64,000 bases of DNA from Allosalinactinospora lopnorensis (GTDB lineage: Bacteria > Actinomycetota > Actinomycetes > Streptosporangiales > Streptosporangiaceae). The notes beneath the pieces were generated by a model. The model had not been told where the DNA came from, made no database searches, and saw only the letters and a program-made list of their open reading frames with translations. Where the stretch lies: assembly GCF_000981225.1 (NCBI RefSeq), contig NZ_LAJC01000014.1:1-64000 (forward strand), written 5' to 3'. The position numbers and the translations under genes are program-made. This document shows, piece after piece, positions 1 to 64,000 of this stretch (position 1 is its first letter; the number at the start of each line of letters is the position of its first letter).

Positions 1-1357
1 TGGCCACCCGCGCGGAGACCGCGGTGCGTGTGGGCGCGGACGCGGGGACGGCGCCGTCCAGGTCGTCGAATAACGCCGGTGCGTTGCCGGCGCGCAGGTC
101 GCGGAGCTCGCCGGGTTCGAAGAGGCGGATCGTGCCGTACTCCCCGTCGTATCCGGGGTCGCGGATGACCTCGTCGGCGCGCAGCCGGCGGATCGCCTCG
201 GCCAGCGCCGCGCTGTCGCGTTCCAGGTCCGCCAGCGGCACGTCGTCCAGGATCGCCAGCTCGGGGCCGTGGGCCGCGGTCAACGCGTCGATCTCCCGGC
301 GGACCCGCTTGCTCTTCGGCCCCACTCCCACGATCTCGCCGACGATCTCCGGCAGCGGGATGAGGTTGCGGAAGCCGGCCGCGCCCTGGGGACGCGCGGC
401 CTCGGCGCGGTCGGCGAGCGCCTCCACCCGGTGCAGCACCCCCACTGTCACGGGCTTGCCGCAGCTCGGGCAGCGGCCCTGGTGGGCGCGGGTCTCCGCG
501 GGATCCAGCCGCACCTCGCACTTGCGGTGGCCGTCGAGGTGGTACTTGCCCTCCTCCGGGAAGAACTCCACCGTTCCCTCGTAGCCGGCACCGCTCTCCA
601 GGGCGCGGCGGATGGCGAAGTAGTCCAGCTCGGTATCGAAAACGCTGGCCTCGCGCCCCAGCATCGGCGGGGAGTGCGCGTCGGAGTGGCTCACCAGGGT
701 GTAGCCGTCCAGCGCCGACACCCGCCAGTTCATCTCCGGGTCGCTGGACAGCCCGGTCTCCAGGGCGAAGATGTGCCCGGCCAGATCCCGGTAGCAGTCC
801 TCGACCGCGTCGAATCCGGCCTTGGAACCCAGGACCGCGAACCACGGCGTCCAGATGTGGGCCGGAACAAGGTAGGCGCCGTCGCCGCTCTCCAGGGTGA
901 TCTCCAGGAGGTCGCGGGAGTCCAGGCCGAGGATCGGGCGCCCGTCGGAGGCGATGTTGCCGATCTTGCCGAGCCGGCGGTTGAACTCCTCGGCCGCCGC
1001 GAAGTCCGGCATGTAGCACAGGTGGTGCACCTTGCGGGTGCGGTCGCCGTACTTGTAGATCGTCGAGATCTCCACCGAAAGCATGAAGCGCACATCGCTC
1101 CCGCACGTGGGCGGCGTGGCGGGCATCGTGCGGCGCAGCGTCCGCTCGTGCTCCGGGCGCAGCCGGTACAGGCCCGGCTCGGCCGGTTCGAGCACCTCCT
1201 GCAGGTGGGCGAACCAGGCCGGGTGCGTGAAGTCGCCGGTACCGACCACGCTGATGCCTTTGCGGCGCGCCCACCAGGTCAGATGCTCGATGTCGCAGTC
1301 CTTGCTGCAGGCGCGGGAGTACTTGGAGTGGATGTGCAGATCGGCGTAGTAGCGCAC
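1..1357 (-). CDS. EndoQ-like PHP-domain protein (3' end outside window)
   Basis: The reading frame enters from the left edge and starts at a GTG at 1357, so only the N-terminal ~452 codons are visible. The protein opens with a PHP metal-binding motif (DLHIHSKYSRA), followed by GTGDFTHPAW, the usual start of the endonuclease Q / TIGR00375 family. Further on, near residues 285-305, is a zinc-ribbon-like stretch (KCEVR ... CPSCGKPVTVG) followed by HRVEALADR, also typical of that family. Members nick DNA at deaminated bases or resemble UvrD-associated proteins. The role here is inferred from family only. It lies 52 bp upstream of the TetR stop codon on the same strand and is probably a separate unit. 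Confidence 0.75.
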   Translation of the reverse strand, partial: MRYYADLHIHSKYSRACSKDCDIEHLTWWARRKGISVVGTGDFTHPAWFAHLQEVLEPAEPGLYRLRPEHERTLRRTMPATPPTCGSDVRFMLSVEISTIYKYGDRTRKVHHLCYMPDFAAAEEFNRRLGKIGNIASDGRPILGLDSRDLLEITLESGDGAYLVPAHIWTPWFAVLGSKAGFDAVEDCYRDLAGHIFALETGLSSDPEMNWRVSALDGYTLVSHSDAHSPPMLGREASVFDTELDYFAIRRALESGAGYEGTVEFFPEEGKYHLDGHRKCEVRLDPAETRAHQGRCPSCGKPVTVGVLHRVEALADRAEAARPQGAAGFRNLIPLPEIVGEIVGVGPKSKRVRREIDALTAAHGPELAILDDVPLADLERDSAALAEAIRRLRADEVIRDPGYDGEYGTIRLFEPGELRDLRAGNAPALFDDLDGAVPASAPTRTAVSARVA

Positions 1358-1409
1358 GTTGTCTATCCTGCCAGCAGATCGCGGCCCCCGGGTCCGGCGA
1401 TCCGCTCGG

Positions 1410-2045
1410 CTACTCGCCGGAGGCCGCGGTGAAGAGCGGGAGCACTACCTCGTCGACGATGCCGGTGACGATCTCGTCGGGGACCGGTGCGCCGTGGGTG
1501 AGGAAGTGGAAGCGCATCAGCGCGTGGCCGGTCTCCAGCTGGCGGTCGGTGATCGCCCCCGCGTCCACCTCGCCGCGTTCGGCGGCCCGCCGGACGATCT
1601 CCCGCACGGTGCGCAGGCTGTTCCCGCGCGCGTGCGCGCGGATCTGCGCGGCCTGCTCCGGGTCCCGCAGAGCGTCGCTGAGCAGGCCGCGTATGGCATA
1701 GCCGGCGGGACCGGCGAGCTGATCGGCGGCGTTGCGGAGCATGGCCAGCAGGTCGCCGCGCAGGCTGCCCGTGGCGGTGGCCGCCTCGGGGTCGGGCAGC
1801 ACGTGGTAGACCGCGTCCATGACCAGCTCGACCTTGCCGGGCCAGCGGCGGTACAACGAGGCCTTGCTCGCCCGCGCCCGCTCGGCGACGCGTTCCATGG
1901 TCAGCCCCGAGTAGCCGGCCTGGGCGAGTTCGGCCAGGGTCGCCTCGAAGATGGCCGCGTTGAGCGCGTCGCCGCGCCGCCGGGGCCGCTTGCGGTGGTC
2001 GGCGGCGGTACCGGCTGCGGCGTGGGCGGCGTTATCGTTCGGCAC
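1410..2045 (-). CDS. TetR/AcrR family transcriptional regulator
   Basis: This 211-residue protein has an N-terminal TetR helix-turn-helix (residues about 45-70, TMERVAERARASKASLYRRW) and a divergent ligand-binding half. It is the last gene of a minus-strand unit: exporter (4668-6233), PEP-utilising enzyme (2098-4671), then this gene after a 52-bp gap. The position suggests it represses its own operon through the palindrome at 6259-6293 upstream of the exporter. The ligand is unknown; a substrate of the exporter is the obvious guess. The TetR call is secure and the target is inference. Confidence 0.88.
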   Translation of the reverse strand: MPNDNAAHAAAGTAADHRKRPRRRGDALNAAIFEATLAELAQAGYSGLTMERVAERARASKASLYRRWPGKVELVMDAVYHVLPDPEAATATGSLRGDLLAMLRNAADQLAGPAGYAIRGLLSDALRDPEQAAQIRAHARGNSLRTVREIVRRAAERGEVDAGAITDRQLETGHALMRFHFLTHGAPVPDEIVTGIVDEVVLPLFTAASGE

Positions 2046-2097
2046 TGCGGATCTCTTCTTCGTAGGGGTCGGCTGCGGAAACGAGCCTAGAGTCTCA

Positions 2098-4671
2098 TCA
2101 CGGGCTCCCCGGATGCTGCGGCGTCTCAGCTCCGTCGGCGGCGGTCACCCGGCCGCGGTCGCCGTCCACGGTCACCGGTCGGCCGTCGGTCAGCGTGGCG
2201 GTGCCGGTCGCCGACCCCATGACCGCCGGTATGCCGTACTCGCGGGCGACGATCGCGGCGTGGGAGCCCAGCCCGCCGGTGTCGACCACGACGGCCGCCG
2301 CGCGCTGGAACAGCGGCGTCCAGGAGGGATTGGTGTAGGGGCAGACGAGGATGTCCCCGCTGCGCAGCCGGCCGAACTCGGTCGGCTCCCGGATCACGCG
2401 CACCGGTCCGGTGGCACGCCCGCCGCCCGCGGCGGTGCCCGAGACCAGCGTGTCGGCGTCGCCGGCGGAGGCCGGGAACAGCGCCGCGGGGGAGATGAGC
2501 GGTACCCCGGCCATCTCCGCGCGCCGGGCCGCTCGTTCGCGGACGGCGGCCCGGAGCCGCTGCGCGTCCGCCTCCGGGAGCGCCGCGGGGTCGGGGAGTT
2601 CCGTCAGCTCCTCCAGCCGCAGATGCAGGACCTCGTCCCGTTCGCTCAGCACACCGGCACGGGCCAGCCGGGTACCCATCTCCAGCAGCGCGCGGCGCAG
2701 GGGCGGCAGCACCCGTGTTGCGTGGAAGTGCGTGTCCTCACGCAGGGCGATTCCGTTGCGTGCGGCGCGCACGGCACGCAGCGCCCTCTCCTGCGAACCG
2801 GTCCAGCGCAGCGCGCGGTGCTCCAGCAGGCGCCGCTGCGCCTGGCCGGCGCGGTCGGCGGAGGCGGGCTCGGGGGGATCCTCGACGAGGGCCCTGATCG
2901 CACCGAGGACGACCTCGGGGGCGTCACTCCAGGTGGGGGCGGAGAGCAACAGCGGACTGGCCGTTTCGCGGTGCCCGTACTCGGCGAGGAAGCCGTCCAG
3001 GGCGGCGCGGAAGTCCGCGAACGCGGGGGCGCGGTGCACGCGCTCCGCCAGAGCCTCCGCCTCGTACTCGGCGAAGGCCGCGCGCAGGTCGGGGTCGCGG
3101 CGTACCTGCCTCGCCAGCGCGTCCAGCGCGCGGTTGGCGTCCTCGGTGCGGGTCGGCGCGCCCAGGATCAGCGAGGGAAACAGCGCGCCCAGCCCCAGCA
3201 GCGTCACCATCAGGCGCAGCCGCAGCAGGCCGACCCCGGCCCGCGGCAGGTAGTCGATCCGCAGGTCGGTGATGATGTTCAGCACCTCCAGCCCATAGCG
3301 GGGCAGTCGGACCAGCTCCGGCCAGGTGAGGGCGGCCGGGTCGCGCTCGGCCAGTTCCCGGGCGCGCCGCTGGAACTCCGCGAACCGCGGATCGCACGTC
3401 CATTCGGCGGGATCGTAGCGCCGGATCCGGGGCAGCAGCCGGGCGGGCGCACTCAGCACCCGGCGCGTGAGCTGCGGCGACGGCGGAACGAAGCGGTCCA
3501 CCACCCCGTCCACCTCGGGCACCACGTCGGCGAGATCCGCTCGCAGCCCGGGCATCTCGTCCAGCATCCGGGTGACCATCCGGCCCAGGCCCGGCAGCGT
3601 CCACGCGCTCATGTCGAGCGGATAGGGGCGGTAGGGGAACATCTCGATGATCTGCGGCCCGGTGATCCGCTGGATGCGGTTCAACCGCACCGGAGGGGGC
3701 GGGACGGCTGTCATCGGCCGCGCCTGGAGCAGCCAGACCTCGCCGTCGGCGTGTGCCCACTCCATGTCCTGCGGGCGGCCGAAGCGCTCGGCGACCGCTG
3801 TGCCGAGCTCCGCCAGTTCGGCCAGCACCCCTTGGGACAGCCGGTCCCGGCCGGGCGCCTGTGTGGTGTCGTGGGTGACGCCCCCGCCGGCGGCGCCGCG
3901 GACGACGACCTCGCGCTGCCCTGGGCGCCACTCGCGGACCCGCCCGCGCGGGTCCAGCACGTAGCGGTCCGGTGTGACCAGGCCGGAGACGACGGCCTCG
4001 CCGAGTCCGCTGCCGGCCTCCAGGACGATCTCGCCGCGTGCACCGGTGACCGGGTTCGCGGTGAGCATCACCCCTGCTGTCTCGGCCTGCACCATGGTCT
4101 GCACCACCACGGCGATCCGCACCTCGCCGGAGTCGATGCCGCGGCGGCGCCGGTAGGCGATGGCGCGCTCCGTCCACAGCGACGCCCAGCAGTTCCGCAC
4201 CGCGTCGAGAACCGCCTCCGCGCCGATGACGTTGAGGTAGGTGTCCTGCTGGCCGGCGAACGCGGCGCCGGGCAGGTCCTCGGCGGTGGCACTGGACCGT
4301 ACCGCCACCGGGCCCGCGCCGAGGCCCGCGTAGGCGTCGGCGATCGCGGAGCGCACGTCCTCCGGGATCCCGATCCCCGCGAACTCCGCCCGGATCGCCT
4401 CGCCGGCGGAGGCGCCGGCCGCGTCCGCCGCGAGATGGGCGTCGATGCGGTCGGAGAGCCCGGTGCGCTCAACGGCCGCGGCGTAGGCGTCCGTCGTGAC
4501 GACGAAACCGTCGGGGACCCGGTAGCCGGCCCGGACGAGCTCGCCGAGGTTGGCGCCCTTGCCGCCGGCGCGCTGCAGGTCCGCCGAGCCGAAAGCGCGC
4601 AGCGGGGCGGCGAACCGGTGTCCGGCGGGAGCCGCGGCCCCGGTGGCGGTCTCACGGGGCGTTTCGGTCAT
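2098..4671 (-). CDS. Rifampin phosphotransferase-like / PEP-synthase-like enzyme
   Basis: This 857-residue protein has the three-part layout of PEP-utilising phosphotransferases. An N-terminal ATP-grasp domain (GGKGANLGELVRAGYRVPDGF, then AVRSSATAEDLPGAAFAGQQ) covers residues ~15-320. A long middle domain covers ~330-740. A C-terminal swivelling His domain has the phosphohistidine near residue 804 in GGLGSHAAIVAREYGIPAVMG. Length and order match Rph, which inactivates rifamycins by transferring the beta phosphate of ATP. The middle, substrate-binding part is the least conserved, so another small-molecule substrate is possible. Its ATG overlaps the stop of the exporter gene by 4 bp (ATGA), so the two are translationally coupled. 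An efflux plus inactivation pair under TetR control suggests antibiotic or xenobiotic resistance. Confidence 0.75.
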   Translation of the reverse strand: MTETPRETATGAAAPAGHRFAAPLRAFGSADLQRAGGKGANLGELVRAGYRVPDGFVVTTDAYAAAVERTGLSDRIDAHLAADAAGASAGEAIRAEFAGIGIPEDVRSAIADAYAGLGAGPVAVRSSATAEDLPGAAFAGQQDTYLNVIGAEAVLDAVRNCWASLWTERAIAYRRRRGIDSGEVRIAVVVQTMVQAETAGVMLTANPVTGARGEIVLEAGSGLGEAVVSGLVTPDRYVLDPRGRVREWRPGQREVVVRGAAGGGVTHDTTQAPGRDRLSQGVLAELAELGTAVAERFGRPQDMEWAHADGEVWLLQARPMTAVPPPPVRLNRIQRITGPQIIEMFPYRPYPLDMSAWTLPGLGRMVTRMLDEMPGLRADLADVVPEVDGVVDRFVPPSPQLTRRVLSAPARLLPRIRRYDPAEWTCDPRFAEFQRRARELAERDPAALTWPELVRLPRYGLEVLNIITDLRIDYLPRAGVGLLRLRLMVTLLGLGALFPSLILGAPTRTEDANRALDALARQVRRDPDLRAAFAEYEAEALAERVHRAPAFADFRAALDGFLAEYGHRETASPLLLSAPTWSDAPEVVLGAIRALVEDPPEPASADRAGQAQRRLLEHRALRWTGSQERALRAVRAARNGIALREDTHFHATRVLPPLRRALLEMGTRLARAGVLSERDEVLHLRLEELTELPDPAALPEADAQRLRAAVRERAARRAEMAGVPLISPAALFPASAGDADTLVSGTAAGGGRATGPVRVIREPTEFGRLRSGDILVCPYTNPSWTPLFQRAAAVVVDTGGLGSHAAIVAREYGIPAVMGSATGTATLTDGRPVTVDGDRGRVTAADGAETPQHPGSP

Positions 4672-6233
4672 GGAGCACTCCTTGTGTCGGTCCCCTCGGG
4701 GGTGGCTGCGAGGTGGGCGGTGGTGCGCAGCGGGCGTGCCGGCAGCGCGAGGGTGAGCAGGAACGCGAGGGCGAGCAGAGGGGTCACGTACCCGAACACC
4801 GGCGGGACCGCTTGGCCGAACGCCACCGCGACGGCCTCCTGCGCGCCGGACGGGAGGCTCGCGACGGCCTCCGGGGAGAGCGAGCCGACGCCGCCCGCCC
4901 GGTCGGCGAGGTCGGCGGGAAGCCGGTCGGTGAAACGCAGCGTGATCAGCGTGCCGACCACCGCCACGCCGGCGGAGGCGCCGATCTGCCGCAGGAAGGT
5001 CACCGTGGAGGTGGCGGCGCCGAGGTCGGCGTGCGCGGCGCTGTTCTGGGCGACCAGTGTCATGACCTGCATGACGAGTCCCAGGCCGAGCCCTATCAGC
5101 AGCATCGCGGCGGCCGCGGCGGCCAGGGTGCTCGTGGGGCCCAGCGCCGCCAGCAGGGCCAGGCCGAGCGCCGCCACGGCCGTTCCGGCGATCGGGTACG
5201 CCCTGTAGCTCCCGGTCCGGCTGATACGGCGCCCGGAGAGCGTCATGGTGAGGATGGCTCCGCCCATCAGCGCGGTGACCAGCACACCTGCTCGGGTCGC
5301 GGTGGTGCCCAGCGCGATCTGCAGGAAGGCCGGCATGTAGCTGACGGCGCCGAACATCGCGAAGCCGATGAGGAAGCTCACGGCGGCGGGGATCGTGAAA
5401 GCGCGGTCCCGGAACAGGTGGAGCGGGATGATCGGATCGGCGGCGTGGCGCGCCGTGAGGAGCCAACCCGCGCCGGCGCCCAACGTCACCGCGGCCGCGG
5501 TGGTGACGAGCCAGCCGGGGCGGTGCTGTCCGGCCGTGCTGAGGAGCAGTACGGGGCCGGTGACCGCGGTGGCGAGGCAGAGCGCGCCGGCGTAGTCGAT
5601 CGGAGCGCGTTGCGGAGGGGACGGCAGGCGGCGCAGGGTGCGGGTCACGGTGAGCAGTGCGAGGGCGCCGAACGGGGCGTGGAGGACGAAGATCCAGCGC
5701 CACGTCAGCAGGTCGACGAGGAGCCCGCCGACCAGCGGGCCGGCGATCGCTGCGACGATGAAGGCCGACCCGAGGAGGCCGAGGTAGCGGCCTCGTTCAC
5801 GCGGGCTGACGATCTCGCCGAGGATCGCCTGCGCGCCGATCATCAGCCCGCCGCCGCCCGCCCCCTGCACCGCCCGGGCCGCGATGAGCCACGGCATCGA
5901 GGGCGCCAGGGCGCACAGCGCGGCGCCGGCCACGAACACGCCGATCGCGGCCTGCAGCACGGGTCGGCGGCCGAACCGGTCGCCGAGCTTGCCGTAGAGC
6001 GGCATGACCGCGGTGGCGGCGACGAGATAGGCGGTGATCACCGCGGACATCCGGTCCAGGCCGCCCAGGTCCCCGGCCACCGCGGGCAGCGCGGGCGCCA
6101 TGATCGTCTGGTCCAGGGCTCCGAGCAGCATCGTCAGCATCAGCCCGGGCAGCACCCGGCCGATCCGTAGACCTTCGTCGGCCGGGCCGGTCCGCGCCGC
6201 AGCGGGAGGAGGCTGCGTGGAGCGGCGTGGCAT
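4668..6233 (-). CDS. DHA2-type MFS multidrug exporter
   Basis: This 521-residue integral membrane protein has about 14 hydrophobic segments and the major-facilitator motif A (GKLGDRFGRRPVLQAAIG) after helix 2. It also has LGALDQTIMAPALPAVAGDLG in helix 1 and the helix-5 antiporter region (GPLVGGLLVD). These features match drug:proton antiporters of the DHA2 (EmrB/QacA-like) family. It is the first gene of the exporter / phosphotransferase / TetR unit. A 35-bp palindrome begins 26 bp upstream of its ATG and is the likely TetR operator. The exported compound cannot be read from sequence. Confidence 0.9.
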   Translation of the reverse strand: MPRRSTQPPPAAARTGPADEGLRIGRVLPGLMLTMLLGALDQTIMAPALPAVAGDLGGLDRMSAVITAYLVAATAVMPLYGKLGDRFGRRPVLQAAIGVFVAGAALCALAPSMPWLIAARAVQGAGGGGLMIGAQAILGEIVSPRERGRYLGLLGSAFIVAAIAGPLVGGLLVDLLTWRWIFVLHAPFGALALLTVTRTLRRLPSPPQRAPIDYAGALCLATAVTGPVLLLSTAGQHRPGWLVTTAAAVTLGAGAGWLLTARHAADPIIPLHLFRDRAFTIPAAVSFLIGFAMFGAVSYMPAFLQIALGTTATRAGVLVTALMGGAILTMTLSGRRISRTGSYRAYPIAGTAVAALGLALLAALGPTSTLAAAAAAMLLIGLGLGLVMQVMTLVAQNSAAHADLGAATSTVTFLRQIGASAGVAVVGTLITLRFTDRLPADLADRAGGVGSLSPEAVASLPSGAQEAVAVAFGQAVPPVFGYVTPLLALAFLLTLALPARPLRTTAHLAATPEGTDTRSAP

Positions 6234-6258
6234 GGCGGCCTCCGTGGGCGCGGGGCTG

Positions 6259-6293
6259 TTCCCTTTAGAGAACGGTTAGTTCTCTGAAGGGAA
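6259..6293. promoter_or_regulatory. Palindromic operator of the exporter unit
   Basis: Two 15-base arms, TTCCCTTTAGAGAAC (6259-6273) and GTTCTCTGAAGGGAA (6279-6293), are reverse complements with one mismatch and are separated by GGTTA. The site lies 26 bp upstream of the exporter start, where a TetR dimer, or two dimers, would block transcription. The TetR encoded at the end of the same unit is the natural candidate. Confidence 0.7.
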
Positions 6294-6504
6294 TCTACTT
6301 CTCCCGACTAAGAAACGCAACGTTCACTCGGTGGTCATCGGCCGGTACGCCCCGGGTGCGGCCCGGTTCCCTCCGTCCGCGCGGGGACGCACGCTGCTCC
6401 ACTGCCGGCCCGGAGCCGGAGGAACCCGTCCGGCATGACCGAAGAGCCGCTCCCCCCGCGTTTTCCGGCCGGAAAAGACCGGGTGGCCGCCGCTGCCTCT
6501 CTGC

Positions 6505-6510
6505 TACCGT
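6505..6510 (+). promoter_or_regulatory. -10 box for the leaderless thrS leader transcript
   Basis: TACCGT fits the actinobacterial TANNNT -10 consensus. It ends 7 bases before the ATG at 6518, so transcription would start at or next to that ATG and give a leaderless mRNA. No clear -35 box is visible. Confidence 0.4.
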
Positions 6511-6517
6511 TAACGGC

Positions 6518-6568
6518 ATGAAGCGCGCTGCCGCGACGACGACGCCGGAGAGTGTCCCGGCGCGCTGA
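6518..6568 (+). CDS. Threonine-rich leader peptide (attenuator)
   Basis: A 16-codon open reading frame encodes MKRAAATTTPESVPAR, with three consecutive ACG threonine codons at 6536-6544. It ends 10 bases before a perfect GC hairpin (6579-6606), and the next gene (6648) encodes a threonyl-tRNA synthetase-like protein. Run-of-cognate-codon leader peptides ahead of a terminator are the hallmark of ribosome-mediated attenuation. Ribosomes stalling at ACG when charged tRNA-Thr is scarce should favour readthrough into the synthetase gene. Supporting RNA pairings are CGCCGG (6543-6548) with CCGGCG (6557-6562), and a CCCGG stretch near 6557 that could pair with the hairpin's CCGGG. The function is inferred and the codons are seen directly. 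Confidence 0.65.
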   Translation: MKRAAATTTPESVPAR

Positions 6569-6578
6569 CCGATGTCTT

Positions 6579-6606
6579 AAGCCCCGGGGCGAGTGCCCCG
6601 GGGCTT
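6579..6606 (+). terminator. Attenuator hairpin upstream of the thrS-like gene
   Basis: A perfect 12-bp stem, AAGCCCCGGGGC and GCCCCGGGGCTT, closes a GAGT loop. It lies between the threonine leader peptide and the synthetase gene. There is no U tract, as is common for actinobacterial terminators. Confidence 0.65.
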
Positions 6607-6647
6607 CGTAGTGCGGTCACTCGTCCGATACCCGCGAGGAGACCGCC

Positions 6648-7877
6648 GTGCACGACCACCGCAGGCTCGGCCGCGAGCTGAACCTGTTCGACACCGACCC
6701 CCTGATCGGCGCCGGACTGCCGTACTGGCTGCCCGACGGCGCGACCGTGCGGCACACCCTGGAGGAGTACGTCCGCACCGCCGAACGGCGGGCGGGCTAC
6801 CGGCACGTGTACTCGCCGGTGCTGGGCAAGCGGGAGCTGTACGAGATCTCCGGGCACTGGTCGCACTACAGCGACGACATGTTCCCCCCGATGGATCTGG
6901 GGGCGGAGCAGGTGGTGCTGCGGCCGAGCCTGTGTCCGCACCACGCGGTGATCTACCGGTCCCGCTCCCACAGCTACCGCGAACTGCCCCTGCGCATGGC
7001 CGAACTGGGCGGCATGTACCGCTCCGAGCCGTCGGGCGTGCTCGGCGGGTTGACCCGCGTCCGGGCGATCCAGCTCAACGACGCGCACGTCTTCTGCACC
7101 CCGCACCAGGTCGCCGACGAGGCGCAGGCGGCCCTGGAGATGATCCGCCGAGCCCACGAGGCGCTGGGCATCACTCCGGCCCGCTACCGGCTCTCCCTGC
7201 CCGGACCCGGCGGGAAGTACGTCGCCGCCCCCGCGATGTGGCAGCGGTCCACCGCTCTGCTGACCGCTGTCCTGGACCGCTCCGGCCTGCCCTACGAGGC
7301 GGTCGAGGGAGAGGCCGCGTTCTACGGCCCCAAGATCGACATCCAGGTCGTCGACAGCGCCGGCCGGGAGTCGACCCTGTCCACCGTCCAGGTCGACTTC
7401 CACCAGCCCGAGCGGTTCGGCCTGCACTACATCGGCGCGGACGGCGCGAAACACCGGCCGGTCATGCTGCACCGCAGCATCATCGGCAGCGTGGAGCGAG
7501 CCGTCGCCCACCTCGTCGAACAGCACGGCGGCGCCTTCCCCGCCTGGCTCGCCCCCGTCCAGATGGTGATCCTCCCGATCTCCGAGGCCGAGCTGCCCGA
7601 CGCCGCGGCGTTCGCCCGGCGATGCGCCGGCCTCGGGCTGCGGGCGGAGATCGCCGAACCGGAACGCGGCAGCCTGGGCTCCCGTATCAGGCAGGCCCGC
7701 CTTGTGCCTTACCAGGCCGTCATCGGCGCCAAGGAGGCCGCCGCAGACCGTATCGCCCTGCGCCTGCGCGACGGGCGCCGCCTCGATCCACAGCCGGCCG
7801 GCGACGTCCTCGCCCGCATTGGCGCTCTCATCGACGCGCACAGCACCGACCTGTGGGACGGCGCCGCATGCTCGTAG
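6648..7877 (+). CDS. Threonyl-tRNA synthetase-like protein without editing domain
   Basis: This 409-residue class II synthetase core starts at GTG with GAGGAG 6 bases upstream. It runs from FDTDPLIGAGLPYWLPDGATVR through the ThrRS catalytic domain into a C-terminal anticodon-binding domain (from ~300, LAPVQMVILPISEAE). The zinc-ligand positions of ThrRS are recognisable: SLCPHHAVIYRSR, NDAHVFC, and LHRSIIGSVERAV. Canonical ThrRS is ~640-680 residues. The TGS and N2 editing domains are absent here, so the enzyme cannot clear mischarged Ser-tRNA-Thr itself. Such compact second copies can act as backup or inhibitor-resistant synthetases. A leader peptide and hairpin directly upstream suggest induction by threonine starvation or ThrRS inhibition. 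Confidence 0.85.
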   Translation: MHDHRRLGRELNLFDTDPLIGAGLPYWLPDGATVRHTLEEYVRTAERRAGYRHVYSPVLGKRELYEISGHWSHYSDDMFPPMDLGAEQVVLRPSLCPHHAVIYRSRSHSYRELPLRMAELGGMYRSEPSGVLGGLTRVRAIQLNDAHVFCTPHQVADEAQAALEMIRRAHEALGITPARYRLSLPGPGGKYVAAPAMWQRSTALLTAVLDRSGLPYEAVEGEAAFYGPKIDIQVVDSAGRESTLSTVQVDFHQPERFGLHYIGADGAKHRPVMLHRSIIGSVERAVAHLVEQHGGAFPAWLAPVQMVILPISEAELPDAAAFARRCAGLGLRAEIAEPERGSLGSRIRQARLVPYQAVIGAKEAAADRIALRLRDGRRLDPQPAGDVLARIGALIDAHSTDLWDGAACS

Positions 7878-7947
7878 CCGGCGACAGCTCAACACCTGCC
7901 GCCGCCCGGGACGAGGCGCCGGTGCGCGCGGCGGCGTACTGCGCGGC

Positions 7948-9348
7948 TCATTCCTCCTGGCTGGTCGGCAGGCCGGCGCGTTTCCAGGCGGTCATGCCGC
8001 CGGTGACGTTGAGGACGTCGGTGCGCCCGGCCCGTGCCAGCAGGCTCGCCGCGACCGAGGAGCGGTAGCCGCTGCCGCAGGCCACCGCCACCGGCTTGCC
8101 ATCGGGGACCTCGCCGAGCCGGTCGGGCAGTTCCGCGCCGGTGATGTAGGCGGCGCCGGGAGCGTGCCCCGCGGCCCACTCGTTGGGCTGGCGGACATCC
8201 AGCAGCGTCAGCTCGCCCCGGTCGAGCCGTTCGCGGACCTCCTCCACGGTGATCTGCGGCGTGGTCTCCACGGGCTTGGCGGCACTCCGCCAGGAGGCCA
8301 TGCCGCCGGCCAGCCAGCCCAGCGGGAGGGGGTAGCCGATACGCGAGAGCTGGGCGACCGCCTCCGGCAGGTCCCCGGACCGGTCGAGGAGCAGCAGCAC
8401 GCGCGCCCCTTCGGGAAGCGCGGTCCCCGCCCAGGTGGAGAACGCCGAGCCGAGCCCCACGTTGAGGGAACCGGGGATGTGGGCACCGCCGAAGGCCTCC
8501 GGGGACCGGGCGTCCAGTACGACCGCCCCTGAACCGCGGTGCCGCTCGAACGCGTCGACATCCAACGCGGGCGGTTCGGCCGGCGCTCCCAGCGGCTCCA
8601 CCCCCCGCAGGTTCCGGCCGCGCATCCGGCGCCAGTAGGGCGGCACCGCGGGCAGGTTGTCCAACCGGAGACACTCGCGGACGAAGTCCTCGGAGGAGTC
8701 CACCGCGGACAGGACGGCGTTCGTGCGGCGCTCGTAGCCAACGGTGGTGGACAGCCGGCTGCCGATGTTGCCCCCGCACAACGAGCCCGCCACGTGGGTG
8801 GGGAACACCTGCACCCCGTCGGGCAGGGGGAGCAGCTTGTCCTGGAGTGTCGTGCAGAACGCCCGCGCGGCCTCCCGGGCCTGCTCCGTCCCGCCCAGGA
8901 GGTCCGGGCGGGCCAGATCGCCGACGAGCAGCGCGCCCCCGGACAGCAGCAGCGCTGGCGTGTCCGCGCTCATCGAGCGATCGTAGACCAGCAGGCTGAT
9001 GTGCTCCGGCGTGTGTCCCGGCGTGTGCATCACCCGCAGACCGATGTCCCCGATCTCGACGACCTCGCCGTCCCGCAGCGGCCTGTGCTCGTAACCGAGC
9101 TCGCCGGCGGCCGAGCCCCAGAGCCGGGCGCCGGTGCGCTCCCGGAGTTCGGTCAAGCCGGACAGGTAGTCGTTGTGGCCGTGCGAATCGGCCGCGAAGG
9201 CGATGCGCATCCCGGCGGCCCGCGCCGCCTCGGTGTAGACGTCGACGTCGCGGCGCGGGTCGAACACCAGAGCCTGACCGGTCTTCTCGTCCCCGACCAG
9301 GTAGGACGCGTGCCCTAGCGACTGTAGATAGAACTGCTGGAACAGCAC
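7948..9348 (-). CDS. MBL-fold persulfide dioxygenase with two rhodanese domains
   Basis: This 466-residue protein starts at a GTG at 9348 with a GGAAGGGGG ribosome site; the frame stays open upstream to 9513 but that extension looks non-coding. An N-terminal metallo-beta-lactamase domain (1-240) carries SHGHNDY and MHTPGHTPEH, the iron ligands of ETHE1/CstB-like persulfide dioxygenases. Two rhodanese modules follow. The first (~270-350) lacks a catalytic cysteine. The second (~365-460) has it in VACGSGYRS. The enzyme would oxidise glutathione- or mycothiol-type persulfides to sulfite and pass sulfane sulfur. It lies next to a trans-sulfuration enzyme on the same strand. Confidence 0.85.
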   Translation of the reverse strand: MLFQQFYLQSLGHASYLVGDEKTGQALVFDPRRDVDVYTEAARAAGMRIAFAADSHGHNDYLSGLTELRERTGARLWGSAAGELGYEHRPLRDGEVVEIGDIGLRVMHTPGHTPEHISLLVYDRSMSADTPALLLSGGALLVGDLARPDLLGGTEQAREAARAFCTTLQDKLLPLPDGVQVFPTHVAGSLCGGNIGSRLSTTVGYERRTNAVLSAVDSSEDFVRECLRLDNLPAVPPYWRRMRGRNLRGVEPLGAPAEPPALDVDAFERHRGSGAVVLDARSPEAFGGAHIPGSLNVGLGSAFSTWAGTALPEGARVLLLLDRSGDLPEAVAQLSRIGYPLPLGWLAGGMASWRSAAKPVETTPQITVEEVRERLDRGELTLLDVRQPNEWAAGHAPGAAYITGAELPDRLGEVPDGKPVAVACGSGYRSSVAASLLARAGRTDVLNVTGGMTAWKRAGLPTSQEE

Positions 9349-9531
9349 GGTCCGGCCCCCTTCCTGACCGCTCGCCGTCTGGGACGGGCCGGCGGGCCGC
9401 GTCCCTCCGACGGGTAGGGCTACCCATGGGCGGCGTCCGGCTACCACCGGCACCCGGAACCGACCACGAGTCTTCACGCGCGGTTGGTGCCGCCGGGGCC
9501 GAGCTCGCCGCACCGTGTTCGGCGGTCGGGC

Positions 9532-10763
9532 CTAAGGGGCCGCCTCCGGCTGCGCGGCGGCCAGGGCCTGGTCGATGTCCTCCCACAGGTCCTCGACGTC
9601 CTCGATGCCGGTGCTGAGGCGGATCAGGCCGTCGCTGATCCCGGCCCGCGCCAGCTGTTCGGCACTCAGTTGCCGGTGCGACACGCTGGCCGGGTGCGTC
9701 ACGAGGGTCTTGACGTCGCCCAGCGAGGGCGCCAGCGAGGCGAGCCGCACCGACTCGGCGAACGCCCGCCCCGCCCGCAGGCCGCCGACCGGTTCGAAGG
9801 CCAGCACCCCGCCGTACCCGCCGGACAGCAGCCGCTGCGCGGTACCGTGCCCGGGATGCCCGGGCAGGCCCGGGTAGTGCACCGCCGCGATCCTCGGGTC
9901 GGCTTCCAGGCGTTCGGCCAGGATCTGCGCGTTCGCGCACTGGCGCGCCACCCGCACCCCCAGTGTCTGCAACCCGCGCAGCAGCAGCCAGGCAGCGAAC
10001 GGGTCGAGCACCGCGCCGGACTCCACGGCCCGCTCCCACACAGCACGGCGGGTCGTGTCGTCGGCGAACACCGCGAGACCGCCGAGCACGTCGGAATGGC
10101 CACCCAGGTACTTCGTCGCCGAGTGGACGACGACATCGGCGCCGTGCTCGATCGGGCGGCACAGCAGCGGTGTGGCGAAGGTGTTGTCGACGACCGTGGT
10201 GACGCCCGCCTCGCGCGCGACCGCGGTGAGCCGCGGCAGGTCGGCGACCTCCCCGGTGGGGTTGGTGATGGTCTCGGCGAACAGGAGGCGGGTGTCCGGT
10301 CGGATCGCGGCGCGCACGTTCTCCGGGTCGCCGACCGCGACGTGCGTGACGTCGACGCCCCAGTGCCGCCGCAGGGTGTCGAGGAAGGCCCGGGTCCCGC
10401 CGTAGAGGCGGTTCTGGGCCACCACGTGGTCGCCCTGCCGCAGCAGGGCTCCCAGGGTGGAGGCGATCGCGCCCATCCCCGAGCCCGCGGCCTGGGCCCC
10501 GGCACCGCCCTCAAGCTCGGCGACCGCCGTCTCCAGGGCGCGGACGGTCGGGTTGCCGTGCCGCGCGTAGACGAAAGCGCCGTCCGGCTCTTCCAAGGAG
10601 GCCGCCATGCTCTCGGTGTCGGAGAAGGCGAAGGTGGTGGCCTGGTACAGCGGAACGCCGAGGGGGCTGCCCTCACTGCGGGGGGAGGGGTGTGCGGGTG
10701 GACGGCCCTGGAGGCCGGGCGCAGTGCTTCTCTGCCGGAGGGGGCGATGCCGTTCGAAGTCAT
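9532..10763 (-). CDS. Cystathionine gamma-synthase / methionine gamma-lyase family enzyme (frameshifted)
   Basis: From 10608 to 9532 the frame encodes 358 residues of a Cys/Met-metabolism PLP enzyme: YARHGNPT, the PLP-lysine motif VHSATKYLGGHSDV, VVDNTFATPLL, and SLGDVKTLVTHPAS. Homologues begin about 50 residues earlier. That N-terminus is found in another frame from an ATG at 10763, preceded by GGGAGA, giving a start like ALRPASRAVHPHTPPP. Restoring one base in the G6 run at 10680-10685 joins it to SEGSPLGVPLYQATTFAF. I therefore annotate the gene from 10763 with one missing base. Which substrate it uses (cystathionine synthesis, methionine lysis or O-acyl-homoserine sulfhydrylation) cannot be told from sequence. 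Confidence 0.8.
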
Positions 10764-10946
10764 GTCTCCCAGCGTGCGTGCGAAGCCCGCCCAGGTACAG
10801 CCCCTCGCTGCTCCTGAGCGGTTCGCCGGCCGGCTGCCGCGGAGTTCACCGCCCCGCTGGTCCGGTTATCCACCTGTTCTTCCGGAGTTCGCATTCGCGC
10901 CCATTTCCGCTTATAGCTTCTGGGCACCCCCGTCCCCCGAGGAGCA

Positions 10947-12098
10947 GTGGAGCGGTACGTGGCGACGCGGCTTGTCCTCCATATCGGTGTGCAGAAGTCC
11001 GGCACGACCTACCTGCAGCAGATGCTGCAGGAACGTGCCCGGGAACTGGCCGAGGCCGGTGTGGGCTACCCACTGCCCCCGGCAGAGAACCGGTCCACCG
11101 GACGCAACTACCACGAGACGGCCACCTACGGCCTGCTCGGTACCGAGTACCCGTGGGTGAGCGCCGAACGGGCGGCGGCCGAACGCAGGGCCTGGGAGCG
11201 GCTGCTGGAGCAGGTGCGCGACTGGTCCGGAACCGCGGTCGTCTCCGCTGAGGCCCTGTCGGTGGTCCGCGGCGAGGCCGTGCGGCGGGTGATTGAGAGC
11301 CTGGACGTCGCCGACGTCCAGGTCGTCATCACCGCGCGCGGACTCGGTCGGCTGCTGCCCTCGGCCTGGCAGCAGCACATCCGCAACGGCCGGGTCCGGG
11401 ATTTCGGTGCTTACCTGGACGGGCTCGCGGACCTGCGCGACCGCGGGTGGGACGTGGTCGAGAAGGAGGCGGAGGCCCACCTGTGGCGGGCCTATGCCCT
11501 GGGGCGGCTGGCCGAGCGGTGGGCCTCGGTCGTCGGCACCGACCGGGTGACGCTCGTCAGCAACCCCGGGTCCCCGGCGGAGTTGCTGTGGCACCGGTTC
11601 ATGGCGGCCATCGGCCTCGACGGCACCGCCGACCGTCTCCCCGCTCCGGAGACGGGGACCACCGTGCACAGCGGGATAACCGCGGCCGAGGCCGACGTGC
11701 TCAGATCGATGAACGCCACCCTGGCGGCAGCGGGCTGGCCGCACGAGGCGGGGATGCTGCTGCGCCAACGCATCATCGAGGACTTCCGGGCGCGCGACGC
11801 GCGCGGTCCGCGGCTCGGGATCCCGCCGCGGTACCGCGGCCGGGTGGAGCGGTGGAGCGCTGAGGGCCTTGACGAGCTGGGCGAATCGGGCGTGCGCCTC
11901 GTCGGCGACATCGGCGAACTGCGTTATTCCGCCGCCGAGGAGCCGGAGGCCCCGACACCCGCTGACATCGCGCGGGCGGCGGGGACGGCGGTGTCCGCCT
12001 CCGCCGCCTGGTCGGATCCGGCTTCCGCGGCCGCACCGCTGGCAGGGCCCTCGCGGCAGCGTGGCGGGCGGCTCCCGCGCCTCTTCGGGGGCGGGTAA
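10947..12098 (+). CDS. Sulfotransferase-fold protein
   Basis: The protein has 383 residues. The N-terminus LVLHIGVQKSGTTYLQQ is the 5'-phosphosulfate loop of PAPS-dependent sulfotransferases, and VQVVITARGLGRLLPSAWQQ around residues 125-145 fits the 3'-phosphate binding strand and helix. The remainder is poorly conserved and ends in an Ala/Pro-rich tail. A GTG at 10959 is an alternative start, since GAGGAG at 10939-10944 sits very close to the GTG at 10947. The acceptor is unknown. It diverges from the trans-sulfuration gene, and the intergenic region must hold both promoters. Confidence 0.7.
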   Translation: MERYVATRLVLHIGVQKSGTTYLQQMLQERARELAEAGVGYPLPPAENRSTGRNYHETATYGLLGTEYPWVSAERAAAERRAWERLLEQVRDWSGTAVVSAEALSVVRGEAVRRVIESLDVADVQVVITARGLGRLLPSAWQQHIRNGRVRDFGAYLDGLADLRDRGWDVVEKEAEAHLWRAYALGRLAERWASVVGTDRVTLVSNPGSPAELLWHRFMAAIGLDGTADRLPAPETGTTVHSGITAAEADVLRSMNATLAAAGWPHEAGMLLRQRIIEDFRARDARGPRLGIPPRYRGRVERWSAEGLDELGESGVRLVGDIGELRYSAAEEPEAPTPADIARAAGTAVSASAAWSDPASAAAPLAGPSRQRGGRLPRLFGGG

Positions 12099-12110
12099 CC
12101 GACCGCCCCC
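12087..12110 (+). terminator. Terminator of the sulfotransferase gene
   Basis: GGGGGCGG (12087-12094) and CCGCCCCC (12103-12110) form a perfect 8-bp stem with an 8-base loop. It overlaps the sulfotransferase stop codon. The following ~330 bases up to the mobA operator hold no recognisable gene. Confidence 0.5.
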
Positions 12111-12439
12111 GCCCAACGGGTCCGGGCTTTCCGGTGTCCGTCCCGCAGCGGCGGCGGGACTCCCGGCTCTCTGCGGCCGGGACGTGCGCATCGGCACGTC
12201 AAGCGGGCTCCAGGAGTACCACTCTCGGTGATCACCGCGGCGGGCGCCGGGCACCGGACCGCCGCGCGCCGTCCCGCGCCGCGGCCGCCGTTCGCCCTCT
12301 TCGGCGGATCGCCGCAGTGTGCGCCGCGGACGTTTCCTGCCGTGCTCACGCTGCGTAGACTGGACTCGGCGCCGAGATAACGATCAAATTTCATGTGGAC
12401 TGGCGGGGGTGCCGCCAGAGCGGGAGCGCCGACATGACG

Positions 12440-12457
12440 TATACTGTCTACAGTATG
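12440..12457 (+). promoter_or_regulatory. Promoter/operator overlapping the mobA start
   Basis: ATACTGT (12441-12447) and ACAGTAT (12450-12456) form a perfect inverted repeat around CT. TATACT at 12440-12445 matches a -10 box, and the palindrome runs into the ATG at 12455, so the mRNA would be leaderless or nearly so. A repressor bound here would cover both -10 box and start site. The half-site CTGT/ACAG recurs in front of the GntR-PBP regulator at 22880-22912. Confidence 0.55.
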
Positions 12458-13327
12458 AATTCGAGCGCGGGAGTTGTGCTCGCCGGTGGCCGCTCCTCCA
12501 GGATGGGGGCGCCGAAGGCGGCGCTCAACTGGCACGGTTCCACCCTGCTGCGGCACGTCACCGGAGTGGTCGGGCGTGCGGTGGACGGTCCGGTGATCGT
12601 CGTGCGGGCCCCCGACCAAGTGCTACCGGAACTGGATCCCGCGGTCGCTGTTCAGGAGGACCCCGAAGAGGGGCGGGGGCCGATGCAGGGGCTCGCCGTC
12701 GGCCTGTCGGCCGCGGCGGAACACGCCGAGACCGCTTTCGTGTGCTCCACCGACCTGCCGTTTCTGCACACGGCTTTCGTGCGCGCGGTGCTGCGCGGCT
12801 TCCAGCCCGATCCGGCGTCCGGCTGGGCGAACCCGCCCGACGTGGTACTGCCGTTCGTGGGCGGCTTCCGCCAGCCGATGGCCGCCGGCTACCGCACGGA
12901 TCTCGCGGGCCGGGTGACCAAGCTGCTGGAGGAGCAGCGACTGCGTCCCGCCCACCTCTTCGAGGAATGCGCCGTCCGGCAGATCGACGACGCGGGATTC
13001 CTGGCCGATCCCCGGCTGGCCGAAGTCGACCCCGGCCTCGATGCCGTCGTCAACGTCAACACCCCCGAGGAGTACTCGGCGGCGCATGGCCGCCCGGCGC
13101 CGGAGATCACCGTGGAGCGGTACGGCGTGCTGGCCACCCGCGGCGGAGGCCGGGGTACGGTCCGGATCAGGGCGGCGAACCTCGCCGACGCCGCGCGGCA
13201 GGTGGGGCTGGCGTTCGACGGCCACATCGTGGCGGCCGTCAACGGCGACCAGATCCGCGGCGACGGGAAACTGCCCCTGCTGGCCGGCGACACTGTCTCG
13301 TTCTTCTCTGCGGACGCGGGTGGGTGA
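12455..13327 (+). CDS. mobA: MobA-like nucleotidyltransferase fused to a MoaD/ThiS domain
   Basis: In this 290-residue protein, residues 1-~215 are a molybdopterin guanylyltransferase-type NTP transferase: VVLAGGRSSRMGAPKAAL (GTP loop and catalytic lysine) at the very start and NVNTPEEY at the end. Residues ~220-290 form a ubiquitin-like MoaD/ThiS domain (ITVERYGVLAT ... VNGDQI ... LLAGDTVSFF) that ends in the diagnostic Gly-Gly (DAGG). MobA attaches GMP to the metal pterin. MoaD carries the thiocarboxylate for dithiolene synthesis, and MoaD-like proteins are encoded with aldehyde oxidoreductases elsewhere. A fusion of the two is unusual. It is the first gene of the tungsten island, and its stop overlaps the possible GTG start of the next gene. 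An in-frame ATG at 12434 is less likely because it lies before the -10 box. Confidence 0.8.
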   Translation: MNSSAGVVLAGGRSSRMGAPKAALNWHGSTLLRHVTGVVGRAVDGPVIVVRAPDQVLPELDPAVAVQEDPEEGRGPMQGLAVGLSAAAEHAETAFVCSTDLPFLHTAFVRAVLRGFQPDPASGWANPPDVVLPFVGGFRQPMAAGYRTDLAGRVTKLLEEQRLRPAHLFEECAVRQIDDAGFLADPRLAEVDPGLDAVVNVNTPEEYSAAHGRPAPEITVERYGVLATRGGGRGTVRIRAANLADAARQVGLAFDGHIVAAVNGDQIRGDGKLPLLAGDTVSFFSADAGG

Positions 13328-13332
13328 ATGCC

Positions 13333-15132
13333 ATGCGGACCCCTGGAGGCTACTGCGGCCAGGCCCTGGTCGTCGACGTTTCCGACGGCTCGACGACGGT
13401 GCTGCCGCTGCCCGAGGACGTACTACGCGGCTACCTCGGGGGCGCCGGCCTCGGCACCTGGCTGCTGACCGAACTCGCTCCGGCCGGTGTCGCCCCTCTG
13501 GACCCGGCCGCGCCGTTGGCGTTCGTGTTCTCCCCGCTGGTGGGAACCCCCCTGACGACGAGCGCCAAGTTCGCCGTGGTGGCCAAGTCGCCGCTCACCG
13601 GCCTGCTCAACGATGCCCTGTCCTCCAGCCACTTCGCGATCTCGGGCAAGTTCACCGGGCACGACGCGATCGTGGTCACCGGCCGCGCGCAGGCGCCCGC
13701 CAACCTCCTGATCGATGAGGAGGGCGTCCGCCTGGTCGACGCGGCGGCGCAGTGGGGCATGTCGGCCGCCGAGGCCGAGGAGTCGGTCCGGGAGCAGTAC
13801 GGCCGCAAGTGGCGGGCGGCGAGTATCGGACCGGCAGGGGAGCGGGCGGTCCGCTACGCCACCATCTCGCACGACGGACGGCACGCCGGCCGCGGCGGGC
13901 TGGGCGCCGTGCTCGGCGCCAAGAACATCAAGTGCGTCGCGGTGCGGGGCGGCAAGCGGGTGGAGCTGGCCGACCGGGAGGCGGTGCTCGCGGCGGCCAA
14001 GGACCTGCGCAACCGCTCGTTCGGGCCCGCCACGGAGAAGTACCGCGAGCTGGGCACGCTGTCCAACCTGCTCGCCTTCAACGCCATCAGCACGCTGCCC
14101 ACCCGCAACTTCCAGAGCGCCACCTTCGCCGACGCGCCCAACCTGTCGGCCGAGGACCTCGCGCAGAGCCGGTCGGTGGCCAGGTCCAGCTGCGCCTCCT
14201 GCAGCATCGGCTGCGAGCACATCTACGCCTCGAAAGGCGGCACGAAGGCGCGGGTGGAGTACGAGAACGTCTTCGCCCTCGGACCGATGTGCGGGGTTTC
14301 GGACCCCGACCAGGTGCTCGAAGCGAGCGCCCGTTGCGACGAGCTCGGCCTGGACACCATTTCGGCGGGCGGCACGATCGCCTGGGCCATGGAGTGCGTG
14401 GACCGGGGCCTGCTCGACGTGCCGTGGCTGCGGTTCGGGGACGGGGCCGCGCTGCTGCGGGCGCTGGACGAGATCGGTGCGCGCACCGGTGTCGGGGACA
14501 TGCTCGCCGAGGGCTCCCGGCGCGCCTCCGAAATCGTCGGGCAGGGCTCGGGGGCGTTCGCGCCGCATGTCAAGGGCCTGGAGATGCCCGGATACGAGCC
14601 GCGCACGATGCAGTCGATGGCGCTGGGGCTGGCGGTCAACGCCCGCGGCGCCGACCACAACCGCTCGGGCGCCTACGAGGCCGACCTCAAAGCTGGGCTG
14701 GACCGGGTGCACGGCACGGCCGAGCACGTGCGGGCCGCCATCCAGACCGAGGACCGGGCCGCGGTCATGGACTCACTGATCTTCTGCAAGTTCCTCCGCG
14801 GAGTGTTCACCGAGCCCTTCGAGGAATGGGCGCTCCTGCTGTCGCACGTCACCGGTTGGGACGTCGACGGGGAGGAACTGCGCGAGACCGCGCGCCGCAT
14901 CGTCATGGCCAAGCGCGCCTACAACCTTCGGGAGGGATGGACCGCAAGCGATGACTGGCTACCCGAGCGCTTCCTCGACGGGTCGCTCTCTCTGGGCTCC
15001 GGGCGCACCGCGACACTGCCCCCGGAGCGTCTACGCATGATGATCGACACCTACTACGCCGAACGTGGGCTGGGCCGGGATGGTCGGCCGCTCGTGATGT
15101 CGACTGATTCAAGAACGGAGTCGAGAACATGA
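13333..15132 (+). CDS. aor: Tungsten-dependent aldehyde:ferredoxin oxidoreductase
   Basis: This 599-residue protein matches the AOR family (600-610 residues) throughout. It has the N-terminal pterin-binding fold (YLGGAGLGTWLL), GRGGLGAVLGAKNIKCVAV around residue 190, the [4Fe-4S] ligands CASCSIGC (C287, C290, C294) plus C485 in FCKF, and the pterin/proton motifs KGLEMPGYEPR and ARGADHNRSGAY. AORs hold a tungsto-bis-pterin and interconvert aldehydes and carboxylates at very low potential. No separate ferredoxin or FAD subunit (AorA/AorC) is present. The neighbouring formate dehydrogenase and NuoEF-like genes may supply the electron partner. A GTG at 13324 is an alternative start overlapping the mobA stop. 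The stop overlaps the fdh start (ATGA). Confidence 0.9.
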   Translation: MRTPGGYCGQALVVDVSDGSTTVLPLPEDVLRGYLGGAGLGTWLLTELAPAGVAPLDPAAPLAFVFSPLVGTPLTTSAKFAVVAKSPLTGLLNDALSSSHFAISGKFTGHDAIVVTGRAQAPANLLIDEEGVRLVDAAAQWGMSAAEAEESVREQYGRKWRAASIGPAGERAVRYATISHDGRHAGRGGLGAVLGAKNIKCVAVRGGKRVELADREAVLAAAKDLRNRSFGPATEKYRELGTLSNLLAFNAISTLPTRNFQSATFADAPNLSAEDLAQSRSVARSSCASCSIGCEHIYASKGGTKARVEYENVFALGPMCGVSDPDQVLEASARCDELGLDTISAGGTIAWAMECVDRGLLDVPWLRFGDGAALLRALDEIGARTGVGDMLAEGSRRASEIVGQGSGAFAPHVKGLEMPGYEPRTMQSMALGLAVNARGADHNRSGAYEADLKAGLDRVHGTAEHVRAAIQTEDRAAVMDSLIFCKFLRGVFTEPFEEWALLLSHVTGWDVDGEELRETARRIVMAKRAYNLREGWTASDDWLPERFLDGSLSLGSGRTATLPPERLRMMIDTYYAERGLGRDGRPLVMSTDSRTESRT

Positions 15133-18026
15133 CACAGACCAACCATGCTCCGGCCGATACCGAACAGCGGACTGTATCGCTCACCATCGACGGCCGAGAG
15201 CTCACCGTCCCCGAGGGGACGACCATCTGGCAGGCGGCCAAGGAGGCGGGGATCGAGATCCCCGCTCTGTGTCACGACGAACGCTACGACCCGGTGGGCG
15301 TCTGCCGGATGTGCGTGGTCGACACGGGGGGCCGGACCTTCCCGGCCTCGTGCATCCGCCCCTGCGAGTCCGGTATGGAGGTCGCGACGTCGACACCGGA
15401 GGTCGAACGCAGCCGTGCGGTGCTCACCGAGCTGCTCCTCGCCGACCAGCCACCCCGCGAGGAGGACCCCAAGCAGACGACGACGGCCGACAACGAGCTC
15501 ATCGAGGTCGCCGACAACTACGACATCGCCACGATCGACGACCTGTTCAAGGGCCCCGGCCGCGGCACCGACACCTCCAACCCGGTGATCGCCGTCGACC
15601 ACGACTCCTGCATCCTGTGCGACCGGTGCGTCCGCGCGTGCGACGACGTCCAGGGCAACGACGTCATCGGGCGCAGCGGCAAGGGCTACTCGACGCGCAT
15701 CGCGTTCGACCTCAACGACCCGATGGGCGAGTCCTCCTGCGTCACCTGCGGCGAGTGCGTCTCCGCGTGCCCCACCGGCGCGCTGACCAACAAGCCGATC
15801 AACAACATCCCGATCCGGCCGCGCTCCGAGCTCGACGCGGTCGACACGGTGTGCCCGTACTGCGGTGTCGGCTGCGCGCTGACCTACTACGTCGACCGCG
15901 AGCGCGGCGGGATCTCGTTCGCCGAGGGCCGCAACCAGCCGGGCAACCAGGGCAGGCTCTGCGTGAAGGGCCGCTACGGCTGGGACTACGCGGCCTCACC
16001 GCAGCGGCTCACCGCGCCGCTGATCCGCGTCGACTCCTCCTACCCCAAGGGGCCGCTGTCGGCCGATGTCAAGGACGAGGCGCAGCAGAGCAACGGCAAG
16101 CGCGGGCGCGGCCGCAAGCCGGGAGGGCTGGTGCCCTACGAGGAGGTGCTGCCCCACTTCCGCGAGGCCACCTGGGACGAAGCGCTGGACCTGGTGGCCA
16201 GGAGGCTCGGCGGGATCTTCGCCGAAAGCGGGCCCGAGGGGATCGCGGGCTTCGGCTCGGCGAAGTGCTCCAACGAGGAGGCCTACCTCTTCCAGAAGCT
16301 GATCCGCACGGCCTTCCGCACCAACAACGTCGACCACTGCACCCGGCTGTGCCACGCCTCCAGCGTGGCCGCACTGTTCGAGGGCGTCGGCTCCGGCGCG
16401 GTCTCGACCACCTACGGCGACATCACCAATGCGGACGTCGCGATCATCACCGGCAGCAACGCGACGGCCAACCACCCGGTGGCGTCGTCCTTCTTCAAGC
16501 AGGCGCGGCGCAACGGCACCAAGATCATCTACGTTGACCCGCGCAGCGGAACGGTCGCCGACCACGCCGACATCTTCTGCCAGCTCAAGCCCGGTACGGA
16601 CGTGGCCCTCTACAACGGGATCATGCACGAGGTCATCCGGCTGGGACTGGTCGACCGGGACTTCCTCGCAAGCCGCACCACCAACTACGAGGAACTCGCC
16701 CGCACCGTCGAGGCCTACCCGCCGGAGCTGGCGGCGCAGATCACCGGTGTCGACGCGGACACGATCCGCGAGATCGCCCGGCTCTGGGGCGAGGCGAACG
16801 CCGGCGTCATCTACTGGGGCATGGGCATCTCGCAGCACACCACGGGCACCGACAATGCGCGCTGCCTCATCGCGATGTGCTCCATCACCGGCAACGTCGG
16901 CCGGCCGGGGACCGGGCTGCACCCGCTGCGCGGGCAGAACAACGTGCAGGGCGCTTCCGACGCCGGGCTCATCCCGATGTTCTACCCCAACTACCAGTCG
17001 GCGGGCGACGAGAAGGCCCGCGTCCTCTTCGAGGAGGCATGGGGGACCGAGCTCAACCCGGAGAAGGGGCTCACCGTCACCGAGATCATCAAGTCGATCC
17101 TCGACGGCGGCGTGCGCGGCATGTACATGCTGGGGGAGAACCCCTTCCTGTCCGACCCCAACATCAACAAGGTCCGCAAGGCGCTGTCCCAGCTGGACTT
17201 CCTGGTGGTGCAGGACATCTTCCTCACCGAGACCGCGGAGTTCGCCGACGTCATCCTCCCGGCCTCGTCGTACCTGGAGAAGGACGGCACCTACACCAAC
17301 ACCGACCGCCGGGTGCAGCGCGGCCGCAAGGTCTTCGACCCGCCGGGCGACGCCCGGGTCGACTGGGAGATCGTGCAGGAGATCGCGCAGCGGCTGGGGC
17401 TGGACTGGAACTACCGGTCCCCGCAAGAGGTGTTCGACGAGATGGTCCCCCTCATGCCGGACTACGCCAACCTGAGCTACGACAACCTCGGCTCGGAGGG
17501 CAAGCTCTATCCCAACCCCGACCCCGAGCACACTGACGGCACGGTGGTGCTGTTCGACGACCGGTTCAACACCGCCGACGGGCTGGCGCACCTGGTGCCC
17601 GCCGAGTGGCTGCCGGGTAAGGAGCTGCCCAGCGAGGAGTACCCCTACGTGCTCAACACCGGCCGGCTGCTGGAGCACTGGCACACCGGCTCGATGACGC
17701 GGCGCTCGTTCGCCCTGGACAGCATCGCGCCGCGCGCCGAGGCCTACGTGCACCCCGAGGACGCCGACGAGCTCGGGCTCAAGGACGGCGAACTCGCCAG
17801 GGTGACCTCCCGGCGCGGCGAGATCGTGCTCAACGTCAAGATCTCGCACCGGGAGGCCCGCGGGAACATCTTCATCCCGTTCCACTTCCGGGAGGCAGCG
17901 GCGAACCTGCTGACGATCGACGAGATCGACCCGATGGGCAAGATCCCGGAGTTCAAGTTCTGCGCCGTACGGATAGCTCCCGTGGCGGACCGTGTAAGCA
18001 CCACAGTCGGAGGTAGCGCATCATGA
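15129..18026 (+). CDS. fdhA: Formate dehydrogenase catalytic subunit, NuoG-like N-terminus
   Basis: This 965-residue protein has, in order, a [2Fe-2S] domain ([15 protein letters not shown]), two [4Fe-4S] clusters ([27 protein letters not shown]), the catalytic-domain cluster ([10 protein letters not shown] ... [10 protein letters not shown]) and the molybdopterin oxidoreductase fold with a C-terminal dinucleotide-binding domain. The active-site metal ligand is a cysteine at about residue 408 in [15 protein letters not shown], the position of Sec140 in E. coli FdhF. The architecture is that of NAD-linked, oxygen-tolerant formate dehydrogenases (FdsA/FdhA). With TupABC in the same unit the metal is probably tungsten, although molybdenum cannot be excluded. 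Start and stop overlap both neighbours by ATGA, so translation is tightly coupled. Confidence 0.92.
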
Positions 18027-19719
18027 CGTTGGAGGCTCACCATCAGGCGAAGGTCCCCGGCGTCGAGGCGCGGGCCGGCAAGTTCCGAGGGCCGAGCCTG
18101 ATCCCCATGCTCATGGCCATCCAGGAGCGCTGCGGCTGGCTGCCGCGGGAGGAACTCGAAGCGCTCGCCCGCGAGCAGCGGCGGCCGCTCTACGAGATCG
18201 AGGGCCTGATCTCGTTCTATCCGCACTTTCGGACCGAGCCGCCGCAGGGCGCCACCGTGGGGCTCTGCCACGACCTGGCGTGCTGGCTGAAGGGGTCCGA
18301 GGAGCGGATCGCGCAGCTGCGCGAGCGGTACGGCGACACCGGGGACGTGGAGATCACCGGGATCTCCTGCCCCGGCCGCTGCGACATCGCGCCGGCCGCG
18401 ACCGTGGACGACCGTCCCGGCCGGGTCGAGGAGATCCCCGCCCTGCTGGAGGCCCGGCGCGGCGGCAGCAGGGAACCGGGGCCGACCGTCGCCTACGGGC
18501 CCGAGGGCGGCTGGCCGAACGACCCCTATGAGCGGGTCGAACACCGCTACGGGGCGCTTCGGGCGCTGCTGTCCGGTGAGATCACACCGGAACAGGTCAT
18601 CGACAACCTGCAGCGGTCGGGCCTGCGCGGCATGGGCGGCGCGGGCTTCCCGACGGGCAGGAAGTGGGAGCTGGTCCGCACGACCGAAGGCAGCCTCAAG
18701 TACGCAATCTGCAACGCCGACGAGTCCGAGCCGGGCACCTTCAAGGACCGCCAGCTTCTGGCCGAGCAGGCGCACCTGGTGCTTGAGGGCCTGCTGATGG
18801 GGATGGTCGTCACCGGCGCGAGGAGGGGTGGGTCTTCATCCGCCACGAGTACGGCCCCGAGGAGGCCGTGCTGCACGCCGAGATCGAGCACCTGCGGGAG
18901 CTGGGGCTGATCGGGCACGACGTCCTCGGCAGCGGCCGCACGCTCAGCCTGGACATCTTCACCTCACCCGGCGGCTACATCCTCGGCGAGGAGACCGCGC
19001 TGATCGAGTGCATGGAAGGGCACCGGGGAGAGCCCCGCAACAAGCCGCCGTTCCCCGGGGTCTACGGGCTGTGGGGCAAGCCCACCCTGATGAACTCGGT
19101 CGAGACCTTCGCCGACGTGCCGATCATCGCCTCGCGCGGCGCCGACTGGTGGAAGGACCAGGGGACGGGCGACAGCACCGGGCTGAAGTTCTTCGCGGTA
19201 TCGGGCCACGTCGAGAAGCCGGGTGTCTACTGCGTGCCGATGGGCACCAGCATCCGCGACCTCATCGACCTCGCCGGCGGTGTCGCGGGCGGCGCGGAGC
19301 TCGACTGCGTCCAGCCCGGGGGCGCGTCGTCGAACTTCCTGGGCGTGGAGCACCTCGACACCCCGCTCGACTTCGGCACCCTGGCCGAGGCCGGCTCGAT
19401 GCTGGGGTCCGGGGCGCTCGTCGTCATCGCGAAGGGAACGGACACGCTGGCGGCGGCGACCAACGTGCTGCGGTTCTTCCGCAACGAGTCCTGCGGTAAG
19501 TGCGTCCCCTGCCGGGTAGGCTCCACCAAGGCCCACGAGCTGCTCACCGACACGCTGCAGGCCGGCGGCGAGCTGAGCGACGAGCGCCGCGAGCGCCTGC
19601 GCGAGCTTGAGACCGTGATGCGCAAGACCTCGATCTGCGGGCTGGGGCAGGTGGCCATGGGGCCGGTCGTGAGCGTCCTGGACCAGCGGGGCGACGGCGC
19701 CGCGGAGCCGCCGGAGTGA
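18023..19719 (+). CDS. fdhB: NuoE-NuoF fusion, NADH-linked subunit of the formate dehydrogenase (frameshifted)
   Basis: The first ~150 residues are a NuoE/thioredoxin-like [2Fe-2S] domain (CHDLAC ... CPGRC). The rest is Nuo[17 protein letters not shown] and [14 protein letters not shown] for [24 protein letters not shown], and a [4Fe-4S] site (CGKCVPCR ... SICGLGQ). At 18821-18828 the frame breaks. One extra G would turn TGARRGG into [20 protein letters not shown] and restore the full ~566-residue protein. The subunit would pass electrons between the FdhA clusters and NAD+. NuoE and NuoF are separate genes in most relatives, so the fusion is worth noting. The frameshift is probably a sequencing indel. 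Confidence 0.85.
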
Positions 19720-19720
19720 G

Positions 19721-20953
19721 GTGGGATTGAGCGCTACGGAGTTCTTCACGGCGCTGCCCGTGTCGGAGGCGCTGGCGGGGTTCCGGCCGCGCCGGCGCAC
19801 CGGCACGGAGCCGGTCGACCGCGAGGCGGCCCTGGGCCGCGTGCCCGCGGCGGCGGTGACCTCGGGTGCGGCGCTGCCCGGGTTCGCCCGCTCCACCGTC
19901 GACGGGTACGCGGTCCGCGCCGCGGACACCTACGGCGCCAGCGACGCGCTGCCCGCCTACTTCGATCTGATCGGCAGCGTGCGGATGGGCGCGCCCGCTG
20001 ATGTCGCCGTCCGCCCGGGCGCGGCGGTGCAGATCCCCACCGGCGCCGCCATCCCGCACGAGGCCGACGCGGTCGTCATGGTCGAGCACACGCAGGTCAC
20101 CATGCCCGGGGTGATCGAGGTGACGAGGCCGATCGCCGTCGGAGGGGGTGTCGTGCGTGCGGACGAGGACGTCGCCGTCGGCGCCGAGCTCGCCCCGGCC
20201 GGGCGGGCACTGCGCGCCCAGGACCTCGGCCTGCTCGCCGCGGCGGGAGTCACGCGGGTCGAGGTGCGCGCCCGGCCGCGGGTGGGCGTCATCTCCACGG
20301 GTGACGAGGTGGTGCCCCCGGACACCGCGGAACTGGGGCCCGGCCAGGTGCGGGACGCGACCGCGTCCGCGCTGGCCGCGCTGGTGGCGGAGGCGGGAGG
20401 CGAGCCGTCGCCGCGGGGGATTGTACCAGACGACGTCGACGCCCTGGCCGGCACGCTGGAGGCGGCCGTGCGGGACTGCGATGTCGTGGTGGTCTCGGCC
20501 GGTTCGTCGGTCGGGGCGCGGGACGAGACGACCGCCGCCGTCCGGTCCCTGGGCGATTCGAGCGTCTACTGCCACGGTCTGGCCATCAAGCCGGGAAAGC
20601 CCACACTGCTCGCCGAGTGCTCGGGCGTGCCGGTCATCGGGCTGCCCGGCAACCCGCTGTCGGCCCTGGTCGTCTTCCGGCAGGTCGGACTGCCGGTGCT
20701 GCGCCGGGTCGGCGGTATCACGCACCCGCCCGCGGAGCCGACCACCGCGGCCACCATGGAGCGCGCGGTCGCATCGGCGGCGGGCAGGCTGGACGTCGTC
20801 CAGGTGCGGTTGCGCGACGGTGTCGCCACACCGCTGTTCGGGGCCTCGGCGCTGCTGTCCCTGCTCACCAACGCGGACGGCTACGTCGTGATCCCCGAGG
20901 CGGCCACCGGGCTCGACGCGCAGGCGGCCGTGACCGTAACGATGTACAGGTAG
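19721..20953 (+). CDS. moeA: Molybdopterin molybdenumtransferase MoeA
   Basis: This 410-residue protein is a typical MoeA. It has the RSTVDGYAVRAADT motif, IPTGAAIPHEADAVVMVEH, the MogA-like domain GVISTGDEVVPP and DVVVVSAGSSVGARDET, and GLPGNPLSALVVF. MoeA inserts the metal oxyanion into adenylylated molybdopterin. Two MoeA-type proteins sit side by side here. One may be tuned to tungstate and the other to molybdate, as proposed for paralogous MoeAs in archaea. The GTG lies 2 bp after the NuoF stop; a TTG at 19727 is an alternative start. Confidence 0.9.
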   Translation: MGLSATEFFTALPVSEALAGFRPRRRTGTEPVDREAALGRVPAAAVTSGAALPGFARSTVDGYAVRAADTYGASDALPAYFDLIGSVRMGAPADVAVRPGAAVQIPTGAAIPHEADAVVMVEHTQVTMPGVIEVTRPIAVGGGVVRADEDVAVGAELAPAGRALRAQDLGLLAAAGVTRVEVRARPRVGVISTGDEVVPPDTAELGPGQVRDATASALAALVAEAGGEPSPRGIVPDDVDALAGTLEAAVRDCDVVVVSAGSSVGARDETTAAVRSLGDSSVYCHGLAIKPGKPTLLAECSGVPVIGLPGNPLSALVVFRQVGLPVLRRVGGITHPPAEPTTAATMERAVASAAGRLDVVQVRLRDGVATPLFGASALLSLLTNADGYVVIPEAATGLDAQAAVTVTMYR

Positions 20954-20961
20954 GAACGCCC

Positions 20962-22878
20962 GTGCACGACAGTCCCTTCGTGAACGACGTGCCCGCGGAC
21001 TCGGCGATGGCGGCCTGGCAGCGGGCCCGCGCCGCCACCGGCTGCCCGGAGCGGCTCGACGGGGTCACCCTCGCGCTCGAGGAGGCGGTGGGGCGGGTGA
21101 CCGCGCTACCGGTCTGGGCCGGCCGTTCGTCGCCGGTCGGCGACGTCGCCGCGATGGACGGTATCGCCGTCCGCTCCGCCGACACCCACGGTGCGTCGGA
21201 GACCACGCCGCTCCATCTGAAGCCGGACTCCTACCACGTGGTCGACACGGGGGACCCGATGCCGGACGGCCTTGACGCGGTCGTCATGCGCGAGCACGTG
21301 CACCGCGTCGGCGGGGGCGACACCGTGGAGATCCTGGCGGCCGTACCGCCCTACCAGCACGTGCGCTCGATCGGGGAGGACGTCAGCGCGGGCGAGCTGC
21401 TGCTGCCCGAGGGGCACCGGCTGCGCCCCGTCGACGTCGCCGCCGCGGCGGCCGCGGGCGCCACCGAGCTGACGGTCCGGCGGCGGCCGAAGGTGGTGGT
21501 CATCCCCACCGGCGACGAGATCGTGCCGATCGGGTCGCCGCCGCGTCAGGATCAGATTCTCGACACCAACTCGCTGATGCTGCTCTCCCAGGCGCGCGAG
21601 GTGGGCTGCGAGGCGTGGGCGCTGCCGGTCCAGCCCGACGACGTGGCCCGGATCAGCGAGGCGGTCCGCGGCGCGGCCGCCGCTGCGGACCTGGTGGTGG
21701 TCGTCGCCGGGTCCAGTGCCGGCCGGGACGACTACACGGCGCGCGTGGTGGCCGAGCTGGGATCGCTCGCCGTGCACGGGGTCGCCGTGCGGCCCGGCCA
21801 CCCGGTGGTGCTGGGCGCGGTCGAGGCCACCCCGGTGATCGGGGTGCCGGGCTATCCGGTCTCGGCTGCCCTGACGTTCGACATCTTCGCCGCGCCGCTG
21901 CTCGCCGAGCTCGAAGGCGCGGCGCCGCCGCACCGGCCGGAGGTCCAGGCCCGGCTCGCCCGGAAGCTGCCGTCCGTCGTCGGCATGGACGACTGGGTCC
22001 GGGTGCGCCTGGGAGCGGTGAACGGGCAGGTCGTGGCGACCCCGCTGCCGCGCGGTGCCGGCGTGCTGACCTCGCTGGTGCGGGCGGACGGGCTGCTGGT
22101 CGTGCCGGCGGCCGTGGAGGGGCACCAGGCCGGCGAGCGGGTTCCGGTGCAGCTGCTGCGCAGGCTGCCCGAGATCGAGCGCTCGATCGTCGCCATCGGC
22201 TCGCACGACCTGGTCCTCGACCTCGCGGCCACGGAGTTGCGCGCCGCCGACCCGACGCTGAGCCTGATGTCGTCCAACGTCGGCTCGCTCGGCGGGCTGG
22301 TGGCGCTGCGCGACGGGTTGTGCCACGTGGCCGGTTCGCATCTGCTGCACCCCGCGACGGGGGAGTACACCCTGCCCTACCTGGACGAGATGATGCCTGA
22401 TCGGGAGCTGGCCGTGGTGCGCCTCGTGCACCGTGATCAGGGGCTGCTGGTGCCGCCCGGGAACCCGGAGGGGGTCACGGGCCTGTCCGACCTCGCTGGG
22501 GGGCGCCTGTCCTATGTGAACCGGCAGCGGGGCGCGGGTACCCGGATGCTGCTCGACCACGAGCTGCGCAGGCTGGGGATCGATCCGGCGGGGATCGACG
22601 GCTACGCGCGGGAGGAGCCGACGCACCTCGCCGTCGCCGCCGCGATCGCCGCGGGACGGGCGGACTGCGGCCTCGGCATCATGGCGGCCGCGCAGGCGTT
22701 CGGGCTGGGCTTCGTTCCGGTGGCACAGGAGCCCTACGACCTCGTGCTGGACGCCGGCGGTCTCGACGACCCGCTCCTCGCACCTCTGTGGGACCTGCTG
22801 GAGTCGCCGGACTTCCAGGCGTCGGTGGAGGCGCTCGGCGGCTACAGCACAGCGGAGACTGGTCACCGGATCCGGTAG
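20962..22878 (+). CDS. MoeA fused to a PBP-like oxyanion-binding domain
   Basis: This 638-residue protein starts at GTG 20962, 8 bp after the previous stop, with GTAGGAACG upstream. Residues 1-~410 are MoeA-like (VAAMDGIAVRSADT, VVIPTGDEIVP, VVVVAGSSAGRDDYT, GVPGYPVSAALTF). Residues ~425-630 are a PBP-like domain of the PF12727 type (SIVAIGSHDLVLDLAA, HRDQGLLVPPGNPEG, RQRGAGTRMLLDHELR). Such fusions are known, mostly in archaea and some bacteria. The binding domain may deliver or discriminate molybdate and tungstate. The same domain recurs in the regulator encoded next, with clear similarity (GLLVPPGNP versus GLVVPKGNP). Confidence 0.87.
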   Translation: MHDSPFVNDVPADSAMAAWQRARAATGCPERLDGVTLALEEAVGRVTALPVWAGRSSPVGDVAAMDGIAVRSADTHGASETTPLHLKPDSYHVVDTGDPMPDGLDAVVMREHVHRVGGGDTVEILAAVPPYQHVRSIGEDVSAGELLLPEGHRLRPVDVAAAAAAGATELTVRRRPKVVVIPTGDEIVPIGSPPRQDQILDTNSLMLLSQAREVGCEAWALPVQPDDVARISEAVRGAAAAADLVVVVAGSSAGRDDYTARVVAELGSLAVHGVAVRPGHPVVLGAVEATPVIGVPGYPVSAALTFDIFAAPLLAELEGAAPPHRPEVQARLARKLPSVVGMDDWVRVRLGAVNGQVVATPLPRGAGVLTSLVRADGLLVVPAAVEGHQAGERVPVQLLRRLPEIERSIVAIGSHDLVLDLAATELRAADPTLSLMSSNVGSLGGLVALRDGLCHVAGSHLLHPATGEYTLPYLDEMMPDRELAVVRLVHRDQGLLVPPGNPEGVTGLSDLAGGRLSYVNRQRGAGTRMLLDHELRRLGIDPAGIDGYAREEPTHLAVAAAIAAGRADCGLGIMAAAQAFGLGFVPVAQEPYDLVLDAGGLDDPLLAPLWDLLESPDFQASVEALGGYSTAETGHRIR

Positions 22879-22912
22879 ACTGTATTCTGTACCGGTGGTA
22901 CAGAAGGTACAG
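22876..22912 (+). promoter_or_regulatory. Operator/promoter region of the GntR-PBP and tup genes
   Basis: TTCTGTACC (22885-22893) and GGTACAGAA (22897-22905) form a perfect 9-base inverted repeat around GGT. Further half-sites flank it: CTGTA at 22880-22884 and TACAG at 22908-22912. TAGACT at 22876-22881 could be a -10 box inside the end of the previous gene. The site overlaps the GTG at 22895, which fits autoregulation by the GntR-like protein. Half-sites resemble those at the mobA start. Confidence 0.6.
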
Positions 22913-23827
22913 GAAGTCGCGATGGCCGTGGCAGCCGACATCATCGCCGGGCGGATCGGTCCCGGCGCCCCCGTCCCCGCCGTCCGCGAACTGGCCAGGA
23001 CGGCCGGCTGTTCTCCGGGCACGGCCGCGCGGGCGCACACGATCCTGCGCGAGGCGGGCGTCATCGAGGGATCGCCGCGTTCGCACGCGGTGGTCACGGC
23101 CGAGGGTCCGGAACGGGCGGTCGCGATGACGGCCGGCCTCGGCAGCGGTACCGAAGCGGCCCGGCTGTGCGGCAGCGACGATCCCGCGCTCGACCTGCTG
23201 CTGTCGACCGCCGGGCCCGCCGTCGAGCGCGTCCCGGCGGGGCGGGGCAGCGTCGCGGGGCTGGGGATGCTCGCCCAGGGCACCGCCGACGCGGCCGCGG
23301 TGCACCTCCGCGACGCGCGCACGGGCCGCGCCAACGACACGTTCGCGCGGCGCGTCCTCGGGGGCCGGCCCGCGACCCTCGTCCACCTGTGGAGCCGCGA
23401 GCAGGGCCTCGTGGTGCCGAAAGGGAACCCGCTGGGGATCGCGGGGGTCGCCGATCTCAACGGCGCCGCTCTGGCCGTGCGGGCACCGGGAACCGGGTCG
23501 CGCCTGCTGCTGAACCGGCTGCTCCGCGAGGAGGGGGTCACTCCCGGGCAGGGCGGCGAGGTGTGCGAGTCGCACTTCGGGGTCGCCGCCGCCGTGGCCA
23601 CGGGGGCCGCCGACGCGGGTCTGGCCGTCCGCGCGGTGGCCGACGCCGTCGACGCGGACTTCCTGCCGATCGAGTGGGAGGACTTCGAACTCGCCACCGG
23701 CCCGGACTCCGCGGGGCTGCTCGCTCCGCTGCTCGACGTACTCACAACGGGGGCATTCCGGAATCGGCTGGCCGACATGGCGGGCTACGACGCGCGCCGT
23801 GCCGGCGACATGCGGGAGGCAGCGTGA
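22895..23827 (+). CDS. GntR-type winged helix fused to a PBP-like domain: probable tungstate-responsive regulator
   Basis: In this 310-residue protein, residues 1-~75 are a GntR winged helix (AADIIAGRIGPGAPVPAVRE and GCSPGTAARAHTILREAGVI). Residues ~90-300 are a PF12727-like periplasmic-binding fold with SREQGLVVPKGNPLG and APGTGSRLLLNRLLREEG, paralogous to the C-terminus of the upstream MoeA fusion. It has no signal peptide, so it would sense ligand in the cytoplasm. Its place immediately before tupA suggests that tungstate or molybdate is the effector and that it replaces ModE. The GTG start keeps the first GntR helix intact. An ATG at 22922 with AGGAAG upstream is the alternative. Its stop overlaps the tupA ATG (TGATG). 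Confidence 0.8.
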   Translation: MVQKVQEVAMAVAADIIAGRIGPGAPVPAVRELARTAGCSPGTAARAHTILREAGVIEGSPRSHAVVTAEGPERAVAMTAGLGSGTEAARLCGSDDPALDLLLSTAGPAVERVPAGRGSVAGLGMLAQGTADAAAVHLRDARTGRANDTFARRVLGGRPATLVHLWSREQGLVVPKGNPLGIAGVADLNGAALAVRAPGTGSRLLLNRLLREEGVTPGQGGEVCESHFGVAAAVATGAADAGLAVRAVADAVDADFLPIEWEDFELATGPDSAGLLAPLLDVLTTGAFRNRLADMAGYDARRAGDMREAA

Positions 23828-24654
23828 TGAGAACGGCGTCCGGGGCGGTAGCGGCAGCGGCGGTCCTGGCGGCGGCGGGATGCTCGTCCGGGGACGCGGA
23901 GGAGAGCACGGTCGGTGCCGGGGGCGACGTGGTGCTGGCGACCACGACGAGCACCCAGAACTCGGGGCTGCTCGACGAGATCCTCCCGATGTTCGAGGAG
24001 AACAGCGACTGCACCGTGAAGACGGTGGCGGTCGGTTCCGGGCAGGCCATGGAGATGGGCGAGCGGGGCGACGCCGATGTCCTGCTCGTGCACTCGCCGG
24101 AGGCCGAGGAGCGGTTCATGGCCGACGGGCACGGGTCCAGCCGCGAGCCGGTCATGCACAACGACTTCGTCCTCCTCGGACCACCGGACGACCCCTCCGG
24201 GCTCGCCGAGGCGGACGACGCGGCCGCGGCGCTGGCCGAGGTCGCAGAGGACGAGGCGCTGTTCGCCTCGCGCGGCGACGACTCCGGTACGCACGCCAAG
24301 GAGCTGTCCCTGTGGGAGGAGGCCGGCATCGAGCCGGGCGGTTCGTGGTACGTCGAGACCGGCCAGGGCATGGGGGAGACCCTGACGGTCGCGAGCCAGA
24401 AGCAGGCCTACACGCTCTCGGACCGCGGAACGTTCCTGGCCACCAGCGGCCTGGAGTCCGAGATCGCCTTCGAGGGGACCGAGGACCTGAACAACGACTA
24501 CCACGTGGTCGTCGTCGACCACGAGGGGACGAACACCGGTTGCGCGGAGGAGTTCTCCGGCTGGATCCGCGGCGAACCCGTACAGCGGGCGATCGCCGGT
24601 TTCGGCGTCGACGAGCACTCCGAGCCGCTGTTCTTTCCCGACGCACTGGACTGA
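23827..24654 (+). CDS. tupA: Tungstate ABC transporter, substrate-binding lipoprotein
   Basis: This 275-residue protein has a lipoprotein signal peptide with the cysteine at about residue 19 (VLAAAGCSS). The mature protein begins with TTTSTQNSGLLDEILP and contains VAVGSGQAMEMG, EPVMHNDFVLLGPPDDP and FASRGDDSGTHAKELSLW. These are the conserved oxyanion-binding loops (TTTS, and SRGDDSGTH) of TupA tungstate receptors, which bind tungstate far more tightly than molybdate. It follows the GntR-PBP gene by TGATG overlap and precedes tupB in the same way. TupA could be confused with the related WtpA/ModA, but the TTTST and DSGTH motifs favour TupA. Confidence 0.9.
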   Translation: MRTASGAVAAAAVLAAAGCSSGDAEESTVGAGGDVVLATTTSTQNSGLLDEILPMFEENSDCTVKTVAVGSGQAMEMGERGDADVLLVHSPEAEERFMADGHGSSREPVMHNDFVLLGPPDDPSGLAEADDAAAALAEVAEDEALFASRGDDSGTHAKELSLWEEAGIEPGGSWYVETGQGMGETLTVASQKQAYTLSDRGTFLATSGLESEIAFEGTEDLNNDYHVVVVDHEGTNTGCAEEFSGWIRGEPVQRAIAGFGVDEHSEPLFFPDALD

Positions 24655-25310
24655 TGAGCGAGACGGTCTATGAGGTGCTGGCGCGCTCCGCGGTCGTGTC
24701 CTTGAGCGCGGCGGCGATCGCCTCGCTGGTCGGGATCTCGCTCGGGACCGCGCTGGCGCTCACCCGGGCGGGCGGGCGCAGGTTCCTGGTCGCCGTGGTC
24801 AACACCGGCATGGCGGTTCCGACGGTCGTCGTCGGGCTGGGCGTGGCGCTGCTGCTGTGGCGCAGCGGCCCCCTAGGCGGTCTCGGGCTGATCTACACTG
24901 TGCGCGGCATGATCATCGCCCAGGCGCTGATCGCCATACCGCTGATCACGGCGATCACGATGGCGGCGCTGCGCATGCTCCCCCCGGAGCTGCCGGAGCA
25001 GCTTCGCTCGCTCGGGGCCAACCGCGCGCAGCTGGTGCTGCGCATGTGGCTCGAAGCCCGGCTGCCGCTGCTCGCCGCCGCGGCGGCCGGGTTCGGGACG
25101 GCGATCTCGGAGGTGGGCGCCGCCACGATCGTCGGCGGCAACATCCACGGCCATACGCAGGTGATGACGACCGCGATCGTGGAGAGCGTGAGCCGCGGCG
25201 ACTTCGGGGTCGCGATCGTCTACGGCCTGATCCTTCTGGGCCTGGCGTTCCTCGTCAACGGCCTGCTGGCCTCGGTGCAGCGAAGGGGGGCCGCGTGGGC
25301 GCGGAGCTGA
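24654..25310 (+). CDS. tupB: Tungstate ABC transporter permease
   Basis: This 218-residue inner-membrane protein has about five hydrophobic helices and the permease EAA loop (LGANRAQLVLRMWLEARLPLL). AISEVGAATIVGGNIHGHT is characteristic of TupB. It starts by TGATG overlap with tupA and overlaps tupC by 16 bp, so the three subunits should be made in fixed proportion. Confidence 0.88.
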   Translation: MSETVYEVLARSAVVSLSAAAIASLVGISLGTALALTRAGGRRFLVAVVNTGMAVPTVVVGLGVALLLWRSGPLGGLGLIYTVRGMIIAQALIAIPLITAITMAALRMLPPELPEQLRSLGANRAQLVLRMWLEARLPLLAAAAAGFGTAISEVGAATIVGGNIHGHTQVMTTAIVESVSRGDFGVAIVYGLILLGLAFLVNGLLASVQRRGAAWARS

Positions 25311-26371
25311 GCGTGCGCGGTCTCCGGCACTTCCGGGGCGGCCGCGAGGTACTGCGGGTGGGCGAACTCGATGTGCAGCGCGGCGCGCGGCTGTGCGTCC
25401 TCGGCCCCAATGGGGCGGGCAAGACCACCCTGCTGCGGCTGCTCGCCGCCGTCGAGATGCCGCACCGCGGCCGGGTCACCGTCGGCGGGGTGCGCACCAC
25501 CGACGGCGGGGTGGAGCTGCGGCGCCGGGTGGCGTATGCGACGCAGCGTCCGGCGCTGCTGTCCACCAGCGTCCGGTGCAACGTCGAGCTGCCGCTGCGC
25601 TGGCGGAAGGTGCCGCGGGACAGGCGGGGCGGCCTCGCCCTCCACGCGCTGGAGCGGCTGCGCGTCGCGCACCTGGCGGACCGCCCCGCGGCCGCGCTCT
25701 CCGGAGGAGAACAGCAGCGGGTCAGCCTGGCGCGTGCGCTCGCCGTCGAGCCGGCCGTGCTGCTGCTCGACGAGCCGGCAGCGGGCCTGGACGCCCAGTC
25801 GCGCCTGGCGTTCCTCGCCGATCTCGACCAGGCCCTGGCTGATCGCACCACCACGGTCGTGCACGTCTCGCACCGCCCGGAGGAGGCGATGCGGCTGGCG
25901 GACCGGGTGGTGGCCCTTTTCGACGGGCGCGTGCACCAGACCGGAACCCCCGAGTTCCTCACCCGGCACCCGGTCGACGGCAGTGTGGCCGCGCTGGTCG
26001 GCTACGACAACCTCGTCGACGCTTTCGTCGAGGCGGACGGCGGCGTGTCCGTGGACGGGGTCCCCACCGGACTCGGCTGCAGCGGTCCCGCCGGTCCCGC
26101 GACGGTCGCCGTTTTCGCCAACGGTGTGCGGGTGGCGGGGGAGGGGGATCCGGGGGTGCCCGTGCACGTCTGCCAGGTCGCCCCCGGTCCGGGGTACTGG
26201 ACGGTGACACTCGACGGCGCGGTGCCGCTGCTCGCGAAGGTGCGGCTCGACCGTCCCCCTCCGCCGGCGGGCGAGCAGGCGCGGGTGGTCTTCGACCCGG
26301 CGCTCAGCGTCGTGCTGCCGAAGTCGGCCGGTTCCGCTCCGCCCTGCGGTGAGCCGGGGGCGGGGGGCTGA
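25295..26371 (+). CDS. tupC: Tungstate ABC transporter ATP-binding protein
   Basis: This 358-residue protein starts at a GTG at 25295 inside tupB, with GAAGGGGGG upstream. It shows Walker A (GPNGAGKTT), Q-loop (ATQRPALL), signature (LSGGEQQRVSLARAL), Walker B (VLLLDEPAAGLD) and the switch histidine (VHVSHRPEE). After the ATPase, residues ~245-345 look like a TOBE/Mop-type beta domain, which in such ATPases can bind oxyanion and control transport. It is the last gene of the tungsten island and is followed by a strong hairpin. Confidence 0.88.
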   Translation: MGAELSVRGLRHFRGGREVLRVGELDVQRGARLCVLGPNGAGKTTLLRLLAAVEMPHRGRVTVGGVRTTDGGVELRRRVAYATQRPALLSTSVRCNVELPLRWRKVPRDRRGGLALHALERLRVAHLADRPAAALSGGEQQRVSLARALAVEPAVLLLDEPAAGLDAQSRLAFLADLDQALADRTTTVVHVSHRPEEAMRLADRVVALFDGRVHQTGTPEFLTRHPVDGSVAALVGYDNLVDAFVEADGGVSVDGVPTGLGCSGPAGPATVAVFANGVRVAGEGDPGVPVHVCQVAPGPGYWTVTLDGAVPLLAKVRLDRPPPPAGEQARVVFDPALSVVLPKSAGSAPPCGEPGAGG

Positions 26372-26392
26372 GCACGCCACTGCCCGATGCGG

Positions 26393-26422
26393 CCGGCGGA
26401 TCCCGCGGGCCTTCGCCGCCGG
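26393..26422. terminator. Bidirectional terminator between tupC and the GntR gene
   Basis: CCGGCGG (26393-26399) and CCGCCGG (26416-26422) can pair. The hairpin lies in the 53-bp gap between two convergent genes. Confidence 0.5.
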
Positions 26423-26424
26423 GG

Positions 26425-27111
26425 TCAGCCGTAGCCGTCCTCAGAGAAGAGCTCCGGGTGCTTCGACAGTTCGAGGCGGGTCCGGCGGATGTGTCCGGTG
26501 AGGAAGCGCTCGGCGTCGATGGTGTCCGCTCGCTTGACGGCCTCGATGATCAGGCGGTGTTCAGCGTAGATCAGCTGCCAGCCGCTCGTGTCGATGATCC
26601 GCGCGAAGGCGCGGCGGTAGTGCTGGGTGCTGTTCCAGAACCGGTCGATCATGGTGTTGAGCTGATCGATCCGGCAGCCGGCGTAGGTGGCGAGGTGGAG
26701 CTCCTTGTCGAGGCTGAGGAAGCGGTCGATGTCGTCGCTGCCCTCGATCTCCTGCTGGATCTGTTCGAGGCGCTCCACGGCCGCCGGAGTGAGGCGGGGG
26801 ATGCTCTCGGCCAGGGCGAGCGGTTCGACGCGCTCGCGGATCTTGTAGACCCCGTCGCACTCGGAGAGGTCCATCTTCGACACCCACGCGCCGCTGTTGG
26901 ACTTGAGGACGGTCAGTCCTTCGGCCGCGAGGATCCGCAGCGCTTCGCGGACGGGCAGCCGACTCGCCCCGAGCGCGGAGGCGACCTCTTCCTGCATGAT
27001 CCGCGTGCCCGGCCTCAGCTCGCCGCTGAGGATCGCGTCTCGCAGGTAGTCGGCCACCCGTTGACTCGCCACGGTCGGCGGACTCGAGGTGGCGGTTGCC
27101 TTCTTGGACAT
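26425..27111 (-). CDS. GntR regulator, FadR/FCD subfamily
   Basis: This 228-residue protein has an N-terminal winged helix (VADYLRDAILSGELRPGTRI and SALGASRLPVREALRILAAEGL) and a C-terminal all-helical FCD domain with the acidic/His metal-site pattern (DKELHLATYAG ... EHRLIIEAVKR ... HIRRTRLELSK). FCD regulators usually respond to organic acids. It is co-directional with the VOC gene (18 bp apart) and diverges from the 2-oxoacid dehydrogenase unit. The two TGGATCCA sites in the divergent region are its probable operators. Confidence 0.88.
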   Translation of the reverse strand: MSKKATATSSPPTVASQRVADYLRDAILSGELRPGTRIMQEEVASALGASRLPVREALRILAAEGLTVLKSNSGAWVSKMDLSECDGVYKIRERVEPLALAESIPRLTPAAVERLEQIQQEIEGSDDIDRFLSLDKELHLATYAGCRIDQLNTMIDRFWNSTQHYRRAFARIIDTSGWQLIYAEHRLIIEAVKRADTIDAERFLTGHIRRTRLELSKHPELFSEDGYG

Positions 27112-27129
27112 GGCCCTCCCCGGGCGTGA

Positions 27130-27674
27130 CTAGCGGTCGCTCCGGTCATCAGGCTGCCACAGTAGGACGGAGGCGTTCTCGGCGTAGGCCTTGCCGCCGG
27201 GGTAGGACACCAGTTCGAGCTGCATCCCCCACGGCGACAGGAAGTACACCCAGCGCTGTCCTCCGCTCGGGCCGGAGCTGGCGGTGGCTCGCCCAGGATC
27301 CGCACCCCGTGACCGCGCAGGTGAGCGACCGCCGCATCGATGTCTTCGACGTAGAACGCCAGGTGGTGGCCGCCGACATCGCTGTTGCGGGGCGGCTGCG
27401 GGTTCCGCTCGGGCGCGTCGTACTCGAAGATCTCGAAGTTCGGGCCGTTGGCGCATCGGAAGAAGCGGAGTTCGCGCATCACCGTGCGCGGGTGCACGTT
27501 GAGGCGGTCGGACATCCACGAGTCATCGGAGTGGAACGGGCCGAGCGAGTACACGAAGTCGCATCCGATCACGTCGACGAAGAACCTCGTCGCCTCTTCG
27601 AGGTCGGGGACAGTGAAGCCCACGTGCTCGACCCCGGTCAGTCCCGGCAGACCACCGGATCTCCGGCCGCTCAT
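27130..27674 (-). CDS. VOC (glyoxalase/dioxygenase superfamily) protein (frameshifted)
   Basis: The start ATG at 27674 has GGGAGGTG upstream. The protein begins LTGVEHVGFTVPDLEEATRFF with one metal histidine, has GGHHLAFYVEDIDAAVAHL in the second module, and ends PWGMQLELVSYP with the acidic ligand. The second part lies in a different frame from the first: one base appears to be missing around 27284-27287. With it restored the protein is about 182 residues. VOC enzymes include epimerases, lyases and dioxygenases, and the reaction here is unknown. Clustering with a 2-oxoacid dehydrogenase suggests a catabolic step that generates the 2-oxoacid or acyl-CoA. Confidence 0.75.
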
Positions 27675-27706
27675 CGGGCGAACACCTCCCGCTGCGGTTC
27701 CTACCG

Positions 27707-27722
27707 AATATGGATCCATATT
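27707..27722. promoter_or_regulatory. GntR operator copy 1
   Basis: AATATGGATCCATATT is a perfect 16-base palindrome 33 bp upstream of the VOC start. Its core TGGATCCA recurs at 27815-27822. The two cores are 104 bp apart, about ten helical turns, between divergent units controlled presumably by the adjacent FCD-type GntR protein. Confidence 0.6.
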
Positions 27723-27814
27723 TTGGCTCCGGCGGCAAGTATCATGCGTTGATGCCTGAATAGTCAATGATCAGAGGTCTTGAAATATAACGTCTGAATA
27801 ACTTGGCTTTACTG

Positions 27815-27822
27815 TGGATCCA
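27815..27822. promoter_or_regulatory. GntR operator copy 2
   Basis: This is a second TGGATCCA core, here within CTGTGGATCCATG, on the dehydrogenase side of the divergent region. The AT-rich stretch between the two copies probably holds both promoters. Confidence 0.45.
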
Positions 27823-28007
27823 TGTCGCTGTCAGTGTGATGCCTGTCTCACTGGAGTCCGAAGTGGCCGTCCAGAGCGCAGTCCGGCAGACGCCGCCGGC
27901 TGCCGGACAGGCTTCGTCACCAAGGAGGCAGTGATGCCGGAGAAACGGGTCGCGGCCCTCGCCGGACCCTGTCAGACCGGAGCCGAGACGAGCGGAGCGG
28001 TGTGCTC

Positions 28008-30187
28008 ATGCCCACACACAAGAAACTGGTTCCGGCGGCGCCTGGGTCGAGGTCGCGGCGACGAAAAAGGACTGGCACGCCGCCGAGCCGCGGCTCCTGC
28101 TGTCGATGTTCGCCCAGATCCTGCTGATCCGGACCTTCGAGGAGTACGTTCTCGAACTCGCCCGCCAGGGCTTGGTCCACGGGCCGGTGCACTCCAGTGT
28201 CGGTCAGGAGGGCGGCGCCGTAGGTGCCATGCTGCCGCTGACCGGGGCCGATTTCGTCAACGGTTCCCACCGCGGACACCACCAGTTCCTCGCCAAGGCG
28301 CTCGGCTACGTGGCACCGGAAGGCATCGACCCGCGTGCGCCGGTGACGGAGGAGGTCCGCACCGTCCTGTCGCGCAGTCTGGCGGAGATATGCGGCCTGG
28401 CGAAGGGCTTCTGCCGCGGCCGCGGCGGCTCGATGCACCTGCGATGGAGAGAGGCCGGGGCGATGGGGACCAACGCCATCGTCGGCGGCGGCGTACCCCA
28501 GGCAGCGGGTTTCGGCTGGGCCGGCCGGCACGCCGGGACCGACGCCGTCTCGGTGACGTGCTTCGGCGACGGAGCCGTGAACATCGGCTCGGTGCTGGAG
28601 ACGCTGAACCTGGCCGCGGCCTGGCGGCTTCCCGTCTGCTTCCTCATCGAGAACAACCAGTACGCGGTCTCCACCCACGTCAACGAGGCGACGGCGGAGC
28701 CCCGCCTGTCGGCGCGCGGACTGGGGTTCAACATCCCCAGCTGGCGGGTGGACGGCATGGATCCCCTCGCGGTGCACACGGCGATGACCGAAGCCGTGCA
28801 CCACATGCGTGCGGGCAGCGGGCCGACGATCATCGAGGCGGACGTCTACCGCTACTTCCACCAGAACGGCCCCTTCCCGGGTAGCGCGTTCGGGTACCGC
28901 ACCAAGGACGAGGAGCAGGAGTGGAGGCGGCGCGACCCGCTCGCCCTCGTCTGCGGCCACATAACCCAGCGGGACATCCTGAGCGCCGAACAGGTCGAGG
29001 CCTGCGTGACGCAGGCGAAAGCCACCATGGTCGAGATCGGGGAGGAGTTCCTGGAACCCGACCCGGACGGCAGGCCGGGGCAGCGCAGGATCAGACCCGG
29101 CGAGTGGCCCGACCCGGCCTTCTGCGATGTCGGCATCCGGGGAGACCTCAGCGAGTTCTCCGGCGCCCGTCTCGCCGACCGCGACACCTTCACCGGACGG
29201 ATCGCCGAACGCACGTTCATCGACGTCGTCTCCGAGGTCATGCGCCGGCGCATGACCGAAGACGGCACGATCGTCGTCATGGGCGAGGACGTCCACCGCC
29301 TCAAGGGCGGCACGAACGGTGCCACCAAGGGACTGGCCGAAGCGCACCCCGACCGGGTTCTCGGCACACCGATCAGCGAGAACGCCTTCGCCGGGCTCGG
29401 CTGCGGAATCGCGCTGGACGGCCGCTACACACCGGTCGTGGAGTTCATGTACGCCGACTTCATGTGGGTCGCCGCGGACCAGATCTTCAACCAGATCGGC
29501 AAAGCGCGGCACATGTTCGGCGGAGACGGCGACGTTCCGTTCGTTCTGCGCAGCAAGGTCGCCATGGGCACCGGCTACGGCTCCCAGCACTCCATGGACC
29601 CCGCCGGGATCCTCGCCACAGCCCCCGGCTGGCGGATCGCGGCCCCGTCCACGCCCTTCGACTACGTGGGCCTCATGAACAGCGCCCTCAGATGCAAGGA
29701 CCCCGTGGTCGTCATCGAACACGTCGACCTCTACGCCTCGGTCGGCGATGGCCCCGTGGACGACCTCGACTACTGCCTGCCCGTGGGGAAGGCCGCGATC
29801 CGCCGCACGGGCGGGGACGTCACCGTCCTCTCCTACCTGGCGATGACGAACTTCGTCCTCGAAGCCGTCGGCGAACTCGGCGCCGTCGACGCGGAGGTCG
29901 TCGATCTGCGGTGGCTGGACCGGGCCGGCGTCGACTGGGACACCATCGGCGCGAGCATCCGCAAGACCAACAACGTCCTCATCGCCGAACAGGGCCCGGT
30001 GGGCACCTCCTACGGATCCTGGCTCGCAGACGAGATCCAGCGCCGGTACTTCGACTGGCTGGACCAGCCCGTCCAGCGTGTCCACGGCGGTGAGGCCGCC
30101 CCGAGCATCAGCAGGGTGCTGGAGCGGGCCGCCATCGCGGGAACGGACGACATCGTCAGTCGGCTCGTGCAGATCACGAGTCACTGA
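28008..30187 (+). CDS. Fused alpha-beta E1 of a 2-oxoacid/acetoin-type dehydrogenase (5' frameshift)
   Basis: From the ATG at 28106 the frame encodes 693 residues. Residues 1-~330 are an E1-alpha (FEEYVLELARQGLVHGPVHSS, RGGSMHLRW, and the thiamine-diphosphate motif GDGAVNIGS ... ENNQY). Residues ~370-690 are an E1-beta (VVMGEDVHRLKGGTNG, ISENAFAGLGCGIALDG, MDPAGILATAPGW). Homologues begin about 30 residues earlier. A plausible N-terminus (MPTHKKLVPA, ATG 28008) joins in frame as GAWVEVAATKKDWHAAEPRLL if one base is restored at 28031-28040. The complex would decarboxylate a 2-oxoacid or acetoin-like compound onto lipoyl-E2. No E3 is encoded nearby, so the housekeeping lipoamide dehydrogenase must serve. 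Confidence 0.85.
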
Positions 30188-30219
30188 CCCCTCCCCACCC
30201 CCTTCCCAGGAGGGACACC

Positions 30220-31512
30220 ATGGCCGAGCTTCTCCGTATGCCCGAAGTCGCCGCCGCCAGCACCGACGCGATCCTGTCCTCCTGGAACGTCGTCGAAGGC
30301 GGCGGGTTCGCCGAGAACGACGCGATCGCCGTCATCGAAACGGACAAGGCCGAGGTCGAGATCACCGCGGAAGCCGACGGTGTCCTGCTCACGGCCCTGT
30401 GCTCCGAGGGGGCCGAAGTCCCGGTCGGTGGTCCGATCGCTGTCCTGGGGTCCGCGGACGAAAAGGCCGGAGACCTCGATGCGCTGTTCGCTGAGCTCGG
30501 CGTGGCCGGGCTGGCGGAGACCGCGACCGCCCGCAGAGAAGTGCCCGACCCTCCCGCGGCCGGCACCGCTGCCCGCGGTGCCGAGCCGGCACCCAGGGCC
30601 ACCGACGGCGCGGCCGACGATCGCGGCGTCAGGATCTTCATCAGCCCGCTGGCCAGGCGCATGGCCCGGGATGTGGGGCTGGCGATCGAAACCATCACCG
30701 GTACCGGCCCGGGCGCGCGCATCGTCCGGCGGGACGTCGAGGCGGCCATCGCCGCCCAGACCAAGGGGACCGAACAGGACGGGGAACCGGCGGAACCCGC
30801 CGAGGCCGCCACGACCACGTCGGCTCCGAGCGGAGCCTACGAGGAGGTCCCCCACTCACGGATGCGGACGGCGATCGCCGCGCGGCTCGCCGAGAGCAAG
30901 CGCACCGCGCCGCACTTCTACGTCCGCGCCAGGTGCAGGGCGGACGCGCTGCTGGAGTTGCGAGAGCGGATCAACGCAGCGAGCCCGGTCAGGGTCTCCG
31001 TCAACGACATGCTGGTCAAGGCCGTCGCCAAGGCGCACACTCTGGTACCGGAGATGAACGTGGCCTGGGACTCCGAGGCCGTCCGCCGGTTCACCGCCGT
31101 CGACATATCGGTCGCCGTCACCACCGACAACGGCCTGGTGACCCCGGTGCTGCGCGGTGTCGAGGCGATGCCGGTCTCGGCGGTCGCCACCCGGGTCCGC
31201 GACTACACCGACAAGGCCGGATCCGGAGGGCTCCGGCAGTCCGACCTCGAAGGCGGCTCGATCACCGTCTCGAACCTCGGCATGTTCGGCGCCGAGGAGT
31301 TCGCCGCCATCATCAACCCGCCGCAGGCAGCGGTCCTGGCCGTCGGCGCGCTCCAGGAGGAGGCTCTCGTCATCGACGGCGCGGTCGAAGTCGCCACGAC
31401 CGTCCACCTCGTCCTGTCCGCCGACCACCGCCCGGTCGACGGCGTGCTCGCCGCCCGGTGGATCACCACGTTGAAGGCGGTCATCGAAGACCCGTTCCAG
31501 ATCCTCGTCTGA
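30220..31512 (+). CDS. Dihydrolipoamide acyltransferase (E2)
   Basis: This 430-residue protein has three parts in order: a lipoyl domain with the modified lysine at about residue 43 (IETDKAEVEI), an Ala/Pro-rich linker with a peripheral-subunit-binding domain (ISPLARRMARDVGL ... GPGARIVRRDVEAA), and a catalytic domain ending LSADHRPVDG with the active-site histidine. It lies 32 bp after the E1 gene with AGGAGGG upstream of the ATG. It would carry the acyl group from E1 to CoA. The acyl specificity (acetyl, propionyl or branched) cannot be read from sequence. Confidence 0.92.
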   Translation: MAELLRMPEVAAASTDAILSSWNVVEGGGFAENDAIAVIETDKAEVEITAEADGVLLTALCSEGAEVPVGGPIAVLGSADEKAGDLDALFAELGVAGLAETATARREVPDPPAAGTAARGAEPAPRATDGAADDRGVRIFISPLARRMARDVGLAIETITGTGPGARIVRRDVEAAIAAQTKGTEQDGEPAEPAEAATTTSAPSGAYEEVPHSRMRTAIAARLAESKRTAPHFYVRARCRADALLELRERINAASPVRVSVNDMLVKAVAKAHTLVPEMNVAWDSEAVRRFTAVDISVAVTTDNGLVTPVLRGVEAMPVSAVATRVRDYTDKAGSGGLRQSDLEGGSITVSNLGMFGAEEFAAIINPPQAAVLAVGALQEEALVIDGAVEVATTVHLVLSADHRPVDGVLAARWITTLKAVIEDPFQILV

Positions 31513-31676
31513 CGTCAACCCCCGAAAACGCGCGGAGACGACGGCGGAGCCGCGGCGCACCGCCCGGCCGCGCGCACGGCCGGACCGGTACGCGCGTGCG
31601 GCGCCTCCCATGGGGCTCTTTCAGCCCCACGACCACACCCACCCCTCGTCCACTTGAGGCCATCCGGAGGAACACA

Positions 31677-31817
31677 GTGAACACTCTGCTCGTGTCCGCC
31701 CTCGCCATGGGCGCGTACCTGCTCTTAATGCTGGTCTGGCTGCACTACGACGAACGGCGGCCCACCGCCGGGAACGAGGCCGGAAAAGGCGCCGACGCAG
31801 GGGGGTGGCCCCAATGA
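31677..31817 (+). CDS. Small single-span membrane protein linked to the symporter
   Basis: This is a 46-residue protein, GTG start with GGAGG 8 bases upstream. One hydrophobic helix (LLVSALAMGAYLLLMLVWLHY) is followed by a short charged tail. Its stop overlaps the symporter's ATG (ATGA at 31814). Short membrane proteins of this kind often precede solute:sodium symporters and may be an accessory subunit. The family is not recognised with certainty. Confidence 0.65.
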   Translation: MNTLLVSALAMGAYLLLMLVWLHYDERRPTAGNEAGKGADAGGWPQ

Positions 31818-33358
31818 CGGTCGTCGCCTGGGGATGGATCTACCTCGCCGGCTTCGTCGGGCTGATGTTCTACTTCGGCTACGTGGGCATGCGACGCACC
31901 CACAGCGCCGACTCCTACGCCACCGCCCGCGGTTCCTACATAGGGCCCGTACTCGGGCTGAGCTACATGGCCATGATCGCCAGCGGCGCGACCTTCATGG
32001 GTGTTCCCGGGATCGCCTACGAGTCGGGGTTCAAGGGCGCCTACGTCGCGCTGCTGTATCCGATCGGCGCCTACATCGGCACGATGCTCATCGCGCGCCG
32101 CCTGAAGAGAAGCGGAGACCGCCTGGGCTCGGCGACGATCCCCGACTTCCTGGGCGACCTCTACCGAAGTCCCGTCGTCCGGGCCGTCGCGGCCCTGATG
32201 TCACTGTTCCTGATCTACTACCTCATGGCGCAGCTGGCGGCCTCCGGCCAGCTGTTCGAGACGCTCATGGGCATCCCGTACCAGTACGGGCTCCTGGTCG
32301 TCATCGGCATCCTGATGGTCTACATGACCATAGGCGGCAGCCACAGCGACATCATCACCGACGCCGTCCAGGGATTCTTCATGCTCGTCATCGCGGGCAT
32401 TGTCGCGGGGGCGTTCTTCGTCGGGTTCGGGGTCGACGGATTCGGCCCCGGCGCGGTCAACGCGGCCCTGCCCGAGGTGATGCGCTGGGACGTGCACACC
32501 GATCCCGCCAACCCCAGCTTCGCGAACTGGTGGATGATCATCGCGGTGCTCGTGTCGCACCTCGGTTTCATAGCGCTGCCGCACCTCGGCAACAAGTTCT
32601 TCGCGCTGCGGGGAACCGCCCAGGTCCGCCAGTTCGTCGTCACATCGAGCCTCGCCGGGTTCGTGGTGAGTTTCCTGTTCCTGGGCGGCATACTCGCGCG
32701 GGCCATCGGGGTGGAACCCGACCACCCCGACGCGGTGGTACCGACGTTGTTCATCGAGATGCTGCCGTCCTGGATGGCGGCGCTGCTCAGCATCGCGATT
32801 CTCTCGGCGATCCTGTCGACCTCCGACGGCCTGCTGATGAGCATCTCGCAGATCTTCGCCAACGACCTGTACCGCAAGACCTGGGTGCCATGGCGCGGCC
32901 AGGACCCCAAGGACCCGCGGGTGGACCGCCGCTCTCTCTTGGTGGGGCGGATCGGCGTGCTCCTCGCCGGCTTCGTCGCCGCGGCCGCCGTATGGACGCC
33001 GCCGGAGCTGCTCGTCATCTGGATGTGGCTCGGACTGGGAGGCATCATCTCGGCGCTGACCGGGCCCGTGTTCCTCGGCGTGTGGTGGCGCGGCGCGAAC
33101 ACGGCCGGGGCGCTCGGCGGCGCTCTCACCGGCTTCCTCGTCTACCTGGCCGTTCACATGGGGCCGCAGTTCGGCCTCTACGCCGGGTGGTACCCGCTGA
33201 GCGACAACCCCTTCGCCTCCACAGTGGTCGGAATGGCCGCCGGCTTCCTGGGGTGCTGGCTGTGGAGCCGGATCGGCGCTCCTCTTCCCGAACAGCACAT
33301 GGCGATGGTGCGTTCGGCGGAGACCGTCGCCGAGAGGGGAGGGGAGCAGGCATGGTGA
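31814..33358 (+). CDS. Solute:sodium symporter (SSS family)
   Basis: This 514-residue integral membrane protein has 13 or so hydrophobic segments. It carries SSS-family signatures: YATARGSYIGPVLGLSYMAM near the N-terminus, GGSHSDIITDAVQGFFM around residue 180, and ILSTSDGLLMSISQIFANDLY in helix 8. I chose the ATG at 31814 because it overlaps the preceding stop (ATGA); a GTG at 31805 is also in frame. It probably imports the organic acid that the E1/E2 complex oxidises. Confidence 0.88.
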   Translation: MTVVAWGWIYLAGFVGLMFYFGYVGMRRTHSADSYATARGSYIGPVLGLSYMAMIASGATFMGVPGIAYESGFKGAYVALLYPIGAYIGTMLIARRLKRSGDRLGSATIPDFLGDLYRSPVVRAVAALMSLFLIYYLMAQLAASGQLFETLMGIPYQYGLLVVIGILMVYMTIGGSHSDIITDAVQGFFMLVIAGIVAGAFFVGFGVDGFGPGAVNAALPEVMRWDVHTDPANPSFANWWMIIAVLVSHLGFIALPHLGNKFFALRGTAQVRQFVVTSSLAGFVVSFLFLGGILARAIGVEPDHPDAVVPTLFIEMLPSWMAALLSIAILSAILSTSDGLLMSISQIFANDLYRKTWVPWRGQDPKDPRVDRRSLLVGRIGVLLAGFVAAAAVWTPPELLVIWMWLGLGGIISALTGPVFLGVWWRGANTAGALGGALTGFLVYLAVHMGPQFGLYAGWYPLSDNPFASTVVGMAAGFLGCWLWSRIGAPLPEQHMAMVRSAETVAERGGEQAW

Positions 33359-33939
33359 CGCAGCCTGCCGTGCGGATCCGGACAATCGCGGTGGACCACG
33401 GGCCGGAGCGTTCCCGCCGACTGGTCCGGCGCCGCTCCGGATGGCTGTTGCGCCGGCTCGCCGGAAGGCGGCAGCCGCCCCGCGTGTGCGGGGATCTCTA
33501 CTGGCCGGTCGATCTCGCGGTCGCGGCCGCGATGATCGAGCTCCCGTTCCGCGCGGCCCGGTCGGCCCGCGTCGCCCTCGCCCGTGACGCGGTCACCGGT
33601 CGCCTCGGCGTCGTCGACGTCGCGCTGCGGGAACGGGAGGAGACCTCGGCGGCGCCCGGCGAGCTGGTCGCGGCAGTGGCGGCGGCGGATGACGAGGCAT
33701 GGTTGGAGTTCGCTCGCGACCAGGTCGTACGCCGTTACCGCCCCTCCGGCTTGGTGGGCCTTGAGCTGTGCGAACGCGAACGCGTGTACGTGCCGTACCA
33801 CGTTGTGGCCGAGGGCGATTCGACTTTCCTGGTCGACCGGCTGATGCACCGCGTGGAGCCGGCGCGGTCCCTCCGCGGGGAAGCCGAGGAGACGGTCGCC
33901 TCGGGAGGAGGCGGCGCGCACGCCCCGCCGGAGCGGTGA
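33352..33939 (+). CDS. Hypothetical protein, last gene of the symporter unit
   Basis: This is a 195-residue soluble protein with an Arg-rich N-terminal third (RRLVRRRSGWLLRRLAGRR), no signal peptide, and a more conserved-looking middle (DLYWPVDLAVAAAMIELP; RYRPSGLVGLELCERERVYVPYHVV). I do not recognise a family. It overlaps the symporter gene by 7 bp and is followed by a hairpin, so it belongs to the same transcript. Confidence 0.6.
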   Translation: MVTQPAVRIRTIAVDHGPERSRRLVRRRSGWLLRRLAGRRQPPRVCGDLYWPVDLAVAAAMIELPFRAARSARVALARDAVTGRLGVVDVALREREETSAAPGELVAAVAAADDEAWLEFARDQVVRRYRPSGLVGLELCERERVYVPYHVVAEGDSTFLVDRLMHRVEPARSLRGEAEETVASGGGGAHAPPER

Positions 33940-34009
33940 GCCCTTCTCCGCGGGCTGCGTTCACGGGTGCCGCGGCTCCGCCCCGACCGGAGCGGTCCGC
34001 CGCTTCGCG

Positions 34010-34035
34010 GGGCCGCGGGCACTCGCCCGGCCCCG
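34010..34035 (+). terminator. Terminator of the dehydrogenase/symporter unit
   Basis: GGGGCC (34010-34015) pairs with GGCCCC (34030-34035). Inside it, GGGC pairs with GCCC around an ACTC loop, with a 2-base bulge. It lies 70 bp after the last gene of the unit. Confidence 0.5.
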
Positions 34036-34067
34036 CGACGGGACCGGACGCGCCTACTATGGCCAGT

Positions 34068-35167
34068 GTGGGTATCTCGGTCACGCGTGGGCAGGTTCTC
34101 GGTTTCCGGGTGCGGGCCCAGCAGTTGGAGCGGGAGTCCGGCCGACTGGCCGACACCGCGGTGCTGGATGCGGGCGTGCAGGACACCGGCCCGGACGGCG
34201 GGCTGTGGGCGCTGGCGATCCGCGGCGTGGACGTGTCGAAGCCTCCGACGCGGAGTTGGCCACGGCCTGGACAATCCGCGGGGCGCCGCACGTCTACCGC
34301 CGTGCGAACCTGCCGCAGGTGGCCGCCGCGGTCTGGCCGTTCTCCGAGGCCGACGCCGCCAAGCGCATCTACGACGCGGCCAAGCCGCTGAAGGAGGCAG
34401 GTATCGGCGCGCTCGACGCGCTGGAGGCGGTCGCGGCGGCGATGCGGTCGGTGGTGACCGAGCCCATGGTCAAAGGCGAGGTCTCCACGCGGATGACCTC
34501 CCTGATGGACCGGCCGTACCTGCGGTACTGCCGTCCCTGCCAGGCTACGCACCTGTACGAGATGCCGTTCCGGCTCGCGGCGCTGCGTGCCGGGCTGGAG
34601 CTGCAGGCTGGCACGTCGCCGCCGGTACTGCGGTCCATTCCCGGCTTCGAGCGGGCAGTCGAGGTGCCGCAGCACTACGAGGTCGTTCGCAGCTACCTGC
34701 GCCTGTGCGGGCCCGCCACACCGAAGCACGTCGCCGACTACCTCGACGCGCCGGTCAAGGAGATCAAGGCCCGCTGGCCCTCCGACACCGTCGAGGTCTC
34801 GGTCGACGGGCAGACCAGGTGGCTGCTGGCGATCGACGCCGACGGGCTCGCGGCGGGACCGGCGAGGACGACACGGCTGCTCGGTCCCTACGACCTGTTC
34901 CTGCAGGCGAAGGACCGGTCCCTGCTGGTCGGCGACCCGGCGCGCGCCAAGGCCCTGTGGCCGGTGCTGGGTCGGCCCGGCGCCGTACTCGCCGATGGCG
35001 AGATCGTGGGGACGTGGCGGCCGCGCGCATCCGGGAGGAAACTGAAGGTGCGCGTCGAACTGTGGACCGGTGCTCCGGCGTCGGTACGCGGCGACGTGGC
35101 GGAGCAGGCCGAGCGGCTGGCGGAGTACCGGCGCACCGAGCTGTCCGGCGTCGAGTTCGCCGACTGA
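34068..35167 (+). CDS. Winged-helix DNA-binding protein, AlkZ/HTH_42-like (frameshifted)
   Basis: The N-terminal part (VTRGQVLGFRVRAQQLER, then VLDAGVQDTGPDGGLWALAIRG) and the remainder (TAWTIRGAPHVYRR, YLRLCGPATPKHVADYLD, RTTRLLGPYDLFLQAKDR) lie in two frames. One base appears to be missing at about 34230-34248, and restored length is ~366 residues. The family (HTH_42, DUF1006) includes the interstrand-crosslink glycosylases AlkX/AlkZ and many uncharacterised actinobacterial members. The GTG at 34068 is preceded by TACTAT (34055-34060) at leaderless spacing; an ATG at 34059 is the alternative start. DNA-repair function is inferred from family only. Confidence 0.7.
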
Positions 35168-35255
35168 GGTCCCTCCCCTTCCTCCTTGCTCCTGCGGAAT
35201 CCGGGCCTTCGGCGCGTCTTGGTCCAAACGCTGGGAAGGAGTGATCTCCGCGAGC

Positions 35256-35951
35256 TCAGTGCCTGTGCTGCTCCCAGACGCCGACAGGGATCCGTTCGAG
35301 GACGTCGATCAGGTGATCGGCGGCTTCGAGGGCGTAGTCGGGATCCAGCCGGATGCTCTCCCAGGTGACCAGGTGGTCGCCGGTGAAGCGGAGGGGAACC
35401 CGGCGGCCCGGCGGCTGGGCGAGCAGCCACGTCCTGAGCTCCTCGCTCAGCACGGAACGGGCGAAGTCGTCGTCGTCGGCGGTCACCCGGAAGGCGTCGT
35501 CGAAACGCGGATCGCCGATCCGCAGGTCGTGCATGCCGATGAGGTTCAGCAGCACGTGTCCGAAGTGCTGCTCCTTGATCTCCAGCACGGGGGTGGGGGC
35601 CGGCGTGGCCACCGCCGCGATCCGGTGGCGGTGCGTGGTGCTCGTGGTGCTCTGCCCGTTGTGGCTGCGCTTGGTGTAGCGGTGCTCGTAGAGGAGCACC
35701 CGGTGGCCGCGGTGGGAGCCGGAGAGCACGTGGTCGGCGCTGCGGCTTGAACCGCCGCGGTCGAACGGGTCCCCCGGGAAGTGGTCGACCAGGTCGGGGC
35801 GCCGCTCGTCGTACCTCCACCCGTGTCGCCCGGCCCACGCGGTCAGTTCCTTGACCTTCTTGCTGTGGGCCCCCGCGGCCATGCACATTATGGCGATGGC
35901 GATCGCCGGGCCGAGGATGAAGAGCACGACGGGGAATGCGGACTCGTCCAT
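35256..35951 (-). CDS. Hypothetical membrane-anchored protein
   Basis: This 231-residue protein has one N-terminal transmembrane helix (FPVVLFILGPAIAIAIMCMAAGA) and a cytoplasmic or extracytoplasmic domain of ~200 residues. The domain begins LTAWAGRHGWRY and has a conserved-looking centre (VLEIKEQHFGHVLLNLIGMHDLRIGDPRFDDAF). Similar proteins are common and uncharacterised in actinomycetes. Its start codon lies only about 20 bp from the left end of the IS605-type element, so the insertion may have replaced its native promoter. Confidence 0.6.
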   Translation of the reverse strand: MDESAFPVVLFILGPAIAIAIMCMAAGAHSKKVKELTAWAGRHGWRYDERRPDLVDHFPGDPFDRGGSSRSADHVLSGSHRGHRVLLYEHRYTKRSHNGQSTTSTTHRHRIAAVATPAPTPVLEIKEQHFGHVLLNLIGMHDLRIGDPRFDDAFRVTADDDDFARSVLSEELRTWLLAQPPGRRVPLRFTGDHLVTWESIRLDPDYALEAADHLIDVLERIPVGVWEQHRH

Positions 35952-36086
35952 CGAATCCTCCTGAGGGGGCCACCGGTTTTAGTCGGTGGGGGAATCAGGC
36001 CTTCCGCGTAGCGGGTCAGGAAAAGCCGATTCGCCGCTAGGCGGACCGGCGCCCACCCCAGACCACGCCTGGTAGACCTGTCTGGC

Positions 36087-36532
36087 ATGTATACTACTCG
36101 TGTGTCTGTGGCTCGGAAGGTTCGCCGGTTCTCCGGGGGCGTGTACGACTTGGGATTGCACGTGGTGTGGTGCTCGAAGTACCGCCGCCCGGTCATCGGT
36201 GGACGCGTCGCACACCGCCTGGAAGAACTCATCAGGCCAAGGCCGACGAGCGCGGGTGGGAGGTCATTGCCCTTGAGGTGATGCCCGACCAGGTGCACCT
36301 GTTCGTCAAGCACGACCCGAAAGCATCGGCGTCGTATGTGGCCAACCAGTTCAAGGGGTACACCTCGCGCGTGTTGCGCGAGGAGTTTCCGCACCTGAAA
36401 TCCAAGCTGCCCACTCTGTGGTCGTCGTCGTACTTCGCCGCCTCGGTCGGAGCCGTATCCGCTGACACCGTCCAGCGGTACATCGATACCCAGTGGGAAC
36501 GCCCGTGGAGGAAGCGCGAGGAGGACGCATAG
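36087..36532 (+). pseudogene. tnpA: IS200/IS605 TnpA (Y1 transposase), frameshifted and with altered HUH motif
   Basis: The protein starts VRRFSGGVYDLGLHVVWCSKYRRPV, then continues in another frame as KADERGWEVIALEVMPDQVHLFVK and ends with the catalytic tyrosine region VQRYIDTQWERPW. One base is missing at about 36232-36238, and adding a G restores the protein. Independently, the His-hydrophobic-His metal site reads Q-V-H in MPDQVHLF instead of H-V-H. This substitution should weaken or abolish single-strand cleavage. Confidence 0.75.
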
Positions 36533-37740
36533 TGCACCGCGCTTACAAGTTCCTCCTTCGCCCGACCAAGCGGCAGCAGGCGGCATTGAGGGGAATGCTG
36601 GCCGACCACCGGTCGCTGTACAACGCTGCGCTGCAAGAACGACGCGACGCCTACGCCCACGCATCCACGACGCCTATCACCTACGGCGACCAGTCCGCCC
36701 AGCTCAGGGAGATCCGCGCGTTCGACCCCGAACGCCAGGGCCGCTGGTCGTTCTCTTCCCAGCAGGCCACCTTGCGACGGCTGGACAAAGCCTTCCAAGC
36801 GTTCTTCCGACGTGTGAAAGCTGGCCTCAAGCCCGGCTACCCCCGGTTCAAGGGGGCTGGTCGCTTCGACACCGTGGTCTTTCCCAAGGACGGCGACGGG
36901 TGCCGGTGGGACTCCACCCCCGAGGACCCGGTGAGGCGGGTGCGGTTCCGGGGTGTCGGGCACGTGCGTGTCCACCAGCACCGCCCGCTCAAGGGCCGGG
37001 TGAAGACGATCAGCGTCAAGCGGGAAGGCAAGCGCTGGTTCGTCGTCCTGGCCTGCGATGAGGTTCCCGCCGAACCGCTGGAGCCGACCGGGCGCGTCAC
37101 CGGGATCGACATGGGGGTGGCATCGTTCACCACCACATCCGAGGGCGAGCGCATCCCAAACCCTCGGTTCCTTCAACGGTCGGCGGACAAGCTGGCCAAC
37201 GCGCAACGTGACCTCGCCAGGTTTCCCCGGGTAAAGGCGGAGAACCGGACCCGCAAGCACAACGCCGCTCAAGCGAAGGTGTCGCGGCTGCATGCCAAGG
37301 TGCGCCACCAGCGCCTGGATCACCACCACAAGACCGCGCTCGACCTGGTGCGCCGGTTCGAGACGATCGCACACGAGCAACTGAACATCGCGGGCATGAC
37401 CAAGGTGCCTGCACCCAAACCCGACCCGGACGGCGGTTACCTGCCCAACGGCGCCGTCGCCAAATCTGGGTTGAACAAGAGCATCCTGGACACGGGTTGG
37501 GGATTGTTCCTGGGAATCCTCGCGCACAAGGCTGCAAGGGCCGGTCGCGAGCTGTTCCCGGTGGATGCCCGCAACACCTCGCGCACCTGCCCCCGCGAAC
37601 TGTGCGGGCACGTTAGTGCGGACAACCGCCCCACCCAGGAAAAGTTCCGCTGTTCCCGGTGCGGCTACACAGAGCACGCCGACCGGGTGGCAGCGATCAA
37701 CGTAGGAATCAGGGCCGGGCTGGTCCTTCCTGCCGCCTGA
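36532..37740 (+). CDS. tnpB: TnpB RNA-guided nuclease, apparently intact
   Basis: This 402-residue protein starts at a GTG that overlaps the tnpA stop (TAGTG). The RuvC residues are in place: Asp in TGIDMGVASF, Glu in IAHEQLNIAG and Asp in HADRVAAINVG. The zinc finger (CPRELCGHV ... CSRCGY) lies between the last two. TnpB proteins of this family use a right-end-derived omega RNA to cut DNA and so maintain the element. A short N-terminal region (YKFLLRPTKRQQAALRGMLADHRSLYNAAL) is typical. No frameshift is seen, although the adjacent tnpA is damaged. Confidence 0.9.
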   Translation: MHRAYKFLLRPTKRQQAALRGMLADHRSLYNAALQERRDAYAHASTTPITYGDQSAQLREIRAFDPERQGRWSFSSQQATLRRLDKAFQAFFRRVKAGLKPGYPRFKGAGRFDTVVFPKDGDGCRWDSTPEDPVRRVRFRGVGHVRVHQHRPLKGRVKTISVKREGKRWFVVLACDEVPAEPLEPTGRVTGIDMGVASFTTTSEGERIPNPRFLQRSADKLANAQRDLARFPRVKAENRTRKHNAAQAKVSRLHAKVRHQRLDHHHKTALDLVRRFETIAHEQLNIAGMTKVPAPKPDPDGGYLPNGAVAKSGLNKSILDTGWGLFLGILAHKAARAGRELFPVDARNTSRTCPRELCGHVSADNRPTQEKFRCSRCGYTEHADRVAAINVGIRAGLVLPAA

Positions 37741-37805
37741 ACGACGCCAGGAGAAGCCCGCCGCTTTAGCGGTGGGAGAAGTCACGAGGGCCTTTCGTCG
37801 CTCGC
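37560..37805 (+). ncRNA. Putative omega RNA of TnpB element 1
   Basis: By analogy with characterised TnpB systems, the guide RNA should run from the 3' part of tnpB through the right-end hairpin (37759-37776). Its guide would be copied from the flanking DNA starting near 37786 (GAGGGCCTTTCGTCGCTCGC). The hairpin is seen directly. The transcript and its ends are inferred. Confidence 0.35.
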
Positions 37806-37991
37806 GGGGGCCTCATCGCGGGACGCCGCGATCCGGAGGCGGGTTCCGGCCGGGCCGGCACCTGCGGTCAGGGGTAGGGAACGTCCTGCTCCAGCGGCGG
37901 CCGGAGCGCCCCGCCGGGCCGCGGCACGGCACTTGGGGCACACCCGCCGCCCCTCGCCGACCGGGCCGCCGGATTCGGGGAACGCGCCCAT
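37782..37991 (-). CDS. Small Cys-containing ORF abutting the IS right end
   Basis: This is a 69-codon frame with good third-position G/C in its first half and a CxxC (RRVCPKCRAAARR). Its stop codon lies in the IS right end, so the original C-terminus may have been displaced by the insertion. No family is recognised, and it could be spurious. Confidence 0.25.
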   Translation of the reverse strand: MGAFPESGGPVGEGRRVCPKCRAAARRGAPAAAGAGRSLPLTAGAGPAGTRLRIAASRDEAPASDERPS

Positions 37992-38626
37992 TCACGGTAC
38001 ACGGCTGAATCGGGTCAGCCGCGAACGGCCCGACGCCGGTCCGCGCAGGGTCTGGTTCCGGCCCGGCCGCCAGGCGTGTGTCTCTCCTGACGGCAGGCGC
38101 ACACCGCCCTCATCCCCACTCGCCCGACGCCGCGACCGAGGGGTCCCCGTGTGCCGGCATCGCGCTCCTCCCGTCCACGAGAGGTTGCGCCCGTCCGGGG
38201 CCATGAGACCGCGGTACCGCACCGCCCCTCCGCACGGCCGGTCCTCCAACCAGCAGGGACAAAAGAACGAGACGTACGGGGGCTCCGCACGCCCCGGCCG
38301 TCCGTGTGGATCATGCCCCGGAAGGAGGCACTGTCGCATCGCTCGGCGAAGGCGCGCCGGTGACAGCACGGCCGGATGGTTCGCGGTCCACTGGGCCCGA
38401 TATTGCCTCGGGCCGGCCAGGTAGGTTCTCCGCGGGATGCTCGTGGCCGTTGGAACCTCCCGGCGGGTGGGTAGTACCCGGTAGGACCAGCTCCGGCCTT
38501 CGGCGTGCGGGAGCAGTGGGCCACCGGGGCGGCGCCGGTGCCGAACCACGGGGAACCGCGGCGCGTTGATCCGTTGTGCTCCCGCCGGCGGCCCATCGGC
38601 ACACATGAGGCGAGGCGGCACGGAAT
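37992..38626. other. Intergenic stretch without a recognisable gene
   Basis: About 630 bp between the IS-flanking ORF and the SDR gene. Several open frames exist, but none shows a recognisable family, a ribosome site or consistent codon bias. The last 100 bp must hold the SDR promoter. Confidence 0.4.
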
Positions 38627-39466
38627 ATGGACAGGACGATCGTGCTCACGGGGGCCACCAGCGGCATCGGCGCGGCCGCCGCCTTGCTGCTGGCCGACCG
38701 GGCCGGCCGGCTCGTCGTGCACGGTCCGCAACCGGCCGCGGAGGTCGCGGACCTGCTGGCGCGACTGAGGAAAGCGGGCCGGAGCGAGGTGCACTATGTC
38801 CGGGCCGACTTCGGCGAACTGGCGGCCGTCGGCGAGTTGGCCACCTCGATCGGCCGGCTGACCGACCGGGTCGACGTGCTCGTCAACAACGCGGGGCGTC
38901 CGGGACCGCCGCGGCGGCGGCTGAGCCATGACGGCAACGAAGTCACCCTGCAGACGAACTACCTCGCCGCGGTCGTGCTGACCGAGCGGCTGGCGCCATC
39001 ACTGCGCGCGGCCGGCGGTCGTGTGGTGCACGTCGCCTCGGCCACGCACGCGTCGGCGACGCTGGAACTGGACGATCTCAACCTCGACCGGCACCCCTAT
39101 AGCCCAACGATCGCCTATTCCCGGTCGAAGCTCGCGATGGTGGCACACGCCCTGTGGCTGGCCGGCCGGAGCGCCGGGGCAATACCGGGCATCGTGAGCA
39201 TCAGCCCGGGGGTGATCAGCACATCCCTGCTGCACGCGATGTACGGGATAGGCGGTGCGCCCGTCCAGCACGGAGCGCGCAACGTCGTGCAGGCCGCACT
39301 GGCCGGGGACGTCGTCTCGGGGCAGTATCTCGACGACGGCAGGGTGACGCTGCCGAGCGCGACCGCGCGAGACGCGCGTTTCCAGCGTGAGCTGGCCGAG
39401 CGCACCCGGAACCTGCTGGACCCCTCCGAGGGGGACACCACGGTCCGCAGCGGCCATGCCGGCTGA
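38627..39466 (+). CDS. Short-chain dehydrogenase/reductase
   Basis: This 279-residue protein has the SDR cofactor motif TGATSGIG at the N-terminus and NNAG (DVLVNNAGRPG). The catalytic region is VHVASATHAS with YSRSKLAMVAHAL (Tyr-x-x-x-Lys; YSRSK). Its extended C-terminus (SPGVISTSLLHAMYG) is like retinol dehydrogenase-type SDRs. It is transcribed alone and converges on the NhaC gene, with a strong hairpin in between. Substrate unknown. Confidence 0.85.
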   Translation: MDRTIVLTGATSGIGAAAALLLADRAGRLVVHGPQPAAEVADLLARLRKAGRSEVHYVRADFGELAAVGELATSIGRLTDRVDVLVNNAGRPGPPRRRLSHDGNEVTLQTNYLAAVVLTERLAPSLRAAGGRVVHVASATHASATLELDDLNLDRHPYSPTIAYSRSKLAMVAHALWLAGRSAGAIPGIVSISPGVISTSLLHAMYGIGGAPVQHGARNVVQAALAGDVVSGQYLDDGRVTLPSATARDARFQRELAERTRNLLDPSEGDTTVRSGHAG

Positions 39467-39533
39467 AGACGCGCCACCGCGGCGGGAAGTGAGCGGAGTG
39501 AGCGGAGCCGCCGGGCATCGGCAGGTCCATGGT

Positions 39534-39571
39534 CCCGACCGCCGGCCGGAAGGCGGGGACCGGCGGTCGGG
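39534..39571. terminator. Bidirectional terminator between SDR and NhaC genes
   Basis: CCCGACCGCCGG (39534-39545) and CCGGCGGTCGGG (39560-39571) form a perfect 12-bp stem with a 14-base loop between two convergent genes. Confidence 0.65.
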
Positions 39572-39609
39572 GTGATGAAAAGCCCGCGTCGCCACCGGTC
39601 CCCGTGCTG

Positions 39610-41217
39610 TCAGGAGTCTGCGGCGATCCGAGTCTCGCCCGGGGCTTCCTCGGCAGGGGCAGGGGACTGCTTGCCGATCAGCCGCAGCCCGGCGACCAGC
39701 ACGACCACGGCCATGGGGAACGCCAGCCACCACGGCAGGCCGAAGCCCACCGGAATGAGCCCGAACACGAGCGCGACGGCGCCGGCGTAGAGCGCGTACG
39801 GGATCTGGGTGCGGACGTGGTCGATCACGTCGCACTGCGAGGCGAGCGAGGAGATGACCGTCGTGTCGGAGATCGGCGAGCAGTGGTCGCCCCAGACGGC
39901 GCCGGCGAGAACGGTCGACACACTGGCGAACAGGATCGGGTGGCCCTCCGGGAACGCGTTGCCCTGGGCCTCCAGCACCGCCCACGCCACCGGCACGGCC
40001 AGCGGCGTCAGGATGCCCATCGTCCCCCAGCTGGTGCCGGTGGCGAAGGCGACCGCTGCCGCGATGACGAACAGGATGGCGGGCAGCAGCGCGGCGGGGA
40101 TCGCATCGCCGAGGGCCCCGGCGAGGAACTCGGCGGTCCCCAGTTCCTCGGTCAACGCGGACAGCGACCAGGCCATCGTCAGGATGATGACCACGTAGAG
40201 CATCGACGTGACACCGGAGAACCACGACGCCACGGTCTCGCTGAGCGTCAGGATCCGCTGGCCCACGCTCATGACCCCGGCGACGAGCACCGCCAGCAGC
40301 GACCCCCACAGCAGGGCGGAGAACGCGTCGCCGTCGCCCATGACCTCCATGGCGTTGTCGCCCTCGCCGGTGACGATGAGCCCGATCAGGGTCGTCGTGA
40401 TCAGCACGACGATCGGGACGACGGCGTTCACCAGCCGGCGCGGCGTACGCTCATCGGGCTGCAGTTCCTCGGCGAGCGCTTCGCTGTTGCCGAGCTGCGA
40501 CCCGGGCCGCAGCACCTGGCCCTCCCGCGCCCGCCGCTCGGCCTTCAACATGGGGCCGAAGTCGCGCCCGCTCGCGGCGATCGCGAACACGAGGACGACG
40601 GCGAGAACCGGGTAGAAGGCGTAGGCCAGCGACTCCACGAAGACCGCGAAGCCGGTCCGTTCGAGGCCGATCCCGTCCGCGGCCTCACCGAGCAGGCCGA
40701 CCTGGAAGCCGATCCAGGTGGTGAACAACCCGAGCGTGGCGACCGGCGCGGCCGTGGAGTCCACCAGGTACGCCAGTTTCTCGCGGGATATCCGCAGCCG
40801 GTCGGTGACGGGCCGCATCGTGTTGCCGACGACGAGCGTGTTGGCGTAGTCGTCGAAGAAGACCGCGACGCCGAGCCCGCCGGTGGCGGCCTGCCCGCGG
40901 CGCGGTGTCGACGCCCAGCGTGTCACGAGCTTGACGATGCCGTCGGTGCCGCCGTTGCGGCGGATGATGCCGACCATACCGCCGATCATCAGGGAGAAAA
41001 CGATGATCATCACGTGGTCCGGGTCGGACAGGGCGTCGACGACGTAGACCCCGACCGTGTCGAGCAGGGAGATGCCCAGGCCTTTGAGTGTCACCCCCTC
41101 GACGAGCCACGCGCCGAGCCAGACGCCCGCGAGGAGTGACGGAAGGATCTGGCGAGTCAGCAGCGCAAGGCCGATCGCGAGTAGTGGTGGCAGGATGGAG
41201 AACCAGGTCGCTGTCAT
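39610..41217 (-). CDS. NhaC-family Na+/H+ antiporter-like transporter
   Basis: This 535-residue membrane protein has about 12 hydrophobic segments. It shows NhaC-family signatures such as GGLGVAVFFDDYANTLVVGNTMRPVTD in the first half and WGTMGILTPLAVPVAW plus AGAVWGDHCSPISDTTVISS in the second. Some members exchange amino or organic acids rather than protons alone. It follows the racemase gene by 20 bp on the same strand, so the physiological substrate may be the amino acid or N-acyl amino acid handled by that pair. Confidence 0.87.
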   Translation of the reverse strand: MTATWFSILPPLLAIGLALLTRQILPSLLAGVWLGAWLVEGVTLKGLGISLLDTVGVYVVDALSDPDHVMIIVFSLMIGGMVGIIRRNGGTDGIVKLVTRWASTPRRGQAATGGLGVAVFFDDYANTLVVGNTMRPVTDRLRISREKLAYLVDSTAAPVATLGLFTTWIGFQVGLLGEAADGIGLERTGFAVFVESLAYAFYPVLAVVLVFAIAASGRDFGPMLKAERRAREGQVLRPGSQLGNSEALAEELQPDERTPRRLVNAVVPIVVLITTTLIGLIVTGEGDNAMEVMGDGDAFSALLWGSLLAVLVAGVMSVGQRILTLSETVASWFSGVTSMLYVVIILTMAWSLSALTEELGTAEFLAGALGDAIPAALLPAILFVIAAAVAFATGTSWGTMGILTPLAVPVAWAVLEAQGNAFPEGHPILFASVSTVLAGAVWGDHCSPISDTTVISSLASQCDVIDHVRTQIPYALYAGAVALVFGLIPVGFGLPWWLAFPMAVVVLVAGLRLIGKQSPAPAEEAPGETRIAADS

Positions 41218-41237
41218 GATTATGGTCTTTCCTGGGA

Positions 41238-42348
41238 TCAGCGGTGGGGATACAGGTCGCGTCGGGCGACGGTGAAGCGGCGCAGCACGTCGGGGAGCAC
41301 GTCCACGCCAGTACCGGGGCCTTTCGGCACCGGAAGGGAGCCGTCGTCCAGGACGAACGGCTCTGTGATGTCCTCGGCGTAGAAGCGGCGGGATGCGGAG
41401 ACGTCCCCGGGGAGCACGAAACCGGGCAGCGCGGCGAGCGCGAGGTTGGGGGCCCGGCCGACTCCGGTCTCCAGCATCCCGCCGCACCAGACCGGGACAC
41501 CGTTCGCGGCGGCGACATCGTGAATGCGCCGGGCTTCCAGGTAACCGCCGACGCGAGCGGGTTTGACGTTGACGATCCGGCACGCTCCGAGCGCGATCGC
41601 CGTGGCGGCGTCGCGGGCGGAGCCGATCGTCTCGTCGAGGCACAGGGGCGTGCGTACCAGCTTGGCGAGTTCGGCGTGGCCGCGCAGGTCGTCCTCGGCC
41701 AGCGGCTGTTCGATCATCAGCAGGCCGAAATCGTCGAGCCCGCGCAGGTGCTCGGCGTCGGTCAGCGAGTACGCGGTGTTCGCGTCCACCTGCAGCAGCA
41801 GGTCCGCGCCGAACTCGGCGCGGACCGCCCGGACGGGCTCGATGTCCCAGCCGGGCTCGATCTTCAGTTTGATCCGCAGGTAGCCCTGGGCGAGGTAGTC
41901 GGAAACGGCGCCCACCAGCTCGGGAATCGAATCCATGATGCCGACCGAGACCCCGGAGCACCCGGTCGCGCACCGAGCCGAGGTAGGTGGCCAGCGGCAT
42001 GCCGTAGGCGCGCATCTCCGCGTCGAGGACCGCGGTTTCCAGCACCGCCTTGGCCAGCGGATGCCCCTTGACCGCTTCGACGGCCGGGGCGATACGCGCG
42101 GCCCCGGGATCCCCGAGGGCGACCACGCGCGGGATGAGGTGGTCGCGGAGTACGAGCTCGGCGCTCGCCGCGAACTCGTCGCAGTACAGCGGTTCGGGGT
42201 CGCCCGCGAACTCCGCCCAGCCCTCCGCGCTGTCGGTGACCACACGGAGCAGGAAGGTGTCCTTCTCCGGCATCGAGCCGAACGAGGTCCGGAACACGCC
42301 GGTCAGCGGCAGGCGGATGTGGACCAGCTCGATCCGTTCGATCTTCAC
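41238..42348 (-). CDS. N-succinylamino acid racemase / o-succinylbenzoate synthase family enzyme (frameshifted)
   Basis: The protein starts MKIERIELVHIRLPLTGVFR, and downstream of the break continues GIMDSIPELVGAVSDYLAQGY. All enolase-superfamily residues of the NSAR/OSBS branch are visible: KxK in RIKLKIEPGWD, metal ligands in LQVDANTAY, LLMIEQPLAEDD and LCLDETIGSA, and the second acid/base lysine in VNVKPARVGGY. The two parts are in different frames. The shift around 41951-41956 (a CCCC/GGGG run) corresponds to one extra base, or two missing ones. The gene overlaps a GNAT gene by 4 bp. NSAR plus GNAT succinyltransferase recalls the characterised pathway that converts D- to L-amino acids through N-succinyl intermediates. 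A menaquinone (MenC) role is less likely given that context. Confidence 0.82.
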
Positions 42349-43241
42349 TGTTGCTCCCGGTGGTGTTCCCTGTGCTCCCGTTGCTCCTGGCGCGCGAGGT
42401 GATACCAGTTGTCGCGCGACATGCCGATGGCGATGAAACCATCGGCCATGGCCGGTACGAACACGTCGCGTACGGCCGCCCGCCAGCTCGCCGCCTGCCC
42501 GGGATCGGTCCGGCGCAGGGCGACGATGTCATCGGGTACCCGGCACCACAGGCCATGGGAGTCCATGACGGTGAGCGGCCCGCCGTCCGGCGCCCACTCC
42601 GGTGCGTGTTCGGGGGAGGACGGGCCGGCTCCTGCGGCCCGGTGGGGCCGGCCGTGCGCGGCGTCCGGGGCGTGCACGCTGTCCAGCGCCCAGCTCACGG
42701 TCAGCCGGTCGGTCTCGTCGCCGTCGTTGGTGCCGTCAGCGAGGGGGCCGTAGAAGTCCACGATGTACTCGTTTGCCACCGCGCCGAGCTTGACCAGGTT
42801 GAAGCGGGCGTTGCGGCTGACGAGTGGATCGAAGGTCCACGTCAGCGACGTCGCCCCGTTTCCCAGCGCCCACGCGCGCTGCGCGTGTTTGAGCGCGAAC
42901 CCGATCCCCCGGCCCGGCCTGGCCGACGCCGCGATCAGGGAGTAGGCGCCGCGCGTCCGGGGCGGCCCGAATACGGCGGCGGCCGCCCCCGCCGGCTCCG
43001 GACCGTCTGTGCCGTCGACGTCGTAGGCGACGTGCACGGCTCCCCCGGAATGGACGAGCGCGCGCAGGACGTCGGCGGCCAGCGGTTCCTGGCCCGGTTC
43101 GCTGCCCCAGACCGAGGCGAACAACTCGGCCACCGGTCCCAGCCGCCGCGGGTCGTCCACGGTCTCGATCCGAACGCCCGCATGTTCGGCTGTGGTCTCG
43201 GCGGCGCGTTCGGCTGCTTCGGTGGCGGTGCGGTTACGCAT
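42345..43241 (-). CDS. GNAT-family acyltransferase paired with the racemase
   Basis: This 298-residue protein has its ATG at 43241 with GGGAGG 8 bases upstream; the frame is open to 43262. It contains a GNAT fold (VAELFASVWG at the start, SLIAASARPGRGIGFALKHAQRAWAL for CoA binding, TWTFDPLVSRNARFNLVKLGA). This is the pattern of the GNAT enzymes found beside NSARs, which succinylate D-amino acids. Its stop overlaps the racemase ATG (ATGA). Specificity is inferred from context. Confidence 0.8.
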   Translation of the reverse strand: MRNRTATEAAERAAETTAEHAGVRIETVDDPRRLGPVAELFASVWGSEPGQEPLAADVLRALVHSGGAVHVAYDVDGTDGPEPAGAAAAVFGPPRTRGAYSLIAASARPGRGIGFALKHAQRAWALGNGATSLTWTFDPLVSRNARFNLVKLGAVANEYIVDFYGPLADGTNDGDETDRLTVSWALDSVHAPDAAHGRPHRAAGAGPSSPEHAPEWAPDGGPLTVMDSHGLWCRVPDDIVALRRTDPGQAASWRAAVRDVFVPAMADGFIAIGMSRDNWYHLARQEQREHREHHREQQ

Positions 43242-43854
43242 CAGCGGCCCTCCCGGTAGCACGTTGGGCGGTCCGTCGGCGATGCGCGGTGGCGATGCCG
43301 GTGGGCTCGGCGTGCTCGCGATCGGGAGTCGCCTCGACCATGTTCACCCCTACCCCTTTGGTCCCATGGAGTATCTCCGGGAACGCGCGGCCTGCTGCGG
43401 GGCTGTGGGCCGGTGCCGGCGGTGCGGGGGCCGTGCTGCGGTTCCCCGCGGGTTCCGGCGCGCGAGGCACGCGGCGATCCGGGGAGCTCCCGGCCTGCGG
43501 CAGCGCTCCGCCGTTCCCGCCATGGGCGAGGACATCCTCGGGCGGGCGGAGGGGACAACGGCATCCGCTGGCGTGGCCGCCGGTGTGCGGCGAACCTTGG
43601 GAGACTGCGACGAGCACCGCGGCTCCTCGGGAGTGTCGATCGTGAGCTTGTTCACCCGGTGGCAGGGCTGGACAAACGGTATCGCTACCCATATGCCGAA
43701 AAAAACAGTCGAATGTTGCTAGTTAGTGGCACTGATCGGCGATTCGTTGCGTTATCTGTCGGCGTGAGAGCGGGGTATCGCGCCAGCGTCACCCCACCGG
43801 GCCGACTCCCGCAAAGACCCTAACCCGACGAACGGGGGAAACCGCCCTTTTCCC
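43242..43854. other. Intergenic stretch without a convincing gene
   Basis: About 600 bp upstream of the GNAT operon. Open frames here lack family resemblance. A local drop in G+C at 43680-43760 (with an A7 run) may mark a promoter. Confidence 0.35.
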
Positions 43855-44078
43855 TCAACCCCGGCGACCTGCCTCCGAGGCAAGGGCGCGCGATGAGGGC
43901 GGATCATCGATGCGCGCCACCGGGCCTCGCGGTACGTCGCCCGGACAGAGCAGTGCCTGCGTGGTCGGCATCGCCTCGTCGATGGCCGCCCCCATGGTCT
44001 GGGGGCCGAAGAACGGCATCGACCAGCCGCCGTGGGCGAAGCCGCCGTCGGTGTCCTCTTCGCGGCCGCCGGGCGACC
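43855..44078 (-). pseudogene. Relic of a dihydrofolate-reductase-family (RibD C-terminal-like) gene
   Basis: A frame opened by a stop at 44079-44081 encodes SPGGREEDTDGGFAHGGWSM, then PFFGPQTMGAAIDEAMPTTQALL. It then degenerates and stops at 43855. The pattern (PGGxxEDTxGGFxHGGW ... DEAMxxxxALLLGRRTY) matches the N-terminal quarter of dihydrofolate reductase family proteins. The start codon, the GRRTY strand and the rest are missing, so this is a remnant. Confidence 0.5.
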
Positions 44079-44526
44079 GTCACCCACACTTTCGGACCGC
44101 ATTTCCGTGGATCGCCGAACCGCCGGCTGGTTCCTTATCCGGGATGATCGCGATTTTGCTGTCCGGTGATGTGCGGAACGGAAAAGTCTGCAATTCTCGT
44201 TTTTGTTTTCGGGAAAATAATTGCCCGTCGGACTCGTTTCCCTTCCTTCTGCCGCGGATTCCGGTCCGGTGCTCGCCGAAGCGGCGTGGCACCTCGGCCG
44301 AACTGGCGATGTGCCAGTGCACGGCTGGTATCGCCGGTTGTGCGGTGTTGCGGTGCCGGCCCTGGAGCAGGAGAGGTGCCACAGGTCTGAGATGTCGTAG
44401 AGGCTGCCGGGTCCGCTGCCGGCTTCCGGTGGTTTCGAGCGCTCCGCGCGGTTTGCTCGATTTAGCGTGCGGAATCAATTGACCCCGCTGTCCGGAGTGA
44501 AATAGAATGGCGAGAAGAATAGCGAT
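44079..44526. other. Relatively AT-rich non-coding stretch
   Basis: About 450 bp with unusually low G+C for the window (especially 44180-44235) and no recognisable gene. It may be acquired DNA or the promoter region of the gene at 44527. Confidence 0.35.
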
Positions 44527-44910
44527 ATGAAGGGACGTGAGATGACCGTGGCGGTCGTCCAAGATTACGTCAGCGCATTCTGTCTGCGGTGCGGTCGCTC
44601 CCTCCGTGCTCCCTCCTCCGTCTCCCGTGGCTACGGCCCCACCTGTGTCAGCTATATTCACGAAGCCCGAAAGACCACCGACCTCACCGGGTTCCACACC
44701 TGGCAGGCCGACAAGGCCGCCGAGCTGATCGAAACCTGCGGCCTCGTGCCCACCAGCCTCCCCGAGGTCTACCGGTCGGTCAGTAGTGACGGATCGCGGG
44801 CCTACTTCAGCACCACGGACGGCTGCACCTGCAAGGCGGGCCGGAACCGGGTGCGGTGCTACCACCGCGCCGGTGTGGCGATGCTGCGGACCACCCGCCG
44901 CGCTGCGTGA
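44527..44910 (+). CDS. Small two-zinc-site protein (DUF6011/SWIM-like)
   Basis: This 127-residue protein has an N-terminal CxxC ... C site (FCLRCGRSLRAPSSVSRGYGPTC) typical of DUF6011 proteins. It also has a C-terminal CxCxnCxH pattern (CTCKAGRNRVRCYHRAG) typical of SWIM zinc fingers. Such proteins probably bind nucleic acid. An ATG at 44542 is an alternative start, with GGGACGTGAG before it. Its 3' end overlaps the open reading frame of the folE-like gene on the other strand. Confidence 0.65.
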   Translation: MKGREMTVAVVQDYVSAFCLRCGRSLRAPSSVSRGYGPTCVSYIHEARKTTDLTGFHTWQADKAAELIETCGLVPTSLPEVYRSVSSDGSRAYFSTTDGCTCKAGRNRVRCYHRAGVAMLRTTRRAA

Positions 44911-45588
44911 CGGGCGGCCCGCCGGCCTTTGAGCTGTCAGGGAGGGGAACGAGCGCGGCGGCCTCGATCACGTGGGGATCGTTTCGGCCGAGGCTTTTGC
45001 GCCCCCTGGCGTGCTGACCGTTGACGCCGGTGAGGGCGAAGAATTCCTGGCGGGAGCGGGTGTCCTGGCGCAGGCTGTCCAGCAGGGTGGAGGCGACGGT
45101 GCGCGAGCCGGTGGCTTGGGCTCCGCGCAGTGTCATGCAGGTGTCTTCGGCCTCGACGACCATTCCGACACCTTTGGGGTGCAAGTGCTCGCGTAGCCGG
45201 TCGGCGGTCTGCTTGGTCAGGCGTTCCTGCGCCTGTGGGCGGCAGGCGAAGTACTCGACGATCGGGGCCGGTTCGGACAGTCCCAGGATCCGTTCTCCGG
45301 GCAGGTAGCGACGTGGGCCACACCGACGAAAGGCAGCGGGTGGCGCTCGCGGACGGAGCGTACGGGGATCGCGCGGGCGAGCACGAGTTCGTCGTAGCCC
45401 TCGTTGCCGGGAAACGTGGTCAGGTCGAACGGTCGTGGCCTGAGCAGTTCGGCGTAGGCGCGCGCCATCCGCTCGGGCGTGCTGCGCATGCTCTCGGAGT
45501 CGGTGCGGATGCCCAGCGCCCGCAAGAACCGGCCCGCGGCCTGCTCGGCGGCATCGAGGTCGATACCGGTACCGGGTTCGTGCACCAC
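44807..45588 (-). CDS. GTP cyclohydrolase I-like protein, frameshifted and with altered zinc site
   Basis: Residues from the start at 45588 (GTG) resemble FolE: DLDAAEQAAGRFLRALGI, RMARAYAELL, LPFVGVAHV. After one missing base at 45305-45313 the frame continues YLPGERILGLSEPAPIVEY, FACRPQAQERLTKQTADRL, GVGMVVEAEDTCMTLRGA. Canonical FolE has C-E-H-H before LLPF, but here the residues are R-E-R-H, so one zinc cysteine and a histidine are gone. The third zinc cysteine (DTCM) remains. The C-terminus runs on beyond the usual end and overlaps the convergent gene. It is either a decaying paralogue or a divergent enzyme. Confidence 0.65.
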
Positions 45589-45650
45589 ATGCAGGGCGGC
45601 GTCGGGCGCATGGGCATGTCCTCGCTATTCAATGACGGGGGTGGATGTGG

Positions 45651-46085
45651 TTAGAGGCCGAGGGCGGCCAGCAACGCGAGGATGACGGTGGCCACGGCGA
45701 ACACCCCGTGTCCGGCCACCACGGCCACCGGGAAATGCTGCTCGGCCGGCCCCTGGCCCGCGGCCGTGGCGCCGGGAGCACCGGCCGAGGCGGCGCGGGC
45801 GCGGTAGACGGGGATCCAGCGGAACAGCATCACGAAGCCGAGCACCGCGACCGGCACCAGCAGCGCGACCCCGATCCAGGCGATCGCGTGGTTGTCGGTG
45901 AACACGTAGCCGATCCACAGGATCAGGCCGAGCGCGGCGAGCGCGAAGTGGCCGAACACCACGCTCGGCGGTAGGTGGGTGGTCGGCTGCTGCTTTTTCG
46001 GCCCGCCCTTGGCGATCCACATGCCCAGCATGACGAAGCCGCCGACGGCGGTGAGCAACCAGGTGACCAGTGCTGCGATAGCCAT
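45651..46085 (-). CDS. Four-helix integral membrane protein
   Basis: This 144-residue protein has four predicted transmembrane helices (ALVTWLLTAVGGFVMLGMWIA, FALAALGLILWIGYVFT, IGVALLVPVAVLGFVMLF, AGHGVFAVATVILALLAALGL). HFPVAVVAGHG and FGHFALAALG supply histidines within helices. Family not recognised. It lies 53 bp downstream of the DUF2231 gene on the same strand, probably in one transcript. Confidence 0.65.
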   Translation of the reverse strand: MAIAALVTWLLTAVGGFVMLGMWIAKGGPKKQQPTTHLPPSVVFGHFALAALGLILWIGYVFTDNHAIAWIGVALLVPVAVLGFVMLFRWIPVYRARAASAGAPGATAAGQGPAEQHFPVAVVAGHGVFAVATVILALLAALGL

Positions 46086-46138
46086 GTCGTTCTCCTGCTT
46101 TCAGTGGTCGAAAGGAGCCGAGGCCACGGAACACCAGG

Positions 46139-46672
46139 TCAACTGTCCGAATCGCGGCCGCGGTACACGTAGCCCTCGGCCTGAGTGGTCTCGTCGGCGA
46201 CCCGCACGCCATAGCGGTAGGCGAGTTTGCCACCGAGGAAACCGGACACCGCGAGTACGGCCACGCTCGCCGCTGACAGTGCGAGCATCCCGATCCCGGT
46301 CGGAACCGGTTGGCCGTAGTCGGCCAGCCGCCACACGAGGTTGAGGGCATAGGCGCCGGTGACCGCCAGATTCAGCGTCATGTGCACCAGCGCGAGGCGG
46401 AAGGCCGGTGTGCCGACCGGGATGGCGAACAGGTCCAGCAGGCCCACCAGTGCCGCCGCCACGGCCCCGAGTACGCCGAGACCGATCAACCACACCGACC
46501 CTTGGGTCAGGAACCCCGGATCGGCCACGAACCGCGAGGCCGCGTCGAACACCAGGCTCGCGATCCACGCCCCGATCGGCACGGTGACCAGGATCGGGTG
46601 GAACGGGTGCCCGTAGGGGCCGGCCAGTGCTGCGCTCACCGGCTGTTTCGCCTGCGCGTGCGGACCGACCAT
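46139..46672 (-). CDS. DUF2231-type membrane protein
   Basis: This 177-residue protein has about four to five helices. HPFHPILVTVPIGAWIASLVFD near the N-terminus is the hallmark of DUF2231, and RLALVHMTLNLAVTGAYALNL holds a second membrane histidine. I start it at ATG 46672 because AGGAGG lies 7 bases upstream; the frame is open to 46708. Family members are redox- or metal-associated membrane proteins of uncertain function. It diverges from a SufR-like regulator. Confidence 0.75.
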   Translation of the reverse strand: MVGPHAQAKQPVSAALAGPYGHPFHPILVTVPIGAWIASLVFDAASRFVADPGFLTQGSVWLIGLGVLGAVAAALVGLLDLFAIPVGTPAFRLALVHMTLNLAVTGAYALNLVWRLADYGQPVPTGIGMLALSAASVAVLAVSGFLGGKLAYRYGVRVADETTQAEGYVYRGRDSDS

Positions 46673-46793
46673 AGCGGGCCTCCTCATCATCGTTTCGCTA
46701 AGAAACATTAGTTTTATTCGTGAGCAGACGCAATGTATGCACGCCAGTCGATGGTGGATTGTTTTCGGCGTATGTGTGTTGGTGTATCTGAGT

Positions 46794-46799
46794 TAAGGT
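46794..46799 (+). promoter_or_regulatory. -10 box of the SufR-like regulator gene
   Basis: TAAGGT ends 7 bases before the GTG start at 46806, the spacing of a leaderless actinobacterial transcript. The 130-bp divergent region upstream is AT-richer than its surroundings. Confidence 0.4.
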
Positions 46800-46805
46800 G
46801 GCCCT

Positions 46806-47516
46806 GTGACCATCGGTGAGGAATCCGGCTCGATCGCGGCCGTCGCCACCTTGGACGACGAGCTGCGCCGCGGGATGTATGAGTTCATCCGGCGCGCCCG
46901 CCGCCCTGTGGGCCGGGACGAAGCCGCCGCCGCGGTCGGGATCTCCCGCAAACTCGCAGCATTCCACCTGGACAAACTCGTCACCGCGGGGCTGCTGCAG
47001 GCCCAGTTCGAAGCGGTCGGCGGCACCCGCAAGGCAGGGCGTAGGCCGAAGGTCTACGAACCCACCGACGCCGACGTCCGCATCAGCATCCCCCAACGCC
47101 AGCACGACCTGCTCGCCGGCATCCTGCTTGAGGCCGTGCGTACCGAGGGCGAGGGCGAGAACGCCCGGCAGGCCGCCATACGCGTCGCACACGACCACGG
47201 CCGGCAACTGGGCGCCACCGAGCGGGCGCACACCCGCCTCGGCAAGCTCGGCGCCCAACGTGCGCTGACCCGCGCCGAAGGAGTGCTCGCCCGGTACGGC
47301 TTCGAGCCCGCACGTGAATCACCCACCTGCCTGCGCCTGGTCAACTGTCCCTTCCACCCCATGGCTGCCACCTCCCCTGAACTGGTCTGCGGGATCAACC
47401 ACGCCCTCCTCGCCGGCTTCCTCGTCGGGCTCCATGCCCCTACCGTCGAGGCCGTCCTCGCGCCGCGCGCCGGCGAATGCTGTGTCCACCTGCGGCAGAG
47501 CGCCGAAAGTTCCTGA
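46806..47516 (+). CDS. SufR-like winged-helix regulator with a Cys cluster
   Basis: This 236-residue protein has an N-terminal winged helix (MYEFIRRARRPVGRDEAAAAVGISRKLAAFHLDKLVTAGLL, here shown as one 41-residue region at about 24-64) and a C-terminal domain. Its cysteines sit in NCPFHPMA, VCGINHALL and GECCVHL, the arrangement of Fe-S-sensing SufR-type regulators. It probably controls the divergent DUF2231/membrane-protein unit in response to redox or iron status. Confidence 0.72.
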   Translation: MTIGEESGSIAAVATLDDELRRGMYEFIRRARRPVGRDEAAAAVGISRKLAAFHLDKLVTAGLLQAQFEAVGGTRKAGRRPKVYEPTDADVRISIPQRQHDLLAGILLEAVRTEGEGENARQAAIRVAHDHGRQLGATERAHTRLGKLGAQRALTRAEGVLARYGFEPARESPTCLRLVNCPFHPMAATSPELVCGINHALLAGFLVGLHAPTVEAVLAPRAGECCVHLRQSAESS

Positions 47517-47680
47517 CCGGGTGTTCTGTCCCGCCACCCCGCGGACGAAGGCGCAGGCGCTGTGTGTTCCGGAGCGGCGCTGGCAGAACAGCCTGCGCGC
47601 GCTCAGACCGGGCGGGAGGGCGGCTCAGACGTGCGGGGGTAAGCCCGCCCCCGGATTCGTCGTCCTGCGCGGCGGGGGAG

Positions 47681-47766
47681 TCGATCAGGTCGGCATCCCG
47701 CCGGTCGGCGATGCTGTAGAAGTTCTGCACGCACACGATCGGCGCGGTCGACTGCGCCTCGGCGAT
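47681..47766 (-). pseudogene. Fragment of an aldo/keto reductase gene
   Basis: One frame encodes IAEAQSTAPIVCVQNFYSIADRRDADLID. This matches the strand-helix of aldo/keto reductases that normally reads IAxAQxxAPIVCVQNxYN. Neither side continues as an AKR, so only a relic remains. Confidence 0.4.
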
Positions 47767-47795
47767 TGGGCCGGTGGACGGGGTACAGGCCGATA

Positions 47796-47830
47796 CGTCC
47801 GCCGTCTCCCGAGGAGGGAGCCGGCGGACG
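47796..47830. terminator. Bidirectional terminator between regulator and SDR genes
   Basis: CGTCCGCCG (47796-47804) pairs with CGGCGGACG (47822-47830). Inside, CTCCC pairs with GGGAG around a GAGGA loop, with a single T/C mismatch. It sits between convergent genes. Confidence 0.65.
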
Positions 47831-47847
47831 GCTGTGGCGGACCGAGG

Positions 47848-48594
47848 TCAGCGGCCGGCCTGCATGGCGAAGACCTCGTCGTAGGTGCCCGTCGCCTCGG
47901 CGAAGCGCTGGCGCTTGACCCGCTCGACCAGGATCTGCGGCGCGTCGGGCTGCGACTCGAGCAGGCTCATGGTCTCGGACGCGAACTCGTCGAGTGGCAT
48001 GGCCCGCTCGTTGTCCGTCCCGCTGCCCATCAGCGTCGTGCGGGTGAGCGGCGGGGCGAGCTCGATGACCTGCACCGAGGTTTCGCGCAGCTGCTCGCGC
48101 AGGCTCTCTGTGTAGGAGTGGATCGCGGCTTTGGTGGCGCTGTAGGTCGGCGTGGTCGGCAGCGGCACGTACGCCAGCCCCGACGTCACCGTGAGGATCG
48201 CGGCGTTCGGCTGCTCCACGAGGAACGGCGCGAACGCGTGGACGAGCCGGATCGGGCCGAGCAGGTTGGTCCCGACCGTGCGTTCGGAGACCTCGAGCGA
48301 GCCGGGATCGAGTACTCTCTCGGGAACCATGACCCCGGCCATGGCGATGAGCACATTGAGCTCGGGATGCTGTGTCGTGACGGTCTCGAACAGCCGGCGG
48401 ATCGACGCGTCGTCGGTGATGTCGAGCACCTCGCCTTCGATGCCGTCGTGCTCGGCGGCGATCTCGTCGAGCAGCCGGCGGCGCCGGCCGGCGACGATCA
48501 CCTTGTTCCCGGCCGCGTGGAACCGGCGGGCGAGTTCGAGGCCGATGCCGGAGGTGCCCCCGGCGACGAGGACGGTGTTGCCTGTGGTCTTCAA
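47848..48594 (-). CDS. Short-chain dehydrogenase (DltE-like)
   Basis: This 248-residue protein has the cofactor loop GGTSGIGLELARRFH, VLIAMAGVM in place of NNAG, and the catalytic triad in TVTSGLAYVP and YSATKAAIHSYTESLREQL. The LELAPPLTRTTLMG-type segment (here VIELAPPLTRTTLMG) is typical of DltE-like SDRs. It shares a strand with the PQQ sugar dehydrogenase gene, 30 bp downstream of it. Substrate unknown. Confidence 0.85.
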   Translation of the reverse strand: MKTTGNTVLVAGGTSGIGLELARRFHAAGNKVIVAGRRRRLLDEIAAEHDGIEGEVLDITDDASIRRLFETVTTQHPELNVLIAMAGVMVPERVLDPGSLEVSERTVGTNLLGPIRLVHAFAPFLVEQPNAAILTVTSGLAYVPLPTTPTYSATKAAIHSYTESLREQLRETSVQVIELAPPLTRTTLMGSGTDNERAMPLDEFASETMSLLESQPDAPQILVERVKRQRFAEATGTYDEVFAMQAGR

Positions 48595-48624
48595 TTCCGT
48601 TCTCCTTCGGATGGATAGGACTGG

Positions 48625-49779
48625 TCAGTCGGGCGGGGCGAGTTCGATGCGCAGGATGCGGTCGTCGCCGGGCCGGGGGGCGGTGCCGCCCCAGGTCGCC
48701 TCGTCGGTGTTCGAGGTCACGATCCACAGGGCGCCGTCCGGGGCCGCCTCGACCGTGCGGATGCGTCCGTACTCGCCGACGTAGTGGGCGATCGGGTCGC
48801 CCGCCGCCTCGCGGCCGTCGACCGGGAGCTGCCAGAGGCGCTGTCCGCCGAGCGCACCCATCCACAGCGACCCTTCGGCGTAGGCGACCCCGGACGGTGA
48901 GGCCTCGTCCGGGTGGATCGTGAAGATCGGCTCCTCGCCGGTGTCACCCTCGATTCCTTCGGTCTCGGGCCAGCCGTAGTCGGCGCCGGCCTCGAGCACG
49001 TTCACCTCGTCCCAGGTGCGGTGGCCGAGCTCGGATGCGTAGACGGTCCCGTCCGGGTCGAAGGTGATGCCCTGGACGTTGCGGTGTCCGCTGGAGTACA
49101 CCTCGGTGCCGAACGGGTTGTCCTCGGGGATCAAGCCGTCCAGGCCGATTCGCAGGATCTTGCCGTTCAGCGATTCATCGTCGGCGGCGTTCTCGGGTTC
49201 GAACGCGTCGCCCGTGCCGATCCACAGATGCCCGTCGGGTCCGATACGCAGCCGTCCGCCGTGATGGCGGTCGGCGGGTTCGATGCCGTCGAGCAGCACG
49301 CGCTCCTGCGTGAGCGAGTCGAAGTCCTCGCCGACCTGCAGGGCGACGACGCGGTTGGTGGGCGACGAGGAGACGTAGGCGAACACGGTGCGGTCGGTCT
49401 CGAAGTCCGGTGAGGCGGCGAGGCCGAGCAGGCCGCCCTCGGAACTCGTTTCCACGTCGGGAACGTCTCCGACTGGTTCGGCGTCTCCGCCCTCCGCCGG
49501 CACACGCACGATGTCGCCCGACAGCCGCGACGACACCAACGCCGAGCCGTCCGGCAGGAACGCGAGGCCCCATGGCGAGTCGAGCCCGGTCACCAGCTCG
49601 GTGCGCTCGCCCGGCACCAGTCGGTCAGCGTCGGTGGGGAAGGAATCCGTCGCCGGACCCGTCGGGCGATCCGTCTGCGGCGCCTGCGCGGGCGGCGAGA
49701 TGCAGCCGCCCAGCCCGAGCGCGACGGCAAGGGCCGTCGCGGACACCGGGGCCGCGGCCATCGTTCTGGTGAACCTCAT
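48625..49779 (-). CDS. Secreted PQQ-dependent sugar (sorbosone/glucose-type) dehydrogenase
   Basis: This 384-residue lipoprotein has the lipobox cysteine in ALGLGGC near residue 26. The mature part is a six-bladed beta-propeller of the GSDH family: [45 protein letters not shown] (catalytic histidine and PQQ arginine region) and [17 protein letters not shown]. It oxidises an aldose-like sugar outside the membrane, using PQQ. I start it at ATG 49779, 6 bases after GGAGGT. A pqqABCDE cluster 4 kb away could supply the cofactor. It diverges from a TetR gene. Confidence 0.85.
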
Positions 49780-49853
49780 CTCAACCTCCACTTTATCGAT
49801 GATAACAATACACTGTTCTCAGTGGAATGCAACCATAGATATCACCGAACTGC

Positions 49854-49859
49854 TATCGT
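49854..49859 (+). promoter_or_regulatory. -10 box of the TetR gene
   Basis: TATCGT ends 6 bases before the GTG at 49866, again giving a leaderless transcript. Confidence 0.4.
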
Positions 49860-49865
49860 TGATTC

Positions 49866-50567
49866 GTGAGCGAGCGAGGTGAGGTGCGCCAGCGGATCAT
49901 CGATGCGGCGGCGCAACTGCTGCAGTCGCAGGGGCGCGACGCGGTGACCACCCGTGCCGTGAGCGCTGCCGCCGGGGTGCAGCCGCCGACCATCTACCGG
50001 CTCTTCACCGATATGCGCGGCCTGCTGGACGCCGTGGCGTCCGACGGGTTCGATACCTACCTGGTGCGCAAGCACGATCAGGCTCTGACCGACGACCCGG
50101 TGGAGGACCTGCGCACGGGCTGGGATCTCCACGTCCAGTTCGGACTCGAGCACCCGGCCCACTATCTCCTCATGTACGGGCAGCCGGTTCCCGGTCACCG
50201 AACGGCCGCCGCCGAGCGGGCGTCGCAGCGGCTGCGCATGCTCGTCGGACGCATCGCCACGGCGGGCAGGCTCGCGGTCAGTGTCGAGACCGGCGCCGGC
50301 ATGATCCACGCCGCCGGTACCGGGGTCACCCTCAGCCTCATCGGAACGGCCCCCGAAGACCGCGACCCCGACCTTCCCCGGCGACTGCGCGAGGCGACGA
50401 TCGACTCCATCACCGGTGCCGCGCCCACCGACGCGCGCGACTATGCCCAGCGCGCGGCCGGGCTGAAAGCGGTGCTAGGCGGGGCGACCGAACTCTTCAC
50501 GGCCGGCGAGCGCGCGCTCCTCGACGAACTCCTCGACCGCCTCGCGGACGCCCCACTGGCCCGCTGA
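49866..50567 (+). CDS. TetR family regulator
   Basis: This 233-residue protein has a TetR helix-turn-helix in its first 50 residues (AAQLLQSQGRDAVTTRAVSA, GVQPPTIYRLFTD). The C-terminal half (HVQFGLEHPAHYLLMYGQPVPGH) is typical of TetR_C proteins. It diverges from the PQQ sugar dehydrogenase/SDR unit, which it probably regulates. The shared region is AT-rich and contains a TTCTCAGTGGAAT stretch resembling the palindrome at 51509. Confidence 0.85.
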   Translation: MSERGEVRQRIIDAAAQLLQSQGRDAVTTRAVSAAAGVQPPTIYRLFTDMRGLLDAVASDGFDTYLVRKHDQALTDDPVEDLRTGWDLHVQFGLEHPAHYLLMYGQPVPGHRTAAAERASQRLRMLVGRIATAGRLAVSVETGAGMIHAAGTGVTLSLIGTAPEDRDPDLPRRLREATIDSITGAAPTDARDYAQRAAGLKAVLGGATELFTAGERALLDELLDRLADAPLAR

Positions 50568-50952
50568 CATCCATGTCTCGCCCGAACCCGCAGGAAGTGC
50601 GCGGGGTCGCCGGCGGTGGTGCCGGGGAGACCGTCGGAAGCGGCCCAGAGCTCGCCTGGGACGTGGGAAGCACTCCGGGGCGGGGCGAGTACGCCCGGAC
50701 GCCGTGGTCCTCGCCTAAGGCATCGAGACGGACCGCTCCCTCGGCCGATCCCCGCGCTCCGAAGCCCATTCCGGTCTCCCGCGGACACGCGTCTGAGGTC
50801 CGGCCGCTTCTTGGCGTGTAGGACTTCCAAACGTCGGCATCGAGTATCCGCTCGCGGTAAAAAAACTCCCAATTTAGTCCAAGGGTAATGTTCGTGTAAC
50901 TTCGGTCGGACTAGCGTGTATAGCAAAGACATACGCCACTTTTGTTTGGGTG

Positions 50953-50967
50953 CCGAAAATTTTTCGG
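50953..50967. repeat. Palindrome upstream of the GlcG/HbpS-like gene
   Basis: CCGAAAA and TTTTCGG flank a single T, 23 bp before the ATG at 50990. It could be an operator. The rest of the 420-bp gap from 50568 has no recognisable gene. Confidence 0.35.
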
Positions 50968-50989
50968 GGGTACCGAAAGGGGCGCGAGG

Positions 50990-51394
50990 ATGGCCGATAT
51001 AACCCTGGCGCAGGCGCAGGTCGTGGTCGATGCGGCGGCTCGGAGGTCGCAGCAGCTCGGAACACTCATGGACATCACCGTGGTGGACGTCGGCGGCAAC
51101 CTCAAAGCATTCGTCCGCGAGGACGGTGCGTGGTTGGGAAGCATCGACATCTCGATCAAGAAAGCAAGAACAGCCCGATTCTTCGACATGCATACCGGAG
51201 AAATCGGCAAGTTGTCACAGCCCGGCGGTCCGCTCTACAACATCGAGGTCTCCAACGGCGGCTTGGTCACGTTCCCCGGAGGGATCCCGTTGCGCAACGG
51301 CGATGGCGAGGTCATCGGAGCGATCGGGGTGAGTGGAAGCACGGTCGAGAACGACCACGACGTTGCAGATGCCGGCGCAGGCGCGCTGCCGTGA
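50990..51394 (+). CDS. GlcG/HbpS-type heme-binding protein
   Basis: This 134-residue protein begins [23 protein letters not shown], continues [22 protein letters not shown], and has [20 protein letters not shown]. These are the DUF336/GlcG hallmarks. HbpS in Streptomyces binds heme and senses redox stress, and many GlcG proteins are encoded with PQQ alcohol dehydrogenases. No signal peptide is evident. It lies 0.4 kb upstream of the PQQ dehydrogenase unit and may take part in electron transfer or cofactor handling. Confidence 0.82.
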
Positions 51395-51508
51395 GACGTC
51401 TTGTTCGCTGACCGGTTTCCACCGCCTGCCCGCCGTTCGTCGCCCGACAGCAGTCGCTCCGTGCGACTTCCTCGCCGCGCCGTGCTGGACAACCCGGAGT
51501 TCACATTT

Positions 51509-51523
51509 GATTTCAGTGAAATC
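51509..51523. promoter_or_regulatory. Palindromic operator candidate before the PQQ unit
   Basis: GATTTCA and TGAAATC flank a single G, in an AT-rich part of the 420-bp gap (51395-51816) ahead of the PQQ dehydrogenase genes. The gap holds no recognisable gene. Confidence 0.4.
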
Positions 51524-51816
51524 CGCATTTTTCAATGATTGGAGTGGAAAGGAGTTGGCGCCTTTCGGGTGGCGCAGGGGGACGCCGGGTTCGTCCGCGG
51601 GGAAGTGCGGGACCGGTCCACACGGCAGCGTCGCCGCGTAAGGCGGCACCCCGATGGTTCGCCCGGTGGCGCGAGAGGGGCACCATGCGTGCGGTCTCCC
51701 TCGGAGGACCACCACCGAGCCGAAGAATTGTCTCCGAGAGATTGTTGGCGTGGAGGCGGCTCACACCAAAAGTGGGGCGACCTACCAGGCGCCTTTGGAA
51801 TTAGGGGGTGAATCCG

Positions 51817-52281
51817 ATGGCGACCGCTACAGAGGACCTGTCCGCAATGGTACGCGAGATCGGATTGGACAGGCAGAACAAGGCGACGCTGGGTCGACTG
51901 CTCGCCCACGGACCTCTCAGGCGTGCCGAGGAGGGACCGGACGGCCGCATGCGCGCTCGAGTCCGGATCCCGCCCGATGAGCTGATCTGGGATCCCTCGA
52001 TCCTCGTCCTGCCCCATGCGGGCGACCTCGATGTCGAACTCGTCAACGACGACGAGAACACTCACTGCGCGCTCCTGCCGAGCAACGGTGACGAGCAGTT
52101 CATCTGGTTGCCGAACCACTCACGCGGAACGGCCAGCCTCAACCTCGATGGCCCTGGTTACTACTGGTTCAGTTCCCCCATCGGCAACGACGAAGGCCGG
52201 GGCCTGATCGGAGCGATCGTCGTACTGGGGGACGTTCCGAAGGGGGCTCGCCTCGATCGCCCGCCCCAGCCGCAACCGTAG
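51817..52281 (+). CDS. MSMEG_3727-type PQQ-associated cupredoxin-like protein
   Basis: This 154-residue protein starts at ATG 51817, 8 bases after AGGGGG. After a helical N-terminus it has a cupredoxin-like strand pattern (ILVLPHAGDLDVELVNDDENTH and GPGYYWFSSPIGNDEGRGLIGAIVVLG). The C-terminal loop where blue-copper proteins have Cys, His and Met reads S, N and L, so a type 1 copper site is unlikely. Such proteins occur beside actinobacterial PQQ alcohol dehydrogenases. It is 13 bp upstream of the dehydrogenase gene. An accessory or partner role is inferred. Confidence 0.75.
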   Translation: MATATEDLSAMVREIGLDRQNKATLGRLLAHGPLRRAEEGPDGRMRARVRIPPDELIWDPSILVLPHAGDLDVELVNDDENTHCALLPSNGDEQFIWLPNHSRGTASLNLDGPGYYWFSSPIGNDEGRGLIGAIVVLGDVPKGARLDRPPQPQP

Positions 52282-52294
52282 AAAGGAGCAGGTG

Positions 52295-53983
52295 ATGGCG
52301 GAATACGTAGAGGCAGGGCATGCCGTCAACCAAGCATCGCTGAGCGGCATAGTCGGGAGTGCGCCGCCGGTGGCCCAGAACGTCACGTATGAGCGCATTC
52401 TCCAGGCCCGCTCGGAACCGCAGAACTGGCTCACCTACTACGGCGCCTACGACGGGCAGCGCTACAGCCCGCTGGACCAGATCAACACGGAGAACGTCAA
52501 GCAGCTCGCTCCCGCGTGGGTGTTCCAGTCCGGCTCTGTCGGCCTTCACGCGGGCCCGTCGACGTACTCGTTCGAAGCCGCCCCGATCGTCGTGGACGGA
52601 GTCATGTACGTCGCGGGCTGGGACGGCTGGGTCTGGGCCCTCGACGCCCGGACCGGGCAGGAACTATGGCGATACAAGCATGCGATCCCGTATGACACGT
52701 CGCTCTGCTGCGGCAATGTGAACCGCGGGGTCGCCGTGGCGAAGGGGAAGGTCTTCGTCGTCACCCTGAACGCCCACGTGATCGCGCTCGACGCCGAAAC
52801 CGGCGAGCGTGTCTGGGACAGCACGTACGGTGATGTGCGGGCCGGGGAGAGCGCTACGCTCGCTCCTCTGGTCGTGAAGAACCTGGTGATCGTCGGGAGT
52901 TCTGGCGGGGAGTTCGGGGTGCGCGGCCACCTCGACGCCTTCGATCTCGACACCGGACGGCACGTCTGGCGGACGTACACAGTGCCGAAGCCCGGCGAGC
53001 CCGGGTCCGAGACCTGGCCTGCTGAAGGGAAGGCCTGGGAGCGGGGTGGGGGAAACTGCTGGGTCACCGGCACCTACGACCCGGAGCTGAACCTCATGTA
53101 CTGGGGGACCGGCAACCCGTCGCCCGACTTCGACGGAGGTGTCCGTGAGGGCGACAACCTCTACACCGACAGCGTCATCGCCGTGAACCCGGACAATGGC
53201 GAGATCCGCTGGCACTACCAGTACAACCCGCACGACCTGTGGGACTACGACAGCACGATGGAGAACATCCTGTTCGACCTGGACGGCCGCAAGCTGCTGG
53301 CGCATTTCAACAAGAACGGGTATTTCTTCGTCCTGGATCGTACGAACGGTGAGCTGGTCCGGGTAGCGCCCTTCGTCGATCGCATCACGTGGGGCGAGAT
53401 CGACGCCAACGGCAAGGTGACACCCGAGGTGTACCCCAAGAACGAGGGGGAGCCGGTCAAGTTCTGGCCGGGGCCGGCTGGTGGCAAGGAATGGACGCAC
53501 GCGGCCTACAGCCCGAGGACACAGCTCTTCTACGTCCCGGTGCAGGATGTCGGTGCGGAGGTCACCCTGCGGCGCAGGGAGTTCAGGGAGAGCATTCCGT
53601 ACTGGGGAGCGGCCGTCGTCGTGGACTCCGAGGAAATGGCGGGCTCCGTGAGCGCCTTCGATCCGTCCACGGGCGAGGAGGTGTGGCGCTGGCGTAATGA
53701 CCTGCCGATGTGCGCGTCGGTGTTGGCCACGGGCGGTGACCTCGTGTTCGCTGGCGAACCCACGGGGGAGTTCAACGCGTTCAACGACCGCACCGGGGAG
53801 CTGCTGTGGCAGTTCCAGACGGGAAGCGGTCACCACAGCAGCCCGACGACCTACAGCGTCGACGGAAGGCAGTACATAGCCGTGCCGGTCGGGTGGGGTG
53901 CCTGGGTCGAGGGGTTCCTCCCCGGGATGCTCGGGGCTCCCTCTGGAAGCGCGCTCGTCGTCTTCGCACTGCCGGAATCGTAG
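52295..53983 (+). CDS. PQQ-dependent alcohol dehydrogenase, lanthanide-type
   Basis: This 562-residue protein starts at ATG 52295, 6 bases after GAAAGGAG. It is an eight-bladed quinoprotein of the methanol/ethanol dehydrogenase family: NWLTYYGAYDGQRYSPLDQI, vicinal cysteines at about 138-139 (SLCCGNVNRG), GGGNCWVTGTYDPELNLMYWGTGNP, and WDYD with the catalytic Asp near 317. The second Asp (about 319) is the residue that distinguishes lanthanide-dependent enzymes (XoxF, ExaF, PedH) from calcium ones. No cytochrome domain is fused, and the N-terminus (AEYVEAGHAVNQASLSGIVG) is not a classical signal peptide. The natural alcohol is unknown. Confidence 0.88.
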   Translation: MAEYVEAGHAVNQASLSGIVGSAPPVAQNVTYERILQARSEPQNWLTYYGAYDGQRYSPLDQINTENVKQLAPAWVFQSGSVGLHAGPSTYSFEAAPIVVDGVMYVAGWDGWVWALDARTGQELWRYKHAIPYDTSLCCGNVNRGVAVAKGKVFVVTLNAHVIALDAETGERVWDSTYGDVRAGESATLAPLVVKNLVIVGSSGGEFGVRGHLDAFDLDTGRHVWRTYTVPKPGEPGSETWPAEGKAWERGGGNCWVTGTYDPELNLMYWGTGNPSPDFDGGVREGDNLYTDSVIAVNPDNGEIRWHYQYNPHDLWDYDSTMENILFDLDGRKLLAHFNKNGYFFVLDRTNGELVRVAPFVDRITWGEIDANGKVTPEVYPKNEGEPVKFWPGPAGGKEWTHAAYSPRTQLFYVPVQDVGAEVTLRRREFRESIPYWGAAVVVDSEEMAGSVSAFDPSTGEEVWRWRNDLPMCASVLATGGDLVFAGEPTGEFNAFNDRTGELLWQFQTGSGHHSSPTTYSVDGRQYIAVPVGWGAWVEGFLPGMLGAPSGSALVVFALPES

Positions 53984-54080
53984 TAGCGCCGCGGACTTCC
54001 CCGACCTCACCGGTGACCGGGAAGGCTGCGGCGGACAACCACCAGACCCGCCCGCGAGTTCGGCGGAGGAGGTGACAGCC

Positions 54081-54188
54081 ATGGAGTCCGTTGCCGCTCG
54101 GCCTCAGCCCGACGTATGGGAGGCCCCGGAGTTCGAGGAAATCGAGGTCGCGCCCGAGGTGACGATGTACTTCGCTCGGTTGGACTAG
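54081..54188 (+). CDS. pqqA: PQQ precursor peptide PqqA
   Basis: This 35-residue peptide is preceded by GGAGGAGGTGA. It contains the conserved Glu-x-x-x-Tyr in PEVTMYFARLD; PqqE cross-links these two residues to form the PQQ backbone. It is followed directly by pqqB, pqqC, pqqD and pqqE, and together these give a complete biosynthetic set. Confidence 0.88.
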   Translation: MESVAARPQPDVWEAPEFEEIEVAPEVTMYFARLD

Positions 54189-54291
54189 TGCCTGACGGGC
54201 GGGCGCCGGGTGTGGGCCCGCCGCCCGCCCGGTCCTTCCGGCGCAGGTGTCCGACCGCGAACAACCGTGTTGCGAGGGTTGGAGGGCCAGG

Positions 54292-55184
54292 ATGTGGTTG
54301 CGGGTGCTGGGCTCAGCAGCGGGGGGAGGCTATCCACAGTGGAACTGCGGTTGCCCGGCATGCCGTGCGGTACGTGAAGGGTCCCGGCCCTGCCGCCCGC
54401 GCACGCAGTCGTCGATCGCGGTGAGTGCCGACTACCAGCGGTGGTTCCTGCTCAACGCCTCACCCGACATCCGTGCCCAGATCGAGTCCTTCCCCGCCCT
54501 GCGTTCGCGCGGGACCAGGTCGACGCCGCTGCAGGCGGTGCTGCTCACTGACGCCGAACTCGACCACACGCTGGGGCTGCTGCTACTGCGCGAGGGACGG
54601 GCCCTTGAGCTCCACGCCACCCCCGCGGTACACGAAACGCTGTGCGACGGGACAGCGCTGCTCCGAACCCTCGGCGCCTACTGCCCCGTCGAGTGGCGAC
54701 CGGTCGCTTTGAACGTCGACGTGTCCCTGGCGGACGGGGTGTCCTACCGGGCCTTCGAGGTCCCCACGACCAAGCGGACACGCTTGGGAACCGGGAAGGA
54801 AGAGGGACGGGTCGTGGGCTACCGCCTGACCGACGAACGCAGCGGGCGGGCGGCGGTGTACCTGCCGGGCGTCCAGGAACTCACGCCAGCGGTGCGCGAG
54901 CAGTTGGACGACTGCGCCTGTCTGCTCTTCGACGGAACCTGCTGGCACGACGACGAGCTGATCCGGCTCGGTCTTGCCGGCAGGACGGCACGCGAGATGG
55001 GGCACCTACCGATCGAGGGGCCCGGCGGCAGCTCGAGCAGCTGTCATCGCTTCCCATCGAGCGGAGGATCTACCTCCACATCAACAACACCAATCCGATC
55101 CTGCTGGACGACGCGCCGGAACGGCGCATCGTCGAGGAGAGCGGCATGGAAGTGTCCATGGACGGGATGGAGGTGCAGATCTAG
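54292..55184 (+). CDS. pqqB: PQQ biosynthesis protein PqqB (frameshifted)
   Basis: The protein starts [20 protein letters not shown], the PqqB signature with its zinc cysteines. It has [19 protein letters not shown] of the metallo-beta-lactamase fold, and [18 protein letters not shown] near the end. The C-terminus ([20 protein letters not shown], then [12 protein letters not shown]) is in another frame. One C is missing at 55029-55034. Restored length is ~298 residues. PqqB hydroxylates the precursor before ring closure. The start has GGAGGG 5 bases upstream. Confidence 0.88.
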
Positions 55185-55191
55185 AGCCGTG

Positions 55192-55878
55192 ATGACGCTA
55201 CCCGACACCGACAGCTTCGTCGCAGCGTTGCGCGCCCAGGCGCAGCGCTACCACGACCGGCATCCCTTCCACGTCGAGATGAACGAAGGGCGTCTCAGCC
55301 GTTGGCAGATCCAGGGCTGGGTGGCCAACCGCTTCTACTACCAGGAGAACATTCCCCGCAAGGATGCCGCCATCCTCGCCAACTGCCCTGACCGCGAGGT
55401 GCGCCGACGGTGGATCCGACGCGTCCTCGACCACGACGGCACCGAGGGCGACGAGGGCGGCACCGAAGCATGGCTGCGCCTGGGCGAGGCGGTGGGACTG
55501 ACACGCGAGGAGGTGTGCGACAAGCGCCATGTCGTGCCCGGCGTGCGGTTCGCTGTCGACGCGTATGTCACCTTCGCCCGCACCCGGCCGTGGGCCGAGG
55601 CGGTGGCGTCCTCGCTGACCGAGCTCTTCGCGCCGGACCTGATGACAGAGCGGATCGCCGCGTTCGAACGTTCCTATCCCTGGATCGACCGCGAGGGCCT
55701 CACTTACTTCCGGGCCCGGTTGCGGCAGGCTCCCCGCGACTCCGAGCACGCCCTGGAGGTGGTAACCGGACACTGCCGATCAGTCGACGAACAGGAGCGC
55801 GCCGTGGCGGCGCTGTCGTTCAAGTGCGACGTCCTCTGGAGCATGTTGGACGCCATTGACCGAGCCTATGCCGAATGA
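55192..55878 (+). CDS. pqqC: Pyrroloquinoline-quinone synthase PqqC
   Basis: This 228-residue protein is the all-helical Pqq[40 protein letters not shown] spans about residues 20-58. [33 protein letters not shown] and [17 protein letters not shown] follow. PqqC catalyses the final oxygen-dependent ring closure and oxidation. It begins 7 bp after pqqB, and its stop overlaps pqqD. Confidence 0.92.
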
Positions 55879-56176
55879 ACGGACCGAAACAGCGATGAGC
55901 ACTGCACTGCGGTTATCAAGCCATCCCGGGCTTTCCCCGCACGTTCGACTGGCGTTCGATCGGGTGCGCGAGCGCCACGTGCTGCTGGGCCCGGAGTCGG
56001 TACTGGTCCTGAACCCGACAGGCGCGGCCGTTCTCAAACTGTGCGACGGGCGGCGGACGGTGGCCGAGATCGTGCGGGAACTGGGCCGGCAATACGACCG
56101 TGTGGTCGGCGACGAGGTGCGGGACTTCCTCGCTCGCCTGGTCGCCAACCGGTGTGTGGAGTTCGGCGATGACTAG
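55868..56176 (+). CDS. pqqD: PqqD peptide chaperone
   Basis: This protein of up to 102 residues has the PqqD core [44 protein letters not shown] (about residues 25-68) and [20 protein letters not shown]. PqqD binds PqqA and presents it to PqqE. The ATG at 55868 overlaps the pqqC stop by 11 bp; an ATG at 55895 is also possible. Its stop overlaps the pqqE start by 8 bp. Confidence 0.87.
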
Positions 56177-57260
56177 CCCGTTCGGACTGCTGGCCGAGCT
56201 CACCTACGCCTGCCCACTGCACTGCGCGTACTGCTCGAACCCGCTCAACCTCGCCGACTACCGCGACGAACTGAGCACGGCGCAGTGGCAACGGGTGCTG
56301 ACCGAGGCGCGGGAGCTGGGTGTCCTGCAGCTTCACTTGTCGGGCGGCGAACCGCTCCAGCGCCGCGACATCGTAGAGATCGTGCACAGTGCCACTGATC
56401 TGGGGCTGTACACGAACCTCATCACGAGCGCGCTCGGTCTCTCGCGACGTCGGGCGGAGCAGCTCAGAGCGGCCGGCCTGGGGCACGTACAGATCAGCAT
56501 CCAGGCCGCTGAGGCGGCCGAGTCCGACCGCATCGCCGGCACTCCCTCCTTCGAGCGCAAGCTCACGGCAGCGCATCTGGTGAAGGAGCTGGACTGGCCG
56601 CTCACGTTGAACGTCGTCCTCCACCGGCGGAACATCGACAGGGTCACCGACATTCTTCGCATAGCCGAGGAGTTGCGGGCCGACCGCGTCGAGCTCGCCA
56701 ACACTCAGTACTACGGCTGGGCGTGGCACAACCGCAGTGCGCTTCTGCCCAGCAGGCCGCAGATCGAACGGGCGGAGACGACCGTACGCGCCGCGCGTGA
56801 GCGCCTGAGGGAACGGATGGAAATCGTCTATGTTCTCCCGGACTACTACGGCCAGTACCCCAAGCCGTGTATGGGCGGATGGGGACAGCGACAGCTCACC
56901 GTGGCACCCAACGGCGACGTCCTCCCCTGTCCCGCCGCACACGCCCTGCCGCTGCCGCGCGCGAGCGTGCACGAGAACTCTCTGGCGTGGATCTGGGAGG
57001 AGTCTCCCCTCTTCCAACGTTTCCGCGGAACAGACTGGATGCCGGAACCATGCCGGAGCTGCGAACGCCGCGAACTCGACTTCGGCGGGTGCCGCTGTCA
57101 GGCCTTCCAGCTCACAGGGGATGCTGCACGCACCGATCCGGTCTGCCATCTCTCGCCCGACCACGGGATCGTGGTCGAAGCGGTGCAGGCGGCCAACGAG
57201 GCGGCACGGCCACGCGAAGAAGAACTCACTCCCCGACCTCATCCGGGCCGCTCGGTGTGA
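56169..57260 (+). CDS. pqqE: Radical SAM PqqA peptide cyclase PqqE
   Basis: This 363-residue protein has the radical-SAM cluster CPLHCAYC (C15, C19, C22) and GGEPLQRRDIVEIV. A SPASM-type C-terminal region follows with further cysteines (KPCMGGWG, CPAAHALP, CRSCERRELDFGGCRC). PqqE forms the Glu-Tyr carbon-carbon bond in PqqA. It is the last gene of the pqq cluster. The following 230 bp contain no gene. Confidence 0.92.
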   Translation: MTSPFGLLAELTYACPLHCAYCSNPLNLADYRDELSTAQWQRVLTEARELGVLQLHLSGGEPLQRRDIVEIVHSATDLGLYTNLITSALGLSRRRAEQLRAAGLGHVQISIQAAEAAESDRIAGTPSFERKLTAAHLVKELDWPLTLNVVLHRRNIDRVTDILRIAEELRADRVELANTQYYGWAWHNRSALLPSRPQIERAETTVRAARERLRERMEIVYVLPDYYGQYPKPCMGGWGQRQLTVAPNGDVLPCPAAHALPLPRASVHENSLAWIWEESPLFQRFRGTDWMPEPCRSCERRELDFGGCRCQAFQLTGDAARTDPVCHLSPDHGIVVEAVQAANEAARPREEELTPRPHPGRSV

Positions 57261-57492
57261 GCGGTGCGCGGAACCCTCGCCAGCCGCGCGGCACTGCTGA
57301 GGGGCAGGCCGCTGGTAGGGGATCCTCGTCGTTGCCCACTCCACCGGCGCTCCTACGGATCGGCACACAGGGTGATGGTTTCACTACTTTAAGAAAGGGA
57401 AGGAGGGGGTGTCCGACTCCGACGCGAGCACGGTAGGCGTGCCGTGCCCTCCGGGAACGCGGCGGTTCAGACGGCGAGAGGGAGGTTTCACT

Positions 57493-58596
57493 GTGACCTC
57501 GGTACTCGTTTTCATCTCCGGGGCGGCGCTGTTGGTCTACAGCGCCGAAAAGCTGATCGGCTACCTCGTCGGGGTCGCGGGTGGCCTCAAGGTCTCCGTG
57601 TTTCTGCTCGCCATCATCTTCACGGGTATCGAGTTCGACGACGTTTTTCTCGGTGTTGTGCTCAATCTCGAGGACATCGACGATGTCGCACTCGGCATCG
57701 TGTTCGGGACGGTGCTCTCGCTACCTGGAATCGTGCTCGCGATCGCCGCGATCCTCACACCGACCGAGATAAACGTTCCGCGTGGTTATGTCATCGTCTT
57801 CGCCCTCGCGCCGGTCGTGATGATCGTGTTCACGCTGATAGCGCCGCTCACCATCGTGCACGGTGTAATCCTCCTCGGGCTGTTCGCGCTGTTCCTCGCC
57901 TACGTCGCAGTCCGGGAGTCGAGGGGAGAGACGCCGGTATTCCGCGACGCGGAGATGTACGAGGCCTACGCCGCCGTCCGAGCGTCCGGCGGAGAAACGT
58001 CGGACCTCCCGGAGGCCGGTACCTACGCGGGAAAGGCCGAGCCGGACACCGGAAGCGAACTTCCGGCCGGGGTGGCGGAGGGGCGGCTATCGGAACACAT
58101 GCCTTTCGGTGAAGCACGCCGCCGTTCCGGATGGGCCAGCCTCGGGTTGGCGGTCATCGCACTCGCCGGTCTCATTATCGGCGCCGCGACCACGGGCATC
58201 GGGACCGAGGGCATCCTCGAAGAGTACGGAATCGAGGGGACCATCTTCGGGGCCACGATCGTAACCGTCGTGCTGACCGTCGAAGACATCTTCCTGACCG
58301 TTGAACCCGCCCGCAAGGGCGCGCCGGAGATCGGAATCGGGAACGTCATCGGGAGCGTCGTCTTCTCGGTCACGGGGAAACTGGGCATCATCCTCCTGGC
58401 GGGCGGTCTCATGCTCGGCCCGAACGTGCTCACGTGGCATTTGCCGGTGCTCGTCGCACTGACCGGGCTCGCGGCGTACTTCCTCTCCACGGGGCAGCTG
58501 AAGCGATGGCACGGCTACACGCTGCTCAGCCTCTACATCGTCTACTGGGCCGTCAGTTTCTTCGGGCTCGGGACGGTTCCAGCCGAGATGGACTAG
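57493..58596 (+). CDS. CaCA-superfamily cation exchanger-like membrane protein
   Basis: This 367-residue protein has about 10 helices in two homologous halves. The alpha-repeat regions are TGIEFDDVFLGVVLNLEDID ... GIVFGTVLSLPGI and TVEDIFLTVEPARKGAPEIG ... IGNVIGSVVFS. The latter has the IGNVIGS of Ca2+/cation antiporters. The usual GxSxPE of repeat 1 is replaced by GIEFDD. A charged loop joins the halves. GTG 57493 with GGAGG 7 bases upstream is preferred; a GTG at 57409 with GGAAGGAGGGG is also credible. Lying next to a lanthanide-type PQQ enzyme, it may move Ca2+ or a lanthanide. Confidence 0.75.
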   Translation: MTSVLVFISGAALLVYSAEKLIGYLVGVAGGLKVSVFLLAIIFTGIEFDDVFLGVVLNLEDIDDVALGIVFGTVLSLPGIVLAIAAILTPTEINVPRGYVIVFALAPVVMIVFTLIAPLTIVHGVILLGLFALFLAYVAVRESRGETPVFRDAEMYEAYAAVRASGGETSDLPEAGTYAGKAEPDTGSELPAGVAEGRLSEHMPFGEARRRSGWASLGLAVIALAGLIIGAATTGIGTEGILEEYGIEGTIFGATIVTVVLTVEDIFLTVEPARKGAPEIGIGNVIGSVVFSVTGKLGIILLAGGLMLGPNVLTWHLPVLVALTGLAAYFLSTGQLKRWHGYTLLSLYIVYWAVSFFGLGTVPAEMD

Positions 58597-58751
58597 CGGC
58601 TTCCGTGGCCGCTGTGCGCGGCGGAACCGCGCAGACGCCCCCGAATGATGAAGGGCGCCTCTGGAGCCAGGGGGCCGGGATGCCACTCCTAGGACCGAGC
58701 CACGCAGGCCGGCGGTGGTCTCGGGGTTCTCATGCGGGGATACTGGCGGAC

Positions 58752-59285
58752 GTGAGCGATGATCCTGCGTGGTTGATGCTGGTCTACCGGGTGCCGAGTA
58801 AGCCGTCCCGGTTGCGGGCGGCGGTGTGGCGGCGGTTGAAGTCGGCCGGAGCGGTGTACCTGGCGAACTCGGTGGCCGTGCTACCGGAGTCCAGCACTGC
58901 CGAGCGGACACTGCGTACGCTGCGGGCCGAGGTGGAACAGATGGGCGGGTCCGGGCAGGTGCTGCGGGCGGAAGCGCTGGCGGGGCAGGCCGATATCGTC
59001 GCCGCCTTCAACGCCGCGCGCGATGCAGAGTACACAGAGGTGCTGTCGCGGTGTGCGGACTTCCAGGCCGAGATCGACAAGGAGACCAAGGCAGAGAAGT
59101 TCACCTACGCCGAGCTGGAGGAGAACGAGGAAGACCTGGCCAAACTGCGCGGCTGGCTGGACAAGATCCGCACGCGCGACAGGTTGGGCGCCTCCCGCGC
59201 CCGGGAGGCCGGTACCGCTGTGGAGAGCTGCGCGACATCCCTGGAGGGCTTCGCGGAACGGGTCTACGCCGCTGAGACCGGATAA
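58752..59285 (+). CDS. ChrB N-terminal-like protein
   Basis: This 177-residue protein begins WLMLVYRVPSKPSRLRAAVWRRLKSAGAVYLANSVAVLP (residues about 6-44), the N-terminal ChrB pattern. It is otherwise a charged helical domain (KETKAEKFTYAELEENEEDLAKL). ChrB proteins act in chromate resistance or regulation. No ChrA transporter is encoded alongside, so chromate function is uncertain. Confidence 0.7.
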   Translation: MSDDPAWLMLVYRVPSKPSRLRAAVWRRLKSAGAVYLANSVAVLPESSTAERTLRTLRAEVEQMGGSGQVLRAEALAGQADIVAAFNAARDAEYTEVLSRCADFQAEIDKETKAEKFTYAELEENEEDLAKLRGWLDKIRTRDRLGASRAREAGTAVESCATSLEGFAERVYAAETG

Positions 59286-59326
59286 TAGTTCTACCTGGTA
59301 TTTCTAACAGCAGTTATGATCAATAT

Positions 59327-59565
59327 ATGACATTGGTTAGTGTATGGCGGTTTGCGGTGGCCTTCGGTGCGGTCAGCCTGCCCGCGAAAGCGGTGCACGA
59401 GGAGGCCCGTGCGGTGACCGGCCCGTCCTGGGCTCGCTCGGAGCCGACACGGCGCTGGTCGGGATGATCACCGGACCGGGGGAGGCGTTCGCGTTCGCCG
59501 GCCGGCCGGGCAGAGGGCCGTTGGCGGGTCGTGCCCGCGTGGTCAAGGCGGAGGGGCCACCGTGA
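59327..59565 (+). CDS. Small hypothetical protein upstream of ykvA (frameshifted)
   Basis: MTLVSVWRFAVAFGAVSLPA at the ATG 59327 and LGSLGADTALVGMITGPGEA ending at 59565 are in different frames. One C restored at about 59421-59424 joins them into ~79 residues. Its stop overlaps the ykvA-like GTG by 4 bp (GTGA), which supports it as a real coupled gene. No family is recognised. Confidence 0.45.
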
Positions 59566-60008
59566 CCGGGACAGCCTGGGCGGACGCACTGATCGGTCTC
59601 GCCGCGGGGATGCTTTTGGCATGGCTTGCCCTGGTCACTGTGTTGCTGGTGCTCCGTCCCCATGGGGGGGTGCCACGGGAGGCGCTTCGGCTGCTGTCCG
59701 ACGCGCCGCGCCTGATCCGGCGGCTGGCCACCGATCCCGACCTTCCCCGTGGTGTGCGCATCCGAATCGGCCTGCTGGCGGTCTACCTGGCGATGCCCAT
59801 CGACCTGGTGCCCGACTTCGTGCCCGTGCTCGGCTACGCCGACGACGCGATCGTCGTCATCGCCGTACTGCGCTCCGTCGTACGGCGCGCCGGAATCCAG
59901 GCCGTACGCCGGCACTGGCCCGGCACCGAGGACGGCTTCACCGCACTCTGCCGGCTCGCCGGCCTGCCCACCGGAGAGCCACCCGCCACCGGTACGCCCG
60001 GGAGGTGA
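59562..60008 (+). CDS. YkvA/DUF1232 membrane protein
   Basis: This 148-residue protein has an N-terminal transmembrane helix (LIGLAAGMLLAWLALVTVLLVL) and the DUF1232 core LAVYLAMPIDLVPDFVPVLGYADDAIVV. Function of the family is unknown. The GTG overlaps the upstream stop. Confidence 0.78.
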   Translation: MTGTAWADALIGLAAGMLLAWLALVTVLLVLRPHGGVPREALRLLSDAPRLIRRLATDPDLPRGVRIRIGLLAVYLAMPIDLVPDFVPVLGYADDAIVVIAVLRSVVRRAGIQAVRRHWPGTEDGFTALCRLAGLPTGEPPATGTPGR

Positions 60009-60181
60009 CCGTCAGCGCCGCGGCCCCGAGGTGCCGCCCGTGAACCGTGTCTGCGACGTTTTGGGCAGCCTCATCGGACGGGACGCGCCCTGCGCGAGAG
60101 GTTTTCTCCTCGACGGGGTCTCCCTGTTGTCCCCGCAGGTGGCGGATCTCGATCGACTCGGGAACCGGCCTGGGCGCGCGA

Positions 60182-61293
60182 TCACGGTTCGGCGCTCACC
60201 TCCGATCCGCAGGTGTCCCGGTACCCTTCCCAGGTCTCCAGCGCGCCCGCGGCCTGCTCCCCCTCGTACAGGATCGGGACGCCGCCCCGGATCCGCCCCG
60301 GTAGCCACTCGTCCTCCAGCACTTCTCCCTCCTGGAGGGTGAGCTGGAGCACACCGGTTTCGGCGGTGGGGCCGCTGAAGTTGTAGAAGACGAAGTTGCC
60401 CAACCCGTAGTGCACGTAGGCGCCGTCGAGGTAACCGCCGGGACTGAGCACGTGGGCGTGGGAGCCGACGACGACGTCGGCGCCGGCGTCGATGAGCCGG
60501 CGTGCGAGATCCGGCGCGTGCGGAAGCGGGCAGTGCTCGCCCTCCAGCCCTTCGTGCAGGTAGGTGATGACGGTATCGGCCTGCGCGTCGGCCTGGCTGA
60601 CCGCCTCCAGCATGCGCTCCAGCTCTCCGTCCTTGACCGAGGCGAGCCCGGGCTTGTCGTCCCCGGCCGTCCAGTCCGGGATCAGGTGTGCGTCCAGGAC
60701 GTCGGTGGCGCCGAGGATCGCGACCGTGTTGCCGTTGATCTCGACCTGGTGCGGGGCGTAGGCCTCATCGGCGTTCCGGCCGATGCCCACGATCGGGAAT
60801 CCGGCGTCCTCGGCATGGTCAAGGGTGTCCTCCAGCCTTCGGTGCCGTAATCCATGCCGTGGTTGTTGGCGACCGTGGCGACATCGACCCCGGCGGTTTC
60901 CAGGGCCTCGTAGGCCGAGGGGGGCGCCCGGAAGACGAACTCCTTGCCGGGGGCCGGAGTACCCGCCTCGGTCACGGCGGTTTCCAGGTTCACCATGCTG
61001 AGGTCGCTCCGGGAGAACACCTCGGAGACCGGTCCCATGGCGGTTCCGGGATCGGAGGCCAGCCGGTCGGCCAGCATGCCCTCGAACATCACATCGCCGC
61101 CGAAAGCGACGGTGAACGGCTTCGGCTCGGTCGAGGATTCGGATGTGTCGACGGCCTCGGCCGTCGCGCCTTGGTTCTCGGCGGGGTCCTGCACGCCCGG
61201 CCCTCCGCACGAGGTGAGCAACAGCGCCGCCATGGCGAGCAATGTGTAGTGCCGCGGCCGGTAGGGGGCTGGGGGATGTGTTGTGGGGGTCAC
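60182..61293 (-). CDS. CapA-family lipoprotein (frameshifted)
   Basis: A lipoprotein signal ends in LLTSC (near residue 29). The domain begins FTVAFGGDVMFEGML and has MVNLETAVT and VATVANNHGMDYG. After the break it continues LEDTLDHAEDAGFPIVGIGR, AILGATDVLD, VITYLHEGLE, VVVGSHAHVL and VHYGLGNFVFYNF. These are the metallophosphatase-like motifs of CapA/PgsA proteins, often tied to poly-gamma-glutamate or surface polymers. One C is missing at 60831-60842; restored length is ~371 residues. It appears to be transcribed alone. Confidence 0.82.
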
Positions 61294-61840
61294 ACGAGCC
61301 TCCGTCTTGCGGGCACCTTCCCCGTTGGCGAACGGGACCCGGCGGCCACAGTGCGCTGCGCCCTGCCGGCTCTCCCGACCCGGACGTGCGGGGACCGCGG
61401 CCGGCCCTCAAGGGGTACGTGTGGCTGCGGCGAGTCAGGGCGGAGGGACGGTCGGCGCGGCTGTGTGGCCACCCCGGCGCCCCGTCTCGGGAGATCGGGA
61501 AAAGCCCCTGGTCAGTCGTCATTCCCTCTATAGGACGCAAAGCGGTGTATCCCGGTTGAGAGACGCATGCCGCTCATCGACGGCGATTCGCACATTTCGC
61601 CCATGGGGACCATCGGACCGTGGGCGCCCGGAGGGGAGTGCCGAGCGCCGTTCGGACTTCCGGGATGCAGGAGACCGGCACCTCCCGGCGGCGATCCCTG
61701 AGGGCACCGCGGCGAACAAGACGGCCTTCCCCGTGCACCAACCGGTGGGGGAAGCGGCGGAAGGGACATCGTCCGTCTTCCGACCTCTCCCGCACGTGTG
61801 GACTCGACGCAGCCGGGTGGGGGAGCGGCGTGCACCGCGA
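61294..61840. other. Intergenic stretch without a recognisable gene
   Basis: About 550 bp upstream of the CapA gene, with open frames on both strands but no family resemblance or ribosome site I can defend. Confidence 0.35.
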
Positions 61841-62167
61841 TCAACGGCTCCCACGCACCGTGGAGTCGCCGAGCCGTGAAGCGGAGCGGAAATCGTCGTC
61901 GGCCGTGATGCCCAACGCATGCGGAGGAATGGCAAGGGCGCGGCTGAGGTAGGACCGTGGACCGTGGTCGGTGATGGTGCGCTGGCCGCGTTCGAGAAAG
62001 GAGATGTAGGAGGGGGCGTAACCGAGCCGTTCACCGAGTGCGGACTGCGACATCCGGGTCAGACGCCCGTCGCCGCTGGCCGGTGCTTGGCGGGATGTGG
62101 TCTTGCCTCGGTTTCGCGGACACCTGAGGAGTTGGGACGATGCGTCCCGCCTAAGGGAGGTTCGCAA
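61841..62167 (-). CDS. XRE-type helix-turn-helix protein, probably truncated
   Basis: Residues ~38-90 form an XRE helix-turn-helix (MSQSALGERLGYAPSYISFL, then ERGQRTITD ... LSRALAIPPHALGI). Actinobacterial relatives of this type normally have a long C-terminal helical-repeat region, absent here. The first ~35 residues look poorly conserved and abut the left end of the second IS element. The gene may be damaged at both ends. Confidence 0.5.
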   Translation of the reverse strand: MRTSLRRDASSQLLRCPRNRGKTTSRQAPASGDGRLTRMSQSALGERLGYAPSYISFLERGQRTITDHGPRSYLSRALAIPPHALGITADDDFRSASRLGDSTVRGSR

Positions 62168-62215
62168 GTGGCACAGCCAGGCCCCTACCTAGCATTCGCG
62201 AGAATGCCCTGGCCT

Positions 62216-62683
62216 TCAGGCCGGGGGTGAATCGTCCCACCAGCCTCCCGGAACCGGCCCGGGTCGCTGTTGTTCCTGGATGTAGCGCTTGACCACGGCC
62301 AGCGGAGCACCACCGCACGATCCCGCGAAGTACGACCCTGACCAGAACCGCCCGTGCATGATGTTGCGGTTCACCTGGTAAGTGAACTCCCGCCGAAGGT
62401 AGCGAGAGCTGACCCCCTTAAGGCTGTTGACCAGCTTGGACAACGCGACTTTCGGTGGGTAGTGCACCAATAGGTGCACGTGGTCGTGCTCGCCGTTGAA
62501 CCGCTTCAGCTTGGCGCCGAAGTCCGCGCACACATCGCCCATGATCTCCTCGCACCTGATCAGCATCTCGGGCGTGAACACCTTGCGCCGGTACTTCGTG
62601 ACGAAAACCAAGTGAGCATGAAGGTTGTAGGCGACATGTGCACCCCGGCGTAAATCGGGACTCTGTTCCCATCGTGGTGACAT
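62216..62683 (-). CDS. tnpA: IS200/IS605 TnpA (Y1 transposase)
   Basis: This 155-residue protein has the start YNLHAHLVFVTKYRRKVF, the HUH site intact in GEHDHVHLLVHYPP, and the catalytic tyrosine in VVKRYIQEQ. I start it at ATG 62683; the frame continues to 62746. It appears functional, unlike the tnpA of element 1. Confidence 0.88.
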   Translation of the reverse strand: MSPRWEQSPDLRRGAHVAYNLHAHLVFVTKYRRKVFTPEMLIRCEEIMGDVCADFGAKLKRFNGEHDHVHLLVHYPPKVALSKLVNSLKGVSSRYLRREFTYQVNRNIMHGRFWSGSYFAGSCGGAPLAVVKRYIQEQQRPGPVPGGWWDDSPPA

Positions 62684-62723
62684 GAACCAATAGCATAGTG
62701 CTGTGTTGGCAAGGAGGTGACAT

Positions 62724-63836
62724 ATGAAGCGCGAACGCGGCCACAAGGCACGCCTTTACCCCGACTCTGACCAGCTCTCGGCGCTGGAAGACCAGGGGCA
62801 CGCGTCGCGCGCCATGTGGAACCTCCTGCACGACTGGTGGACCATGGCAAGCGAGAACCGGCGCGTGCAGCTGAAGGAAGCCGACCAGGCGATCCGGCAG
62901 GCACGCAAGGACATCGACTGGCTGTCCGACCTGCCCGCCCAAGCCGCCCAAGCGGTCCTGAAGACCTACTTCCGGGCGTGGGGGAACTACTGGGAAGGAC
63001 GTGCCAAGGCCCCGACGTTCAAGGCCCGGTTCCGCTCCCGCATGGCCATCGACGTACCCCAAGGTCGCGACCTCGGCATCCGCAGGATCACCCGCCGATG
63101 GGGCGTGGTGAAGGTCCCCAAGGTCGGCATGATCCGGTTCCGGTGGACCAAAGACCTTCCGGTCGGCAAGCACACCGACGTCAAGAACAAGGTCACCGGT
63201 GCCCGCCTGGTCAGGGAAGCCAACGGGTGGCACGTGGTGTTCCGCGTGCGCACCGAGACCAAGGAACTGGCCCCCCAGCTCGGACCCGGAGTCGGTATCG
63301 ACCGGGGTGTCGCCAAGCCATTGGCCCTCTCAGACGGCAGCTTCCGCGAACACGACCCCTGGCTGAGCCGGCTGAGTCGCAACGTCTGCGCCGATTGGAG
63401 AAGACAGCGGCACGTCAGAAGCACGCTCGCAAGCGCGGTGAGAGAACATCGAACCGTCTCAAGCGGACCTATGACCAGATCGCAGGCATGCGCGCGAGAG
63501 CCAAGCGCCGCACCCTGGACTGGCAGCACAAGACCACCACCGGACTTGCCGAGACCTTCGGCGTGATCGGGGTGGAAAACCTGGCCATCGCCAACATGGT
63601 CAAGTCCGCTCGGGGGACCGTGGACACCTCGGGCACAGGCGTCCGGCAGAAAGCCGGATTGAACCGGTCGATCAGCGGAGAAGCGTGGGGACGCACGAGC
63701 ACCCTGCTGGAATACAAGCTGTTCGACCGGGGCGGCCACTGTCCTGTACCGGGTGTGATGGAGGCTCTGGTGTGTGCCGGGTTCTGTGGAGCCCTCGGGG
63801 GTACCCGGGCGATGAAGCGTCAACCACCAGCAGCGG
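62724..63836 (+). pseudogene. tnpB: TnpB, frameshifted and lacking its zinc finger
   Basis: The N-terminal two thirds (KRERGHKARLYPDSDQLSAL ... GVGIDRGVAKPLALSDG with the first RuvC Asp) are in one frame. From about 63408 the protein continues in another (RLEKTAARQKHARKRGERTS ... FGVIGVENLAIANM with the RuvC Glu), so one C is missing near 63402-63408. After LLEYKLFDRGGH near 63735 the expected CxxC...CxxC finger and final RuvC Asp are gone; a short unrelated sequence leads into the right end. The nuclease cannot be active. Confidence 0.75.
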
Positions 63837-63890
63837 ACGCGTTCCGTTGGCTGGATTCTCCCGCCTTTGGGCAGGAGAGGATGTCAAGGA

Positions 63891-64000
63891 CGACGATCTC
63901 AGCGCGGTGGGCGAGCCGTTCGCACACTACGAGGGCGAAGCCCTCCGGCTGTGTCCGGGACAGGGCCGGAGGACCTCCTCGGCCGGCGATCGCTGGCCCG
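63891..64000. other. Right-edge sequence, unassigned
   Basis: An open plus-strand frame from the GTG at 63909 runs off the edge (VGEPFAHYEGEALRLCPGQ). It is too short to identify and may be the start of a gene or nothing. Confidence 0.2.

Follow-up and report, generated by a model that had tools for sequence, protein, structure and literature searches.

A MobA-MoaD fusion at the head of an actinobacterial tungsten operon has a Gly-Gly tail that stays with the aldehyde oxidoreductase

The window analysed here is a stretch of 64,000 nucleotides from Allosalinactinospora lopnorensis (contig NZ_LAJC01000014.1, forward strand, positions 1 to 64,000). It contains the following features, listed with the evidence for each.

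12441..12456, no strand: palindrome ATACTGTCTACAGTAT, overlapping the fusion start codon, likely operator (0.04 expected by chance)
12455..13327, + strand: MobA-MoaD fusion, 290 aa (translation, Pfam, relatives, AlphaFold2 model)
12470..12946, + strand: MobA / NTP_transf_3 domain match, residues 6-164 (Pfam; PDB folds 3ngw, 1h4d, 1e5k)
13103..13324, + strand: MoaD/WorX-like beta-grasp domain, residues 217-290 (sub-cut-off ThiS match, profile search, AlphaFold2, Foldseek)
13319..13324, + strand: C-terminal Gly-Gly, predicted thiocarboxylate site (residues 289-290, stop codon directly after)
13333..15132, + strand: AOR (tungsten aldehyde oxidoreductase family), 599 aa (AFOR_N and AFOR_C domains, motif alignment)
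15129..18026, + strand: formate dehydrogenase alpha, FdhA, with NuoG-type N-terminus (TIGR01591, E=2.5e-240, 799 bits, above cut-off)
18023..19719, + strand: FdhB, NuoE-NuoF type, frame broken by a one-base deletion near 18819 (domains, comparison)
19721..20953, + strand: MoeA, metal insertion (domain search)
20962..22878, + strand: MoeA fused to a PBP_like domain (domain search)
22870..22885, - strand: weak second operator-like site, three mismatches, before the GntR-PBP regulator gene (motif search)
22922..23827, + strand: GntR-HTH plus PBP_like regulator, candidate oxyanion sensor (domain search)
23827..26371, + strand: TupABC-type ABC transporter, with binding protein, permease and ATPase (domains and synteny)

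The fusion gene is a single open frame of 290 codons running from ATG to TGA. Its N-terminal half carries the loop LAGGRSSRMG at residues 9-18 and matches the Pfam family NTP_transf_3 (PF12804) over residues 6-164 with E=3.5e-30 (105.7 bits, cut-off 27). A sequence search of the PDB found E. coli MobA for the N-terminus, and when the AlphaFold2 model of the whole protein (pLDDT 92, pTM 0.91) served as query the MobA structures 3ngw, 1h4d and 1e5k were found. Like E. coli MobA (1e5k, 1fr9), the fusion shows the NTP-transferase fold, the LAGGxSxRMG loop, a conserved Asp and an NxN motif; the loop, D100, N200 and N202 are conserved across the fusion family, and LAGGxSxRMGxxK is invariant in the 42 copies that end in Gly-Gly, bar one A-to-I at position 10. 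On the other hand, the fusion differs from E. coli MobA in its added C-terminal sulfur-carrier domain, in its setting in an AOR/formate dehydrogenase (FDH) tungsten operon, and in scoring below the curated NCBIfam MobA equivalog cut-offs (best NF001855, 101 bits against a cut-off of 205; TIGR02665, 66 bits against 152).

The C-terminal domain is more divergent. The Pfam family ThiS (PF02597) aligned with residues 241-290 at 16.0 bits in the whole protein and 19.4 bits in the isolated domain, below the cut-off of 22.5. A profile built from ten actinobacterial C-domains, however, had E. coli MoaD (1fm0_D / 1nvi_D) as its best PDB match (E=0.0085), aligned to the terminal Gly-Gly, and this match reached 5e-8 when six gammaproteobacterial fusions were added. 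AlphaFold2 modelled the isolated domain as a beta-grasp (pLDDT 83), with E. coli MoaD and archaeal SAMP1 as the closest PDB folds (TM about 0.75, Foldseek). The earlier note had placed MobA and a MoaD/ThiS domain in one frame, and translation, Pfam, profile and fold agree with it. Although the last 70 residues or so of the single sequence stay below the ThiS cut-off, we let the family profiles and the structure model outweigh that score, and on these grounds the assignment as a predicted MoaD-type beta-grasp holds. The domain shares fold, terminal Gly-Gly and best profile match with E. coli MoaD (1fm0_D), but is very divergent from it and lies in an operon that encodes neither MoaE nor MoeB.

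The nearness of SAMP1 in fold also allows the domain to be read as a SAMP/Ubl-like modifier which, once conjugated to AOR or some other target, regulates that target, in line with the dual role of Thermococcus Ubls, which are described as both sulfur carriers and modifiers (PMC11323500). However, since the domain is fused behind a 215-residue enzyme, a whole MobA would be conjugated, and no conjugating partner was found in the operon; we regard this reading as extremely unlikely.

The same architecture, end to end, was found in nine actinobacterial loci from other genomes (58-86% identity) and in dozens more copies, and a chance or assembly join was therefore ruled out as the source of the fusion. 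AOR and FdhA follow the fusion in eight of the nine loci, as do FdhB and MoeA where the contig extends; the exception, L007, has no AOR nearby. Across actinobacteria the fusion thus heads an operon of the order fusion-AOR-FdhA-FdhB-MoeA. The AOR gene starts six bases past the last base of the fusion, an arrangement kept in other genomes, and its product carries PF02730 and PF01314 (Pfam AFOR_N and AFOR_C), with the CxxCxxxC...C cluster ligands and the Glu/Tyr/His pocket residues aligning with those of P. furiosus AOR (1aor). The transporter at the end of the cluster is assigned to the TupABC type by domains and synteny, and presumably takes up tungstate.

Some further observations concern the window itself. 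Relative to L001 and L002, each with a single fdhB frame, the deletion near 18819 is either an assembly error or a real pseudogene mutation. Two MoeA genes lie in one tungsten cluster, one plain (19721-20953) and one with a C-terminal PBP_like domain (20962-22878). Farther downstream (52370-57260), genes resembling, by eye, a PQQ-dependent dehydrogenase and PQQ biosynthesis genes (pqqC/D/E-like) were noticed.

The 16-base palindrome at the fusion start is conserved in position in L001, L002 and L006, and occurs there in altered form in L003 and L004; the conserved element is of a protein-binding type and likely an operator. An RNA regulatory element was set aside, as an Rfam search of 12100-27200 gave neither a Moco/Tuco riboswitch nor any other known RNA and the palindrome was found instead. 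A TATACT lies very near the ATG of the fusion, and given this closeness the transcript may be leaderless.

Besides the fusion, the host genome encodes a separate MobA, a canonical MoaD, ThiS and CysO-like proteins, one MoaE, and one AOR. The fusion is therefore an extra copy and is probably dispensable for basic Moco supply. The C-domain could be an ordinary extra MoaD that is not specially linked to AOR and works through the cellular MoaE to supply more molybdopterin to every enzyme of the tungsten operon. Its fold and best profile match are those of MoaD, the operon encodes two pterin enzymes, and there is a precedent in gammaproteobacteria, where MobA-MoaD fusions (L041, L045, L056, L060, L062, L065, L070, L078) were found that have the same domain order and terminal Gly-Gly as the fusion in the window. 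One of them (L041) lies in a moeA-moaA-moaC-fusion-moaE-moeB operon, and its fused MoaD evidently serves as an ordinary MoaD in a canonical Moco operon. These fusions nevertheless differ in setting and in sequence: all four tested score above the ThiS cut-off, no AOR was found in any of the six searched genomes carrying this type, and they keep the canonical tail PPVAGG, from which the actinobacterial SADAGG departs.

The gammaproteobacterial fusions are also only about 30% identical to ours. Because unfused MobAs of Pseudonocardia (56%) and Sorangium (49%) are closer to the MobA half in the window, a single origin of the two fusion types is unlikely by this identity comparison, and the MobA-MoaD fusion probably arose at least two times independently. 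No published MobA-MoaD fusion was found in the open-access literature.

The fate of the Gly-Gly tail was then compared with the presence of AOR. To this end genomes from the class (395) and the family (299) were searched with a C-domain profile, and those that matched were searched for AOR; together with the nine actinobacterial loci and one plasmid copy this gave 62 scorable fused copies, in which some species are counted twice via the two collections. Genome sampling was even rather than exhaustive and included many MAGs, so that an absent AOR can be a gap. All 40 AOR-adjacent fused copies end in Gly-Gly, and the tail is lost in 20 of the 22 copies without AOR. The two copies that end in Gly-Gly with no AOR detected are L007 (G395, a MAG) and L173 (G550); a doubtful third, L182, ends in Gly-Gly in a shifted, shortened tail, and recoding it as Gly-Gly left the result unchanged. 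L169 was counted by hand as AOR-linked (a contig break follows the fusion and AOR opens another contig), and G571 was counted as AOR-free for this clade, with a distant second-clade AOR elsewhere in the genome. On a tree of the MobA part alone, six to seven of the seven independent pairs that differ in AOR also differ in Gly-Gly in the same direction, and none in the opposite one (median p=0.03); a simple Fisher test, with p about 1e-14, takes no account of relatedness and was not used as evidence.

In several copies only the tail is altered and the core intact (SADARG, SADAVAGADGG..., HPAGADG, IPAVSFSPG), and MobA catalytic residues are conserved equally in copies with and without Gly-Gly. 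The MoaD/MobA divergence ratio was 2.9-3.4 within two non-Gly-Gly pairs as against 0.8-1.9 within Gly-Gly pairs; being simple p-distances for hand-picked pairs, these values are supportive of a MoaD part that would diverge at about three times the rate of MobA once the tail is gone. In one Gly-Gly-less copy (L174, G529) the frame runs on into a methyltransferase to give 534 aa, with the tail PADAIG in place of the SADAGG of its near-identical relative L167, and represents either a read-through fusion or an assembly artefact.

The earlier note had also entertained a tether rather than a carrier, that is, a docking module that keeps MobA attached to MoaE, MoeA or an apo-enzyme and carries no sulfur. 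In fused copies that have lost Gly-Gly the beta-grasp core does stay recognisable for a while, and a structural use is conceivable there. However, a tether does not need a free C-terminal Gly-Gly that goes with the client, and the one seen here is invariant in the AOR-linked copies, vanishes with AOR, and is present in three standalone versions that have no MobA to tether (see below); moreover, the MoaD core degenerates after Gly-Gly is lost. The tether reading is thus disfavoured, and we find it very unlikely.

Since loss of AOR usually goes with loss of the orthologous FdhA, loss of Gly-Gly alone could reflect either client. In G012, G035 and G069 the protein is split: a standalone MoaD of 78-80 aa ending in SADAGG lies immediately in front of AOR, and a MobA with a Gly-Gly-less remnant (TSNVGV, SANVPR) adjoins moeA elsewhere. 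The two clients themselves are separated in only three genomes, G431, G446 and G558, where a Gly-Gly-less fusion with intact MobA adjoins another formate dehydrogenase, with no AOR; here MobA persists with FDH without Gly-Gly. The FDH frames at these loci (L189 in G431, L185 in G446, L186 in G558) each contain one TGA at about the position of the metal-ligand Cys, and probably encode selenocysteine enzymes. That the tail was lost although the fusion still adjoins a formate dehydrogenase speaks, together with the departure of SADAGG from PPVAGG, against an ordinary extra MoaD, and we consider that explanation rather unlikely.

Pairing of MoaD with AOR also exists without a MobA fusion: a Thermomicrobium AOR, 48% identical to the AOR of the window, has a standalone MoaD ending in Gly-Gly directly upstream. 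The claim that separate MoaD-like genes accompany AORs elsewhere is therefore sound, and published accounts agree with it. WorX is a recent name for ThiS-like proteins near tungsten oxidoreductases, whose role is stated there to be unknown (PMC13328260); aorD and aorE of Aromatoleum are separate MoaD-like genes accompanying AOR (PMC6365974); and in Thermococcus, as described in PMC11323500, which Ubl matters depends on the tungsten enzyme, UblB without its C-terminal Gly-Gly fails to restore growth that depends on the tungsten cofactor, and deletion of the AOR-adjacent UblC leaves about 54% of AOR activity. Like WorX, aorD/aorE and UblC, the domain in the window belongs to a small beta-grasp type found beside AOR, here directly upstream, and the fusion is indeed a ThiS-like gene next to the large-subunit gene of a WOR/AOR, as WorX is defined. 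It differs from them in sitting on the C-terminus of MobA and in its SADAGG tail, and no MobA fusion was found in the passages on WorX, aorD/aorE and UblC in these three sources. By sequence and context the protein in the window is best described as a MobA with a WorX/MoaD-like domain at its C-terminus.

Building on the architecture, the predicted fold, the intact MobA residues, the conserved operon and the co-retention of Gly-Gly with AOR, all of them read from sequence, we propose that the fusion is a two-function protein of the tungsten operon, a proposal that we consider probable. In the known AOR-family enzymes tungsten is bound by two molybdopterins (MPT) without a nucleotide, and DMSO-reductase-family tungsten enzymes such as FDH carry MGD, as summarised in PMC6365974. 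Because the bis-MPT of known AORs carries no GMP, the client of the MobA half is most likely the formate dehydrogenase of the operon, whose bis-MGD cofactor MobA would build by attaching GMP. The sulfur carrier could in principle serve AOR or FDH; we assign it to AOR because Gly-Gly is co-retained with AOR, which makes the MoaD half most likely an AOR-dedicated carrier in the role suggested by the name WorX. A MoeB/MoeZ-type enzyme whose gene lies elsewhere is expected to adenylylate and thiocarboxylate the C-terminal Gly of this carrier, and the sulfur would be used for the dithiolene of the pterin in the adjacent AOR (bis-MPT, no GMP). That both domains share a chain would then probably reflect service to the same tungsten operon, and not action on one substrate. 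Of the AOR-specific cofactor line suggested in the earlier note, the part concerning MoaD thus stands, with a Gly-Gly kept beside AOR and decaying without it; the part concerning MobA is not supported, given known AORs without nucleotide, an FDH in the operon and Gly-Gly-less fusions beside FDHs.

Should the two domains instead act in sequence on one cofactor, the actinobacterial AOR clade would use bis-MGD or an otherwise MobA-dependent tungsten cofactor, in contrast to the AORs examined to date. We give this little credence; if true, the fusion would amount to a cofactor factory dedicated to AOR.

Under the two-function proposal, the fusion family amounts to a natural experiment, in which the tail persists beside AOR and degenerates in its absence, with the MobA half of that chain still intact. 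Whether a client-specific sulfur carrier operates, as opposed to one shared molybdopterin pool, is directly testable in cultured actinobacteria, among them Kribbella, Nonomuraea and Murinocardiopsis.
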